Of a DNA stretch of 64,000 bases, positions 1-64,000 are shown piece by piece (position 1 is the first letter of the stretch; the number at the start of each line of letters is the position of its first letter). Where the stretch lies: NCBI RefSeq assembly GCF_019649055.1, contig NW_026570271.1:372001-436000 (forward strand). Direction: 5' to 3'. The stretch is from Paramacrobiotus metropolitanus. Lineage: Eukaryota > Tardigrada > Eutardigrada > Parachela > Macrobiotidae. The position numbers were made by a program, and so were the translations under genes. The notes below the pieces were generated by a model, which saw nothing but the letters and a program-made list of their open reading frames with translations, searched no databases and was not told the origin of the DNA.

Positions 1-140
1 GGCCACCCGCTCACCTAACGGACTCTGTGAACTGGACATTAGCGGTAGCTCGGTCACCCGCTCAACTAATGGGCTCTGTGCACTGGATAGTAGTGGTAGT
101 TCGGTCACTCGTTCAACTAACGGAGACATGCGGAGGCGAA
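1..140. repeat. 51-bp tandem repeat, cut by window start
   Basis: Near-identical units begin at 1, 52 and 103, each starting GGYCACYCG and carrying a shared CTCTGTG..ACTGGA core; the third is partial. The period is exactly 51 bp, which is 17 codons. The minus strand is open through all units from an ATG at 129-127 down to base 1, giving a 17-residue repeat with SPLVERVTELP in it. This could be the edge of a repeat-coding exon or just a minisatellite; the left part lies outside the window. Confidence 0.6.
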
Positions 141-357
141 GCCGAGGCTGTTTCTTGTAAATGCATAACACCATAAAGAAATAAATGTCCCGCACAAATA
201 TTATCATAAATGATATAGCTCAGACTCGGCACAAACAAGAACATAAGGTATGTTCAACCATGCAATCCACGCTATCCACTGTCCACGGCCATAAATCTCC
301 ATAGTCGTAACAAAATCAAAATTTAAACAAATGCCGTTTTTTCTGGGTCGTCATGTA

Positions 358-1293
358 CAGAGGGTGATTTCGCAATATGCTTCCAGCACGGACACAAAGT
401 TGCAGTAATTCTCTCCCTTCTTTCCTTCACTTCTTGTCGCTTAAAAACACTTTAATATGTGCTTTATAATTCATAATTAATTGAATTCGAAAAAAGAAGT
501 AAGTGGCCCTTAAAAGTAATTTTAAAGCGGAACGCCCAGTTTTCCAAACCAAAACAAATTTTTGACGAGGAAATCTTTTTGCCAGTTTCCTTATTTTCTG
601 AAATTTGACACAGACCGTCGTAATCGGTTAGGCGCAAATGTGGCTTCTTTATTCGGACGGGAGATACGAAATTCCGTGCTGCTGCTTTTAAGTATCGTAA
701 TAACAAAAATTGAAAATTTGGTAAAAAACGAAATCGAATGATGTTTGCTTTCCGAAATTATTTACCGGGACAACAATGAGTGCATGTGGTCCCTTCCAGT
801 GTTAAAACCACTGTAGATGTCTATAGTAAAACGTCGCTTAAAAAAACTTCTCAGGACAAGCAATCTGGATTTGCAGCCCGGGGAGGAACGCAAGAGGAAC
901 AGTCAAAATGGCTATCTTCCAGTTCACGAAGCTAACACAACGTACCAGTGCCTAGAACTTCACGAAGCCAGATGTTTTCTAAAGACCACATGATGTAACA
1001 GTTTACTAAACTTGGCACCCATAGATTATGAATTGATGACGATTTTTTAGCAAATTTTTAATGGAAGGCACTGGAAAACGTTTTGCGAATTGTTACACTG
1101 TTGCGCACAGACCCTTGTCGGTTTGCAAAATCCCACCGTATTCTAAGTTGCTTTCTATTTCTAAAAATTAATTTGTTATGATCGCTAAGAGAAAGGGCTT
1201 TCAAACTTAACGGCTCTAAAAATAAAATATGCACGGTGAGGATGGCAATAAATTCATAAAGAAAGTGGAAGCATATTGCAAAATCACCCTCTG
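358..1293. mobile_element. TA-target MITE (Tc1/mariner-like), about 0.94 kb
   Basis: The two ends are inverted copies of about 28 bp that start CAGAGGGTGATTTYGCAATA, with one mismatch. They are flanked by TA at 356-357 and 1294-1295. TA duplication and ends starting CAG fit the IS630/Tc1/mariner superfamily. I see no transposase between them, so it is probably non-autonomous. Confidence 0.65.
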
Positions 1294-1295
1294 TA

Positions 1296-2866
1296 CAGCA
1301 CGAAAGCGAGCGTGTTTGTCAGGAAATCTTGACGAAGGTCGGTTCATAACGAGACGTTTAGTGTACCTTATTTGATTTTTAAGTTTCTGAAAACATGTTC
1401 CCAGTATAACTCCCCGACCGGAAGTAGCGCGAGAAAGCGTACGCAAAATCAATCGTCTACAGAAAGTTAAGTAAAAAACAGCGGAAAAAAATCAGTGATT
1501 GGGCGTGCCCGGAATTGATAGTTCATGTGCCTGAACACGAACCAAATACAGATATCCCAGTCATTTCCTTTTATATTTGATGTTGCATATAACAGGCAAA
1601 AGGTCAACAGTGAAACAAAGTAGTCCCGTACTTGCCACCGTCACCCGAATAGAGTATGACATTGCGGCCGTACATTTGACTGAATCCGGGGCGGTACACA
1701 GGCACCATGTGCAGTGTACTACATCATCACCCTAGTTCCCATCAACGGCAGTATATAAGTACTGGGATTCCCTGCCTCGGCTTTGTCCGCCCCCGATATT
1801 ATCCTTCTGCTAATATTCTTGCTCCAAAGATACTTATGCTTGCTCCAAAGATACTTGAAGGGCAGAAAGAATCGATTTCGAACTGTAGACTATTGACTAT
1901 TGAGTGTCTCTCCGGTTATACAACGAATACTATGAGGTTATATTTTCTTACAACTATTTTTCGTACCACAACACTCCGGTACAAGCGTTCGCAAAATGTT
2001 AAGAAATCAACTTCATTAGGAATACAGGAAAATCGTTGCCGCCCTATAGCCTATGCAAAGGAATATTTATAATCAGAAGTCAATAATCGATGCATCAATA
2101 ACCATTTGAGGAGAATCTCTCGGATGGAGTCGGAAGTGGAACTGCGCCTATTATCTTCCAACATCTGGATGACACACCCAAATAAAAACGAATCATTTGA
2201 CGCACGCATAAAGCGGCGATAGCTTAGAGTCATAAAAATCTCATTAATACAAAATCAGACAGTTGATAACAGGGATAGACATGAACGATTTAGACGTGAT
2301 TCAGTTGATCAGCCTCGTTGTCTTTACGCAAGTTGAAGATCAGCAAGCGCGGTTAACTGGGTAAAGTGTTCTGATTACCCATGCAAAAAATTTTAGATAA
2401 TAAAACCAAGAATAGTGACAAAAAGGAATTTGGTGTCTTGTTAATGAAAACAATTTGTATTTTCCGTTAATATCTGAAAATTCTGAAATGCTCTGCCATG
2501 ACAGTGGCATGTTGCACAATATTTGCTGTTGAATTTTAAATTTATCAGTGAAAATAAAATCGATGCGAGGGCAGGAGTGCCAATAAAAAGGAACCCTGTC
2601 AAATAGGACTGCAAAAATGTGGAGGAGAAGTATTGTTAGCTACTTTGTTTTTCGTTTGCCTAATCTTCATCGAATCTTGTGTATTCTGTTTTCTGGGATG
2701 GATTAAATAAAGGTCATGTACGAAAAATATATCACTTGTGTGGTAATTTAAATGGCATAGCGGAAAAATAGAGAACGTTCCTAGGGAATTCATTTCCTAC
2801 TACGTGTACGACACCATAATGCTTTACAAAGAGCACAAAGGTGTAAAAGAAATTATCAAGAGCAGA
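1296..2866. other. No gene recognised
   Basis: AT-rich DNA with scattered short open frames. The longest (plus, 1707-2072) has no family resemblance, no partner exon and no coding-like composition. Confidence 0.5.
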
Positions 2867-2870
2867 TTAA

Positions 2871-3415
2871 GGGAAATGACCCGGTACATGGTGTCAAAAT
2901 GGGATTCATACACTAAGACTTTCGCTTTCGCGCACTCTGAAACACTTTTTTGTATTGCTTTATGTCATTCTAAAGCTAAATGATTTGTGTACATCGTTCT
3001 GAAAACCGTTTGCGCGCGCAACATCATAGCATTTTCAGGTTCATAGCATTTTTTCCGATTTTAAAATGAATTTCAAAAATTTTAAAATTTCATATTAAAA
3101 TTATGGGAGAATGCAACCTGAAATTGGTTTACTTTCGACTTCATGGCCATGTGTCTTTTGCAGCAAAGTTTCAAGAAGATCGGGCAATGACCAGACTTTT
3201 GGTACACAACAATGCATTTAAACTTTTCGACCATTTTAGTTCGGCATATCTCGGCAATCGGATGTTGCGCGCGCAAACGGTTTTCGGAACAATGTTTACA
3301 AATCATTTAGCTTTAGAATAACACAAAGTATTGCAAAAAAGTGTTTCGGAGTGCGCGAAAGCGAAAGTTTTAGTGTATGTATCCCATTTTTGACGCTATG
3401 TACCGGGCCATTTCC
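2871..3415. mobile_element. Palindromic MITE, family A copy 1
   Basis: Two arms of about 250 bp are inverted copies of each other. The outer ends read GGGAAATGACCCGGTACAT and its complement, and a shared inner motif holds GCGCGCGCAAC. TTAA (2867-2870) abuts the left end. The right side has ATTTA instead, so the target duplication is not clean here. The same family recurs at 17746-18422, 37940-38351 and 29126-29197. Confidence 0.75.
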
Positions 3416-3502
3416 ATTTACCAATGAATTTTTTTTTACCAATGAATTTTTTTGAATGAATTTACCAATGAATTTTTGGGCCATTTACCAATGAATTTTG
3501 AG
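3412..3502. repeat. Short tandem repeat, TTTACCAATGAATTTT units
   Basis: About four degenerate copies of a TTTACCAATGAATTTT motif follow the right end of the MITE directly, and one copy repeats the GGGCCATTTACC junction, as if the MITE edge had been duplicated with the flank. Confidence 0.6.
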
Positions 3503-6500
3503 AAACTCTCCTGTTATTACCATTTTCCCAGTCTTTTAGAGAGATCGCTGAAAGAGACCGGAAGTATATTTCCGCACCAATCAAATGCCTGTTATCGAGG
3601 GGCCGTGAAAAAAGTTTGGTGGTTCATTGTACTGATACCGTAGAAATTGATAAAAACGGCCAACAAATCGAATTACAAATAAGCTTATGAGTTTTGTATT
3701 TCAGACTGTACCACTCTGCACATTAGAGACGGAAAGCATAAGGTCCACCCACTTAATGCATACATTCCAAGTATTCGGAAATGGCTTCGAATCTGGTAGA
3801 TAATTTAAAGAAAATCTTCGTCATCAGAATCCTTGTAATTTTTGCGCAGTCGTTCATCTCGTAATCGCTGTTTGGAAATAGATTTGTATCTCATCGACTT
3901 CGAGTAGCACTACATTTTATTTGTTGTAATTCTCAGCAAAGATAGTTCACATGCACAAATGAATACGCTACACATACACATGCGCTTATGTGGCAGTACA
4001 CTCAATGTCTCAAAACTATTAAAGAAAGAAATTTTTCCGTGGCCGGCACGCCTATAGGCAGCGTGTAGGCTTGGAATTGGATGCATAAAATGATGTCATA
4101 CAGCGCTGTTCTGCTCGCGACCGACTGAAAACTGATGAAGCTTTGATTGCCGTTATGTTTCAAGTTCAGCATGTTGAGTGCGGTCTACTCTACTGTTCGT
4201 TAGGAATTAATTAATCGACTCATTCGAACTGCTCTCTGGCGGAATCCATGCTCAGGTAGTACACGATCGTTGCTCTATGTTAGCAGCCGGCAGAACGACC
4301 TTCGAAGCAGCATGAATGTTCCGCGCTTTTGATATGTATCTGTAATTCTATACTAGTACCCACTCAGCTAATAATATTAACCACATAATAATGCAGCATT
4401 GGGAAAAATCACGCCGGAAGTACAAAATTGCTTAACGCTGCAAGTAGAACGTATGCCATGCCCGGGAGGGGGTAAGCGGCGGTCGAACAGTCTTTCAGTG
4501 CAACTTGGTGATAAACGCACAGTATTTATTGTGATCATAGATTCATAGTTGACCGTTACCACATTTTACAAATCAGTGACAACTCTGTATTTGCGTAGCG
4601 TTGTGGACGAGGGTTTTATTTTGGAGAAAATACTCTTCCGATTATGGGATGGTATTGTTAAAACTTAAAACGACTTTTCAGAAGGTCTTCAGTTTGTAGA
4701 GGATCCCCATTTTGGACAAGGTCACTAATCGATAAATTTACAAAACATTTCTTCCGTATGAATTAATATTGCAAATACTGCATAATTGTGGCTTCTTCAA
4801 GGCTTTCTCTGTTATGGTCAATCATGTTGAAATTTGGACGCATGCGGTTTTCCTGTACAAGTCCAAGCTTGATATCTTTTCGGAAAAAAATTACAAAACT
4901 ATTTTGTTTTATTTTATTACAAATTTCAGTCGGGCTGACATAGAACCTTGTATAAAAAATTTAGGGTTTATGTTAACTCAAGACAAATTGTGTTTTATTA
5001 AGTCTTTTGCAATGTTAACAACAAAATAGGTACACAATTTTCAGCGCTCTTAATACCGAATATCGGACATCTAGTACATATATACAATTGAACTGCGAGC
5101 CATCACCGCATGCATGCACCATTCATGAGTAATTTATGTACTTCCGGCGAATTTCTGTATATGGTAAGTCGTGCGAGGAAGAACGGTACGGCAGTGTCTG
5201 TTAAAATTAACTCCTGTAGAATTATGTAGTAGCAGCACAGAGGTTTAAGAAACTGAACACCGTTTAGCGGAAGATTCGCCATTATTCTGGCGTTCTACGC
5301 ACAGTGGACTTTTACATAGATGGTTATATCCACGGCCGTATAGCGCTGTTTACACATTTGTGTGGATATTGTGTAACACCAATTTGGGGTCCAGTGTACG
5401 TAGGTGCTAGTATGTATTTGCCCATTTCCTAGAACACATGCCGGAATAATGTTGCACATGCGGAAATGGGACCGCAGAAACCGAGGCTATGAGGAGTAGT
5501 TAATTACATTCTAGCCAGGAAAGTTTGATCCGTTTTACTCTTTACTCATTATTCTTTAGAACGAACGGCGTCCTGTTGCGAAAAGTACGGTGTGGTAAAA
5601 TCACTGCTGTCCCAGTTGGATGCTGAAGGTGCTCTCTCCGTGTTACTTTCCTCGGAAACGTCAGATGAATGATCAGAAAAACCTCGCCGTTACTTCCGGT
5701 TGGTACTGTTGGCTGGGCATTTGGGCGCATCGCACGCATACTGTCCATGGTCAGACCAAATTCTTTGGTAATATTTCATAGATCCCGCTCTATTCATTTA
5801 CAAGTTAGCTGTACGAGCGGTGAATAAGCTTCAAAATGCCAACTTTAGCCGATTGCCTTTTATAGATTCTGTCAAAGTCCAGATAAACCGCCGGCCCAAA
5901 AAAATTAATTTGGCCGGGATCGGCTGCCAACCGGCAGATTCGTAGAAAAATTCGTTCCTTCTGTAGACATCACAAACCAACATGGAGTCCCTCATCGTGC
6001 GTTGATACGGGTCTTAACTGTGGGATAAAATAGGTAAAAATCGCGCTGTACTAGAAGCGATGGAAAATGAAATCATTGCCAGTATTTGTTGTATCTGTAT
6101 AGGGCGGAGATATCAAGCAGTTGCTTTTTTCGATGCGGTCGGAATTTAACTTTCAAAGTGATTAGCGAACGTCAGTAATGGCTAACGTGACATTCATGTG
6201 ACCTTTATAGCGATGGGCCGGCAATTATGTTCCAGTAAATTGTAGTGCTTGGTACGCTGTTGTAAATGCATGAATTATTAATATTGGGCTATTAGAAACA
6301 AGACAGTTTTGCGTTTATCTTCGCATATTAATTTTATCAAACAGACGGTGACGCATAGACTGATCAATGAAATTTGTTGAATACAGTAAAAATTTAATAA
6401 GCTTCGCACAGCGCATTGTTGTACAACACGATACAAACCGCTTCAGAGTATTATCAACTCCCAGCTAGCTGTGGCACATAGTGCCAGTGGTATGGTATAA

Positions 6501-7194
6501 CGCATACAGCATCAGTTTTTTCGTTTTCATATCAATACTTTATAGCTAAAAAATGTCCTTCTCGTTTCCACAGCAGTATTGGAACTGCATAATGATTATT
6601 CCGTGAGTTTTTTATGCTTGTATCCGTACTTACGATAAACGTACGCATCCATACGCGCATTCGTACATACAATTAACACAATTGTTAAGATGCTTGACTT
6701 GAAAGTTGTAACATACCGTACAAGCAAAAAACGCAGTTCGACTATTATTACAATTATTTTTATATAAATTACACTATGAGTACTGTATTTGCATACGTAT
6801 CTGTGCACTGGAACGTTCTGGATTATTTAGTACTCGTATAAATTTAAGAGCGGGTTTAGCTAATACAATGCTTACAATGCAATTCCTGCGCAAACTTAGC
6901 GGGACATTTTTTCCATTGCCAGGCTTCATTGTCGAGTAATATTACTAATTATTGTTTGAAATTAAAAATGAATCCCACTGACATTCAACCGAAGCAAATA
7001 AGGACAAGTACGTTTTCTATTATGCAGATTTCGTTCTTTTTCACATACAGATAGCTGACAAATCATTCTTGCGCTGCTGCATCGTGGTACTCACAGATAT
7101 AAGAACACAAAACAACAAAAAAACGAGAAAAATGAAAACTGGCATCACCGTAATTTTTGAAGTCAAAAAACTGACAATAAATGCCCATACTTGG
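3503..7194. other. No gene recognised
   Basis: No frame here belongs to the gene families of the window. A small GC-rich inverted repeat lies near 5892-5917 (CCGGCC...GGCCGG). Confidence 0.45.
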
Positions 7195-7619
7195 TTAATG
7201 TACAGCTTTAATAGCGTGCAGTGTGCAGTTTTGCAGCGCAGCTCCCGATTGATACTTAATAACGTGTTTGCCTAACTTCGCCGGCTTTCGGCTTTTAAAT
7301 TTACATCCAGTACAATATAGAAAAATCCCGGTAGCCAGAAACTGTTCATCCACTGTGTCGGCCAAATGGAACAGAAATGGTTCCTCGTCGTCCCAGGATA
7401 AAGAACAAATCTGGCATTGAAATCGGCCGCCCGTGGTCGTATTTTCTTCATGGAAAAGCGCTGTTCCGGAAGTATTTTCCGCGCATGTGCCCGGCGTGAT
7501 TACGGATGATTCTATGATTTTCTCCTCCTTTTTAACTTGATCTTGGGAAACGTGTTTTGATATGATTTCTAAGGCGATGCCGGCTTCCTGATTTACCGTC
7601 TGTGTGTGGTCAGCGGACG
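7195..7619 (-). CDS. Z1 exon 2: CxxC zinc-finger C-terminus
   Basis: The acceptor AATTTAG|CG at 7619 restores the phase-1 codon of exon 1, and the frame is open to a stop at 7195 (140 residues). Two finger-like motifs lie near the end: CQIC-x12-H with WDDEE between, and CTGC-x12-H. In Z2, Z4 and Z5 the first finger continues KEHEQL; here the same place reads TVDEQF, so the second His of finger 1 is Asp and that finger may not hold zinc. An Asp/Glu/Lys-rich linker precedes the fingers. The intron (8308-7620) is 689 bp. Confidence 0.75.
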
Positions 7620-8129
7620 CTAAATTCCCAAACATATTTCATTTTTCGATTGTGCGAGACAGATTACAGTTCCTTTTATTATGCAGTTTTTCAACGAAAC
7701 TACTGTACGTGTTTAGCAATCGGCACGATGGCTGCCCTGATATTATTTTAAAGAGAAAGGCTTAGTGAAAACTTTGCTTACAAAAGTTTAATCCATTTTA
7801 AAATAGTCTGTCGTGTTACGCGAAATTTTTGTAAAGCAAAATCTGGGAATACTGTACTAAAAGTTGCTGCACGTGAACTCACTCAATAAATTCTTATTCT
7901 TTTCTAATCCTGCCGCTTTACCTCGGTATGGAGCCTTAAATTCGGTACGAAATTTATGTCGCGTCTAAATTGTTTCTCTAGAAGGCATATTGAAAGGCTT
8001 TAAAACAGACAAGGTCGCTAAACCTAAGGAAAGTGAAGAAGCGCTCACGAACAATTAATCGGCCATTTTTAACAGACTTACGGCGACAGTTTTTCTATCA
8101 ACAACTTTGAAATTTCGTTAAAAAATACT

Positions 8130-8215
8130 CGACCAAAAAATAATAATAATATCGATCTATAAATAATATTAATATTATTAATATCATTTTATAATTACCA
8201 ATATCAAATATGTTA
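8130..8215. repeat. AT-rich (AAT)n low-complexity tract
   Basis: AAT/ATT triplets dominate this stretch just inside the downstream part of the Z1 intron. Confidence 0.6.
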
Positions 8216-8308
8216 TGCTTTACTTCAGTTATTTGCACTTTTTATAGTCTGGATTATCAGTCGATTATTAGCATATTTATTAGAATTACCGAGTTTTATC
8301 CGACATAC

Positions 8309-9266
8309 CGCTTCTGGCTCCAGCGATACCGGTTTCTTCTTGGCTGGGCTTCCCATCTTCGGTGGTGGCGCATATATTCTTCCACTGTAGATCATCCAAT
8401 GCAATACTGATAATAGAACGCATTCCATTTCCGGAGCTGGGCATATCAGTATGCGCATCTTCAGCGATAGTCCAATCGAGATGGCGTCCAATCCGTGGTT
8501 CTCTTCGTTTTGGACCACGTGACACGCGCCATACACCATCCTGCTTCTTAATCGTGACGATCACGTGTTTATCAAGGCCTGTAAATTTCAGCGGAGACGG
8601 TTGCACACGGGTAGGTTTTTCACGGGGAGTGCGCGTTCTGGGCATTAAACCGGCGTCCCTGATTATTTTTCCCACCCAGAACATTTTAGCTTTGACGTGT
8701 TTCTTTATCGCATGGAGGGACCAGCCCTGCTTAAACAGCTCCAGAACAACCGGTCGCAATGCGTCGTACCTCTTTCGATTCCGTTCGCGAAAGGTTCTCC
8801 CGGCTATGCCCAATAACTGCTCAATGTAGCAGCTGGACACATTGGTCCTTCGCATAATGTAAGAGCAAGAGTGTCCTTGATCGAATAAATCCAGGATTTC
8901 TTGATTATCGTCGGGAGTAAGGTTGTACATGTCCCGTGTCTTCACAGTTCCTGATTCTCTTCCTGGTGCGCCCTGGGAGGCTTCCAAGCTAGATGTCGAG
9001 CATGAATGATCAAGCAAGTGCCGATTGGCATCCGAACGGCACTTTACAGCCGTCGCTGAGTTAGTGCAGTCCCCCACATTGTTGTCCCGCTCGCTAAACA
9101 TTCCCGTTCTCCCAGCTGCGCACAACACCTGCTTAATCCTGTTGCGAGACAAGTTGGTTTTACGCATAACGTACGAGCAAGTGAATCCTATGTCGAACGA
9201 ATCCACGATTTCTCGTTTTTCTTTCGCCGCAAGCTCCCATATTTCCCGCTCCTTAACCCTTGCCAT
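8309..9266 (-). CDS. Z1 exon 1: triple HTH protein
   Basis: Not a named gene. The first ATG follows an in-frame TAA about 50 bp upstream. Three HTH-like units of about 38 residues can be seen: 18-54 (EIVDSFDIGFTCSYVMRKT..., ending AAGRTG), 121-158 (EILDLFDQGHSCSYIMRRT...) and 167-206 (ALRPVVLELFKQGWS...). A Cys/Ser-rich linker with SCSTSS separates units 1 and 2. The exon ends AGCG|GTATGT in phase 1 at 8309, the same place and phase as in Z2 and Z4. It joins the zinc-finger exon at 7619-7195, giving about 460 residues. The HTH units resemble those of family U in spacing and in the final AG..G box. DNA binding is inferred; the target is unknown. Confidence 0.75.
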
Positions 9267-9329
9267 TTCGTCCTCTGCCTCGCCCTGTAATCTTCGGATG
9301 TTAATCGTCGAATATTACTGATCAAATGA

Positions 9330-11705
9330 GCGCCGCATTACTGCGGGAAGATTCTCGACAACTGCGCTGTTGAGTATGTATATTCTTCCATTCGGTTGTC
9401 CGATGCCGGCTGTATCGGTTCTCCCGGAAGGAAAAACTTTCACCAGCGGGAGTCAGCAACATCATGAACGTCAGCAAGTTTATTTTGGGCTCTACAATAC
9501 AGGCGGACGTACCGTTCGATACCTTCAACACAAAAATTAATGTGAATATTGGTCGGCAGTCACGCATACTTTTATGAGCCGATTTGCACAATTCTTTGCC
9601 ACATCAGTGTTTTCATGACTCACCCAGCCGGGACGCATTAACAGATCTGATAGCACGGAACTTTTTCATAGGGCGCACATATACAGACGCGACTCTGTGC
9701 ATGCAGTAATCGTCCGTGGTAATTACATCATCAAAGTCCTGGTAGTGATTTTGTCGGCTGTTGCTCAGCTTTCCTCCCTTCGTTTATTTTGCGCAAAAAA
9801 CTCCGTGATTCAGCCCTAAGCAATGAAAATTCAGTGTACTAACAATATATATGTTCATTGCAAATTAATTTTACAAAAACCGGCGTAAATACGACATGTA
9901 AATCCTTAAATTTAATAAAATTTTCCCATCTGTGCGACAATTCAAACACACAGTGCAGCACACAGTGGCTCAGGGTTCGCCCTCTTATGGATAGGTGTAT
10001 AGTGGGTGGATACGATCAGATATTAGGTTAGATTAACTATGAGTAATACATACTATAATTTAATTTCAAACAAGAATCATGTAATAAAGGCCTAAAAACG
10101 TGTCGGAAATACTGTAGTACTACCACTTTCAATGAAATTGCTAACAAATCTCGCAGTTAATTCAACCAACATTGTCGCTTATTTGGCTACCCGAATTATG
10201 CAAACGTTCATTCGTTAATTATGCTCGAAATATCAATCCAGGTATCGGTACTGCGTTTTTCATCGTCAGTAAAGCCAAGCATACACATTCGGCTTAATAA
10301 TTTTAATAGTATTTCCACCGAGTTACGACAATAACATTGTTCGCAGACTTCACTTGAAAAGTAATAATATAACGTTCTAACTACAGTATAGGACTTCTAC
10401 ATGGCGCTTATGTACATTTACGTACCTACAACTACAAGCGCCTTGCCGGGTTTGGCCATACACGTGCCTGGAAGCACTTATATTGCCTAAGTTTGTATAC
10501 ACGCGTGGCAGTTGTTCAAAAAAATAAATATATAGTGAAAATGACTGGTTATTGACAAATCCGAAAAGTCCATGCTCAGAGTCAGTTGTTAATCATATTC
10601 AACTCCGGTACCAAAAAAACGGGATAATACAGTTACTAAATCAGCATTGATGGAAATGGTGCGTTTAATTACAGGGACGTGATTAAGAAGGCACTTAATT
10701 ATAGTCTTATACTAGCATACGCTGCTGGCTAGGATCAATTTAATAAAAAATGCACCGAATACCACTTACCTACTATTACCAATAAAATCTTGCGTTCCAC
10801 ATACTACAATTTTGTTAAAACTTGCGTTCCAGTTCCACATATCATCAGTGATTCAATCCGAGGCAGAGATATACGAACAACCTTTGCCAGTAAACCGCTG
10901 ATACTATTCAATCACAATCATACAACATTTCACACATCGCTCATTCAAGCCTCCTGATTGTTCAGCAGCATTCACATAAGACCCAATAACGGCCAAGATG
11001 TGGACGACACGATTGAAAAAATCGATGCCAGTCGAAATTTTAATCATTACTTACCATGTCCAAGTTGTGATGGCGGTCTATGCTCGAACTTGTATTCTTA
11101 CGGTTTTGCAGCAATGAGTAATTGGTCGCAGTCCTACATTCGCCGCGTAGCTACGTATATGAGATGCAGATACAGTGCTTTCTCTGTACTTTATGTTCCA
11201 CAGAACACGTTGGCGCAGTCACACTGGCACCAGCCACCAACAGATCACCGTTACAATCTTTTTCCCTTAAGTAATATTTTTTTATCATTAGCCTAACAAG
11301 AGAAGTCGAGGAAAATTCCTCGTTACTGAAGCCATTAATTTTCAGTCATTATTGTACGGAAATTTAAAACTTCAGGCCCTGTTCGAACCAATTGAGGATC
11401 CGGAAATCGTATGGCCGGGACAGTCGTGTGGATCGAGTTTCAGCTGGCCGGAAACAGACACTGGGGATGTACATAGATGTTTTTCACAGAGCAATCAGTG
11501 CAATTCGGCACTGTTGGGCAACCTTCCGGTTGTTGTAACCGGAAGCGCGTCGATTTATGGAGAAAATAGGTTCCTCTTTTGTTTTCCTGATCGACTGGCG
11601 TCCGCGGTATTTAGCTATCCAAAATGCCGGTTAATATCAATACATACATTATCGGTTAATGTTAACCGCAATAGCCATGTGCTTGTTTTCAATTTTCGGA
11701 TCTGT
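9330..11705. other. No gene recognised; upstream of Z1
   Basis: Two open frames on the plus strand (10958-11296 and 11352-11711) have no recognisable domain, no splice partner and no paralogue in the window. Sequence close above 9318 presumably holds the Z1 promoter, but I see no clear TATA box. Confidence 0.4.
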
Positions 11706-12324
11706 ACTTAAAGGCCAGGGTCAAAAAGAGGGAGGGAAGATTAAAGGGAGGGATTTTCTTTGGTCGAAAAGAGGGAGGGAAAACTAAAGGAAGGGATTTT
11801 GAGTGGTCAAAAAGAGGGAGGGAATTTCTGTGGTCAGAAAAGGAAGGGAATTTCGGCGATCCAAAAATTTGAAGAAGTTCAGAGCGAGCAAAATTTGAGC
11901 AAAACAACTTTTCAAGCACTACCTCTGGAAGCTGTTGTGGGAACTTTAGATATAGTTTTAGTCTCCCACTTTACAAAAAAATCACATCACATTTTCTCAG
12001 CTATATGGAACGTTTTTATGTTCACACGTAAGTACTACTTACAAATTACATTATTTGAGTCTATTTTGTAATCAGGCACGCGAGCGAAGCGAGCATTTCT
12101 TTTATATAGCGGACGAGCGAAGCTAGACGGAGTTTCTAATTAATGACATGTGAGTTCTGTAACGAAGAGTCCCATGACCTTTGGGTCGCTGAGTGACTTT
12201 TTGGTCGCCGAGAATTTTTCTTAATGAATTTTATACAATTTAACATGGTGAGTCGAACTGAAATCCCTGGTGACCTAGAACCTGGGCCCTCGAGGAAGCC
12301 GCCAGGGCCCGTGCCCAAGCTTGG

Positions 12325-12450
12325 ACTTGTATATTTCTAAATATATCTGAATATTTCTAAATATTTCTAAAATATTTCTAAAATATTTCTCAATATTTCT
12401 CAATATTTCTCAATATTCCTCAATATTTCTCAATGTTTCTAAATATTCCC
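12325..12450. repeat. AAATATTTCT tandem repeat
   Basis: About ten copies of a 10-11 bp unit (AATATTTCTA, later AATATTTCTC) lie just inside the left arm of the foldback element. Confidence 0.8.
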
Positions 12451-12887
12451 GGGAAGGTGCACCGCTGTAGGCTAGCACTACAAGACCGAAGCGAAGCTAG
12501 GCGTTATATTAATCCCAGAATGTTGCAGTCCGGTTTATTGCATTAGTACGAGTATAAGTTTCAATGTGAACAGTTAGGAGCTGCCAAATTGTTGAAACTT
12601 CGAATATGCGAAACACACATCATGTCTAACTGAGCTTTTGGACTGAGGGCTTTTTAAAATTATGCCGGTTTTTCCGCCTTTTCGGTGACTTAGCGGACCC
12701 AACAACCTTGAAACTCTGAGCCTTTTGTTTAACTCGGATCATTAACTGTTCAGGCTGAGGTCTCTTCCTAGCATGAACTGGATTCCTATTAAGGCTAACG
12801 TAGCGACCCACAAATATTCGTGACAATTTTTGACTGTCATGCGCGACTACCTACTCAGCCCTTACTTTATATAGAGAGTTTTGACTA

Positions 12888-13394
12888 CAGTAAAACCTGT
12901 GACTTTGAACACTCGCGTAAATTGAACACTGGTGTACATTGAACGGTCATTACGGAACCGGCGCGTCTCGTAGACTATAACACAGGGGAGACCTCGCGTA
13001 TATTGAACATCTGCCTAAAGTGAACATTGAACAAATTAGCTGGAACGAAGCTAATTATTTACTAATATTTAGCCCTTTCGAAAATGAACAAAGTGCCAGA
13101 ATCTGGTTTGGGAGCGAAAAAACACAAGAAAAGCGCTCAACGGGCCAGAGTTCACTAGCCATTCGCCTGTTCCAACTTTAACACCACACGATTTTTGATT
13201 TGTTATGCGGGAAAAAAGCGTAAAAAAGGCTTGGTAGCGGGGTTGTCCCCATTGAGGCGGCGTCCGTTCGCCTTCAGGAGCAGCTTTAGTGCACAGAACC
13301 ATTGCCCCCAGGGGCGGGCCCCTTGGGGCAGCTGTTCTGTACATTGAACGAAAAAGCTGGAACCGGAGGTGTTCAATGTACGCAGGTTTTACTG
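12888..13394. mobile_element. Nested TA-target MITE (pogo/Tigger-like ends)
   Basis: The ends are CAGTAAAACCTG and CAGGTTTTACTG, flanked by TA (12886-12887 and 13395-13396). The subterminal motif ATTGAACA occurs several times near both ends. CAGTA... ends with TA duplication resemble pogo-type elements. The minus open frame 13344-13069 inside shows no transposase motif. It is younger than the foldback element it sits in. Confidence 0.7.
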
Positions 13395-14033
13395 TATTAG
13401 AATAGAATATTTAAAGATTTAGGTATATTATGAGTACCTCAGTTCGAGTTAGCACGTCAAACTGGAAGCCCTGCTGGCGGCGGCTATCACGGGAGCCCAG
13501 GTTCTAGGTCACCAGGAATTTCAGTTCGACTCACCATGTTAAATTGTATAAAATTCATTAAGAAAAATTCTCGGCGACCAAAAAGTCACTCAGCGACCCA
13601 AAGGTCATGGGACTCTTCGTTACAGAACTCACATGTCATTAATTAGAAACGCCGTCTAGCTTCGCTCGTCCGCTAAATAAAAGAAATGCTCGCTTCGCTC
13701 GCGTGCCTGATTACAAAATAGACTCAAATAATGTAATTTGTAAGTAGTACTTACGTGTGAACATAAAAACGTTCCATTTAGCTGAGAAAATGTGATGTGA
13801 TTTTTGTGTAAAGTGGGAGACTAAAACTATATCTAAAGTTCCCACAACAGCTTCCAGAGGTAGTGCTTGAAAAGTTGTTTTGGTCAAATTTTGCTCGCTC
13901 TGAACTTCTTCAAATTTTTGGATCGCCGAAATTCCCTTCCTTTTCTGACCACAGAAATTCCCTCCCTCTTTTTGACCACTCAAAATCCCTTCCTTTAATT
14001 TTCCCTCCCTCTTTTTGACCCTGGCCTACTTAA

Positions 14034-14456
14034 ACGGTTTTAAAAATAATCGGATCAGCTCATCATCTGCGCAAGTTACTAGTAGCTTTGTAGAAGTTTA
14101 TTAAAATGTGTGCACTTTTCATTCCGTACACTATCTTTTTGCACTATTCTGTAACGGTCAACATAAAACCAAAATAACATAAAACGTGGATTTTATTCTT
14201 ATTCATAGAAATAAAAACGGCAAGCAGAACATTCATGATTCAGATTATTGTTACATCTAAAGAATATACGAGTATGCAATCGAAATAAAAATGCTGTTCT
14301 AAGTGTCCATGAAGTTTGTGGATTTCATAAGTCGCGAAATGCGCTAAAAAAAACGGCATTTAAAAGGATTACGTAATTTAATGAAAGGTGAGTGGGCACT
14401 CACAGCGGGCAGCATGCTAGGTAAGCCTGGAAACAATTTAGGTTCAGCTATGGACT
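14034..14456. other. No gene recognised; 3' flank of Z2
   Basis: AT-rich spacer between the foldback element and the Z2 stop codon. The Z2 3' UTR should lie here, but no clear poly(A) signal was found. Confidence 0.4.
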
Positions 14457-14902
14457 TCACACCAATAAATCAGTGGACAGTTTAATGCAGTGCATGCTAC
14501 AGTCCTGCAGCGCATTTTGCGATTGATACTTAACAATGTGTGCACCCATCGTTGCCGGTTTTCGGGTTCTAAATTTACATCCTGTACAATATAAGAAAAC
14601 TCCTGCGAAACAAAGCTGTTCGTGTTCTTTGTCAGCCAAATGCAGAAGGAAGTCTTTCTCGTCATCCCAGTATAAACGGCAAGTCTGGCACTGATATCTT
14701 GCGCTACTGCATCTCATGGTCGCATTATCTGGCGGAAGCAAGGGCATTTCCGAAGCAGCGGCTACACATTCGTCCGGGGAAGCACTGGAGTATTGCAAAA
14801 TTTCTTCTTTCTTTTCTCTTTGGTCAGAGATAAGTTGCCCAGGTGTAATTCCTGTATCGAAGCCAACGTCCGGAATATCCATACCCTTCTGATTTTCCGC
14901 CA
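14457..14902 (-). CDS. Z2 exon 2: CxxC zinc-finger C-terminus
   Basis: The acceptor CAATTTAG|TGGCGG at 14902 matches exon 1 phase. The 147 residues contain finger 1, CQTC-x12-H-x5-H (H in KEHEQL), and finger 2, CTGC-x12-H, followed by further His residues near CSMHCIK. The linker DIPDVGFDTGI aligns with DIVDVGVDMNI of Z4 and DILEVDIEKDT of Z5. The intron is 1267 bp and holds a 33-bp palindrome at 15368-15400. Confidence 0.75.
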
Positions 14903-15367
14903 CTAAATTGCCACAAAATCTTGTGTTATGTTTGGATGTGCAAACCAGTTATTTGTAGAATATAAAACACTGACTCAATTTCTAAAGCATTTCTTGTTTT
15001 AAATTTAGGTTAAATGTCATAATTGATTGTATAAGACAAAAAGCCAATCAATATCTTTCCCTGTGCAGTGGGTACAGTAGCCCGTTAAGTTGTTGTTACG
15101 AAGCGATACATTCGCGTAATATGGATCAGCAAATCACAGAAAACAGGTGTGTGATTCGAACGTGAGCATGCTACTTCCTACCAAAAAAAAATAAATCACG
15201 TTCGGCGCCGAGTCGCCGAGTCGTTAACCACTGGGCAGGCACCTGCTACGTTATTGTTCCGGGTAGCACCATATCCGTCGTGTTAGAACACATTTTTATA
15301 TTTTTATGAGGAAACATACAAATAATAATACAGGTCTGCCCATGTATAATCTGTATTGTTATTAAAC

Positions 15368-15400
15368 TGCACAGTATGACCATGATGGTCATACTGTGCA
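15368..15400. repeat. Perfect 33-bp palindrome in the Z2 intron
   Basis: Arms of 16 bp (TGCACAGTATGACCAT and its complement) surround a single central G. It could form a hairpin or bind a dimeric protein. Confidence 0.85.
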
Positions 15401-16169
15401 CAAGAGATGTGGCGGAAATGACCCCGTGTACGGCGTTAATATTACATGTACATATATACGTTTAGTGACAAAAATTCAAAACAATTGTTTGTATTCATTT
15501 TGTGATTCTGTATCCAAAAGTCCAAAACATATAATTTTTATTTTCGCTCGAAAATCGTTTGTGTGCGCAGCATCTTTTTACCGGGACATGACGGATTAAA
15601 TTGGGCAATCGGCGTCAGGCAGCAAATGTTATGTTATTACGGGCCAATATTACCCAATATTCTCTAAAATTCGCTATTAAAGGCGTGGAAAACGTAATAG
15701 AGAATGGAATATGGAATTCAGATAAAGAAAATATAATTTCAGCAAAAACAATGTTGATATTTAGCAATTTTCTGCAGCTGTGAAGCAAATTTTAAGTTTT
15801 TTTAATTTTGATTCGTCACATCTCAGCAACCAGATATGTACTTACTTACAAGTGCACGGTAGTGAATACAGCTGTTTCCAGGACAATGTATGCACCTCCT
15901 GTGATTTTAGAGTACAGTAACTTTAAAAATAAAACAGTTCTGCTAAGGGTGTACAAAACCGAAATTTTTCTTTATTCAGGGCGATATCAGGAGCCAAACG
16001 CGGTTTAAAAATGGTTTTGGTAGCTAAAGCTACGGAGCCTTCACAGCGAAAGTTATCACAAATTAATACTAAACTCCAAAGCGAATGCCGCATATTTTCA
16101 AGTGTTTGGTGCGTGACAATAATCATGTTGTGAAAACAGAAGGAACGCTTCATTGCACAATGCACTCAC

Positions 16170-17133
16170 CGCTTCGATCTTGAGCAATGCCCGTTTCCTT
16201 CTGACACAGCCCTACATTCTCTGTGGGATATCCGCGTTGTCCATCATCCAGCAAAATACTAGCACCAGCCGCACGTGCTTCGCCTGGGGACTTTGACAGC
16301 AGCAAATCTTCGGCGAGTGGATCCAGCTGATGTCCAAATTCTTCTGGATTGCTTCTTTTTCCACAACACGAATTCGGTAGCAGCTGTAAATTATTCTGAT
16401 CCAGGATCATGGCAGTGTCATCATGATTATTATATCCTGTGGACTGCAACGCCGATCTTTTTGCCAATCGTGTTTTGGGAGGTAAACCGGCGTTCCTCAA
16501 TATGTTTTTCACCTTAAACTGCGAAGTTCTAACGCGATCTCTTATCGCTCGGAGAGACCAGCCCTGCTCGAATAGCTTGAGAACAGTCGGTCGCAATGCG
16601 TCGTACTTTTTTTGATTCCGTCCGCGAAAGGTCCTACCCGCTGCGAGCAAAAGTTGCTTGATGTAGTGGACAGACACACTGGTCTCCTGCATAATGTAAC
16701 AGCAAGTGTGACCTTCGTCGAACAAATCCAGGATTTTCTGTATGTCTTTAGGAGTCAGGGTATACACGTTCCGCGTCCTGCTAGTTTCTGTCCCTTTCTC
16801 TGATACGCTCTGCGATGTTTGGATGCTAGATGGCGAGCATGACTGGTCCAACAAGTACTGAACAGTTGTGGAACAGTTACTTGCAACCGCTGGTAAGTAA
16901 GTGCAGTTGATGACACTATTATTCCGTTTTCTAAACATGCCCGTCCTGCCGGCTGCGCACAAGATCTGCTTAATGTAGTAACGGGTCAAGTAAGTCTTGC
17001 GCATAATGTAGGAGGCAGTGTGACCTTTGTCGAATAAATCCACGATTTCTTGTTGTGCTGGGTCCTCGGCATTAAAACGCTGATCCCATCTTTGTTCCCA
17101 GTGTGGCTGCACCTCCTTTATTTCGGTTTGCAT
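16170..17133 (-). CDS. Z2 exon 1: triple HTH protein
   Basis: Closest relative of Z1. The frame is open above 17133 as far as about 17205 but has no ATG there, so I start at the ATG at 17133; an upstream exon is possible. HTH-like units lie at residues 28-64 (EIVDLFDKGHTASYIMRKT...AAGRTG), 131-168 (KILDLFDEGHTCCYIMQET...AAGRTF) and 177-216 (ALRPTVLKLFEQGWSLRAI...NAGL). The basic/aromatic start of the frame and the SCSPSS linker match the family. The donor AGCG|GTGAGT at 16170 is phase 1. Joined to 14902-14457 the product is about 469 residues. This is the best-preserved Z gene: three HTH units and both fingers are intact. Confidence 0.75.
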
Positions 17134-17209
17134 TTTTGGCACTGAGCGGCGACGGCGTTTGGTTTCGGTAGGGGATTGCCTGCACTGATGTTCCCAGAAT
17201 TTCAACAGC

Positions 17210-17745
17210 AGCAGAAATTTGCTGCTGTTTCAGTAGATATCCACTCTTCCCAGCACAGTTTACGTACATTGATCTACTGGCAAACCTGGTCAAATAAAAA
17301 ACCGCAATTATAATAAGATTGAACAAATTGCGATTTTCTTGGTTGATTAAAGAGAACTAGGGAAAACCTTACTGATTTTTATCTCAAAACCTTCTGCTCA
17401 GTTCTATACCAAAGGAATGCTGCGTATTACAATCAAACTTGTAGTAGTAAAGCACATTAATCTCTACGACATGCAATAGAATCATCATTGTACGGTATGC
17501 TGTAACTAAAAAAAGCTCAAAAAATTTTACGATTTCTGGTGAAAACGTTTTCAGTAAAACAGGCAAACTGAAGTTTCTAGAAAGTTGCGAAATCGAGTTA
17601 GCGTAAAAAGTCAATGCAACGGTCGGTCCAGACCGCACGACCGTAAGCAAACTGCGTGCACTCTGGAACCTTTCTGAAACCAGTCAGCCCAAACTACACA
17701 CAAACTAGGCATCAGAAATCTTAATTTTTTTTCTCACTCTTTTAT
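17210..17745. other. No gene recognised; upstream of Z2
   Basis: Probable 5' flank of Z2. The minus open frame 17650-17384 has no recognisable feature. Confidence 0.4.
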
Positions 17746-18422
17746 GGGAAGTGGGCCGGTACATGGTACCCAATTCGTGTACATGCACGAAAACGTACAC
17801 TTACGCGCACTCCCAAACATATTTTTGTTTCGATTTATGACATTCTGCAGCCAGGAGATTTGTGAACACTAGTGTGAAAACCGTTTGTGCGCGCAACATC
17901 CGGTTCGGGAGTTACGGCTGTTAAAAAATTCCAAAAAGTTTAAATGCATTCAGGTGTACCAAAAGTCTCATTATGGACCGATCTACCTCAAATTTTGCAT
18001 GTAAATGCGCATGTTAATGAAGATCGTTTTTACACCGATCCAGACTTCCATGACTTTTTTCAAATTTTAAAATGAATTGTAAAATTTGTTAAATTTTTTT
18101 AAAAATTTGAAAAACATGCTAGATCAGTGGATCGGTGTAAAAACGTTCTTCGTGGTAATGTGCATTTATGTGCAAAATTTGAGGGAGATCGGTCCATGAT
18201 GAGACATTTGGTTCACCTGAATGCATTTAAACTTTTTGGATTTTCTAACAGCCGTAACTTCCGAACCGGATATCGCGCGCACAAACGGTTATCCCACTAG
18301 TGTATACAAATCTTCTGGCTACAAAATGTCATAAACCGAAACAAAATGTGTTTGGGAGTGCGCGAAAGTGTAAGTTTTCGTGCATGTACACGAATTTGGT
18401 ACCATGTACCGGTCCACTTCCC
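17746..18422. mobile_element. Palindromic MITE, family A copy 2
   Basis: The whole 677 bp folds on itself: the ends GGGAAGTGGGCCGGTACATG and complement, then matching inner blocks with CGAAAGTGTAAG, GCGCGCACAAACGG and ATGCATTTAAACTTTTT. TTAA follows the right end (18423-18426); the left flank is TTAT. No coding capacity. Confidence 0.8.
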
Positions 18423-18622
18423 TTAAGCTGTAGGTCACCCGTTTTGAATTTGAACAAATCTCAAATTTGTCATAGCAACCTGCGAGCTGTAACGCAGTGC
18501 GCTGGTGGATGGGTTGCCTTATCATGACGCAGCACCGGAAGCAGGCGTGTCGCTTTTTTGCCTTAATAGTGCTGCCATGGTAACAGCTAAGCATTGTTCT
18601 CGGCATGTGGCTACGGCTGCCA

Positions 18623-18846
18623 CCCATTTCGCCTACGGGACATTTCGCCTAAAAATTTGTTTCGAATCATAAAATATTAACAGCTGAAAATTACAGAAAA
18701 AAAATTAACCTACGAAACCTAAGAAAACTTAAGAAAGCATGGAAATATAAGAAAAAAAAAGAAACCGCAAGAAAACGCTTTTGGTATTTGCGCTATTTAT
18801 GATTCGATTTGAATTTTTAGGCGAAATGTCCCGTAGGCGAAATGGG
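18623..18846. mobile_element. Small MITE with CCCATTTCGCC ends
   Basis: Terminal inverted repeats of about 45 bp start CCCATTTCGCCTACGGGACA and are nearly identical. The 130-bp middle is A-rich. No convincing target duplication was found. Confidence 0.7.
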
Positions 18847-18852
18847 ATGATA

Positions 18853-18907
18853 CGAGGTTCACCAGTGTGGTGCTGTAACCACTACAGCACCACACTGGTG
18901 AACCTCG
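18853..18907. repeat. Perfect 25-bp stem hairpin
   Basis: The arms 18853-18877 and 18883-18907 are perfect complements, starting CGAGGTTCACCAGTGTGGTG, with a 5-base loop ACCAC. It begins seven bases after the MITE end. Confidence 0.9.
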
Positions 18908-21900
18908 CATAATTATGTAATACACGAATTCTTACGCCGGCGTCCATCGATCGAGATTTATTGGGGCAACACGCGATTACCGTTCTCGGGACTATGAATA
19001 GAGAACCGATAATTTCATAGATTTAGCTGCTCTATTTAATTTGTTTTTGTTACAGCCTGGTTAATGGAAATGGCTTCGGCAAATAAAATATTAAGCAGTC
19101 TAACTATGTTGTGCTCATTGTGTACAAGGAAATATGCATTTAATACGCAAACTATAAGAAAAATACCATCTACCGCCTAAGTAATATAAAATTAGCAACG
19201 CTAATCAACAAAGTCCGGAAAGAGTATGCCTGTTCATAAATGCAGTCGTTCGGAGATCACCCTCACACTTTTAGTGGTACTATAACTGTCCATAAGAACA
19301 ACTAAAAGTGCAATGTAATTTCTTATCATACCTCTAGTTTTATCTGTGCATTGTAATTCTTATCATACCTCTGGTTTTATCTGCAGTCAGTTTTTATATG
19401 AGGAAAACCATCATCACATTTTCTCGTACTGCTGCTATAACGAAAGATCCACTCAAGGTGTTTAGAAATTGTTCGGAAGCAAGGATCTATAAAAACTCTT
19501 CATCATCTGGATGCTTATAATCTGCGTCGTCCTCCATATCAGAATCACCGTCTGGTCCTTATTTTTTTAATTCTTACATCATCGATTAACAATTACCTTT
19601 CCGTCTGCGAAATGATAGAAGACAGACACAGTACCTCGCATGCATAGTTTTAGTAGTTATTTCCGTGGACAATCCTATCAGTTTTTCGGCAGGACGCAGA
19701 AGAAAAAATAAAATAATATTCTTACGACGATATACGAGTACGACGTATATTAGAACGACTTCAATCAGTAAAGTATCAGCTGGGAGGCAGAAGATGATCC
19801 ATAGAAATGTGGTCGGGACATGAGAGCTTAAAAGTAATGCAGTGCATTTGGATGATTCTGTGTTTCAAGCTCAGCCCGGTGACTGCGTCACTGCAGAATA
19901 AGCGGTACTGTGCTACGAGTAATAAGAATAATCGGTCGCTTTCTCAAACATGAAAATTATCTGCAGCCGGCAAAGCGATACCAGTACGGCACTGTACGGA
20001 GGCAGCTGCGGTTTAATATCCGCACTCGCACCGACCTAGCTGCACCACAGACTGCAGTCGGTTTTTCATAAATATTGCCACGCAACACACCGTGTGTTGG
20101 CATCTTGCGTGGCAGTGTTTGTGTACTTGCTGTTTGAATTTTTACGTAGGAGTTACGGGACCGGCGTGTACGTGTGTTACACGGGTAGAAGCCAGGACAG
20201 GACAGGTTTGTACGTGTGTTACACACGTACAAGTCTGTCTTGTAATTCCTCGTAAAGATGCAAATAGCAAGTACACCGCGCTAAGTCTGCGCTAACGTAA
20301 GAGCGGCGGCCATAAGCTACTTTTGTCACAATAACAAATTCGGTCCTCCCAATATGTGAGCTACTTCGATGTTTCTGGCATTCATTCAGGCAACTTCCAC
20401 TGGACCATCACACAACTTGGCACTAGATCCACCCTGCTGCAGTAGCAAACGTTTCTGAACGTGGCTACATAACAGACACACCCATTTCAGTAAAAACTGC
20501 ATTAAACACGAGATTACCAGCGGTTCTGTCATTTTGCGTCAACCGACAGAATGTCGTCAGAATGCCACTCTACATGGTATGCCGTTAACCCAGGAAAACC
20601 AGGTAAGAGAAGACATGGGAATTCGGACTGAAAACTTGAGTTTCGGATAAACAATTCAATTAAGAAGGAAACGGTTTTTTTAAAATTTCAGTGACCATAG
20701 GTCGAGCAGGGCAGGGCCATCTCGAGCTAACACGCATGGGATCCACGTTTCACCGACATGTTATCGAATAATTCGAAGGCAATTTATAACAATTGATAAA
20801 AAATTCGCACAAAAAATGCCGATAGCTCTCAGCTCGATAGATCTCAGCGAGTACTTGAACTTGAAGACAGATGCATTATAATTGTCATCGAGATGACCAG
20901 TGGTCAAGGAGATTTAAAAAAACGATAAATCACTGATATGCACCACCACAAAAGCGCTACTTCGATATTTCGCAACATTTGGTCACTTTTACTATGCGTT
21001 GTGGACGATTGGTCATCGGCCTCGATGAGGATCCCAGTTTGAGCAACGTTTACAGCGAAACTAGTACTATATTGGGTTATGCAACTGAATGGAAAACAGA
21101 AAGCTTGGCTGGGATGATCGCCATCGTTAATTGACCGGTGGCCAAATCTTTAAACGTTTTATATAAATGACCAACTGGTTAGAAATACCGGAGTGTCGCA
21201 TAGAAGGGTCGGCAATGTTTTGCTAAAAAAAACCATTACTTACTATACTCGTACAAAACAATAAAATTTACTATTCAGAAAGGAAGACAGGGCTTCTCCT
21301 TGCCGGCGTGCGCTAGGTGGCATTTACTAAACAATATCAACCGTCCAAAATGTGTGGGACTGATGGTTTGTACTTGTACTTTGCACTTTACATTTATGTC
21401 TGACCATGAGTCGGCACCGCTGCTGGCTAATGCCTAATTGCTCATATTGACGCTTGGCCTTACTGCGAAATGCTGTCTACTGCTGTATTCACCGGTTTTG
21501 CACGGATTGATTTTTAAAGCTTAGAAGGGCTTGTGAACCGGAAGATACGAATGCAAGGGCAGAAGCTTAACTAACAGAGAATAAACGCAACGTTAGTAAC
21601 GTTTACAGGATTTCTCGCTCATTACAACAGTTCGAATAAAAATAAATATGCAAAGAATATACGAATTTTTTCAGGAACTGGCTGTAGCTGGGTTGCCAGT
21701 TTTATGGCAGTAAATGTAACGTCCACACAATCATACTTATGCAGATGCATTGTGCAAGCTTCTGAATCTACTGCCTGGCATGAGTGCACTCCGAAGCTCC
21801 TACAATGCATATTTTGCAGCCGTTACTATTGCTACTACCGCATGTGCAGAGTAGTACATGCGGTATTCATAGTACTTACATAGATGCTATAGTAACGGCC

Positions 21901-22044
21901 GCAAAGGTAGTCGCTAATGCTATAGTAACCTGTGCTAAGTGCGATTTTTATTGTACTTCATACTGATAAAGGTCTAAGTCGGCGTTGTCAGTTTATTTCT
22001 TGCAAACTCTAAACTGCATGTTCATATGGTTCATATAAGTGAAC
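18908..22044. other. No gene recognised
   Basis: No family member and no convincing exon on either strand. An imperfect inverted repeat lies near 21820-21900 (CCGTTACTATTGC...GCTATAGTAACGG), and a repeated GTACGTGTGTTACAC motif near 20166-20230. Confidence 0.4.
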
Positions 22045-22198
22045 AGATTTGCACTAACTCGATTTATCGATGATAGTAACTGTTAATATCGGGGACGCCG
22101 CATCCGGGAGCGAAGTATATTAGCTATGCGCCCCTATTACCGAATGGGCTATTCATATCACGTTGCAAAAATTACATCCCATTCCTCTTGCCCACGAA

Positions 22199-22204
22199 TT
22201 TATT
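22199..22204 (-). terminator. Poly(A) signal AATAAA of U1
   Basis: AATAAA on the minus strand about 50 bases after the U1 stop, inside the conserved block CACGAATTTATTGT that is also found after U2. Confidence 0.6.
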
Positions 22205-22249
22205 GTATTTAACTTCAAACAGCAACAATATGAAATGAATGCTACAATT

Positions 22250-23734
22250 TTAAAACGGAATGCCGTTCATCTCCTCTAGATCGTCTCTGATCGGACAATT
22301 CAATTTGACCCGTAACAGCTCAGCCTCTGCAGCCGAGAGCTTCATTACGCCCACTGCCGGCTTTGTCATTTCATGGGAAAAACAACCGCTCTTTATTGGT
22401 GCCTTCGAAAGTATTTCTGTTTCAATAATCTTTTTCAGCCACTGCCGGAAACCGCCTTCGTCTTCGTAATCTGATGTTTCTGGGTTACACGACATTAATA
22501 AATCCAGAGCGAAGGCGCAGGAATATACAGCGCAGTTATTGGAACTGCTGGCTTGTTTTGGGACGGATGGTATGATTATGCTGACATCCTCGCTTTCTCC
22601 GCAAAGCGTCCATATCTGGAGCAATATCCACGGACTGGGCTTTAATCCCAGCGAATCGTACAGCGTGACAGCACGAGTATGTGGATCGATCCTCGCCGTA
22701 ACGAAGTGGTCTCTCATGTCAAACAGCGGTTGAATAATCGTTTTCCCATTTGCATAGTCGGCCCTTATGGTTTTCATAACCTCGTAGCCGGGTTGGCATC
22801 TTTGTACCCATAATGGGCTGAGAAAGCCAGTGAATGGTTTCGACGCTGTAATACTTCTTCGGGCCAACGCACAAAAAGCGGCAACCACTTTCGTATCGAT
22901 GTATTCACCCAGTGTTGATACGGCGCGGATATCAGATTGGTGTATGGCAAATTTTCCCGCCACGTATTTTACCAAGCGATTCCTTCCGCCCGTTTCCTTG
23001 TGATTCTCATCACAGCTTTTTTGCCTTTTCCCAGAAACATGGTGTAGTTCTTCGTCGGGCAAACTGTCAATGGTTATAACCGGGGGGCTCGTGAGACGTC
23101 GTTTGCTCGTGTTCATATACAGCTTTGTAGGTGGGGCATCGGGTGCTTCCGGTTTTTCCGAGTTTTGGGTTGCGTAAAATCCTAAATCACTCTCCGGGGC
23201 ATCGCGAACCAATTCGAATGGTGGCAAACTTCTCTCTGGTCTTTTGCCGCTTCCAATCTCTTTTGGTTCGACGTTCGCTGGCAAAAGCGTGGGCGTATCA
23301 TTGTCGTTTTTCGGTGGATCTGTCTGGCATGAAACCGTCGTCATTTTCGTCACCGGAATTACGCGAAACAAAACTCCTTGATTTAGATAGTCAAACGCCC
23401 GCTGCATCTGCTGCTGAATGAACAAGTTTTTGTTGGTATTGTGTGCTGCAGTTACAGACGAAAGGTAGTTTGGCAGAATTTTAGATATTTCGTTGAACTT
23501 CGCCGGTGAAAGATACAACTTCTTTTCGATTGATTCGTCTCCCTTGTTTTCGGCTTCCTGGCTTTCCTTGCATTCGTCCATATGCCCATCTAATGCATTC
23601 AACATGAGTTCGTCATTAAGGTCAACGTGCTCGGCATCGACCGCCCTTCGAACTTCAGGCTGGCAAACCGCGTTGAACTGTGTACCGCCAGGAGCAGCAC
23701 TTGTATCAGCGTCACGTAGTGCAGCCAAAGGTGC
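22250..23734 (-). CDS. U1 exon 7: Ulp1/SENP-like (C48) protease domain
   Basis: A 494-residue open last exon, 63-100 percent like U2 depending on region. The acceptor is TTTATAG|GCA at 23734, phase 0. The N-terminal half is acidic and Ser/Pro-rich with a short basic motif (TSKRR) and VITIDSLPDEEL. The C-terminal half is a C48 peptidase: His341 in RDHFVT, Asp358 in LYDSLG, Gln392 and Cys399 in PKQASSSNNCAVYSC, counted from the ATG at 23728. This matches the H-D-Q-C order of Ulp1/SENP, with Phe where Ulp1 usually has Trp after His. Known members cleave SUMO or related modifiers; the substrate here is unknown. The exon is intact although upstream exons of U1 are frameshifted, so its expression is doubtful. 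Confidence 0.8.
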   Translation of the reverse strand, partial: APLAALRDADTSAAPGGTQFNAVCQPEVRRAVDAEHVDLNDELMLNALDGHMDECKESQEAENKGDESIEKKLYLSPAKFNEISKILPNYLSSVTAAHNTNKNLFIQQQMQRAFDYLNQGVLFRVIPVTKMTTVSCQTDPPKNDNDTPTLLPANVEPKEIGSGKRPERSLPPFELVRDAPESDLGFYATQNSEKPEAPDAPPTKLYMNTSKRRLTSPPVITIDSLPDEELHHVSGKRQKSCDENHKETGGRNRLVKYVAGKFAIHQSDIRAVSTLGEYIDTKVVAAFCALARRSITASKPFTGFLSPLWVQRCQPGYEVMKTIRADYANGKTIIQPLFDMRDHFVTARIDPHTRAVTLYDSLGLKPSPWILLQIWTLCGESEDVSIIIPSVPKQASSSNNCAVYSCAFALDLLMSCNPETSDYEDEGGFRQWLKKIIETEILSKAPIKSGCFSHEMTKPAVGVMKLSAAEAELLRVKLNCPIRDDLEEMNGIPF

Positions 23735-23949
23735 CTATAAACACGTAGCAAGATTTCTTAATAAGTTGTTAAAACACTTACAAGATAACCATAGACATTA
23801 TCAGGAAACGTACAGCTAATAATAAACTAATCGGCCGTCTTTATACAGTTTACGAGTGTATTCATGAAAGGCACCACTCGTAGTGATTGCACAGCCTGAA
23901 TAGTCCAATAAAAGTATCGTGTTATATGGTAGTGGGCTTGCTCACTTAC

Positions 23950-24371
23950 ACCAGGCAACTGGGATATCGGAGATCCGTTGTGGCTGAAATCCCTCTCACA
24001 GACATCTTGATGAGATTTGACGTCCAACGGGAAACACGCATCGATGTGCTGCACTATTGCGTCGTAGGAGCATCCGTGTTCGCAAAGTTCCAGAATGGCG
24101 GACCACAACTCCCGGTACTGACTTCCGTCCGGGTCCATGGTCATTTGCCCCGCTTGCACGACCGGGTTTGGCAGCGCGTTGAGCGAATTGATGGATGGTG
24201 TAATAGGCGGCCGGCTGGACGTTTCACGCTGTTTGTTTTCTGGAGTACCGCAACGTGCCTCGCTCGGAGGTGAGAGCGGTCGTACGGTATCCGCTATATT
24301 CTCCAACATGGGGAGGTTGGGTGCAACACCGTCATATTCCTCGCTAACTGATCCCTCATAAAGATCGCTTT
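23950..24371 (-). CDS. U1 exon 6: linker with HTH-like unit
   Basis: The acceptor CATACTAG|AA at 24371 is phase 1 and the donor CCTGGT|GTAAGT at 23950 is phase 0; both match U2. About 140 open residues are rich in Pro, Ser and Glu and contain ITPSINSLNALPNP and an HTH-like stretch, ELWSAILELCEHGCSYDAIV. Open throughout. Confidence 0.6.
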
Positions 24372-24501
24372 CTAGTATGAGAACAGGCAAACAAATCAAC
24401 GCACATGGTGCAGTAAAACTTGATATTTTACCGTAACCCGCATTCGCTATGTGTACGAGTTATTTTTCAACTTGAATACAAAGCTCTACAAGCACACATA
24501 C

Positions 24502-24566
24502 CGTTCTGGCTATCCGTATTGTCTAGTTCTTCAATCGCATGAGTTTTCGACTCTTCTTCAGCTTCT
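24502..24566 (-). CDS. U1 exon 5 (65 bp)
   Basis: The acceptor TGTCACAG|A and donor AACG|GTATGT give 65 bp, exactly as in U2, with conserved ELDNTDSQNG. The phase goes from 2 to 1. Confidence 0.6.
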
Positions 24567-24691
24567 CTGTGACAAACCAACGAAGTGAACTTAAATGGCT
24601 TTTTTGGCTAATATTTAAAAAATGTTTTGATATGTAACAGTGGCAGCACGTCTGCGGTTGCGTCTTTGTTTAGCGCTGGTTTTTAACGAAC

Positions 24692-24898
24692 CTGGCTGGT
24701 TGAGACGGGGAATTGTTGGATGTTTCTGGACGATGACTTCGTGTACCGGGCGTAAGGATACTCCGCAAACGCTTCATCGTGAGACCGGTTGCCTTTGCCA
24801 TAGTGGATATGTCGTACTTTCCCCGGAAAAATCGTCACACGAAGTTATTTGCGGCTCGTCATGACTGCTGACCGCGGAAGAATTGTGGTCTTCCATTT
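24692..24898 (-). pseudogene. U1 exon 4, frameshifted
   Basis: The acceptor TTTCCAG|AA (24898) starts EMEDHNSSAVSSHDEP in phase 1. Near 24815-24825 it is one base shorter than U2 (GATTTTTCCGGGG against GATTTCTTGGGCGG), which leads to a stop at 24774. In the other frame the conserved DIS.MAKA.GL.MKR continues to a donor CAGCCAG|GTTCGT at 24692. Confidence 0.55.
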
Positions 24899-25173
24899 CT
24901 GGAAAGTACCAAGGTGATTGAGAATCGATGAATGTCTGCTGGCAGCGTAATTTCATTCCAGCTTTAGAAGACATGAAAAGTAATAAAGATTAGGCCTTTG
25001 CAAGAGCTCTAGAGTGCGTGAGACAGGTCGTGAGTATCATCAAAATTTTGGTGTTTATACGAAGATTTTGTCATGTGCCGTTGCCCTTGCATACATATCG
25101 TGCATTTCGCAAAAATAACTCGCTCACTGTACGGTTACTTGACAAAATAAGAGCAGCGCTTTAAAGAACATAC

Positions 25174-25266
25174 CAAACTGGTCTCTCCCGGAATTTGGGC
25201 TCATGACAGGCTCTGACTGTGAGGTGTCCTTGGGAGCGTTTCCAGCTGCTCTTTCATCGTTTTTAC
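25174..25266 (-). CDS. U1 exon 3 (93 bp)
   Basis: The acceptor TCTGCAG|GT and donor AGTTTG|GTATGT give 93 bp, phase 1 to 1, the same length as in U2. The peptide KNDERAAGNAPKDTS aligns with RIDERPAADAPKHTS. Confidence 0.6.
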
Positions 25267-25360
25267 CTGCAGATGAGTGAATGTTCGACCGTTATATCGT
25301 CGTGGGCATGCGTAGAAGTACGGTCAAAGCCGGAACAACAAAAATGTTTGCGTTTACTAC

Positions 25361-26233
25361 CTGGATCGTTACGTTGTATGGCTTTCAACCGAGATGACCT
25401 CCGACGCTCAGTATCATTGTCGTTGCCGCCAACCTCAACAACACGCGACGCCCGTTCGACCTGCTCTTCCTCGAAATTATCCGAATCAAGCCACGATTGC
25501 TCGGCCGTGTCCGCGCTGCTTAGAGAACTGTCATCCGAGTCCACGCTGCTTAAAGAATTGTCATCCGGGTCATCCGCACTGCTTAGAGAACCGTCATCCG
25601 ATGTGATCTCTTCTCGACCGGCAGTTGCCAGTATTTGTTGTAAAGCGTTCTGGCTGATAGTAAACTGTTTAGTTATATCATCCCATGACCATCCCTCTGC
25701 ATTAAATTTTACTACAACGGCTAGCGTCGGCCATCTTTTTTTTTCATCACTTGTTGGCACATATCCGACATCGTTCGGTTTCAGCGCGGTTTCCTCGGCA
25801 ATCTCACCCATACTCACCGGATCCTCATCCACGGTGGTCGCGCCTTGACCGGTATTTTGCTCTGCTCGCCTTACCGTTGTTCTTTCTGTGATCGGATTGG
25901 GCAGCGGAGTGAGCGCATTTACAGTTGGTGCGAAGTGCACACTGCTCTCAGCTACGTAGTGCGGCTGCTCTTCTGTGATGTTGCGCGTTTCGTTATTGGG
26001 CCACCGCGGGCGCTGATTATCCATTAAACTTATGGAGCGGTGGCTATTTGCACAAACGATATGTTCGTTTTCGAGGTCTACTGAGCAGCCTTCTGTGGAA
26101 GTCATATCAGGATGTGGTCCAAAGCGAGTGACCGCAGTATCCGGGCCACATTCAATAAGAGGCACCGAAGAAATGAAGCTGGTTTTCTGCCTGTTTTCTT
26201 CTTCCCGGTGTTGGGTAGTCTCCTTTCTGACAG
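25361..26233 (-). CDS. U1 exon 2: acidic Ser/Asp-rich repeats plus HTH unit
   Basis: The acceptor TCTACAG|CT at 26233 and donor GATCCAG|GTAGTA at 25361 are phase 1, and 290 residues are open. Contents: a long linker, the conserved box PNPI.....V, an HTH-like unit KRWPTLAVVVKFNAEGWSWD continuing to LQQILATAG, then acidic tandem repeats of the type DDSLSSAD (three to four copies), then a basic motif TERRRSSRLKA that could be a nuclear localisation signal. Confidence 0.6.
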
Positions 26234-27083
26234 CTGTAGACAGTAAAAATATCTCAAAAGACCAAACTAACGTGATTACATAGAATACTCTTCCCTCTAT
26301 GAAAGCAACATGCACCAAGCAACAATGTGTTCTGCTAAACGGTAAACAAATCAAACAAAATCATGCTCTACTTGGATAGAATTTTTCTAGTATAGTGCTA
26401 CTTGTACTGCTTAGCCGTTTATATTAAAAAGTTTCGTATAATATTGTAACGATCTTCAGCAAATTTCTTGTTGCTTTTCATTTACATGTACACGACTACA
26501 GCAAAATACCAGATAAATGCCAGGGATTAGTCCGAATTACTGACCACTCGAGAAGCTAGAAATGCGTCTTTGTACCATAGGCGATTTCATATAAGCAAAA
26601 AATTAGTTGCACGAGTAAGTGGCTAGTTGCACATGTTCTTGTAATGCGTCAAGCATTCTCGCAATTAGCGGTCTTGTACCATGGGAGCCAAACTACTTCC
26701 TGGTCACCCGTCTCTGTGCGGTGCGCGCTTCTATTCGTTTTGGTAATACAATGACTCCCTCCCACTGCACTTCTGTTGATGTTCGGTATATTTTAAACAA
26801 TTCAGACGCAAGGTCTTTGGTTAGCAAACTGTTCTTCTACGCAAACTTTGCCTGTTTTTTTAGAAATTATAGTGTTCAGGAGACCCGTTTAAAATGCATC
26901 CTTCACGAAAGTACTCGAAGTTTGAGGAACTCAAAGCAACCAATAAACAAATAAATCATACGCAACCTTGAAGTTACTTAGATCTGTTGCGGTTTCATAT
27001 CTTAAAATCTTCCCATCCGTCCTAATATTTTACATGCTACATAATTTATGGATTTATGGAGTGTAACTGGTTAATCAACCTAC

Positions 27084-28324
27084 CAGCTTGACCTTCCTGG
27101 AAGTTTTCGTTCTTTTCTCTTTCGATCTCACGTGCAGACAATGGAATATTAACTGTGTCCTTGTCGATGGGAAATCCGTAGAACTGCGATCGGAACAGGA
27201 AGAACCCGAATGTCTGGATATGCAGCTGGAGGGGCCGATTCCGGCTACCGTTAATCGATTTAACTTTTGGCCATTACCATCGCCTGTAGTAGCTTTTGAT
27301 CTCTGGGCGATCGGGCGTTGTTCCAGGTCATTTGGTTTAAGTCCGCAGATTTTGGCAGTTTCAGCATCTTTCGGGTCAAGTGCATCCAGGGTGGTCGGTT
27401 CTTGGTTAACACTATACTGAATAATATTTACTAATGCAGTGCCCACATTCGGCGGCTTCTTGATGATATTGCCTGAACATTCCTCTGCATGAGACTGGAA
27501 CAAATCCACTTCAGTTCCCGTAAAACTCCTTTTTCAATAATATGCGCTGCCGCTTTCGCGTTTTGTTCAGAACCATCCAAGCATCCGCGTTTAAAGTCTG
27601 TGTCATCTGATTGCGTAGTCTTTATTTGAAGCCGTCTGGGGCAGCCATATACTGTGCCGCTACCGTCTTCATCAGCTTGCGGAGCCTGAACGACCTGATC
27701 TATTTCCATATTATCCGGCTCTAGCCCGGACGACGCGCTGGCAAGCGAATGATCATTCGGCGTGATCGATTCTTGTCCGTTGTTCTTCAACATGTGGCAT
27801 ATCGTTTTTGAGCTTAATTTGAGCCGTTTCCCTATTGCTTTGTATGTCAATCCCTCTGCACGAAGTTTCAGAACATCAGCTCGATTCGACTGGTAATTTT
27901 GTCGATGGGGTGTCGTTGAAGATTTCGCACCCTGCCGCAGCAACTCTTGGAGGGTGGTTGCCGACAGGCCAAACTTCTGCTTGATGTACGATTTTTTGCA
28001 GCCTTCTTCAAAGAATTTCTTCTTTCTGTTCTTGACCAACGAGACAATTATCCCGTGCTAAAAAGCTGTATCCGGCTTGTTGAACGACAGCCGTTATAGC
28101 GTCACCTCCTACGCAAACTTCTAGCATAATCTCGGCTTTTGAGTAGCCACTTCTGGACAGTTTGACGATCGTTTTCTTTTTCTCATCAGTAACGCCAGCC
28201 ATTCGGAGCGTTTGGCTTACGGTTGACCTGCTAATTTTGAGCAGCTCCGCAATTTGTGCTGGACTGTGCTCTCCGTTGCGCGCCAGCTCTATGACCTTTC
28301 TTTTTAGCTCTTTTTTAGCGCCAT
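27084..28324 (-). pseudogene. U1 exon 1, frameshifted HTH array
   Basis: Aligned with U2 exon 1 this copy has four reading-frame breaks: one base lost just after the ATG at 28324 (the ATG frame stops at codon 7), about seven bases lost near 28013, and one base lost near 27525 and again near 27145. Between them the frames still encode four HTH units (KRKVIELARNGEHSPAQIAE..., KKTIVKLSRSGYSKAEIM..., CKKSYIKQKFGLSATTL..., RADVLKLRAEGLTYKAI...). It lacks the fifth unit of U2. The donor GCTG|GTAGGT at 27084 is kept. Confidence 0.7.
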
Positions 28325-28606
28325 GGATCGCCGGGTTAATTTCATCTCTGTGGGATAACTCTCCAGCGTATAGAAAGAGATACCGGGCGTACCACAATTT
28401 CCTCACGTGCGTAGCCAGCGATGCATATGTCACAGATCAGACATCTGATTTTTCTTCCACTCTTTCGCTGTTTTGGATTAGTAATTCCTCTTGGAGTAGT
28501 CGACCTATTAGAACAACAGCATACAGTAATTCGACAATGTCATATACTGTAGAAGCCGTCATTGCGCCGGGGAGTGTTCGTGATTAGGAATTTGGAGTAC
28601 GATGGC

Positions 28607-28614
28607 TATATAAA
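28607..28614 (-). promoter_or_regulatory. TATA-like box upstream of U1
   Basis: TATATA lies about 285 bp above the U1 start, inside a block GATTAGGAATTT...CGATTGTGGG that is conserved upstream of U2. The position is plausible for a core promoter, but no start site can be shown. Confidence 0.4.
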
Positions 28615-29125
28615 CGATTGTGGGTGCCCAGAATTAATTCCTTAATTTATAGCGGAAGTCTTCGTCCTATTAACAGCGGTACAAATTAGCCGTACAACTT
28701 TTTTTCTGAATAACCTAATCATTTTTGTTCGGTATCGGAGCTGGAAATGTACGCACTGCCATTAAAAGAGTGTGCCGCTATGTTTTAGGAGCCCGCACCA
28801 ATGTGGTAAGTTAAGCGAAGAGCTTCTGCTTGCTACAGCTAGAATGTCGTGGGTGAGAAAAATGTACGAGTATAATTTACAAGTGAGAAAATCTTAAGAA
28901 ATGAGAGTCCAGAGTCCAAATACTTGGGAATTTATTTCGGAAGACTGCACGATTGAGCTTGGCTAGGCAGGGTTGCATTTCCATATCAATTTTTCGCAAA
29001 GAATATCGTTGCAAAAGACAATACGAATCGGAACTACTACCCAAAGTTGATGAAAACGTCAGACCAATAGAAAATGAGGAATTTTTATTCCCGTCCCAGT
29101 TTGGCTGGTTCCTTGAAATGCTTAA

Positions 29126-29197
29126 GGGATTTGGCCCGGTACATAGTACCAATTTCGGGCACATACGCGGGAACTTTCGCTGTCGCGCACTCCTGAG
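29126..29197. mobile_element. Single arm of MITE family A
   Basis: TTAA (29122-29125) is followed by GGGATTTGGCCCGGTACATA and the inner motif ACTTTCGCTGTCGCGCACTC of one family A arm; the second arm is missing. It lies upstream of U1 and is absent from the matching place upstream of U2. Confidence 0.65.
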
Positions 29198-29239
29198 GTT
29201 TTGGATTTTGGATCAATTACTGTATTTCATTAACGTGGA

Positions 29240-29560
29240 TGCGGATGATAAATTCCGAAAACGATAAGCGGCGTCTGGCGATGTCAGGAAACGGTTAAAA
29301 TCTACGGCAAAGGTTATGCGACGCATTTTCGGAAGATTAGGTGGAACGGTGATGTTTCGTCGGCGGCAGAGGTGCAGCTGAAGAAAGCAGAGCAAGAAAA
29401 GGCGAAGGCAAAGGGAATCTTGGCCGACCCATTCGATCTGTCTGTTATCGTTAGCACATTAACTGATGGGCGGCGGTTCCGGGGGTTGTTACTAAAATTA
29501 ATTGGGTTCCCCGGTCCCGAGCACTTTTGTGTATATCTTTGTCATTCAATTTTTTAAAAC
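29240..29560 (+). other. Possible old coding remnant in the duplicated upstream block
   Basis: A plus-strand frame here reads AEVQLKKAEQEKAKAKGILA in a Lys/Ala-rich stretch and ends at 29557. The U2 side (46590-46670) keeps KGILA and a diverged copy. It could be the decayed end of an unknown gene, or chance. Confidence 0.2.
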
Positions 29561-29640
29561 TTAACAAAGGAATGTACCGTACTTGCAAGGTTTTACATAC
29601 AAATCTCTTTTAAAAAAGTCTTTGAGGATGCTTGCGATAG

Positions 29641-32600
29641 GTCCCTCAAATGGCATCAATCGATGATAAAAAATTAAATCGACTGCGATGCAGGCCCGAG
29701 GGTCAGGCGTCTCAAAGAACTGATATCATTTTCTATTGATTTTTTCGCATGTTGTACAAGATTGACAAGAGAGGATCGCATAGATAATCACATTATGCAC
29801 ATATTGTATCTTTACACTAGCGTAAAAGCAGTAATTTCCGACGTAACTACTTACCAGTCGCCCGCGTAAATCCTTGTCACAGCAGACGCCCCATATGATT
29901 ATTATGGTGTCAAGGTCTATACACGAAGCAAGTGATCATCTGTCGCCGCATTGCAAATGAACAGGTGAGAAAACTAATCAGTCCGAAAGAAATGGCATAT
30001 GTAAATTAATGAAATTATGTTACGCATCGCAGCATCCGTTAAGTTGTTAAATAATACAAAACCGCGTATATCTTACCGGATTACGTCACAACACACGGAT
30101 TTTGCTTTTCAATTGTTGAACGCACTAGAATGACTGAACAAAACTGGAAAATATTAACACTTGCACTCTTCTATGGTTTACTTACACGGAATTCCTTGTG
30201 TTCCGCGCAGGCGAAGCCCAATCGGCTGTAGATCGATTTTCATATAAAAATGTTTTCTGCACCTAATTCTCACTTTTCGTTAAGAAATCAAAGAGAAAAA
30301 GTAAGTTTTGATTTGGCAGAATGATTCTAAAATAAGTGAGTACTTCGCAAAAATTTTCGCAGCAGATGCTAAACCACTGCCACACCAGGAGGTTGTCCTT
30401 TATTTACCCACCGGAAACAGATGCAATTTGAAATTTCAAAATCTGCATGTTATTTCTTTTCGCAAAACTTTAAAACAAGTTAGAAAAAAAATTTAGAATT
30501 CATAAATTGCTTTCAAAAATTAATTGCACCAACATGGACACTTTATTGTCAATTATTTTTAGAAAAGTGTGGAACAGCCAAATTTATCCGTAATCATAAA
30601 TACTTGCAGCGTTCTGCGCATACGCAAATAAATAAGCACACCAGAGATATACAGATTTGCGAATTGTGACGTATCCACTTATGCACTTACTAGTTACCAC
30701 TAAATTAATTGGTGTGCATATGTGAGATCCAGTTAATATATTAAAATCCGTTTTCGTTATTGAGGGATTTAGGTCAGTAATTATGAAAATTTGATGACAC
30801 AGCGATATTATCAAAAAGGGAGAAAGTAATAAATTATTCATTTTGTACTATACAGAATGATACAGCAAACTGGGGAATGAGGCCTTTCCACATAAAGCGT
30901 TACACATGTGTCCGCTGAAGAACGTTACACATGTGTCCGCCCTACAGTCGAACAGGTGTATGCAACAATTACAACACCGTACCTCTGTCTAACCGTTGCA
31001 ATACAGTGCAACACCTATACATCAAGATTTTGCCTTGCATGCCTAACAAGATGCTCCCAAAAAAGGCTATTCAGGTCAGGAAGCATGACCCTTCCTGGTG
31101 TTCTGAATGGGTTTTCTTCACCCGGTCAAATAGGACCACACTTAAGACGGCCCAAACCAGTTCAGCAGCTGACCTTTGATTTGCGGATGTTTAACTCAAC
31201 GGCCCTGAGCGCTAAGCAATCACTGTGTCTATGCATGTCCTTTTAGGTTCAGGCAGAACCCTAATGAGGTGTGATATGGTCTGCCTCTTTCGAGCGATTT
31301 CAGAGGGTTGCAGCGGTTTCTATAACATGGACGTCTACGGGAAATGTGCGATGTCCAAGCACATTTTGGCCTTTGTACGCTTTGCATTGCGTTGCAGAGC
31401 AAAAAGTTGTACAGCTTTAAATTCTCTATTAAACTCGTACCACAAAAAAATTTTAGATACGACAGCTGCAGAGAAAAATGGCCGGGTCAGTAACTCACAC
31501 ATAACGATTGTGCATACTGCCTCTGACTCTGAAAAGCAGAACACGACTATTCTGGCCCACAATCTGTAGTTAAACGCTCATAAATGCACCACCATACAGC
31601 AGCATTCATTTCCGAGCGGATATTATTCGGACGCATATGCAGTGCAATGATAAAGTACGCGCTATACATGTAAACTGTTTGCTGAATTGTTATACCACTT
31701 TGTTTTCTGCATTTCATGTACACAACAGAATTTTTGTTGATATTTGTGTCGCAAATTAGGCAGAAGACAAAAACATAATGCACACTATCAACTGTACAAA
31801 GTGTTTTGTAGCGAAAAATTTAAAAGTTAATGCACATATCGACATATATCGTAATAGTTCTGTGTAACGCATGGGATACATTCAGGACATGTTTCCAGAT
31901 AATGTTGTACACAGTGTGCGCTGAAATATTTTATACTCAAACCAGAATCACCGGTGTTTGCAATAGTAGAAAAATAAAATGCAGTTTTTTTCATATAGCG
32001 TCGAAAATGAATTAAAGATTGCGCATCATGGACTTCTAATACATTTTAAACGTATTAGCGATTTGACACCTAAAAGGTGTGCTCTTCAAATAACGCGAAA
32101 TAATTACAGCATGGACTACCCCATAACTACGGCGCAGCGTTAACACTCAGTTTTAAAAATTTGCGGCAGTTGGTTTGAAAACTTACATGATTCCTCATAA
32201 ATCGCAGTCTAGGCTGTCTAGCGTTCGTGGCAATAAATGGCAGTTAAGCAAAACTCATAGCCTGTTCAAACTTAACCCTATAAAAACGACCAGAAAGATT
32301 TTTTTGCTGTTTTTTTGCACTAGAATGCGATCATAGAATCGATACATGATGCAAATCCAAATGATACTTGGACAATTAACTTTTAGTGGCCAAATTTTAA
32401 AGTTTCGCTACTGGCACCACTGTATATCGAACTACAAGCCATGTTTTTAGCCTGTGGCTACTGCATATGAATTTACAGCAACCCTCTGAAACGCCGTGGC
32501 GCTGCTGTCGCTTTTCAGGTGACCACTCTGGCCACGCCTTTCGCCTGAACTTAATTCTACCAACTACCAGCTTTCGTATTTGGTAAATAGTCCGCCAGCG

Positions 32601-33071
32601 CCAGATCGCAAGAAGATTAACCCAACAACGAGGTGTTCAGGAGTTCAGCCAAACACGAAAGAAAGCCCATAAAGCCGTCGGTGTCCCATAGCCAAATAAG
32701 AGACTTTAAAGCAGCAGTAAAACATAATTCAGACTTGTGTGACTGTGTCTCAAATTAGTTACGAAAGACAGGTGCGGCGCAAATCGCTAATTAAGTTTTA
32801 CTAATTCAACTTAGCAACACAAAACAGCCAACGCGCTTATAAATTATAATTACACTGAGGCGGTCCGAAAACGCGCAAAACGTGCCCGGGAATGCTTATA
32901 ATGCTCCGGCAGCAGGTACTAGGCTTCGATTTCGCACAGTGAGAAGAATAGCGCATCTCCAATTTTTTTTATCGAACTCCCAAACGTTTCAGGCGCGATC
33001 GAGCCAAGAAAAAAGCTCGGATCCCGGTATTTGGCTTGGATGCACGAGCGGGGTAGCACGAAAGAGTGCGG
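29641..33071. other. No gene recognised
   Basis: Mostly AT-rich spacer. CGTTACACATGTGTCCGC is repeated in tandem near 30898-30942. Several short plus-strand frames have no family signal. Confidence 0.45.
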
Positions 33072-34388
33072 TGTAAGGGCGGGACGCCCCGCCCTCCTGA
33101 GTAGCTATTCGCTGTTTCTGGGGATTTCCCCCCCGCACATTGCTGCGCTGTTTTGACGGACCTGCAGCACAGTTGGCACTGGCTGCAGGATCCTTCCTCA
33201 TTAGTTTTTGGTGTTGCTGCGCCACGGTGCGCATTAGATTCGGCAATAAAGCCTCATCCGGGTTCACGCTGTTCGCTGTCGAGGATACGCGTGGCGCCCA
33301 TATAGCCCCGCGTTATATGGTAGCAGATCGTTGGTTACGAGCCAGGCCGTGCACGCTGCCCGCGCGCACGGCTCCTCTGATTATTTGAGCCAATTTAACC
33401 CCTGGGTGTGGAGCTACAAACGCCCCCCCATTCTCGCGGAACGTGACGGATTCCTCTCCCAACTGACGGAGATGGACGCCTCCCCGCGACGACATGCCTC
33501 CCAAACTGGACGGAGATGCCGCGGAGCGAGAAACGCCTCCTGCGATGCCGTGGAGCGAGAATTGCCTCCTGCGATGCCGACGGCGAACGCGACCCGGACC
33601 AGCGGGAAACCATAACGGATACACCGCCAACAGCAGCACCAACTCCGATCCCAACGGCACGGATCGACCACCAGCACCACGCCGAAGAATTCCCCACCAA
33701 AACACTGCCCGAACTTCCTGGGACGGCGACATCCCCCGGACGGAGCAGTGGATTTCACCGCGGATTTGCGTGCTTTGTTTTTTTTGCAGGGTCACGGGCC
33801 ACATAGACCCCAAACCCCTGCCCAAATTTCCCCAGAACGTGACCTTTCCCTTGCTGGAAGAAACTACGGAATTCACCCGTTTCCGGGTTGGACCCTGGAT
33901 CTGGCGCGACAGTGCGTTGACCCAGACGGTTGACTCGGACCGAACCGGAGCCGACCTGACCCGGAACCCAACCTGAGCCGAACCGGATTTGAGCCGACCA
34001 AACTGGAACCGAGCCGACCGGATTAACCGCCCGAACCGGACCGAACTGACCCGGAACCCAACATGAGCCGAACCGGCGGGGGTGCGGATCCTCGAATCCT
34101 GGGAGATTTCGCTCCGAGGACGTAGCGATGCCTGCAAAAGGGGTGTAAGGGCGGGACGCCCCGCCCTCCTGAGTAGCTATTCGCTGTTTCTGGGGATTTC
34201 CCCCCCGCACATTGCTGCGCTGTTTTGACGGACCTGCAGCACAGTTGCACTGGCTGCAGGATCCTTCCTCATTAGTTTTTGGTGTTGCTGCGCCACGGTG
34301 CGCATTAGATTCGGCAATAAAGCCTCATCCGGGTTCACGCTGTTCGCTGTCGAGGATACGCGTGGCGCCCATATAGCCCCGCGTTATA
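33072..34388 (+). mobile_element. Miniature LTR retrotransposon (TRIM-like), complete
   Basis: The 5' LTR 33072-33317 and the 3' LTR 34144-34388 (246 and 245 bp) are nearly identical, begin TGTAAGGGCGGGACG and end CCGCGTTATA. A 4-bp target duplication GCGG flanks the whole (33068-33071 and 34389-34392). Directly after the 5' LTR is TGGTAGCAGA, a good primer-binding site for initiator tRNA-Met. Directly before the 3' LTR is the purine tract AAAAGGGG. The 826-bp interior has no gag or pol. It is GC-rich with CCGAACCGGA-type repeats, and open frames in it on both strands are low complexity. Near-identical LTRs mean recent insertion; it must have used enzymes from another element. Confidence 0.9.
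33318..33330 (+). other. Primer-binding site (tRNA-iMet type)
   Basis: TGGTAGCAGATCG starts at the first base after the 5' LTR and matches the complement of the usual animal initiator tRNA 3' end over about ten bases. Confidence 0.7.
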
Positions 34389-34392
34389 GCGG

Positions 34393-35255
34393 CATTGAAA
34401 TAAACATGCGGTGGACCGGTTGCTTGTCCAAAACAATGTCGGCAGGAAAATCAGCTAAAGCATACCGACCAGCAGCTATTTGTTTATGCCGGCAATCCAA
34501 AAGAAAACGCAAACTGAAATGGATTGAGACTGAGGTTGTTACTCACGGTTTACGTGTAATCCACAACAACCGGACGTGCGCTCGAAAAACATGCCGGCTA
34601 ACGACCGCCGGCCAACGATGAATATCGTTCCGCCTCTTTCTTCCCTTGTGCTTTAACCGGCAGCAGCTCTCCCAATCTTTAGTGAGCGGTTATTTAGCGA
34701 CAAAGCCTTTAGAAGCGACCTATTTGAACGGCCAAATTTGGATAGTGATGGCAGACGGGGAGGTCTACACGACGGCAAAGGCAAAATCGAAGTCGAAAAA
34801 TATAAAAATTAACCGACGCTAAAATTACTTTTTGGCATATGGTCCACGCAAAGTTAACGGTTGTTTATCATCTGAAGATTCAAACTCAGTGATATCTCTA
34901 TAAGAATTGAGGAAGCAGTTTTGTCACCGTGATGAAATTTTAAGCTGCATAATTCGTAATTTTCTGGCGGAGTACTTTTACCTAACCAGTAACGCCAAAT
35001 CAAATGGTGCCTACCAATCGAACACAAAAAAAATGTTTTTATTTATTATCCCAGATTATCAGTCCCGACGCGATCCGTGACCTCATTCTCTAGTTAATAA
35101 CTTGAAACAGGAAATTTTAAAATCGATAGCCCGTGCTTAGGATCAACGGCAGCTGAAAGTATAAAACAGACAGCGTTACTGGCCATAATTACACGTAAAC
35201 AAACTGCACTTGCTAGGCGTTAAGACATTGAATTCGATAATTTATACTTTTTTAC
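34393..35255. other. No gene recognised
   Basis: Spacer between the LTR element and a decayed zinc-finger exon. Nothing supported. Confidence 0.4.
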
Positions 35256-35274
35256 TCATGGCCAGCCAATACTT

Positions 35275-35400
35275 TTCACACAGTGAGTACGATTGCAGTT
35301 CTGCAGTGTGCTTTGCGGTTGATATTTAGAGTGTGTCTGCCATCGTTTCCGGTTTCCGACTTTTGAACTGACATCCGGTATAGTGCAAGAAATCACAAGA
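35275..35400 (-). pseudogene. Decayed Z-family zinc-finger exon fragment
   Basis: The minus strand holds KYQPQSTLQNCNRTHCVK, clearly matching KYQSQNALQDCSMHCIK of Z2. The upstream CTGC finger is broken. No HTH exon is nearby, so this is a remnant about 0.9 kb beyond the end of U2. Confidence 0.65.
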
Positions 35401-35583
35401 AATATAAGCAGGAAAAGGGCGATGAACTTATGCGGCAAGCGACAATGCAACAAACACACCTACTGCATACAATACCAAGGATGTTGGTGTGTGCGTCAGT
35501 CTACAGAAAAAAATTGATTTTTGCTGTAATGTTGGAAGTTTGAAGGCGGCATGTTGCAGTTCGAAAGCGCTGCTACGCAAAAA

Positions 35584-36021
35584 CTAAAATGCTGAAGACA
35601 GGAATATTCTTTGTAGAAATCGCAACAAACCGGCCAATGGACAAATTGCCAGAAACGATGGACGTTCGTGTGCTGCCAAAATATTGCTAATATTGCAAAT
35701 ATTGCCAAAATATTGCAAATATTTTGGTGAATAAATGTGTGCCCTGTACTCAGTGCACTCAATATTTTGGATGTTCTGGCCCGTGGAGCCACAACCGACG
35801 TTTGTTACACAATGTTGCTCATCGTGGCGGTCAGGAGATTTCTGTCGGGGTGCCCTGACCCCCATTGGCGGTGTATAAGGTTCCTTCCATGATCGTTGTT
35901 GCCTGTCGGCTATTTCTTCCGCAACGCCATGGAACAACCACCTCTTGTCGGTCAGCTGGACATCCTGGAAGCGTGTGCAAGTAGCTGTACAAACTGGTGT
36001 TTGTTATATGGATCGCCCCTT
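35584..36021 (-). other. Unassigned open frame beyond the U2 3' end
   Basis: A minus frame is open from about 36021 to 35584 and reads TDKRWLFHGVAEEIADRQQR followed by a Cys-containing part (HCVTNVGCGSTGQ). It has no recognisable domain and no clear splice site. The downstream part runs into an ATATTGC repeat (35676-35730) and is unlikely to be coding. Confidence 0.2.
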
Positions 36022-36326
36022 GACCATATTATGTAAGTCTGTGTTGTCGGTACAAGAGTTCGAAGAGATGTTGATGTCGCGGCGCAGTATCCAAAGCGCC
36101 GGAGTTGTACCCACTCCGGGAAATTCAGAGTTGCTCGTTACTATTGAGTCAGTTTGCACTACGAACTGTTTAATTTTCGATGATAACTATTGATTTTGAG
36201 CCAGTGATATGCGTTCGGATAATCCGAGAGCGATGTATATTATCTGTGCGACCTTGATACTTAACTGGGTATTTCGTTGTAACTATCACGTTGTAACAAT
36301 CACATTACATTGCTCTGCGCCACGAA

Positions 36327-36332
36327 TTTATT
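36327..36332 (-). terminator. Poly(A) signal AATAAA of U2
   Basis: AATAAA on the minus strand, 48-53 bases past the U2 stop, in the same conserved context as in U1. Confidence 0.6.
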
Positions 36333-36379
36333 GTGTTTAACCACGAACACCAACAACTCGACAGTGAATGTTAAAATTA

Positions 36380-37900
36380 TTAAAACGGTATACCGTTCAT
36401 CTCTTCTAGATCCTCCCTGATCGGACAGTTCAATGTGACCCGTAAAATGTCAGCCTCTGCAGCCGAGAGCTTCATTACCGCCGTTGCTGGCTCTGTCATG
36501 TCACGGGTAAACACACTGCGCTTTTTCGGTGCCCCCGAAAGCACTTCTGTTTCGATAACTTCTTTCAGCCAACGCCGTAAATTGACTTCATCTTTATAAT
36601 TCGACGTTTCCGGGTTACGTCTCATTAATAAATCCAGCGCGAAGACGCAGGAATATACAGCGCAGTTATTGGAACTGCTGGCTTGTTTTGGGACGGATGG
36701 TATGATTATGCTGACATCCTCGCTTTCTCCGCAAAGCGTCCATATCTGGAGCAATATCCACGGACTGGGCTTTAATCCCAGCGAATCGTACAGCGTGACA
36801 GCACGGGTATGTGGATCGATCCTCACAGTAACGAAGTGGTCTCTCATGTCAAACAGCGGTTGAATGATCGTTTTCTTCCCGTTTGCGTAGTCGCGCTTTA
36901 TGGTTTTCATAACCTTGTAGCCGGGTTGGCATCTTTGTACCCATAATGGGCTGAGAAAGCCAGTAAATGGTTTCGACGCTGTGATACTTCGGCGGGCCAA
37001 CGCACAAAAAGCCGCAACCACTTTCGTATCAATAAACTCACCCACTGTTGATAGGGCGCGGATATCAGATTGGTGTATGGCAAACCTGCCTGCCACGTTT
37101 TTAACCAAACGATTTCTTTCTCCTTCTTCGTCGGGACTTCCATCAGAGCTTTTTCGCCTTTTTCCAGGGACCTGCTGCAGTTCTTCGTCGGGCAAACTGT
37201 CAATGGTTATAACCGGGGGGCTCGTGAGGCGCCGTCGTTTGCTTGTGTTCAAGTACGGCTTTGTAGGAGAGGCATCGGGCGTTTCAGGTTTTTGCGAGTT
37301 TTGGGACGCGTAAAATTCTCCTGTTGTCGGATCACTCTCCTGTTGTCGGCCAACTTTGCGTCCGGCATCGCCGTGCAATTCGAATGGTGGTAAACTACTC
37401 CTTGGGCTTTTGCCACGTTTAATCTTCTTCTGTTCATCATTTCCGGGCCAAAGTCCGGGATTATCATTACCTTTTTTATGTGAGTCTGTCTGGCATGAAA
37501 CCGTCGTTGTTTCCGTCAGCGGCGTTACGCGAAACAAAACTCCTTGATCAAGATAGTCTAACGCCCGTTGCAGCTGCTGCTGAATGAACTTGTTTCGTTC
37601 GGCATTGTGTGCGGCAGCAACAGGCGAAGGGCCCTTGGGCAGAATTCGGAATAATTCATTGACTTCAGATGGTGGACGATAAAAGTTCTTTTCGACTAGT
37701 TCACCATACTTTTCTTCGGCTTCCTGGCTTTCTTTGTTATCGTCCGTATGCCCACTTAATGCATTTGACACAACTTCATGATAAAGGTCAACATGCTCTG
37801 CGCCAGCAGCATTTCGAACTTCAGGCTGGACGACTGCGTTGATCGGTGGACTGGCAGGTGTAATAAATGTATCAGTGTCACGGAGTGCCATCGAATGCTC
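36380..37900 (-). CDS. U2 exon 7: Ulp1/SENP-like (C48) protease domain
   Basis: The acceptor TTTACAG|GAG at 37900 is phase 0, and 506 residues are open to the stop at 36380. The first half is a polar linker with two basic patches (TSKRRR; PGKRRKSS) around VITIDSLPDEEL, which itself could be a short acidic interaction motif. The protease domain covers about residues 260-470 counted from the ATG at 37891: His352 (RDHFVT), Asp369 (LYDSLG), Gln403 and Cys410 (PKQASSSNNCAVYSC). Spacing and context fit C48 peptidases (Ulp1, SENP). Phe replaces the usual Trp after His, and Ala replaces the usual Gly after the catalytic Cys. The natural role is probably removal of a ubiquitin-like tag near the DNA bound by the HTH array; that role is inference. 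Confidence 0.85.
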   Translation of the reverse strand, partial: EHSMALRDTDTFITPASPPINAVVQPEVRNAAGAEHVDLYHEVVSNALSGHTDDNKESQEAEEKYGELVEKNFYRPPSEVNELFRILPKGPSPVAAAHNAERNKFIQQQLQRALDYLDQGVLFRVTPLTETTTVSCQTDSHKKGNDNPGLWPGNDEQKKIKRGKSPRSSLPPFELHGDAGRKVGRQQESDPTTGEFYASQNSQKPETPDASPTKPYLNTSKRRRLTSPPVITIDSLPDEELQQVPGKRRKSSDGSPDEEGERNRLVKNVAGRFAIHQSDIRALSTVGEFIDTKVVAAFCALARRSITASKPFTGFLSPLWVQRCQPGYKVMKTIKRDYANGKKTIIQPLFDMRDHFVTVRIDPHTRAVTLYDSLGLKPSPWILLQIWTLCGESEDVSIIIPSVPKQASSSNNCAVYSCVFALDLLMRRNPETSNYKDEVNLRRWLKEVIETEVLSGAPKKRSVFTRDMTEPATAVMKLSAAEADILRVTLNCPIREDLEEMNGIPF

Positions 37901-37939
37901 CTGTAAATTTCTTGATATTTAACGCATTAAACAAGATAC

Positions 37940-38351
37940 CCTGGTAACCCGGTACATATCACTAATATTATTCGTGCACATCTTCGGAAACTTTCGCTTT
38001 CGCGAATTTTAAAACGAATTTTACAATTTTTGAAATTTGTTTTAAGCTTGAACAGTGGACCGGCGTACGAACCATCTTCATAGTTATCTGCGTTTATGGG
38101 AAAAAACCGAAAGAGATCGGTCTATGATAAGACTTTCGGTATAACTGAATGCGCTTTTTGGAATTTTGTTACCCACATACTAGTAACTCCGCAACCGGAA
38201 GTAGCGCGCGAAAACTTATGTCATGCCTCTGTATGGAAATCACTTGTCTATAAAATGTTATAAAGTTATCAAAAAAAATGTTTGGAAGTGCGCGGAAGTT
38301 AAAGTTTTCGTGGATGTCTTCGAATTTAATACTATTTTACCTGCCACTTCC
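37940..38351. mobile_element. MITE family A copy 3, in U2 intron 6
   Basis: It starts near CCCGGTACAT and ends GCCACTTCC with TTAA following (38352-38355). The inner AACTTTCGCTTTCGCG and AGTAGCGCGCGAAA match copies 1 and 2. The matching intron of U1 (about 23770-23800) lacks it and reads straight through, so it arrived after the duplication. Confidence 0.75.
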
Positions 38352-38519
38352 TTAAATTTTTACAAAACGATGGCTGGACACTATCAGGAAATGTGCAGCT
38401 AGTAATAACAAACTAATCAGCCGTTTTATCCAGTTTATATTGCTAATTGGCACTACTACGATGGCTACAGAGCCTGACCAGTCCGGTAAAAGTATCATGG
38501 TCTAAGTTGAGGTACTTAC

Positions 38520-38917
38520 GTCAGGCAATTGGAATATCGGAGATCCTTCGAGGCTAAAACCGACATCTTGAGGTGACGTGACGTCCATCAGAAAGCAAAC
38601 ATCGATGTGCTGCATTATTGCGTCGTAGGAGCATCCCTGTTCGTAGAGTTCCTGAATGGCGGATCGCAACTCCCGGCACTGATTTTCGGCCAGCTCCGTG
38701 GCCATTTGACCCTCTTGCACGGGTGGGTTCGGTAAGGCGTTGTGCGTTTTGATGGACTGTGTAATAGACGGCCCAATGGACGTTTCCCGCTGGTTGAGTT
38801 CTGGAGTAATGCGACGCCCCTCGCTCTCAGGTGAAGGCGGTCGCAAGGAACCTGTTACACTTTCAGACGTGGGGCGGTTGGACGCAGCATGGGCATGTTC
38901 CGCTGAAAGATCGTTTT
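38520..38917 (-). CDS. U2 exon 6: linker with HTH-like unit
   Basis: The acceptor CACAACAG|AA at 38917 is phase 1 and the donor CCTGAC|GTAAGT at 38520 is phase 0. About 133 residues are open. They hold a Ser/Pro/Glu linker with ITQSIKTHNALPNP, then CRELRSAIQELYEQGCSYDA, an HTH-like helix pair like those of exon 1. The box LPNP also occurs in exon 2, just before its HTH unit, so exons 2 and 6 may be old duplicates. Confidence 0.7.
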
Positions 38918-39047
38918 CTGTTGTGAGAACAGTAAACAAATCAACATACATGATGCGATAAAACTGATATCGTACGACATTCCACATTACTTAAGTGTGC
39001 GAAAAGGTTTTTTACACTTGCACATGAAACCCTACGAACATACATAC

Positions 39048-39112
39048 CATTTTGGCTATCCGTGTTGTCTAATTCTGCAGTTTCATGAGATTCCGACTCG
39101 TCTTCAGCAGCA
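39048..39112 (-). CDS. U2 exon 5 (65 bp)
   Basis: The acceptor TGTCGTAG|T and donor AATG|GTATGT give 65 bp, phase 2 to 1, the same length as in U1. It encodes AAEDESESHETAELDNTDSQ, strongly acidic. Confidence 0.65.
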
Positions 39113-39228
39113 CTACGACAAACCAACGAACGTGAATTCAACGGATTTGGTTGATTTTGGTTAAAAAATTTTTGTGATATGCAACACGACTGCGGGTGCG
39201 TCTCTGGTAGCGTTGATGTTTAACGCAC

Positions 39229-39446
39229 CTGGCTGAGTGTGACGTAGAAGTATTGCATGTTTCAGGAGGATGACTTTGTGGACCGGAGTCACCGGACGTA
39301 AGGATGTTCCGCCCACGCTTCATCTCGAGACCGGCTGCCTTGGCCATATTGGATATGTCGTATTTTCCGCCCAAGAAATCATTGCAGGAATTCACTTGCG
39401 GCACGTCATGACGGCTGACCGCGGCAGAATTGTGGTCTTCGGTTGC
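39229..39446 (-). CDS. U2 exon 4, one-base frame conflict
   Basis: The acceptor GTTCAG|CA aligns with U1 and the donor CAGCCAG|GTGCGT is phase 2. Length arithmetic is off by one: a run GCGGGTC near 39420 has one G more than U1. The conserved part is in the frame DISNMAKAAGLEMKRGRNIL, possibly a degenerate HTH. The cause may be a real frameshift, a sequencing error in the GGG run, or a different acceptor. Confidence 0.5.
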
Positions 39447-39691
39447 TGAACAGCAACCAGATGATTGAGAATAAGTTGGTGTTTTTTTTTCAGCGTAATT
39501 ACAGTTCTACTTTAGAAGACATTAATATTATAAAGAATAGGCATTTTGCAAGAGATCTACAGTGCGAGATTATCATTTGGTGTTATATTACATCGTGTGC
39601 CGCTGGATTTGCGTACATACCGTGCATTTTTGCAGTAAAAAACTCGCTCGCTGTACTGAGATAAACAACAGCAACACATTTAAGAACGTAC

Positions 39692-39784
39692 CAAACTGGT
39701 CACTCCCGCAATTTGGGTCAAGGACAGCATCTGACTCCGAGGTGTGCTTGGGAGCGTCTGCAGCTGGTCTTTCATCGATGCGAC
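39692..39784 (-). CDS. U2 exon 3 (93 bp)
   Basis: The acceptor TCCGCAG|GT and donor AGTTTG|GTACGT are phase 1 to 1, with the same length and position as in U1. It encodes a polar linker, RIDERPAADAPKHTSESDA. Confidence 0.65.
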
Positions 39785-39879
39785 CTGCGGATAAATTAAT
39801 ATTCACTGTGGTTAACTCGTTGTGGGCTGGCGTTAGGAACAATCAAAAGCGGAACAGCAGAATTGTCAGCGTTTACGAC

Positions 39880-40713
39880 CTGAATCAGTGCGTTGCAGGG
39901 CCTTCAACCGAGACGACCTACGACGTTCAGTAACGCTAGCGCCATCCTTATCAGCCCGCGACGCCTGTTTATCCTCGAACCTATCCGAATCCAGCCACGA
40001 TTGGTAGTCCGCGTCCGCGCTGCTTAGAGAACTATCATCGGTGTCCGCGCTGCTTAGAGAACCGTTATCCGATGTGATCTCTTCCTGACCGGCATTTAGC
40101 AGTATTTGTTGGAAAGCGTTCTGGTTTATATTAAACTGTTCTGTTATATCATCCCAGGACCATCCCTCTGCATGAAGTTTTACTACAACAGCTAGCGTCG
40201 GCCATCTTTTGTTCTCAACCATTGTTGCCTTATCTTCCACATCGTCCGGTTCCAACGTGGGTTCCTCGGCAATCTCACCGGTGCTCACCGGATCCTCATC
40301 CGGAGTGGTCGCTTCTTGACAGGCAAGTTGCTCGATTTGACTTACCGTTGGGCTCCCCATGATCGGATTGGGCAGTAGAGCCGGTGTATTAATGGTTGGT
40401 GCACTATGCGTACCGCGGTCAGGTTCGTAATGTTCCTGCTCTTCTGTGATGTTGATAGTGCGCGTTTCAGTAGTGGGCGACCGCGGCCGTTGACTATCGC
40501 CTAAACTTACGGAGCTGCGGTCATGTACAGAACCGGTACGTTGCTCGCTTGCGGGATCGATTGAGCTGCCCCCCGTGGAAGCCGTGCCAAGACGAGGTCC
40601 AAAGAGAAGTACTACTGTATCCGGGTCACACGCACGAAGAGGGACCAAGAAAACAACGTCGGTTTTCAGCGATTTTTCATCATCCCGCTGTACAGCAGTC
40701 TCCTGATCGGCAA
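39880..40713 (-). CDS. U2 exon 2: HTH unit, acidic repeats, basic motif
   Basis: The acceptor ATCATAG|TT at 40713 is phase 1 and 278 residues are open. In order: a polar linker, a box LLPNPIMGSPTV, an acidic stretch, the HTH-like unit KRWPTLAVVVKLHAEGWSWD continuing to QQILLNAG, the motif EEITSDNGSLSSAD followed by a second DDSSLSSAD repeat, and TERRRSSRLKA. The donor GATTCAG|GTCGTA is weak, but it matches GTAGTA in U1 and gives the right phase. U1 carries one more acidic repeat. Confidence 0.65.
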
Positions 40714-42457
40714 CTATGATATGGAGACAAAAAATTCATAAAAGACTCAACTAGCTTATTACAGTATATAAACTTGATTCTCACTTTGAAGGCGTTATTG
40801 AACATACAAGTTCACAATGTGTTCTGCTAACTGGTGGACAAATCAAACATCATCATCTGCTACTATTGACTAAGGAAACGCAGTTGTGTAACGGGTACGA
40901 TCCCCGATCAGGATAGCATAGAGGAAGTGTTTCTTTTGTAAACGCTGTTTTGTTCTGGTGCATAGTTTGTACTCGTACCATGATACTTATTAAAGCTTCC
41001 TATCGGGTTGAAATCATGATTGCATGCATTTCGTATTTCGTTTCATTTCACAATCATGCGCACCCTGTCGTGAAACGTGAAAAGGAAGTGAAATGAACCA
41101 TGAAATGAAAGAAATTGTGAAATCACATGAAATACAAGAACATGATTGGAAATAACGTGATTCAAAAGATTCAGTGTAAAAAACTACAAAACGTGACGCA
41201 GACTTCAGTGCTTTTGGTTTGTAAGTGATTGCATCCATCGCTGTTACTACGAGTAAGCAGGTTATTATAGTAAGCAGGTTTAACTTTTTCTGATCATTCT
41301 AACCACAGGACATCCGCAGATGGCAACACAAGAAGCGCCACTGGAAGTAGATACAGGCTTGAACAAAGGCCGGAATAGTAGTAATTTTTGGAACTGCATC
41401 TCTAACCCAATCAAGGCACAATCTCTACAGATACAAAAAAACCCAAAAAGGATCAGGTTTTTACTTTTAATTGCCGGTTTTTGCGGCTAACGGTTGACCG
41501 TATTTTTATATTCTCGGACGGTTTTTTTGCGAGTGCTTGGTAACCACGTTCTGATTTTTGAAGATATTTTTGAACGAGTATTTAAGACAACAGGAAAAGT
41601 TATTGAGTATAATATTAATATTATTAAAATAATTGATTTTTTAAAATAATTTCTTATTTCACGATTCGTTTCATTTCTTTTCATTTCACATTCCATTTCC
41701 TTTCAAAACCGGTTTCGAACGTCATGAATTTCAGCCCTACTTTTGACATCATTTTGCGGGAATAGTGCTTGTTGTACTGCTTCTCCGTTGAATGTTGATA
41801 ATTAAATTCGTGTCATTGCAGCCGATTTTCAACAGATGTCTTGCTGCTCTACCGGCTACATGTACAATATCAATAAATACAAGGAACTATTCCAAATTAC
41901 AGACCGCTTGAGAAGCTAGAAATCCATATTTTCAAACCATTCGATAGTTCGCAAACTTTTTGCAAAGATACACTATGTGTTAGCAAACTAAAATATTTGT
42001 ATTTTGTTCTGTTTTGTAGAAACTTTCTTTATTTTCGGAATTGCAATGTTCAACTGGCTTATTTCCCAAGTATTGTGAATGGCACTTTTTCGTGCAGCTG
42101 AGTCGCATCCAATTAACATAAGAATCCTATATATTAAAGCAGAACCGTGATTCTGTGACGCTGCTGCCTCCAAAACCTTCTGATTGGCCAAAAAAACCTT
42201 ACGTTTCTGATTGGCCGGAACCCGCCTAGCAACTTTTAGGCTTTTGCAGCCCCTTAACCCTGTGCTTTTACGCCTTTGTCCTTACTGAGTATCCGAAACT
42301 TATTTCTATTACCTGTGAAAACCTTCGCCTGATAAACCGGATCCCACCCTTATCTATCTTTACTCCTTACTAAGCTTCAAAACCATAGTTCTTAACAAAC
42401 CTGATAACTTTAATTACTTTAACAAACCTTGCGGTCCCACCTTTTAAGCGTTTAGTA

Positions 42458-42817
42458 ACCGAAAGCCCCCCGTGCTTTACCTGCCTTTTTAAGCCGTTGG
42501 TGACCGAAGGTCACGCGTGCGGTACCCGCCTTTTTGAGCCGTTGGTGACCGAAGGCCACGTGTGCGGTACCCGCCTTTTTAAACCTTTGGTCACCGAAGG
42601 CCACGCGTGCGGTACCCGCCTTTTTGAGCCTTTGGTCACCGAAGGCCACGCGCGCGCTACCCGCTCTTTTAAACCTTAGGTAACCGAAGGCCACGCGTGC
42701 GGTATCCGCTCTTTTAAACCTTAGGTAACCGAAGGTTACGCATTATTTGTCCACGCTTTTAAGCGTTTTGTAACAGAAGAATTTCGGTTTAACCCGTTTT
42801 TTTTTATACAGAACTGT
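42458..42817. repeat. 45-bp minisatellite, about 8 units, in U2 intron 1
   Basis: The landmark ACCGAAGG recurs at 42458, 42503, 42548, 42593, 42638, 42683 and 42728, with a degenerate copy at 42773: exactly 45 bp each time. Units also share CACGCGTGCGGTACCCGC. The array is open on both strands for about 60-80 codons (minus repeat VAFGDQRLKKAGTAR), as expected of a period divisible by three. A stop above it and no paralogue in U1 speak against an exon. Confidence 0.85.
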
Positions 42818-43168
42818 ATTCCCTTTTCAATAAGACTTATTTAGCATATAAAACCGTTTCACTTCCATTCGTTTAGCAAAAAGAGCCCAGCCGACAAGAA
42901 CCGCATTTGCACTGCAGCGCGGCGCGTAAGCGCCGCGCGCTGTGCTTGTAAATACTATAACTGACTGTACGAAAAAGTGCCAAGTTGCCTGGACAATACA
43001 GTACTTAATGAAGTACAGTACTGGAAGTTCGAAAAATTCGAAGTAGCCATTAAATAAGTAAATCATACGCAACCTGGAAATTACTTAGAGCAGTTCGGTA
43101 AATAAATTAGAACAGTTTGTAAATTACTCCATTTTAAAAACCTTCCTGTATGCCGAAATACTCACGTT

Positions 43169-43268
43169 CTCTACCATTTAGCGAATAACAAAACTCTCTC
43201 TCTCTCTCGGAATTTAGTGGATACCATTTAGTGAATAACAAACAAGTTTAGTGAATAACAAAACAAAG
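43169..43268. repeat. TTTAGTGAATAACAAA repeats with a CT run
   Basis: About four copies of TTTAGTGAATAACAAA surround a short (CT)n run near 43192-43207, just downstream of the U2 exon 1 donor. Confidence 0.7.
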
Positions 43269-43287
43269 CAACTCTCAGTTCACGTAC

Positions 43288-44749
43288 CAGCCTGACCTTT
43301 AAGGGAATTCGCGTTCAAGATTCCTCTGTCGATCTCAAGGTCCTCACGTGCGGAAAACGGAATATTAGCTGTGCCGTCGCCGGTGTTGAAATCCGAAAAC
43401 CTTTTTGGGGAACCAGAAGCACCCGAATGTCTCGATTCGCATCCGGACGAGCCGTGTTCGGGTGCCATTAACAAATCTAACTGTCGGCCATGACCGTCGC
43501 CTTCCTTTGCTTGTAATCCTTGAATAGTCGGACTTTTTTTTAGGCCATTGGGCTTAACTCCACAGACTTTGACAGTTTCAGCATTGTTCGGGTCAAGCAC
43601 AGCCAGGGGGATTGGTTCTTGGTCAGCACCATTTTGCAGAACATTGACGAATGCAGTGACAATTTTCGGCGGCTTTGTGGTGATATTGGCTGAATATCCC
43701 TCAACATGAGACTTGAGAAAATTCACTTTCGTCCCCGTCAAAGCCCAATTTTCGATAATACAGGCACATACATCAACATTCGCTGCGGCTTTTTCGTTAA
43801 GGTCGGAACCATCCAAGCATCGGCGTTTACAGGCTGGATCATCGGGCTGCGTAGTTTTTATTTGAGACCCTCTGGGGCAGCCATATACTGTGCCGCTTCC
43901 ATCTTCGTCGGCCTGCGGAGGCTGAAGGACCTGATCTCTTTCCGTATTATCCGGCTCCAGCCCGGAGGACGCGCTGGCCAGCAAATGATCATCCGGCGTG
44001 ATCAATTCTTCACCGTTATTTTTCAACATGCGGCTTATCGTGGCTAAGCTTATTTTGAGCCGTTTCCGTATTGCCCTATATGCCAATCCCTCTGCCCGAA
44101 GTTTCACAACTTTAGCTCGATTCTCCTCGTAATTTTGTCGATGGCGCCTGGAAGACGATTTTCCATCATCATCCGGCGTGATCGACTCTTGTCCGTTATT
44201 TTTCAACATTTGGATTAGCGTGTCTGTGCTGATATTGAGCCGTTTCCCTATGGCCTTCCATGTTAGTCCTTCTGCACGAAGTTTCCGAATATTAGTTCGA
44301 TTCTGCTGGTAATTCTGTGGAGAGCGTTTCGAAAAGGATTTCCCATTCTGTCGCAACAACAATTCGAGGGCGGTTGCCGACAGGCCAAACTTCTGCTTGA
44401 TGTACGATTTATTGTGGCCCGCTTCAAAGCACTGAAGTATTTCTTCTTTCTGTTCTTGACTACCGAAACAATTATCTCGTGCTGAAAAACTTTCTCCAGC
44501 ATATTGAAGGACAGCGATCACAGCGTCACCTTCTACGCTAACTCCGCGCATAATCTCCGCTTTCGAATAGCCGCTTCTGAACATTTGGATGATCGTTTTC
44601 TTTTGCACTTCAGTAACGCCGGCCATTCGCAGCGTTTGAAAAACGGTGGCATGGCTAATCTTGAGTTGCTCCGCAATTTGTGCTTTGCTATGCTTTCCGT
44701 TACATGCCAGCTCTATTATCTTTGTTTTCACTTCTTTTTTCAGCACCAT
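43288..44749 (-). CDS. U2 exon 1: five-unit HTH array
   Basis: I start at the ATG at 44749, because U1 keeps an ATG at the same aligned place; the frame stays open for some way above it. 487 residues follow to a phase-1 donor GCTG|GTACGT at 43288. Five HTH-like units: 7-44 (IIELACNGKHSKAQIAEQLK...), 49-85, 100-136, 150-186 and 210-246 (VVKLRAEGLAYRAIRKRLKI...). Each has about 37 residues and a final NG/AG. Units 4 and 5 are near copies with a 60-residue period, including the tail ESITPDD. A polar, Pro/Gly-containing tail follows. The whole seven-exon gene would encode about 1,530 residues. The likely role is a nuclear DNA-binding protein with a C-terminal protease; no known protein of this architecture comes to mind. 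Confidence 0.75.
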
Positions 44750-45030
44750 TTTTCGCCTAAGTACCTTTTCCTTTGTGAGACAGTTCTCCAGCGTATAAAA
44801 AAGATACCCACGCGTTCCGGGATTTCCTCACGCGTATAGCCAGAGTTTGCGTATGTCACCGATCAGACGTCTATTTTTTCATCCATCCTTTCGCCCCTTG
44901 GAAATTTTTGTATCCATTAGTTCCTCTGGAAACAGTTAACCTAATATTGCAACAAACAGTTAATCGACAATATTACACTGAAACCGTCGCTGCGGCATGG
45001 ATTGTGCATGATTAGGAATTTCGTGCACGA

Positions 45031-45040
45031 TTTATATATA
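45031..45040 (-). promoter_or_regulatory. TATA-like box upstream of U2
   Basis: TATATATAAA on the minus strand about 285 bp above the ATG, inside the block conserved with U1 (GATTAGGAATTT...CGATTGTGGG). Confidence 0.45.
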
Positions 45041-45681
45041 CACACCCAGGCGATTGTGGGCGCCTAGACCTAATTTCTAGCGAAAGTCTGCGTGATTTCA
45101 GCAGCGGGAGAAATCAGCCGTATAACCTTGCCCGAACAGCCAAATTGATTCAGCATTTATCTGGTGTACTAAACTTAAAATATCTGTTGTGTTGTTGTGT
45201 TTTTCGCTGGAACGATTAGCTTCGGACCTCCGGTTAATGGCCGGTTAAGAGCCCTAGCCGACCAATAGTGATTTAAGGTGAGCCTACGGCCGTTTGGACT
45301 AGTTGTTGCTCGTACTTAGGCATTAGGTGTCATCATAATTTTTGATTTTCGATTTACAATTTTTTATGGAAAATGTAATTAATTTTTCTTTGGTATCGGC
45401 ATTGGAAATGCGCGAACTACAGAGTACTCTGAAAAGAGTAAGTTAAGTGGAGAAGTCTGCTCGCTGCAGCTAAGATGTCGTGCGTGAGCAAAATGTGTAC
45501 TGCAAGCGAGAAATTATTGAGATATGTCGAAATACAAAGAATCTGTACTTCGAATTTTTGTCGTCACACTGCCCGAAACAGGCCGGGCAGGGTTGTACTG
45601 TATCTCTATATCAACTTTACACACATCTGTAGAAAGATCGTTACAAAAGATGCTACGAACCGGAACGCCAAAATTAATAAA

Positions 45682-46266
45682 ATGGGCGTGGCTGTTCCCA
45701 CCAATTCGCACCACCAGTTGGCTATTCTCACTACCTTTCACCACCTTTAGGTTATTCGCACGACCTTTTAAGAATGAATTTCAACACCACCTTCTGACTA
45801 TTTCAACACCACCTTGGAAGTTAGTAAACTTGGTACACCTCTTTTGGCTATTCTCACCTCTTAACTGCATTTTTTTACCATTGTGTGGTTTGCGTCTTAA
45901 AGACTTGGCTACAGGGTGTCATAGCCTTTAGCGGAGTTTTTTCTTTGCGATTGGGATCACTACCGGCCGGAAAAAGTATTCGGCCGCATTTCTCCGGCAT
46001 CTGTTAGCAAAATGTTCTCGCACCTTCTTATTACTGAATTTTGCTTTTTCCGGTTCCGATTGTTGATTACATATTTCGATCACGAAAGCAAAGGCGAAAA
46101 CGCCACAGTCGCAGGTAGCCATTTTTTACTGCTGAGTGCTGACCATGTGTTCGCTGTTGCCCGTAAAATAAGGTGGTGACAACAGCCAACGGTGGTGTAA
46201 AAAATATTTTTCAAAAAGGAGGTGCGAATAGCCAAAGGAGGTGCCAGGGTGGTGAGAATAGCCATT
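45682..46266. mobile_element. Inverted-repeat element built of GGCTATTCTCACCACC modules
   Basis: The left part carries several copies of TTGGCTATTC(T/G)CACCACC and ATTTCAACACCACCTT; the right part carries the reverse complement (GGTGGTGAGAATAGCC, GGTGCGAATAGCCAAAGG). It lies upstream of U2 and is absent upstream of U1. No target duplication was identified and no coding capacity is seen. Confidence 0.6.
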
Positions 46267-46960
46267 TCCTATTAAAAACGTTAGACCTCAATAAAGTCAA
46301 TATTAGAAAATGTCAAAATGTAACATTTTGCTATCGATTTCACAGAAGACAATCCGAGATGCTAAATGTCTACTGCTGTTAATTGTATTTATTTATAATT
46401 GTTCTAAATAATTATATTTATTTTTGATTAATAAATTTTAATTAATTAGTGCTGATATTTTTGGAGTTCCGTTTTCTTTTTAATGTTAAATTTTCATTGT
46501 GAGCACAATTTTGACGTTGCTTGGAGGTTCTGTTAAGTGTGTGCTAGTCAGATTTGCTACCAGGACACTTCCCTTTGCACACGAAGCGTGTAAAGATGGA
46601 TCAGGATGCAAAGGGAATCTTGGCATTCGATCATTTCGACGTGACTGTTGCCGTTAGGACTTTTTCGTACAGTGATTGATTGTACGATTAGCAAAATTAA
46701 TAACTCACTGTAAGAAGAAGTGTAGCGACTGGGCGGCAGTACAGTAAGTACTGTAACGGACCGGCGTCCGCTCGGAGCCTCGGGATGGCTTTTAATGAAA
46801 TTAAATGGGTTACCCGATCCCGAGCTGTTTTGATGTTTTGATTAACCGTGCTTTTAAACTTAACAAAGGAACATACTTACAGTGTTTAACATACAAATCT
46901 TTGGTAAAAAAGTCTTCGAAGGTATTTGCTATATAGGCCCATAAATCAGATGGAAAATAT

Positions 46961-48944
46961 CATAATACCGTATTATACCGATTGGCGATTGCTGAAACCA
47001 CATTATTGCCGTTCAATACTGCAATATACTCGGTACGCGAACCGTGCAGCAAGTTAATACATAATTGCGTCAGATCAACGAACCAAAAAATAAAACGACC
47101 TACGATAGCATAACGTTAGCGGCAGAGCCACTTGTTTATTGCGGCAGAGTCCCCCTAAAGGGAAGCCCGACCCAACGTTTTGATTTTAAACGCTGGGCAC
47201 TGCCTCCAAAGATCTTCACAGCAGGATAATGCAAAATAATTCTGTAATTTCTTTTGCATTTTGTTAACTTCGTTCTAATTTTCTGAATTCTTTTTACAAA
47301 CGAGTTTCGCCTTTTTCAGGTTTTCATAGTAATTATTCTTGTAAAATTTTTTTTTACCTTTTTCAAGATTATTTTCAAGTCTAAAAAAATTCAATCCGCC
47401 CCTGACGAAAACTTTTTGGTGCTGAGCGTGTTTACGTACCCGCGGAATCAAAAGGTGTTGGAGTACTTCAGCGTCAATTTCCAGTTTTCCGCGTATCGTA
47501 ATTCCTGATGTAGCAGACGGCTGATATGTAACAGTTGCAAATAAGTTCTTTAATTATCCAAACCTACTTTTCAGTTATAAAGAGTTCCGGCAGCAACAGC
47601 AGTTGATGAATACTGTTTTTAAAAAAAATGGAAATGAGATAATTATTGACTTGTATTGCAAAATAATACAAAAGGTTGGAGATATCGGAAAATTCGAAAA
47701 TTCAGCTCAGGCAAAGTATGTGCATTCACGTCTAAAAAGGTGCAGTGATAGCATAGCCATAAAGATATAGGCTTCTTACTTGATACAGTACGTAATCAGT
47801 AACTACTCGTATGTACACCCAGATATGAGGATCTGCCTTTCAGCGCAACAGGTGTTACGAAGAATACGTTTCTTGTAGTTGTTACTATAGCAAGCATGCC
47901 TGTTCCCTGCGCTCTACAGACTGCAGCCATAGCGTCGTCGCTGTCTTCTTGATTTAAGTAGGTAGACTTCTTCGATCTTAGGTAAATAAACCAGGTCTGG
48001 AAAATGGGCTTTTGTGGCCCATATCAAAATTAATAAATAGGGATATTGGTGCAGGGCTCTGCACTTAGCACTGGTTATACAGTACTATCGTACTGATATC
48101 AGTAGTGTCGACTCTTGTGATGTCCACTCAGAATACACTGCCCACGTATAACTGCACCCTGTCTGCTGCTCGAAGTAAGAGCATCTATTCTGTTTAAGGA
48201 CAGCTACAAAACCTATATCTGACAATCAAACAAGTGCATTATGAGATTTTGGTCCCGTAAGATGAATCAAGGGGCAGACCGAACGGCTTACAGCAGCTGC
48301 CACAGCCGTACATTGCGATTGCTTTATTCGACAAGTTTGTCTAAGAGTAATTCACTAAAGACGGCCCAAACCATGTCAAGAGCCGACATTTCTTTCGACT
48401 AACGGCTGGTTAAACCAAACCATACAAATCTTAGAATTTTTGACGTTTTCATTTGAGATATAGATTGTTTGTTCTGATTTCCTACGGAGTATAATACGAG
48501 TGCACACTGAAACCACGAGCCATACATAATTCACTGGCTTCGCTAGTCATCACGCGGAACAGCGAACCGGAAGTGATCGTGGCGCGTGGCGCTCTGTATT
48601 TACAGGCTAGAATCGCCATGGTAAAAGTAATTAAGCAAGTACAGAGTGCAGTACTACCGCTTCCGATGAATTACAAACATGGAAAAAATCAGCACAGTAA
48701 ATTGGAGCCATTGAGGGCAATGCGAGCCCGGCAAAGTACTCGTGCGCCAATAAAAATCCAACGTGTATGTTAGCAACCACTGACACTTGTTCTCTGTACA
48801 ACATAAAAGCAGTTTCAATTCCCACAAATATCTCAATGGATAATTTTAACATAATGCATTTTAGGATCTCCCAGCATCTATTGCGATTGGTAATTCCTAA
48901 TGTGGTAACTAACAATAACTAATAATAAACCATTTTTGTCTACT
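46961..48944. other. No gene recognised
   Basis: Spacer between the U2 duplication and the decayed Z copy. No supported exon or RNA gene. Confidence 0.4.
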
Positions 48945-49302
48945 TTCGGTTTTAAATTTACTTTCTGTACAAAAAAAAAGAATTTTAGAGGCAAACAACT
49001 GTTTGTGCTTTTTTCAGCCAAATATAACAATAGCGAGTCCCCTCAGCACCAGGGTTTCCGGCAAATCTGGCACTGATATCCTGCGCTACGGCCACTTATG
49101 GATGGATTTGTTAACGGAAGCCCATCGGAAGGGAAAAATATTTCCGAAACGGTTGGCCACGGATTTACCAGGCTAATTACAGCCTGAATTGGCATATTCG
49201 ATGTTGTATCCATGCTGCTTTCTTTGGACAGAGGTAGCTTTGGATACAAAGTCTATTTCGACGTCGAATTCCGGAATGTCCTTTTTTTATGATTTTTTGG
49301 TG
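48945..49302 (-). pseudogene. Decayed Z-family zinc-finger exon
   Basis: The acceptor GAATTTAG|CACC at 49302 is like other Z finger exons, but the frame stops almost at once. Further on, GRSAGYQCQICRKPW shows the first finger, followed by a stop. The downstream part still resembles the CTGC finger region in another frame. Confidence 0.7.
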
Positions 49303-50172
49303 CTAAATTCAAAACAATCTTAGCATGTTTTATATGCCCAAATCCATTTACATGTACAGAGTACAACAAGAAACAAATCATTACCCGTTCGTTCCTGTAT
49401 TGCTTTTGTAAATTGCAAAGGTATATACAATTCAATAATCGGGCGCGATGCTTGGTAATTTTTTATTTGGAATAGCACCGTTTTGTATCTAGTGCAACAG
49501 CTTTTCGTGTGCCCTTCTTAAAATAAAAAAATTAATGTGACCTGCTTCTCGCTTGTTCAAGTTTTCGGTCAAGAAGCCTAAGTTTGTTCATACGTTATTA
49601 CTTAAATAAACTTTAGTCATAGGCTCACAGCACGTAAGCATATCCAAAATCATTGATAATAATCACCTAGCCGGCATTAAACCAAAATATGATTTTACTA
49701 AATGAACGCATCATGGAGCCGTTAGTAAAGGTTAGATTAACATTAGTACGTATTTCCTCCCCGTAAAAATATCTTGCGTTCCTATAGTCGTTATAAACTC
49801 CGGCATGCAGCTCTTTACCGAAGCAGCATACACCCAGCATCAACTTCCCGGCAATTTTAAAAAATGCCGATCTGATTTCTACGAGTAATATTGTATTAAA
49901 GAATAAAAGGTTATAGCAGGGGATACATGAATAGTAATCAATGTTTCCGCTGGTCTGCAAAAAAGTTACCAGTCCACTAAAAACTTAAGTTTTAAGTACT
50001 TCTGTCAGTTCTCTGTAGGAAAACTGGCGAATATATCAATTACAATGTGTTCATAGCTTTACGAAAATAGGTCAGTTAGTTCCAGACTGACATCCAGTAT
50101 GCGTATTCCGATAGGCCGTTTTTTTCAACATTCAGTGTAAATATCTAACGAAATTACCTACCAGTCCAGTCT

Positions 50173-50275
50173 TTAGCCGTGCACCTTTTCCGGATGATTT
50201 CTTTGGCCGGAGCATAGTTCTGTCTGATCGACATCGACTTCCAGCATAGTGTTTCCATTAAGATTTCCTGGCACT
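50173..50275 (-). pseudogene. Second partial Z finger-exon start
   Basis: CACTTTAG|TGCC opens a short frame with NTMLEVDVDQTEL, which aligns with DILEVDIEKDTA of Z5, then stops at 50173 before any finger. It suggests a partial duplication of the finger exon inside the decayed gene. Confidence 0.45.
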
Positions 50276-50956
50276 AAAGTGACAAGGAATTTCGTTGACC
50301 ACTTTTGGTAAAAAGCGTTACGTAATTTTAAAAAAAAAGTGAAAATTACTATCCTGTTATTTTTCTGGGTAGCTTGTCCATACAAGCTCGTAAGTTGTCA
50401 GCATACAGTGAACTTCACATACGTGTTACACTTATGTTACCACAAAGCGCGCGCAAGCAGACAATTTTCTGATCTGAAACTGCCACTTCCGGCTGGCAAT
50501 CGGCCGCCGACTGATAAATTTCAATTTTTGTCGGCCGTATGTTGTCATTCGTGTTTTAACATTTTTGATTTTAGCTAATGCGCGCGTTTCGTGGTTACAT
50601 AAGTGTAAACCACTGTAAGTCTACTGGAATAGTTATAACCGCTGTGTCATAGCAATAAACTTCGCTGTGACTGTTTTTCTGCTTAAATTATTCAAGTTAT
50701 ACGCTATCTGACGTAAACACAACATGCTCATTATTATTTGTAAACAGTAATATTTGAATATCGTGATGGTCGGTAATTTTCCATAAAAAATAATTTTAAT
50801 TGGTCATTTTTTGTACAATAATCTCTCGTTCTCACAACCAAAAGTTTTCCGACTATACGAAACTGCAAAATTTGCATTGACTACTTTTGTTAGTGATTGT
50901 GAATATCACGGTACTTTACCCCTGAAGTAAGGGGAAATACATTTCACTGAACTTAC

Positions 50957-51600
50957 CACAGTGACCTTTAGCAATGTTGGCTTCATCCTGGCAAAGCTCC
51001 GTATTCTCTGTGGTGGTATATTTAGATTTACACTGCCGGTCTGCGAGCGAAATACTGGTACAGACAGACGATTCGCTTGCGGAGCCGGGCGCTGGCGCAC
51101 CTTCCGCAACTGGATTAAGCAAAAGTCCAGTAAACGAAGCTTTTATATTTGGACGACGCGATATTCCCAGCACATGTTCCTGCTACGGAATGGGAATGAC
51201 TTCGTTATTGTTCTGCCAAGTGGATGCCAACGAGGAGATTGCTGCAGGGGCGTTAGCAACTACCGGTTGTCCGGGTTCAGTTAAAACAGCACCATTGAAA
51301 TCTTTCCCACCAGAAAAATGTTTGTACTTGTTTGCTTCTTTATCGTTAGGTAAGACAAGCCTTGCTCGAACAGCTTTACGACAACCGGTCGCAAAGCTTC
51401 ACACCGTTTTGGCCCGTTCTCTAAATATTTTGCTTTCTTTCAACTGCGCACAATACCTGCCTAACGTAGCAGCCGGATAGATTGACATTTTCCTTATCTT
51501 CAGCTGGTTTAAGGCCTTGATCGAATAATGGCAACGATCGTTAATATCGGACAGCAGAATATTTCCTTTGCACATGAATAATTTTCCACCGGAAAATCGT
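50957..51600 (-). pseudogene. Decayed Z-family HTH exon
   Basis: In pieces of different frames this copy aligns with Z4 and Z1. FRERAKT then, one frame over, CEALRPVVVKLFEQGLSYLT matches the third HTH unit. LGISRRPNIKASFTG matches LGISGCPEEITSFTR after a premature TAG. LADRQC matches LNDRQC. The donor TGTG|GTAAGT at 50957 is still perfect. A TA-target element (51613-52728) sits at its upstream edge. Confidence 0.7.
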
Positions 51601-51612
51601 TTACTGGTAATA

Positions 51613-52728
51613 CAGCCCTGCTCAGCCAAGTTGGGGCAGTTTTCTCAGAAAATTACCACAAGCCAGCCGTAAACAAATAAATAATTATTTATTTTTTACA
51701 TAGTTGCCCGATGTCTCCAGCATCTTTTACACTAAATTTTTCTACAATGAGGGCGTGTTTCGAATTCCAATAAGGTCAAAACTAGAGCTGGCATGCATAA
51801 AAATGCTGCTCAACCCGGGGACAGTGCTAGCCTTCCTCCCATGCGAAATTTTTTTAACCTTTTATTTGAGGCTGTAGTCTAATGGTGATGAGTCTGGATT
51901 GTTTGTCATCCTAACCTCTTGTGAATCATGCCTAACATGCATGAATTGCAATCAAGCCCGCGTGACCTTTTCAGTTAGACTGCGAGCACTGTCAAAGTGG
52001 AGGGTGACCTTCTTTTCGAGCTCACTGTACAGTCGCGGAATGCCGCAGGCAACCGTTCTTGATATGATCTTTTTTACAACGTACTGATCGTCAATTTTAA
52101 ATCTTTCGTTCATAAAAAAACCTAAAACAGTTCAATGCAACGAAATAAAACGGCATGCGTAGTCTTTTTTTGCGATCTGCTTTGGCGGAGTTATTTACAA
52201 TCGCCCCGGCCCTTGCGTTTCCCCACCGGTGCGCTGGATATTTGTCAGTACATCAAAACTGACTAACAGGACTCATGTCTTGTCTGTAAAAAATATCAGT
52301 CCAAGGCCACCTACATCCCTCAGCTAGGCAACCATATTCTACGACGGGTCATTTTTAACATACAGGTCTATGGGAGATGCAACTTCTTTGGGCGTCAGCT
52401 CAAACCCTGCTCGCTCAAGATTTTTTTGGTAACCGACAGCAAACACCTTTTCTGGCCCTCAACGGTTCCCAAGAAAAGTTCACGAAAAAATATCGGTTGG
52501 GGAATATTTTATAGAGTCAACTATAAGCACACAAAAAATAACCACTACCTGGTCCCCTGAATCAGTGCTCGGCTCGCTAATGCTGCTTCAAAAAACTGCG
52601 GTTCTGTTATTTCTAAATTCGCAATAAAAAGTTACGCTAGAAAAGTAAAAAAACAGAAGCAATGCTACGCGTTGAATTATTTTATAATTTATTTAACATA
52701 ACTGCCCCAACTTGGCTGAGCAGGGCTG
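51613..52728. mobile_element. TA-target element (Tc1/mariner-like), 1.1 kb
   Basis: Perfect inverted ends of about 29 bp start CAGCCCTGCTCAGCCAAGTT and are flanked by TA (51611-51612 and 52729-52730). No intact transposase is visible inside. It interrupts the decayed Z copy. Confidence 0.75.
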
Positions 52729-52730
52729 TA

Positions 52731-53162
52731 TATATTTCCGTCAGCAACAGAAATTTATCGGATTGTACTATGCCAGTGCATCGTATGACTATGCACTAGC
52801 GCAATAACCTTGAATTTACGTCCACGCCATGTTATGCGGATGCTACCTGTTGCAGCATAGGTACCTTAAACATATTCCCCAGTTCTAGCCATTTGCCATT
52901 AGCTTATCATAGATACTGTACTATGGATGACAAATATGCATCGTAGACCTAAACAGTTTTTTTTACAATCAGAATTCTGTTTATAATATTATATGCAAGT
53001 AGTAATACAAATAGAAAATGTACCGCGCATCATTCGTATTTGCACTACTCTGCAGTAACAGAACAACAGCAAGTGGCAGTGAACTTGGTGATAGGAAAAC
53101 AACAATACAATCAAAACTAATACAATCAATAAACGAATTATTCAGTGGATATTAGGAACTAT
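52731..53162. other. No gene recognised; 3' flank of Z4
   Basis: Spacer that should contain the Z4 3' UTR; no clear poly(A) signal is seen. Confidence 0.4.
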
Positions 53163-53566
53163 TCAATCAGTGGACACTTGAAATACAATGCATTTTACAG
53201 TTCTGCAGCGTACTTTCCGATTGGTATTTAACAATATGTTTGCCCATCGTAGCTGGTTTGCGGGTCCTAAAAGGCATCCTGTACAATACAGGAATGTTCT
53301 AATGGCAAAAAGCTGTTCATGTTCTTTGTTTGTCAAATGTAACAAAAATGCTTCCTCTTCGTCCCAGGACAAGTGGCAGATCTGGCACTGGAATCTTTGG
53401 CTAAGATCGCTCGTGCTCGCGCTGTCCGGCTGCAGCAGCGATAATTCTGGAGCAGTTTCCATGCATCTGTTTGCTGTAATGCTGGGCCATCCCAGAGGTT
53501 GCACCGGAGCAATGTTCATATCGACGCCAACGTCCACAATATCCGCTCTTGCACGATCTTTCAGCA
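53163..53566 (-). CDS. Z4 exon 2: zinc-finger C-terminus, finger 2 frameshifted
   Basis: The acceptor CATTTTAG|TG at 53566 is phase 1. The frame gives finger 1 (CQIC-x12-H-x5-H, WDEEEAFLLHLTNKEHEQL) and the start of finger 2 (CTGC). Against Z2 one base is missing right after CTGC, near 53280: the family sequence KFRTRKPATMG continues in the next frame, while the actual frame ends with unrelated residues at 53163. Finger 1 is intact and finger 2 is lost, unless this is a sequencing error. The intron is only 251 bp. Confidence 0.7.
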
Positions 53567-53817
53567 CTAAAATGACCAAATTCTGGGGAGTTTGTTGCTG
53601 AACGTGGACGATTTGTGCATACTACTTATTTAACGCAAATTCTTTATCACGAGTTGTGACACCGGAACAATACGAAACGGTTTGATAAAGGTTAGTACAG
53701 CGTAACATAACAGTAAATACTTGACTCAAAGGCTATCCGGTTATATATTCGCCATTGGCAAACCCTGGTACACTGCACACGAAATTACCAAAAAAACGCA
53801 AATGTCTTTGGACATAC

Positions 53818-55087
53818 CATTCGGGTCGTAAGCGTTATCGCCCTCTTTCGGGCAAAACATTGCATCCTCTTCGATGGGGAATAACTCGCTGCACTGCCGG
53901 TCATTTAGCAAAATGCCGGTACTACCGCAAACTTCGCTTCCGGGGCTTGGTGTACACCAGTTTTCTGCGGCTGGATCATGGTGTCCGTTGCCAGTCATTG
54001 TACATGGATCAATCAGCTTTTCTGGGCTAAGTAAATCCCGCAGTCGAGCATCACGCTCCGTAATCGCAGCGGCTTCATTATGGTCTGCGAACTGTAAGGG
54101 GAAGGTTGCCACAGTGTCGCCGGCAGCGAACGACCGGGGTCGGAGTTCTGGAGTCAGACCGTCTTCCTTTAAAAGCTTTTCCAGCCAAAACATGTTCGTT
54201 GTTGCGTTGTTTGCCGAGTTGGGCGGGTGCGCTTCTTCTGCGGCTGGATTCGGCGGTCGTCTAGTAAATGAAGTTATTTCTTCTGGGCAACCCGAAATTC
54301 CTAGCATCTCCTGCAGCTTCGTAATGGAGACGGCTTCATTCTTTTTCTGCTTTATGGATGGCAACGAAGAGGTTATCACAGGAACGTCAGCCGTAACTGA
54401 CTGTCCGGGTTGTGTTTTTGGAATTAAGCCAGCACTACTTAAAATCCTGTCCACTAACGCGATGTTAGTTTTGGCGTGCTCGCTGATTTTTTGATAAGGC
54501 CAGCCCCGCTTGAACCGCTTCAGGACAAGAGGTCGCAGTAGTTGATACCGTTTTTGATCCCCTTCTCTAATGAATCCCGTTCTTCCAGCTGCGTACAACA
54601 CCTGCTTGAATTGGTAGGGGAACAGACAGAACCTCTTCATTATGTCAGAGCGGTTAAGACCTTTGTCAAATAAATCAACGATTTCCTTTCTTATTTCCGG
54701 GGCAATATCGTACACGTCGCGCACACTACTGTTTCTTGGTATTTTTTCGAAAACACCCTGCGTTTTTAGGATGCTCGATGTCGAGCACGACTGACCGAAC
54801 GAACGAGGAGTGGCTTCGGAGTGATGCTCAGCAACCATTGATGAGCGGGTATATTTGTTGTTTATTCCAATGTCTCGTTGTGGCATCGCATTTGGTTGGC
54901 TTACTGCTCGGTGGTGTTGCACCATGTTGCCTTGAACTGTGTTGGCATTCGGAATGGAGCATGGAGGTTTGTTCTGGAGCAGCATCGCCCTCAGAAGTGG
55001 CATTTCCGGAAATCTGCTTTGGATATTTAAGGGAGGCTCGCGTACAGGGAAATAAACGTCCCACTCGGTAGATTGCACATTGGACAT
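53818..55087 (-). CDS. Z4 exon 1: two-unit HTH protein with long tail
   Basis: The ATG at 55087 follows an in-frame TAA 18 bases above. 423 residues lead to the phase-1 donor AATG|GTATGT at 53818. The N-terminal 120 residues are polar, with the family linker SCSTSS. HTH units lie at 133-169 (EIVDLFDKGLNRSDIMKRF...AAGRTG) and 181-220 (LLRPLVLKRFKRGWPYQKI...SSAG). Z1 and Z2 have an extra unit before these. Further on, NMFWLEKLLKEDGLTPELRP repeats the second half of a unit (compare MFWVGKIIRDAGLMPR in Z1). Total with exon 2 is about 557 residues. Confidence 0.75.
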
Positions 55088-55109
55088 TATTTCGGTCTTC
55101 CGTTACTTA

Positions 55110-56287
55110 ACGTTGATTAATCAGGACATCCGTAAATTTCTAAAATCAAGAACTTGGTTTATGAATCAGTCCTGCAAAAATTAAACACAGTGTACCAACG
55201 AAATAACAGAGCGACTGACTTAAGGGCTTTTCATCGAATTAAGGTTATGTATCATAATGCGGAAAGCCTACTTCGATACAGCACAGCAACGAACTCTGTA
55301 ATTTTAGCACTGCGGTGAAGCTATTTCGATCCACCATTACCATCGCATTACTGGAAATTATGCCAACGCACCGCCAAAGCCGACCAGTGCGCTTTAAAAA
55401 TCACTATTTTAAGTTACACTAGTGGTCTAGCGGATGATAACACAACGAGGCTTAGTCAAGAAACAGCATATGAAAGAGTGAGTAAAATCATATCGTAATT
55501 TGCTAGTTTTCATATAATGGGCAAAACACTCATAGGTACAAAAAAACATACATCAGCCCTGTTCTTTATCTTTAAAAGCATTCTTATCGAATTGACCAAG
55601 TGCTCTGTATACTACCGGTATAAGATAGAGTACATTGTACTACAGTATTGTACATCCGATGTAATGCGGTACTACACAGCGCATCATGTACAGCATACAA
55701 AAGAACATGTTATTATTATAACACATTCATATTAAAATGTAGTAGTCGTATATCACTTCAGTTAATACATATTGATAATGGTACACCTAGTACTGATTCG
55801 TGAGTACATAATATGTATTTTGGTATGTACATGGTGCAGTAACTGCACAATACGATTATTGCACTATGTAACAAACAATGAAATTTTTGGGTTTATAATT
55901 CCATTGTGCACCCTTCAAACAAGAACTACTCTACAGAATAAAAATTTACAACGTTATGTTATTACTTGCAGCCTGCAGCCTTGCAGATTTTATAAGAATG
56001 ACCAACTCGCAACTATAGTGATGTTTTTATAACATGAATCCCATTTTCTTTCAACTGATACCGAGTTGTAACAGCTTTTACAGGAAGTCGACCGTCAATA
56101 AAAACCCGATTGTTTTAAATAAAATTAAACATTATTGTACTTTTGTACAAGGAAAAGCATCAGGTTACTTTTACGTACCACTTATTGCCAAATCGGCAGT
56201 CCAGCTGCTCACAAATCGCTTTGAGTTACAAATATTATGAAAAATAGGCCTCATCCGCATAATTTTCGTAAGCAGTCATATCACAGT
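55110..56287. other. No gene recognised; upstream of Z4
   Basis: AT-rich spacer with short open frames on the plus strand and no recognisable domain. Confidence 0.4.
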
Positions 56288-56501
56288 TTAGCCGATGCAT
56301 CGTTTCCGCTCATTGTCGGGTAACAAACGTGCCGTAAAAATGATCACTGATATTATATGCATGGCGCATATGGCATTACGTGTAGATTTCGGATTTGTTG
56401 ACAACACATTGAAGTAACGAACAAATTCAGGTGCGTCTATGGTCAGCGGAAAGTTGGAGTCAGAAAATGACATCACCGTAAGCTGGTCGAGCTGCGAGAG
56501 A
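56288..56501 (-). CDS. Possible terminal exon of an unknown minus-strand gene
   Basis: The acceptor AACTTGCAG|T at 56501 opens a phase-2 frame of 70 residues to TAA at 56288. It contains APEFVRYFNVLSTNPKSTRN and a hydrophobic stretch, AMHIISVIIFTARLL. It fits the phase of the candidate exon at 57338-57149 exactly. I do not recognise the protein. Confidence 0.3.
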
Positions 56502-57148
56502 CTGCAAGTTGAACAAGCCGGTCCGGAAATTCAACAAGTAAAGATGCAGGTACTGTAGTGTACAGAGTCTGTACTACAAACTTGAGCGCACTGTATACTG
56601 AGCGCACTGTTAGGGCTTTGAACGGTGGCCCTTACACTATAAGTGTTGCAGTAGAAACCTGTGCTCCGTAGTCAGATCGCCTCTGTTGCACTTGCACCGA
56701 TATTCCTCATATTCGTCTAACCATCATCGACCAGGCTGTTACGGTTATTGTGATTCGTTAATACGAGTGTTCCTGAATATTTGGTATGCCCCTCCATGCC
56801 AATTCCATTTATCGGTAACATCTTTGGGCGTGGCGCGCCGTAATATGTAGCTTAGCTTAACCAAAGAATTAAGACTTTTCACGTGTTCTTTCGTGCTAAT
56901 TATCCGCATCGGCTTGTACATGCAGCATGTACTCCTTTCACTGCTTGTACCATGGCGGTACGGAGTATATGGCGTGAACCCATCGCGCTACTTCCGCTTC
57001 CGTGTCACGGCTAGACAAGTTATGGTTGATGACTCTTATGATTACAAATTATAACTTTTTTCTTTCGTTCGAGCTAGTATAGTACACCGATTTTCAAGGA
57101 TGATCAGCCGAAATACATTTACCGCAGCCTATGGAGCTTAGTACTTAC

Positions 57149-57338
57149 TCATCAGAAGCAATGGGATCCGCAGCAGATAGCGCGGAAGCCCCAAGAGGAA
57201 ACCCAGATTTGGCACCAACCGAGCGATATATTTTCCAACCATTGGCTTTCGAGACAATCTGAGGTTGCGACGGCGGTACCCGGCTAATCAATGAAGTTGG
57301 CCGGCATACCAAAGAGAAAACCGGAGAAGCGCGTGCCA
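57149..57338 (-). CDS. Possible internal exon of an unknown minus-strand gene
   Basis: The acceptor AAATTTAG|TGGC is the same as in Z finger exons (phase 1), and the donor GATGA|GTAAGT is strong and phase 2. 62 codons are open, with SKANGWKIYRSVGAKSGFPL and low similarity to anything here. It could be an alternative 3' module used by a Z-type HTH exon, or part of a separate gene whose 5' part I cannot find. Confidence 0.3.
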
Positions 57339-58107
57339 CTAAATTTTTGTGGCAACGCATAAGTGTGGAATTTCAGCGCGGAAACGCGGCTTCTGGTTTG
57401 GGAACGTTTGGAGATCTATAGAGCTAGAAGAGTTATTCCACATCATCTACTTATTGGATATAACCAAATTTTAGCGTAAATGGCATTTGCTTGAACTGTG
57501 TGCAGGTTGGAAATCAACACATTATTGCTTTAAAAACTTGTTCTGCCTCTGCCTTGCCTTTACGTCATCAATGGCGCGCTTTCGCCTTTGTTCAGTGCCC
57601 CAAGGTTCTTTGCACGTTACTACAGGAAAAGGTTGAAGTGATGACCGTCTCCTGCGAACTAAGCAGCTGAAAATGCAGCAGCTGATTCAAATTTGCAGCC
57701 ACAAATCGTCACCAATTCATCTTCGCAATGTGGTACATATATATTTATAAATATTTTTGCACATACAAGACGTTGCATCACTTGCATGTTAGAGTAGGTA
57801 TGCTGCATACTTATTCTGCTCGCTATAATTTACTGCAGGTTGAATGGAATTTCTCTTTTCTCGGGCATTCTCGACAGTAGTTAAAATTATTAGCCTCTGT
57901 TATCAACAGAAATTGACGAGCAAAATACTACTACTGCAGAACAATTTCAAACAGCAAAAAAAAAGCAAAATTTGACACCGTTTTTCAAATCATCGAACTT
58001 CGCAAGCCCCGGCAAAATGCCCGCGAATCACGATAAATCCACCGTATAGGTTAGCAAACGCTCACACATAATATCAAGGAAACGATACTTAATTTAACAC
58101 GAGAATC

Positions 58108-58547
58108 TTAATGGGTAATTTTAACGGAATGCATGCTACCGTCGCGCAGCTCCCATTGTGATTGGTAATCAATAATGTGTCTACCCATTTTTACTGGTTT
58201 TCTGGTTTTAAATTTACATCCTGTACAGTATAAGAAAACCCCGGAGGCGAACAACTGTTCGTGCTCTTTTTGGGTAAAATGCAACAAGAACGCTTCCTCT
58301 TTGTCCCAGGATAACCGGCAAATCTGGCAATGATATCTTGCACTGCGGCCGCTTCTGGACAGAATTTCGGATGGACGCCCAAAAATTTCCGAAGCGGTTT
58401 CCACGGATTTGTCAGGCGAAATACAGCCTGTACTGCTATATTCAATAATTTCTTCCTTGATTTTTCTTCGGACGGAAGAAGTTCGGAATGCAGTGTCTTT
58501 TTCGATGTCGACTTCCAGAATATCCGTTTTCGTTATATTTTCCGGTC
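58108..58547 (-). CDS. Z5 zinc-finger exon, HTH exon not in view
   Basis: The acceptor GATTTAG|GA at 58547 is phase 1 and 145 residues are open. Both fingers are intact: CQIC-x12-H-x5-H with KEHEQL, and CTGC-x12-H with KTRKPVKMGRH. The linker DILEVDIEKDTA matches the family. No HTH exon lies between here and the DIRS-like element that starts about 1 kb upstream. The HTH exon may lie past the right edge of the window, with the retrotransposon in the intron, or may be lost. Confidence 0.65.
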
Positions 58548-58559
58548 CTAAATCAAAAT

Positions 58560-59591
58560 ATTCAGCTATATTTTAATTGCGCAAGTCCATTTGCGTCAAG
58601 AAACAAATCTTTATCACGTTTGCGCCTGTAAAACCCATGTGCCTGTCTTACGCTACGTGCCTGTAGAACGCTGCGCAGCTAGTGTCCCAGGATACGCAAA
58701 AGTTCTCTAGTAACCACTCCTTCTGTCAAAATTTAATTCACATACCTAATTCATTGGTTCGATGCGGTACGTGGTGTTTTTTTGCAGCATCACCGTATAG
58801 TGCAGCATGCGTAAATATTCATAATACTTAGATGCTTCGCGCTTATTCGGATTTTCAGTTAAGAAACACATACTTGTTTCGTACTTAAATTATTACAACA
58901 ATCACTATTATTTATACATTAAAACTGAGGCTTATCCAATTTTGAAATTATCGTCTAATCGGCAGTAAACTAAACTTCTAAGATTACAAAAATTAAAGAC
59001 ATCATGAAACCGCCAGTGAAAGTAAGGATAAAGTCAACAAATCTCTTAACCCGTTGACGGGCATTGGCGTCAGGCGACGACAAGGTGTTTGGGATTTTTT
59101 TCCCAGCGATCGGAAACAGTTAATCGGTATCTCATAGCACAAAAAGCAAAAAGGGACTTCGAAGCAGCAGCAAAAACGTAATTGAAGCCTTTGTCTCAAG
59201 TTAATGTAAAATTAAATGTGGCATTTAATTATGGTTAATTTTCTCGAGCGGAAGTGATTCTTTTGTATTGAACTGGCACTCATTGCTTAGCAACAGTCCT
59301 GTTGTGGGTTAGCATTGATGCTACTCCGGATACGTGCATACAGATTGTTAAGTTCGAAGTCTCAGATCAGTTGCGGCTGCATCCTGAATTTATAGTTTCG
59401 GTTTGCATTGTTTTTTTAATTTACGGACAAATTTACGGACGTTCCTATTCACGTCATTGTGATTGACGATCTGTGAATAAGTTCCAGCTGTATATTCCTG
59501 CTTATACCTATATATTACACATTTACCCGGTGGATATTATCTTTCCGCTCCCTTATTATTCTCTCGTTTTGCAATTATACTATTTTTTCTG
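58560..59591. other. Spacer and possible 5' end of the DIRS-like element
   Basis: No exon seen. The part just before 59592 probably holds the left terminal region and promoter of the retrotransposon, but the boundary cannot be fixed without the right end. Confidence 0.35.
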
Positions 59592-60590
59592 ATGGCACCT
59601 GAACCTGACATTCCAAACCGCGGACGCGGGCGACCACGTGGCACCGGTCGCGGGATTACGCGAAGCAAGCGGCTTGCAGGAAGACGTGTGGGCGTTAGTC
59701 AAGGTGTCACAAAAAAGAAACCAACGGTGGAACAAGAACTTGCTCAGCTAAAAAAGCAAATTTCGGACCTATCGGCGTCGGTAGCGAAAGTCGTCCCTGC
59801 TACTGACGATAGCGTTCGATCCTTCTCACCAAGAACTCGCAAGATTCGAATCCAGGACGCCGGCAAAGTAAATGCACCGCAGCTCCACCTACGGGACATG
59901 TCTCCTGTTTCCGATCCAGGTAAAGATTTCAATACAGATGGCGCTACTGAGATCGAATTCATTGGTACTAGTAGTGCTATAGCTGTAACCCGGAAAGCTG
60001 CAGCAGTACTTGAGGCTCTACCGCAGAACGTTAAGAGTCTCTTGCTACCAGTCGAAAATACTCTGCTGCCGAAGCTGTTCAGTAAAAAGGAATTCGTCCA
60101 TCTTCCCGATCTACTACTGCTCAGCTGTGCTCCTCAAATGCCGTCTACGTCAAAAAATCCAGCTGGTAAAACCGTGCAGATTCGAGACTTTATTCAGTGG
60201 ATGAGAGCGTTTTCAGTGCTGAAAATGTATCGGTGTGCCATATACCCTGAGCTGGACCTACCCATGATGAAGTACGTAGACCATATCGCGCAGATAGCGG
60301 CACTGAAAGGAATCACTACTGACCAGTGGCTTGCCTACGACCGGCAGTTCCGGTTAGCTGTGTGCCGTAACCCGAATGATGCAATGCAGTGGTTACGCAG
60401 AAATGATGATGCTTATACCGAGTATTTAATGCAACCACTTGGGCATGACGCTGGTCAACCCACAGGCGGTGTAGTGAAAAATACTGTAGTTCAGTGCTAT
60501 AATTGTTTAGAATTCGGACACATCAGACCTGAATGTCCGACATTGCACAACAGCACCAGCAACCGTCGTCCTTCATGGGTTGGGCAGTAG
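59592..60590 (+). CDS. DIRS-like gag with CCHC knuckle
   Basis: The ATG at 59592 begins a 332-residue frame. The basic start RGRGRPRGTGRG is like an AT-hook. A short predicted coiled coil (VEQELAQLKKQISDLS) follows, then a globular part, then a zinc knuckle C-x2-C-x4-H-x4-C at residues 302-315. The TAG at 60588-60590 is followed by 61 further open codons in the same frame with a second Cys/His cluster (CHLWNKGHC... and CANCGQRED), ending at TGA 60774-60776. Other DIRS gag proteins often have such a second cluster, so the TAG is either a lesion or a read-through point. Confidence 0.8.
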   Translation: MAPEPDIPNRGRGRPRGTGRGITRSKRLAGRRVGVSQGVTKKKPTVEQELAQLKKQISDLSASVAKVVPATDDSVRSFSPRTRKIRIQDAGKVNAPQLHLRDMSPVSDPGKDFNTDGATEIEFIGTSSAIAVTRKAAAVLEALPQNVKSLLLPVENTLLPKLFSKKEFVHLPDLLLLSCAPQMPSTSKNPAGKTVQIRDFIQWMRAFSVLKMYRCAIYPELDLPMMKYVDHIAQIAALKGITTDQWLAYDRQFRLAVCRNPNDAMQWLRRNDDAYTEYLMQPLGHDAGQPTGGVVKNTVVQCYNCLEFGHIRPECPTLHNSTSNRRPSWVGQ

Positions 60591-60776
60591 TTTCTTAGCC
60601 TCCCCGCTGGTAGCGGGGGAGCAAAAGTGGACGAAGTGTGCCACCTCTGGAATAAAGGTCACTGCACTGCCGGGCTGTTCTGCCGATACGGTCGTCAACA
60701 CCGATGCGCCAACTGTGGTCAACGTGAAGACCGCGATTTCCAGTGCAAATTAAAAGCAAGCAACAGTGCCCAGTGA
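60591..60776 (+). pseudogene. Gag extension behind an in-frame TAG
   Basis: Open in gag frame with VCHLWNKGHCTAGLFCRYG then HRCANCGQRED: six Cys and three His in about 30 residues, a clear zinc-binding cluster. It overlaps the start of the RT frame by about 23 bases. Confidence 0.6.
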
Positions 60777-61288
60777 CATCATTACCCCGTTGAAAGCTGA
60801 AGCCTTTGCAAGCCATCTTATCGAACATCCAGATCAGGAATATGTTTCTTATATATTGCACATATTACGGCACGGCGCAGATATTGGCTATCGCGGCCCT
60901 AATCGAAGCTTGTCCACACCCAATGCCGCATCTGCCCGCATGTATTCGGAGCATTTACAAGCGCAGATTAATACGGAAATATCCTTAATGCATTCAGTGG
61001 GTCCATTTACCAGTCCGCCATTTCCAGTGTTCATTGTTAATTCGCTAGGTGTACAACCAAAGCCGGACGGCAAATTCCGCATATTGATGGATATGTCCCG
61101 GCCTCCAGGTGAAAGTGTTAATGATTACATCAGCAAGGACGATTATTCACTTGCGTTCTGCACAGTGGACGACGCAGTACGCATGCTTATAAAGTTGAGA
61201 ATAGGCGCCTTTATGGCTAAATTTGACCTTCAGCATGCTTTTCGCCTTGTCCCTCTTAGACCTGCTGATTGGCACTTATTGGGTTATA
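60754..61288 (+). CDS. DIRS-like RT, N-terminal part, cut by an insertion
   Basis: The frame opens after a TAA at 60751-60753 and has no ATG near its start (first usable codon GTG at 60766), so expression would need frameshifting from gag. RT features: SLGVQPKPDGKFRILMDMS (fingers) and KFDLQHAFRLVPLRPADW (motif A, with the catalytic Asp in KFDL). It runs into the inserted element after LLGY. Confidence 0.75.
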
Positions 61289-62586
61289 CGAGGGTTGTTA
61301 GTTATGTTCTGTCGTATTAGTTTTATCTATTTTTGGATTCTTGCAATTACTATATTATTTTCATATAACTATTACTAAACTTCTAATGCATCGTTTTCAT
61401 CTGTTGCCAGATTTGTAAATATGATACAAAAAAGTTATAAATTTTTGTAACGAAGACACCTTGGAAATTTCGTTTAATTTTCTTATTTTTTGATATTTCA
61501 TTTCTCTGCAACGAATCTTTCCCATTCGGAAAAATTTTGAACCTGTGCAGGATCAAGCTTATCAAATATATAGGTTACATGAATATCCGAACTAAGGATT
61601 AAGCAAAACAATTTTTTTTAATATTTAGTGGCTTTTGGTTTGGGTCCGTTGTGGTGCCAATTACACCGGTCGACCAACTCCCGCCTCCATTTTTTCGCGT
61701 TTTTTCAAAGAAAGTTGTCAAGGTATTTGCAGATTACTGTAAGCGGTTGATAGTTAGTTCCGACAGAAAAGGCTTCTGCAAATATATTCATTGCTGCGAG
61801 GCGCACCAACATAAACGTTTCTTCGAATGCGTTTTGGCTCTTGGTCTCGCACTCCATTGACAGAACCCTGTTCTGTTCTGCTGCTTCCACCAAGTATGGC
61901 GCCAAGCAAATCAGGATCTGTCGTGAGTGTAGTCTTAGAATTGATGGCTAAATGAAAGAAGTTTGGCTTTGTTAAGGAGCATTAATTGTAAAAGCACCCG
62001 TAACCACTAGTCAGCGCAAGTGGTGCCCGACGGTACTCCGCCTTGCTGAAAATCAGATCCACGCTCAATACAGATTCTGTTACTGGGGATCTGCTCTATG
62101 ATTCCCTGTCCATCCATCGGACAAACACATTTGGGGATCGGTGTCTGCCAAGCGCAACAGGATGGCTTGCTATTTTAGGTTCCTCAACAAACAGACCGTT
62201 CCGATCTGCTCTCGCCATCCCTTGTTAAAATTCCAGAATAAAAACGACAAGACAAGCGGTCAGTAGTTCACGCAGAAGAACATTTAATCCCCAACATAAC
62301 AAGCACTTCAGATAGTCAATGGGTTGCATCCCAATTTTTTTTAAAATTTTAATGCGAAATAGCGCAAGCCAACGTTCAGGTGTTAATGCGCCATTTTTTA
62401 ACTGCGAATTAAATTTGGTGCGAGTGAGTCGTTCTCTGACTCACGCTGACTGCCACCGAGAGCGGCCATTGACTCGACCATTAGCCTACTATTACAGTTA
62501 TGATATGCTCTACTTTTTAATAATAATTTCATATTTTTAATTTCATAACTAATATACGCACGACAGAACAAAACTAACAACCCTCG
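61289..62586. mobile_element. TA-target insertion inside the RT gene
   Basis: Inverted ends of 27 bp (starting CGAGGGTTGTTAGTT, one mismatch, ending TGTTCTGTCGT) are flanked by TA (61287-61288 and 62587-62588). Leaving out the insert and one TA puts both RT halves in the same frame. No transposase is recognised in the 1298 bp, so it is probably non-autonomous. Confidence 0.85.
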
Positions 62587-62587
62587 T

Positions 62588-63682
62588 ATGTGCAACGGTT
62601 ATTACTATTTCGATATTGTCCTTCCTTTTGGTTCTCGCTCTTCACCGTTTCTATTCTGTCTAATTTCAGATGCAGTACATTGGATTTTTGTGAATGTCAG
62701 TGGCCATATCTTTATGCTGCGCTATGTAGATGATTTCTTTTTTGCAACAGCACCTAATAAGCAACTCTGCTCCACGCTTATGATTAAATTTACCGAATTG
62801 TGCACAGCGCTTGGTGTCCCTCTGGCTACTAAGAAAACTGAAGGCCCGTCTACCTCTTTGAAATTTCTTGGAATTGTACTTGATTCCGTTGCACAAACGT
62901 TTAGTTTACCGCATGGAAAACTGAATGAAATCATTGCTCTTCTTAACACGTGGAAGTCTAAAACCGCATGCAACCGTACTGAACTGCAAAGCTTAATAGG
63001 CTCTCTTATGTTCGCCTCTAAATGCGTGCCTGTTGGTCGGCTGTTCACAAGACGGCTTATTTCGCAATTGTCACTGGTCAAGAGTGCAACTAAAAACGAA
63101 GTAAAGCTCGGTGAAGATTTCCAGAGAGATGTTGACTGGTGGCTTGAATTTCTCCCGAAATGGAACGGAACAGCTAAATTTCTTGAACCGGACTGGACTC
63201 GCTGTGATACGATTCAGTTATACACTGATGCGTCTGCTACCATCGGTTGCGCCGGATACTTCAGTGGAGCACGGTTTCAGATACGTTGGCCAGCCTTTAT
63301 ACTTAATGCACAGCTATCAATCGAGTGCCTTGAGATGATTCCCATACTTGTCGCTCTGACATTATGGGGACAACAGTTAAGCGGTCGGAAAGTAATTTTC
63401 CACTGTGATAATCTCGGCGCTTCGCAAGCTTGGGAACACTATAAATCTCGCTGCAAAGTTGTCCTTGAAATAATGCGGCGTATGGTGGCCATTGCAGCTC
63501 GGCTTAATTTCACAATCACAATTAAGCACATTTCCGGTATCAACAATAACATTGCTGATTCTCTATCCCGGTTTCAGATGAAGCGATTTACCAGCCTAGC
63601 GCCGAATGCAGATCTAAATCCGCTGTCTGTGCCGGAAAATGTGTTAATCGATCTTTACAATTATCATCTGCTTCGTCGTTAG
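62588..63682 (+). CDS. DIRS-like RT C-terminal part and RNase H
   Basis: 364 open residues. The RT continues with LPFGSRSSPFLF (motif B) and YVDD at residues 46-49 (motif C, catalytic Asp pair), then thumb sequence with LKFLGIVLDS. RNase H follows, with LYTDASATIGCAGYF around residue 214 and the late motif INNNIADSLSR. No ATG of its own is expected; the apparent start is the insertion junction. Confidence 0.85.
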   Translation: MCNGYYYFDIVLPFGSRSSPFLFCLISDAVHWIFVNVSGHIFMLRYVDDFFFATAPNKQLCSTLMIKFTELCTALGVPLATKKTEGPSTSLKFLGIVLDSVAQTFSLPHGKLNEIIALLNTWKSKTACNRTELQSLIGSLMFASKCVPVGRLFTRRLISQLSLVKSATKNEVKLGEDFQRDVDWWLEFLPKWNGTAKFLEPDWTRCDTIQLYTDASATIGCAGYFSGARFQIRWPAFILNAQLSIECLEMIPILVALTLWGQQLSGRKVIFHCDNLGASQAWEHYKSRCKVVLEIMRRMVAIAARLNFTITIKHISGINNNIADSLSRFQMKRFTSLAPNADLNPLSVPENVLIDLYNYHLLRR

Positions 63683-64000
63683 CTTGTCTTAACAAAACGG
63701 TTGAAAGTTTACGGTATCATCATATTGCACCTTCCTCTAGAAAAACTTATCGAAGTGGCATAAATAAATTTACTGAGTTTTGCCAGTTGTTTCGGTTATC
63801 TCCGCTGAGCATCACAGAGGACGTAGTAGTACGGTATATTGCATTCCTTTTTAACTGTGGTATTTTTTATTCGTCTGTTAAAGTTTATTTATCCGCTCTT
63901 CACAACTCACTGAAAGAAAATGGTACACCTATTGACTTCAGTACACCGAATATTTCACAATGCCTCACCGGTTTTAAGCGCTTACGAGGCACTAATGTTG
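63559..64000 (+). CDS. DIRS-like tyrosine recombinase, N-terminal part
   Basis: The frame opens after a TGA at 63556-63558, overlaps the RNase H end by about 120 bases and continues past the window. APSSRKTYRSGINKFTEFCQ and VVVRYIAFLF...VKVYLSALHN are the SAM-like N-terminal DNA-binding domain of this recombinase family. The catalytic R-H-R-Y residues would be beyond 64000. No ATG is visible in the overlap. Confidence 0.75.

Follow-up and report, generated by a model that had tools for sequence, protein, structure and literature searches.

The U2 gene and its duplicate

The window analysed here is a stretch of 64 kb of contig NW_026570271.1 of Paramacrobiotus metropolitanus, to which all coordinates below refer. 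Its minus strand carries a gene, U2, composed of seven GT-AG exons that read as a single stop-free frame of 1530 residues, and a duplicate of this gene, U1 (Table 1). Exon borders were picked by eye on the alignment of U1 with U2, using the GT-AG consensus and conservation in U1; for the donor of exon 2 two choices are possible. GT and AG are kept in U1 at the aligned sites of all six introns, and the seven exons with matching phases described in an earlier note on this DNA are thus borne out, as is the acidic Ser/Asp repeat region, which is located in exon 2.

Table 1. Features of U2 and U1 in the 64-kb window
Feature	Position	Strand	Remarks
U2 exon 1	43288..44749	-	start codon and five-unit HTH array; open frame; GT at the donor position in U1 too
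HTH unit 1	44627..44737	-	AlphaFold helices 5-16, 22-29, 33-41
HTH unit 2	44501..44611	-	AlphaFold helices 47-58, 63-70, 74-83
HTH unit 3	44348..44458	-	AlphaFold helices 98-109, 114-121, 125-134
HTH unit 4	44201..44320	-	AlphaFold helices 144-159, 164-171, 175-183; in 180-bp tandem repeat 43988-44318
HTH unit 5	44018..44158	-	AlphaFold helices 198-219, 224-231, 235-244
U2 exon 2	39877..40713	-	HTH-like unit (about 40210-40088); Ser/Asp repeat (about 40063-39986)
U2 exon 3	39692..39784	-	GT-AG and frame retained; zero indels relative to U1
U2 exon 4	39229..39445	-	HTH-like by eye; match to same-order exon of cluster gene L013
U2 exon 5	39048..39112	-	L013 match, E 0.015
U2 exon 6	38520..38917	-	one HTH-like unit; cluster-family exon; phase-0 GTAAGT donor
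U2 exon 7	36380..37900	-	chimeric, terminal, contains stop codon
Host-derived start of exon 7	37803..37900	-	about 33 codons; profiles of cluster-gene exon starts
MULE-derived part of exon 7	36378..37802	-	through MULE stop codon; blastn to L003, 68.6%, E 1.3e-154
Ulp1-like (clan CE) protease domain	36509..37108	-	H 36838-36836, D 36787-36785, Q 36685-36683, C 36664-36662
Tract identical in U2 and U1	36646..36805 (U2); 22516-22675 (U1)	-	160 nt
U1, duplicate of U2	22102..28701	-	HTH exon frameshifted; protease exon open, 22250-23734

The HTH array and its clustered gene family

The five HTH-like units reported earlier in exon 1 are recovered by two approaches: the exon-1 frame matches Pfam HTH_23 (E 1.9e-17), and an AlphaFold model of the array (mean pLDDT 70.9) contains 15 helices forming five three-helix groups. 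The Pfam search that the earlier note had suggested for each unit was less decisive for the additional units claimed in exons 2 and 6, which gave weak matches to HTH_23 (E 0.0029) and HTH_38 (E 0.011), respectively, both under the Pfam cut-off. Exon 4 was also considered as a Pfam HTH and was rejected, with zero Pfam families at E <=10.

U2 exons belong to a large family of HTH-array genes. One cluster gene, L013, carries homologues of the exon 1 array and of exons 4, 5 and 6 in the same order, the match to exon 4 being 50% identical over 48 aa (E 1.4e-10) and that to exon 6 having E 4.3e-17; homologues of exons 1 and 6 are also present in L014 and L015. Exon 6 has 31 matches in the genome, U2 and U1 included, and its phase-0 GTAAGT donor recurs in 5 of the 14 cluster loci searched. 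In all three cluster genes examined (L013, L014 and L015) the terminal exon is a zinc finger; none of the 63 matches of this exon lies inside U1 or U2, both of which end in a protease instead.

Some of the Pfam matches of the HTH units are transposase or resolvase HTH families. A Foldseek search with the array model gave no match at E <=0.001; Tc3, Mos1 and Pax were among those that fell short of significance. Such resemblances would suit a reading in which the HTH array and the rest of the unit together make up a transposon gene resembling a host gene. We consider this very improbable, given how differently the two parts are distributed: HTH-array matches are clustered (among 80 listed, one contig carries 45 and a second one 9), whereas protease matches are dispersed, with at least 98 rows on at least 66 contigs. 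Among the 98 listed protease rows, U1 and U2 are the only ones preceded on their strand by an HTH array at a distance of up to 12 kb.

Two origins within exon 7

Exon 7 is chimeric. Over its first 33 or so codons it matches the beginning of the exon that comes next in other genes of the HTH cluster. A first profile of such exon starts was built from 5 of 12 scanned cluster loci and is biased towards U2, because the loci were chosen with a U2-inspired pattern; a second was built from 5 of 14 loci chosen by a downstream cluster-gene motif, with U1 and U2 unused. Both profiles score U1 and U2, and the scores were reached by 0 of 1000 shuffles for the first and 0 of 2000 for the second. The remainder of exon 7 matches the C-terminal part of a dispersed transposase-protease frame of Mutator-like elements (MULEs), up to the stop codon; it is 62% identical to L003, in which a SWIM-like motif lies upstream in the same frame. 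Judged from these alignments, the part of exon 7 after the junction is almost certainly of MULE origin.

The association of this protease with MULEs is seen elsewhere in the genome. Proximity to MULE RNase H was counted first with 69 of the 98 listed protease rows and then repeated with all 98, of which 8 (7 loci) are preceded, on the same strand and at no more than 3 kb, by an RNase H match, the expectation being 0.033. A source-type element, L016, has an RNase H (the ZSWIM1-3 RNase H domain) and MULE domains over the Pfam cut-off, together with weaker ZSWIM3_N and SWIM matches, ZSWIM3_N being under the cut-off; its protease is 43% identical to that of U2. L016 ends in 157-nt inverted repeats and in a 9-nt direct repeat; such a direct repeat was obtained in 20 of 1000 shuffles. 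A MULE transposase was sought in the window as well, and the candidate was rejected: the L007 protein upstream of the protease matches only the linker before the U1 protease (E 6e-14), other matches having E >=0.25.

The earlier note had joined the HTH exons to the protease in one gene. This comparison within the genome favours that junction and places it inside exon 7, between a host-homologous start and a transposon-derived remainder; HTH array and protease are quite likely to share one reading frame.

The protease domain

The protease of exon 7 is a divergent Ulp1-like protease in which His, Asp, Gln and Cys are present in the canonical order. The earlier note had called it a C48 domain with H352, D369, Q403 and C410 (numbered from the Met of MALRD). 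These residues align with the H, D, Q and C of yeast Ulp1 (1euv), which was the sole match of a single-sequence PDB search and is non-significant (E 0.15); PDB profile searches likewise gave weak, non-significant Ulp1-like matches (E 0.1 with 9 rows, best E 0.022 with 18 rows). The search against Pfam Peptidase_C48 that had been proposed did return exon 7, weakly: E 0.028 (14.7 bits) with the whole U2 ORF and E 0.0043 with the domain alone, whose 17.3 bits do not reach the cut-off of 20.7. No C48 match was found for the U1 ORF at E <=1 and none was reported for L016. Assignment to this class is nevertheless favoured by profile-profile comparison with hhalign, which gave 96.3% (E 1.5e-9) to five genomic proteases from places with over-cut-off C48 matches; in the count that used 69 of the 98 listed rows, four of these five follow a MULE RNase H match at a distance of up to 9 kb. 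An AlphaFold model with the two window copies as input left the domain unfolded, and it was excluded from the fold search because its pLDDT of 37.7 was too poor.

Across 18 relatives, His, Gln and Cys never change; Asp does, and in many rows of the MULE family it is replaced by other residues. This loss, together with the N-C-A that replaces D-C-G around the Cys, would suit a fusion protein that is made but whose protease domain is catalytically dead and has the role of binding a ubiquitin-like protein, an idea compatible with a fusion origin. All four residues are complete in both U1 and U2, however, and three of them are invariant among the relatives; we therefore regard a dead domain as unlikely, and lean slightly towards a catalytically active protease.

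Indels and selection after duplication

The damage to U1 lies in exons 1 and 4. Four of the seven indels of its exon 1 are frameshifting, and assembly error seems unlikely to account for the 8- and 19-nt gaps; U1 also lacks, in frame, 180 nt relative to U2, which correspond to one HTH unit (at unit 5). Exon 7 of U1 is an open frame of 494 aa. Between the two copies, indels in multiples of 3 amount to 12 of 13 in exons 2-7 and 8 of 9 in exons 2-6, vs 10 of 44 in introns. The 160-nt tract identical in the two protease exons is probably due to gene conversion; nucleotide constraint was ruled out as its cause because MULE copies differ there by about 29%.

Between U1 and U2 the protease has an omega of 0.30 by NG86 (bootstrap 0.17-0.53; 0 of 200 at >=1) and of 0.39 by YN00. 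The NG86 values are 0.60 for exon 1 and 0.69 for exons 2-6; exon 3 gives 2.45 on 30 codons, and exon 2 alone reached omega 1 in 9 of 200 bootstraps. By YN00, omega is 0.73 in exon 1, 0.93 in exon 2, 1.31 in exon 6 and 0.97 in exons 2-6. By these estimates constraint in U2 is strongest in the protease, which is under purifying selection, and weak elsewhere; since the HTH exon of U1 is frameshifted and its protease exon open, the protease may be the sole target of selection.

This pattern would also be expected if the protease exon were a domesticated MULE fragment with its own promoter near intron 6, producing a free Ulp1-like protease, and the HTH exons belonged to another, unrelated or dying, transcript; the weak pyrimidine tract of the exon 7 acceptor (42%, below the 50% filter used in our scan of cluster loci) points the same way. 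Such an arrangement is, in our judgement, unlikely, as it does not agree with the homology of the initial codons of exon 7 to HTH-cluster genes, with the exon 6 donor shared with cluster loci, or with exons 1-6 of U2, which are open and in phase and in whose duplicate nearly all indels from exon 2 to exon 6 preserve the frame. A more radical view, that both copies are functionless and decaying by-products of transposon insertion and duplication, could draw on the damaged exons of U1, on the high omega of exons 1-6 and on L009, a broken protease copy with six stops on the same contig; the 1530 open codons of U2, the frame kept across exons 2-7 and the low omega of the protease make it improbable.

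A probable host-transposon fusion gene

Exon 7 has two origins, and the cluster genes examined have a zinc finger at the end where U2 and U1 have a protease; we therefore interpret U2 as a host-transposon fusion gene, made of an HTH-cluster gene and the C-terminal part of a MULE, with a probability of about 0.7. The sequences show two origins, a junction that falls inside a single exon, purifying selection on the protease, and an exon order and splice sites that U1 has in common with U2. New here are the chimeric nature of exon 7 and the derivation of its protease from a Mutator-like element; the earlier reading had neither the MULE origin nor the zinc-finger ends of the examined cluster genes.

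In the mechanism we propose, a clustered HTH-array gene would have taken up, in frame and within an exon, all of the MULE coding part that follows the SWIM finger, namely the linker, the Ulp1-like cysteine protease and the stop codon, which would replace the terminal zinc-finger exon of other cluster genes. A single mRNA would join the seven exons; the HTH array would tether the protein to DNA, or else to a partner, where its His-Asp-Cys protease might strip a SUMO- or ubiquitin-like tag from chromatin proteins, or clip them. A SUMO-like modifier as the target of the protease at sites on DNA is a tentative and rather doubtful proposal, and the term "DNA-anchored deSUMOylase-like" given to the protein is a putative one. 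It is still more speculative that the host, through a member of the HTH-array family armed with a transposon protease, aims the removal of SUMO- or ubiquitin-like tags at chosen genomic sites, possibly at transposons themselves.

U2 offers a case, its junction visible within one exon, in which a host gene for DNA binding acquired a protease from a DNA transposon, and not one in which the DNA-binding domain of a transposon was added to a host gene. It hints at what the Ulp1-like domains carried by some Mutator elements may be used for, and with U1, whose HTH exon is broken, it forms a natural comparison on the usefulness of tethering a ubiquitin-like protease to DNA.

Comparison with known systems

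A gene fusing an HTH array to a MULE protease was not found in the literature searched. Mutator-type elements with a C48-like domain have been reported, in the accounts consulted, from plants (KI/Kaonashi and other MULEs), hydra and lancelet (PMC2836005, PMC6117577, PMC13317346), and this combination is the feature in common with the source of the U2 protease; as those elements are described there, U2 differs in keeping only the post-SWIM part, fused to a host HTH-array gene. In its account of plant MULEs, PMC6117577 describes SUMO as an unlikely target of their Ulp1-like domains. With the SENP/Ulp1 deSUMOylases the U2 protease shares the His-Asp-Gln-Cys order; identity is low, however, with NCA for DCG and a Phe after the His, and SUMO specificity is putative. 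The likeness to ZSWIM1/ZSWIM3 lies in the source-type MULE, through the domains noted above for L016, and U2 retains none of it.

Parallels are also found among host-transposase fusions. In SETMAR, KRABINER and CSB-PGBD3, as in U2, transposon coding sequence and host exons make up a new gene (PMC12062965); the tendency reported there is for a transposon DNA-binding domain to be joined to host domains, whereas in U2 a host DNA-binding array gained a transposon protease. Caenorhabditis F-box A2, as presented in the same source, is like U2 in being a multicopy family that links an HTH with the ubiquitin system, and its HTH is under purifying selection; unlike in U2, the HTH is single and is the transposon part. 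This HTH was suggested to bind proteins rather than to regulate transcription (PMC12062965), which on that account advises caution over the term "DNA-anchored" for U2.

Structure of the U2 gene and of its duplicate

The seven exons with matching phases that the earlier note had proposed for U2, a predicted gene with an HTH array in exon 1 and a Ulp1-like protease in exon 7, hold together, since the joined frame is open over 1530 residues and the introns are of the GT-AG type. The whole gene is duplicated in the window (U1; see the table). U1 keeps GT and AG at all six introns, and 12 of the 13 indels between the two copies in exons 2-7 are multiples of three, against 10 of 44 in introns. Exon 1 of U1 has seven gaps, of which four are frameshifting, a proportion no better than expected by chance, and the HTH array of this copy is thus broken; exon 4 carries one further frameshift, and exon 7 is still open over 494 codons.

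Features of the window
Feature	Position	Strand	Remarks
U2	44749-36380	minus	7 exons, predicted
U1	22102-28701		duplicate of whole U2 gene; 67-81% identity in aligned blocks
45-bp minisatellite	42430-42735		intron 1 of U2
160-nt identical tract	U1 22516-22675, U2 36646-36805		Asp-to-Cys segment; surrounding DNA about 80% identical
HTH + finger frames	8286-9314 with 7195-7638	minus	paired by position only
HTH + finger frames	16150-17229 with 14457-14948	minus	paired by position only
HTH + finger frames	53741-55102 with 53163-53621	minus	paired by position only
HTH/finger-kind frame	58108-58572	minus	
Retroelement	59481-63682	plus	RVT_1 reverse transcriptase (8.5e-10) and a zinc-knuckle frame that scores below cut-off
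Inverted repeat pair	11745-12071, 13711-14025	plus, minus	translations near-identical, opposite strands

Two origins of exon 7

Judged from sequence comparison, exon 7 begins with host-derived sequence and continues with sequence from a transposon, the fusion point lying inside the exon, because profiles of exon starts from the HTH-array cluster genes score its first 45-50 residues. In several of these genes, about 35 residues at the beginning of the exon that follows exon 6 can be recognised as a shared stretch. A first profile gave 20.0 bits for U1 and 22.6 for U2 (reached by none of 1000 shuffles), and a second, whose members were chosen without use of either copy, gave 21.0 and 12.7 bits (none of 2000 shuffles). 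Such a junction supports a reading frame shared by the HTH exons and the protease, rather than proving a transcript. Exon 6 ends at a GTAAGT donor in phase 0, a type shared by 5 of the 14 cluster loci searched; the acceptor tract of U2 exon 7 is only 42% pyrimidine.

The remainder of exon 7 resembles Mutator-like elements (MULEs). In the genome (169,799,020 bases, 533 contigs) the protease domain matches at least 98 places on 66 contigs, part of them with internal stop codons. For 8 of the 98 protease matches listed (7 loci), a same-strand MULE RNase H match lies no more than 3 kb upstream, against 0.033 expected; at one of the places (L006) this domain (ZSWIM1-3, 1.7e-20, over cut-off) is joined directly to the protease, and at two others (L003 and L007) a SWIM-like motif, below cut-off in Pfam, stands upstream in the same frame. 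The match of exon 7 to L003 spans 37802 to 36378, through the stop codon and two further bases. The most complete element among those examined (L016) has transposase domains and protease in two exons, with Pfam RNase H and MULE over cut-off and ZSWIM3_N and SWIM below it. Its inverted repeats are 157 nt long and 83% complementary; its ends also carry a direct repeat of 9 nt, made up of A and T only, and when these ends were shuffled such a repeat turned up in 20 of 1000 cases. This MULE, at about 501-4524 of L016 (on contig C50), is nearly intact, with a ZSWIM-type transposase, and has lost the protease Asp position. DNA related to the intron 1 minisatellite sits at another place (L012), adjoining a MULE protease fragment on C298.

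Among the 98 protease matches listed, U1 and U2 alone have a same-strand HTH array no more than 12 kb upstream; a single fusion event followed by duplication is therefore probable.

The predicted protease domain

The C48 domain that had been read in exon 7 stays below the Pfam cut-off in U2 (17.3 against 20.7 bits), and Pfam gave no C48 match for the U1 frame. Also against a protease, the best match in a profile search of the PDB, to the Ulp1-like SUMO protease 6dg4, reached only E 0.022, and AlphaFold gave no confident model of the domain. In favour of a protease is the hhalign comparison with five genomic proteases from places over the C48 cut-off (96.3%, E 1.5e-9; H, D, Q and C aligned). 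In favour, too, are the invariant columns among 18 relatives, H94, V96, L128, Q145 and C152, of which we take H94, Q145 and C152 to be the catalytic His, the oxyanion Gln and the Cys expected of Ulp1 enzymes. The Asp is present in U1 and U2, and absent from many relatives.

The HTH array and its gene cluster

The five HTH-like units claimed for exon 1 were recovered as five three-helix groups by AlphaFold, and Pfam gives a match to HTH_23 (1.9e-17). In the model the units are credible and their mutual arrangement is not, because mean pLDDT is 70.9 but pTM 0.34; Foldseek with this model gave Tc3, Mos1 and Pax domains among its matches, none significant. Units 4 and 5 make up a tandem repeat of 180 bp. 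A stretch of exon 4 looks HTH-like by eye and is also kept in the cluster gene L013; a Pfam search found nothing there.

The array matches at least 80 places in the genome and, among the matches listed, 45 lie on C51 and 9 on C97. The C51 cluster (11.7-558 kb) encloses the window, with further members on C97 and C161; its arrangement resembles that of KRAB zinc-finger clusters. Three cluster genes (L013, L014 and L015) have exon 1 followed by an exon-6-like exon and, after it, a Cys/His finger exon, L013 having also homologues of exons 4 and 5 in the same order. Several cluster genes terminate in such a finger exon, and none of the 63 finger matches found genome-wide falls inside U1 or U2.

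Selection and age

Between U1 and U2, dN/dS by NG86 is 0.30 (0.17-0.53) for the protease, 0.51 (0.36-0.70) for the exon 7 linker, 0.60 (0.46-0.83) for exon 1, 0.69 (0.52-0.85) for exons 2-6, 0.72 (0.52-1.05) for exon 2 alone and 2.45 for exon 3, on 30 codons. YN00 gives higher values, namely 0.39 for the protease, 0.58 for exon 7, 0.73 for exon 1, 0.93 for exon 2, 1.31 for exon 6, 0.97 for exons 2-6 and 0.74 for all. From these two sets of values, the support for purifying selection is good for the protease and moderate for exon 1 in the time before the U1 copy was damaged; for exons 2-6 substitutions do not show it, and the in-frame indels are the evidence for it.

The dS between U1 and U2 is about 0.35. 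Capture of the MULE part probably predates the present MULE copies, since dS between U2 and three of them (L003-L005) is saturated, against 0.09-0.14 among the copies themselves. The 160-nt tract identical in U1 and U2 is a probable gene conversion, because the MULE copies differ by about 29% over it.

Possible function and related systems

Most likely the HTH array, by predicted DNA binding, would tether the U2 product, and the tethered protease, if active as predicted, would act on putative tagged proteins close by. Among the open-licence papers listed by a literature search, there was no description of a tardigrade HTH-array family of this kind and no HTH-array/Ulp1 fusion; the main text of PMC10027918, on transposon-derived animal transcription factors, has no match to 'tardigrad' or 'fusion'. 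Host-transposase fusions are described, together with an HTH/F-box family, in PMC12062965, and because the HTH domains of that family (F-box A2) are suggested there to bind proteins, a protein-binding rather than DNA-binding tether is, by analogy, a real alternative. Mutator elements with Ulp1 domains are known from plants, hydra and lancelet, and a role in transposition has been suggested for these domains, according to PMC2836005, PMC6117577 and PMC13317346.
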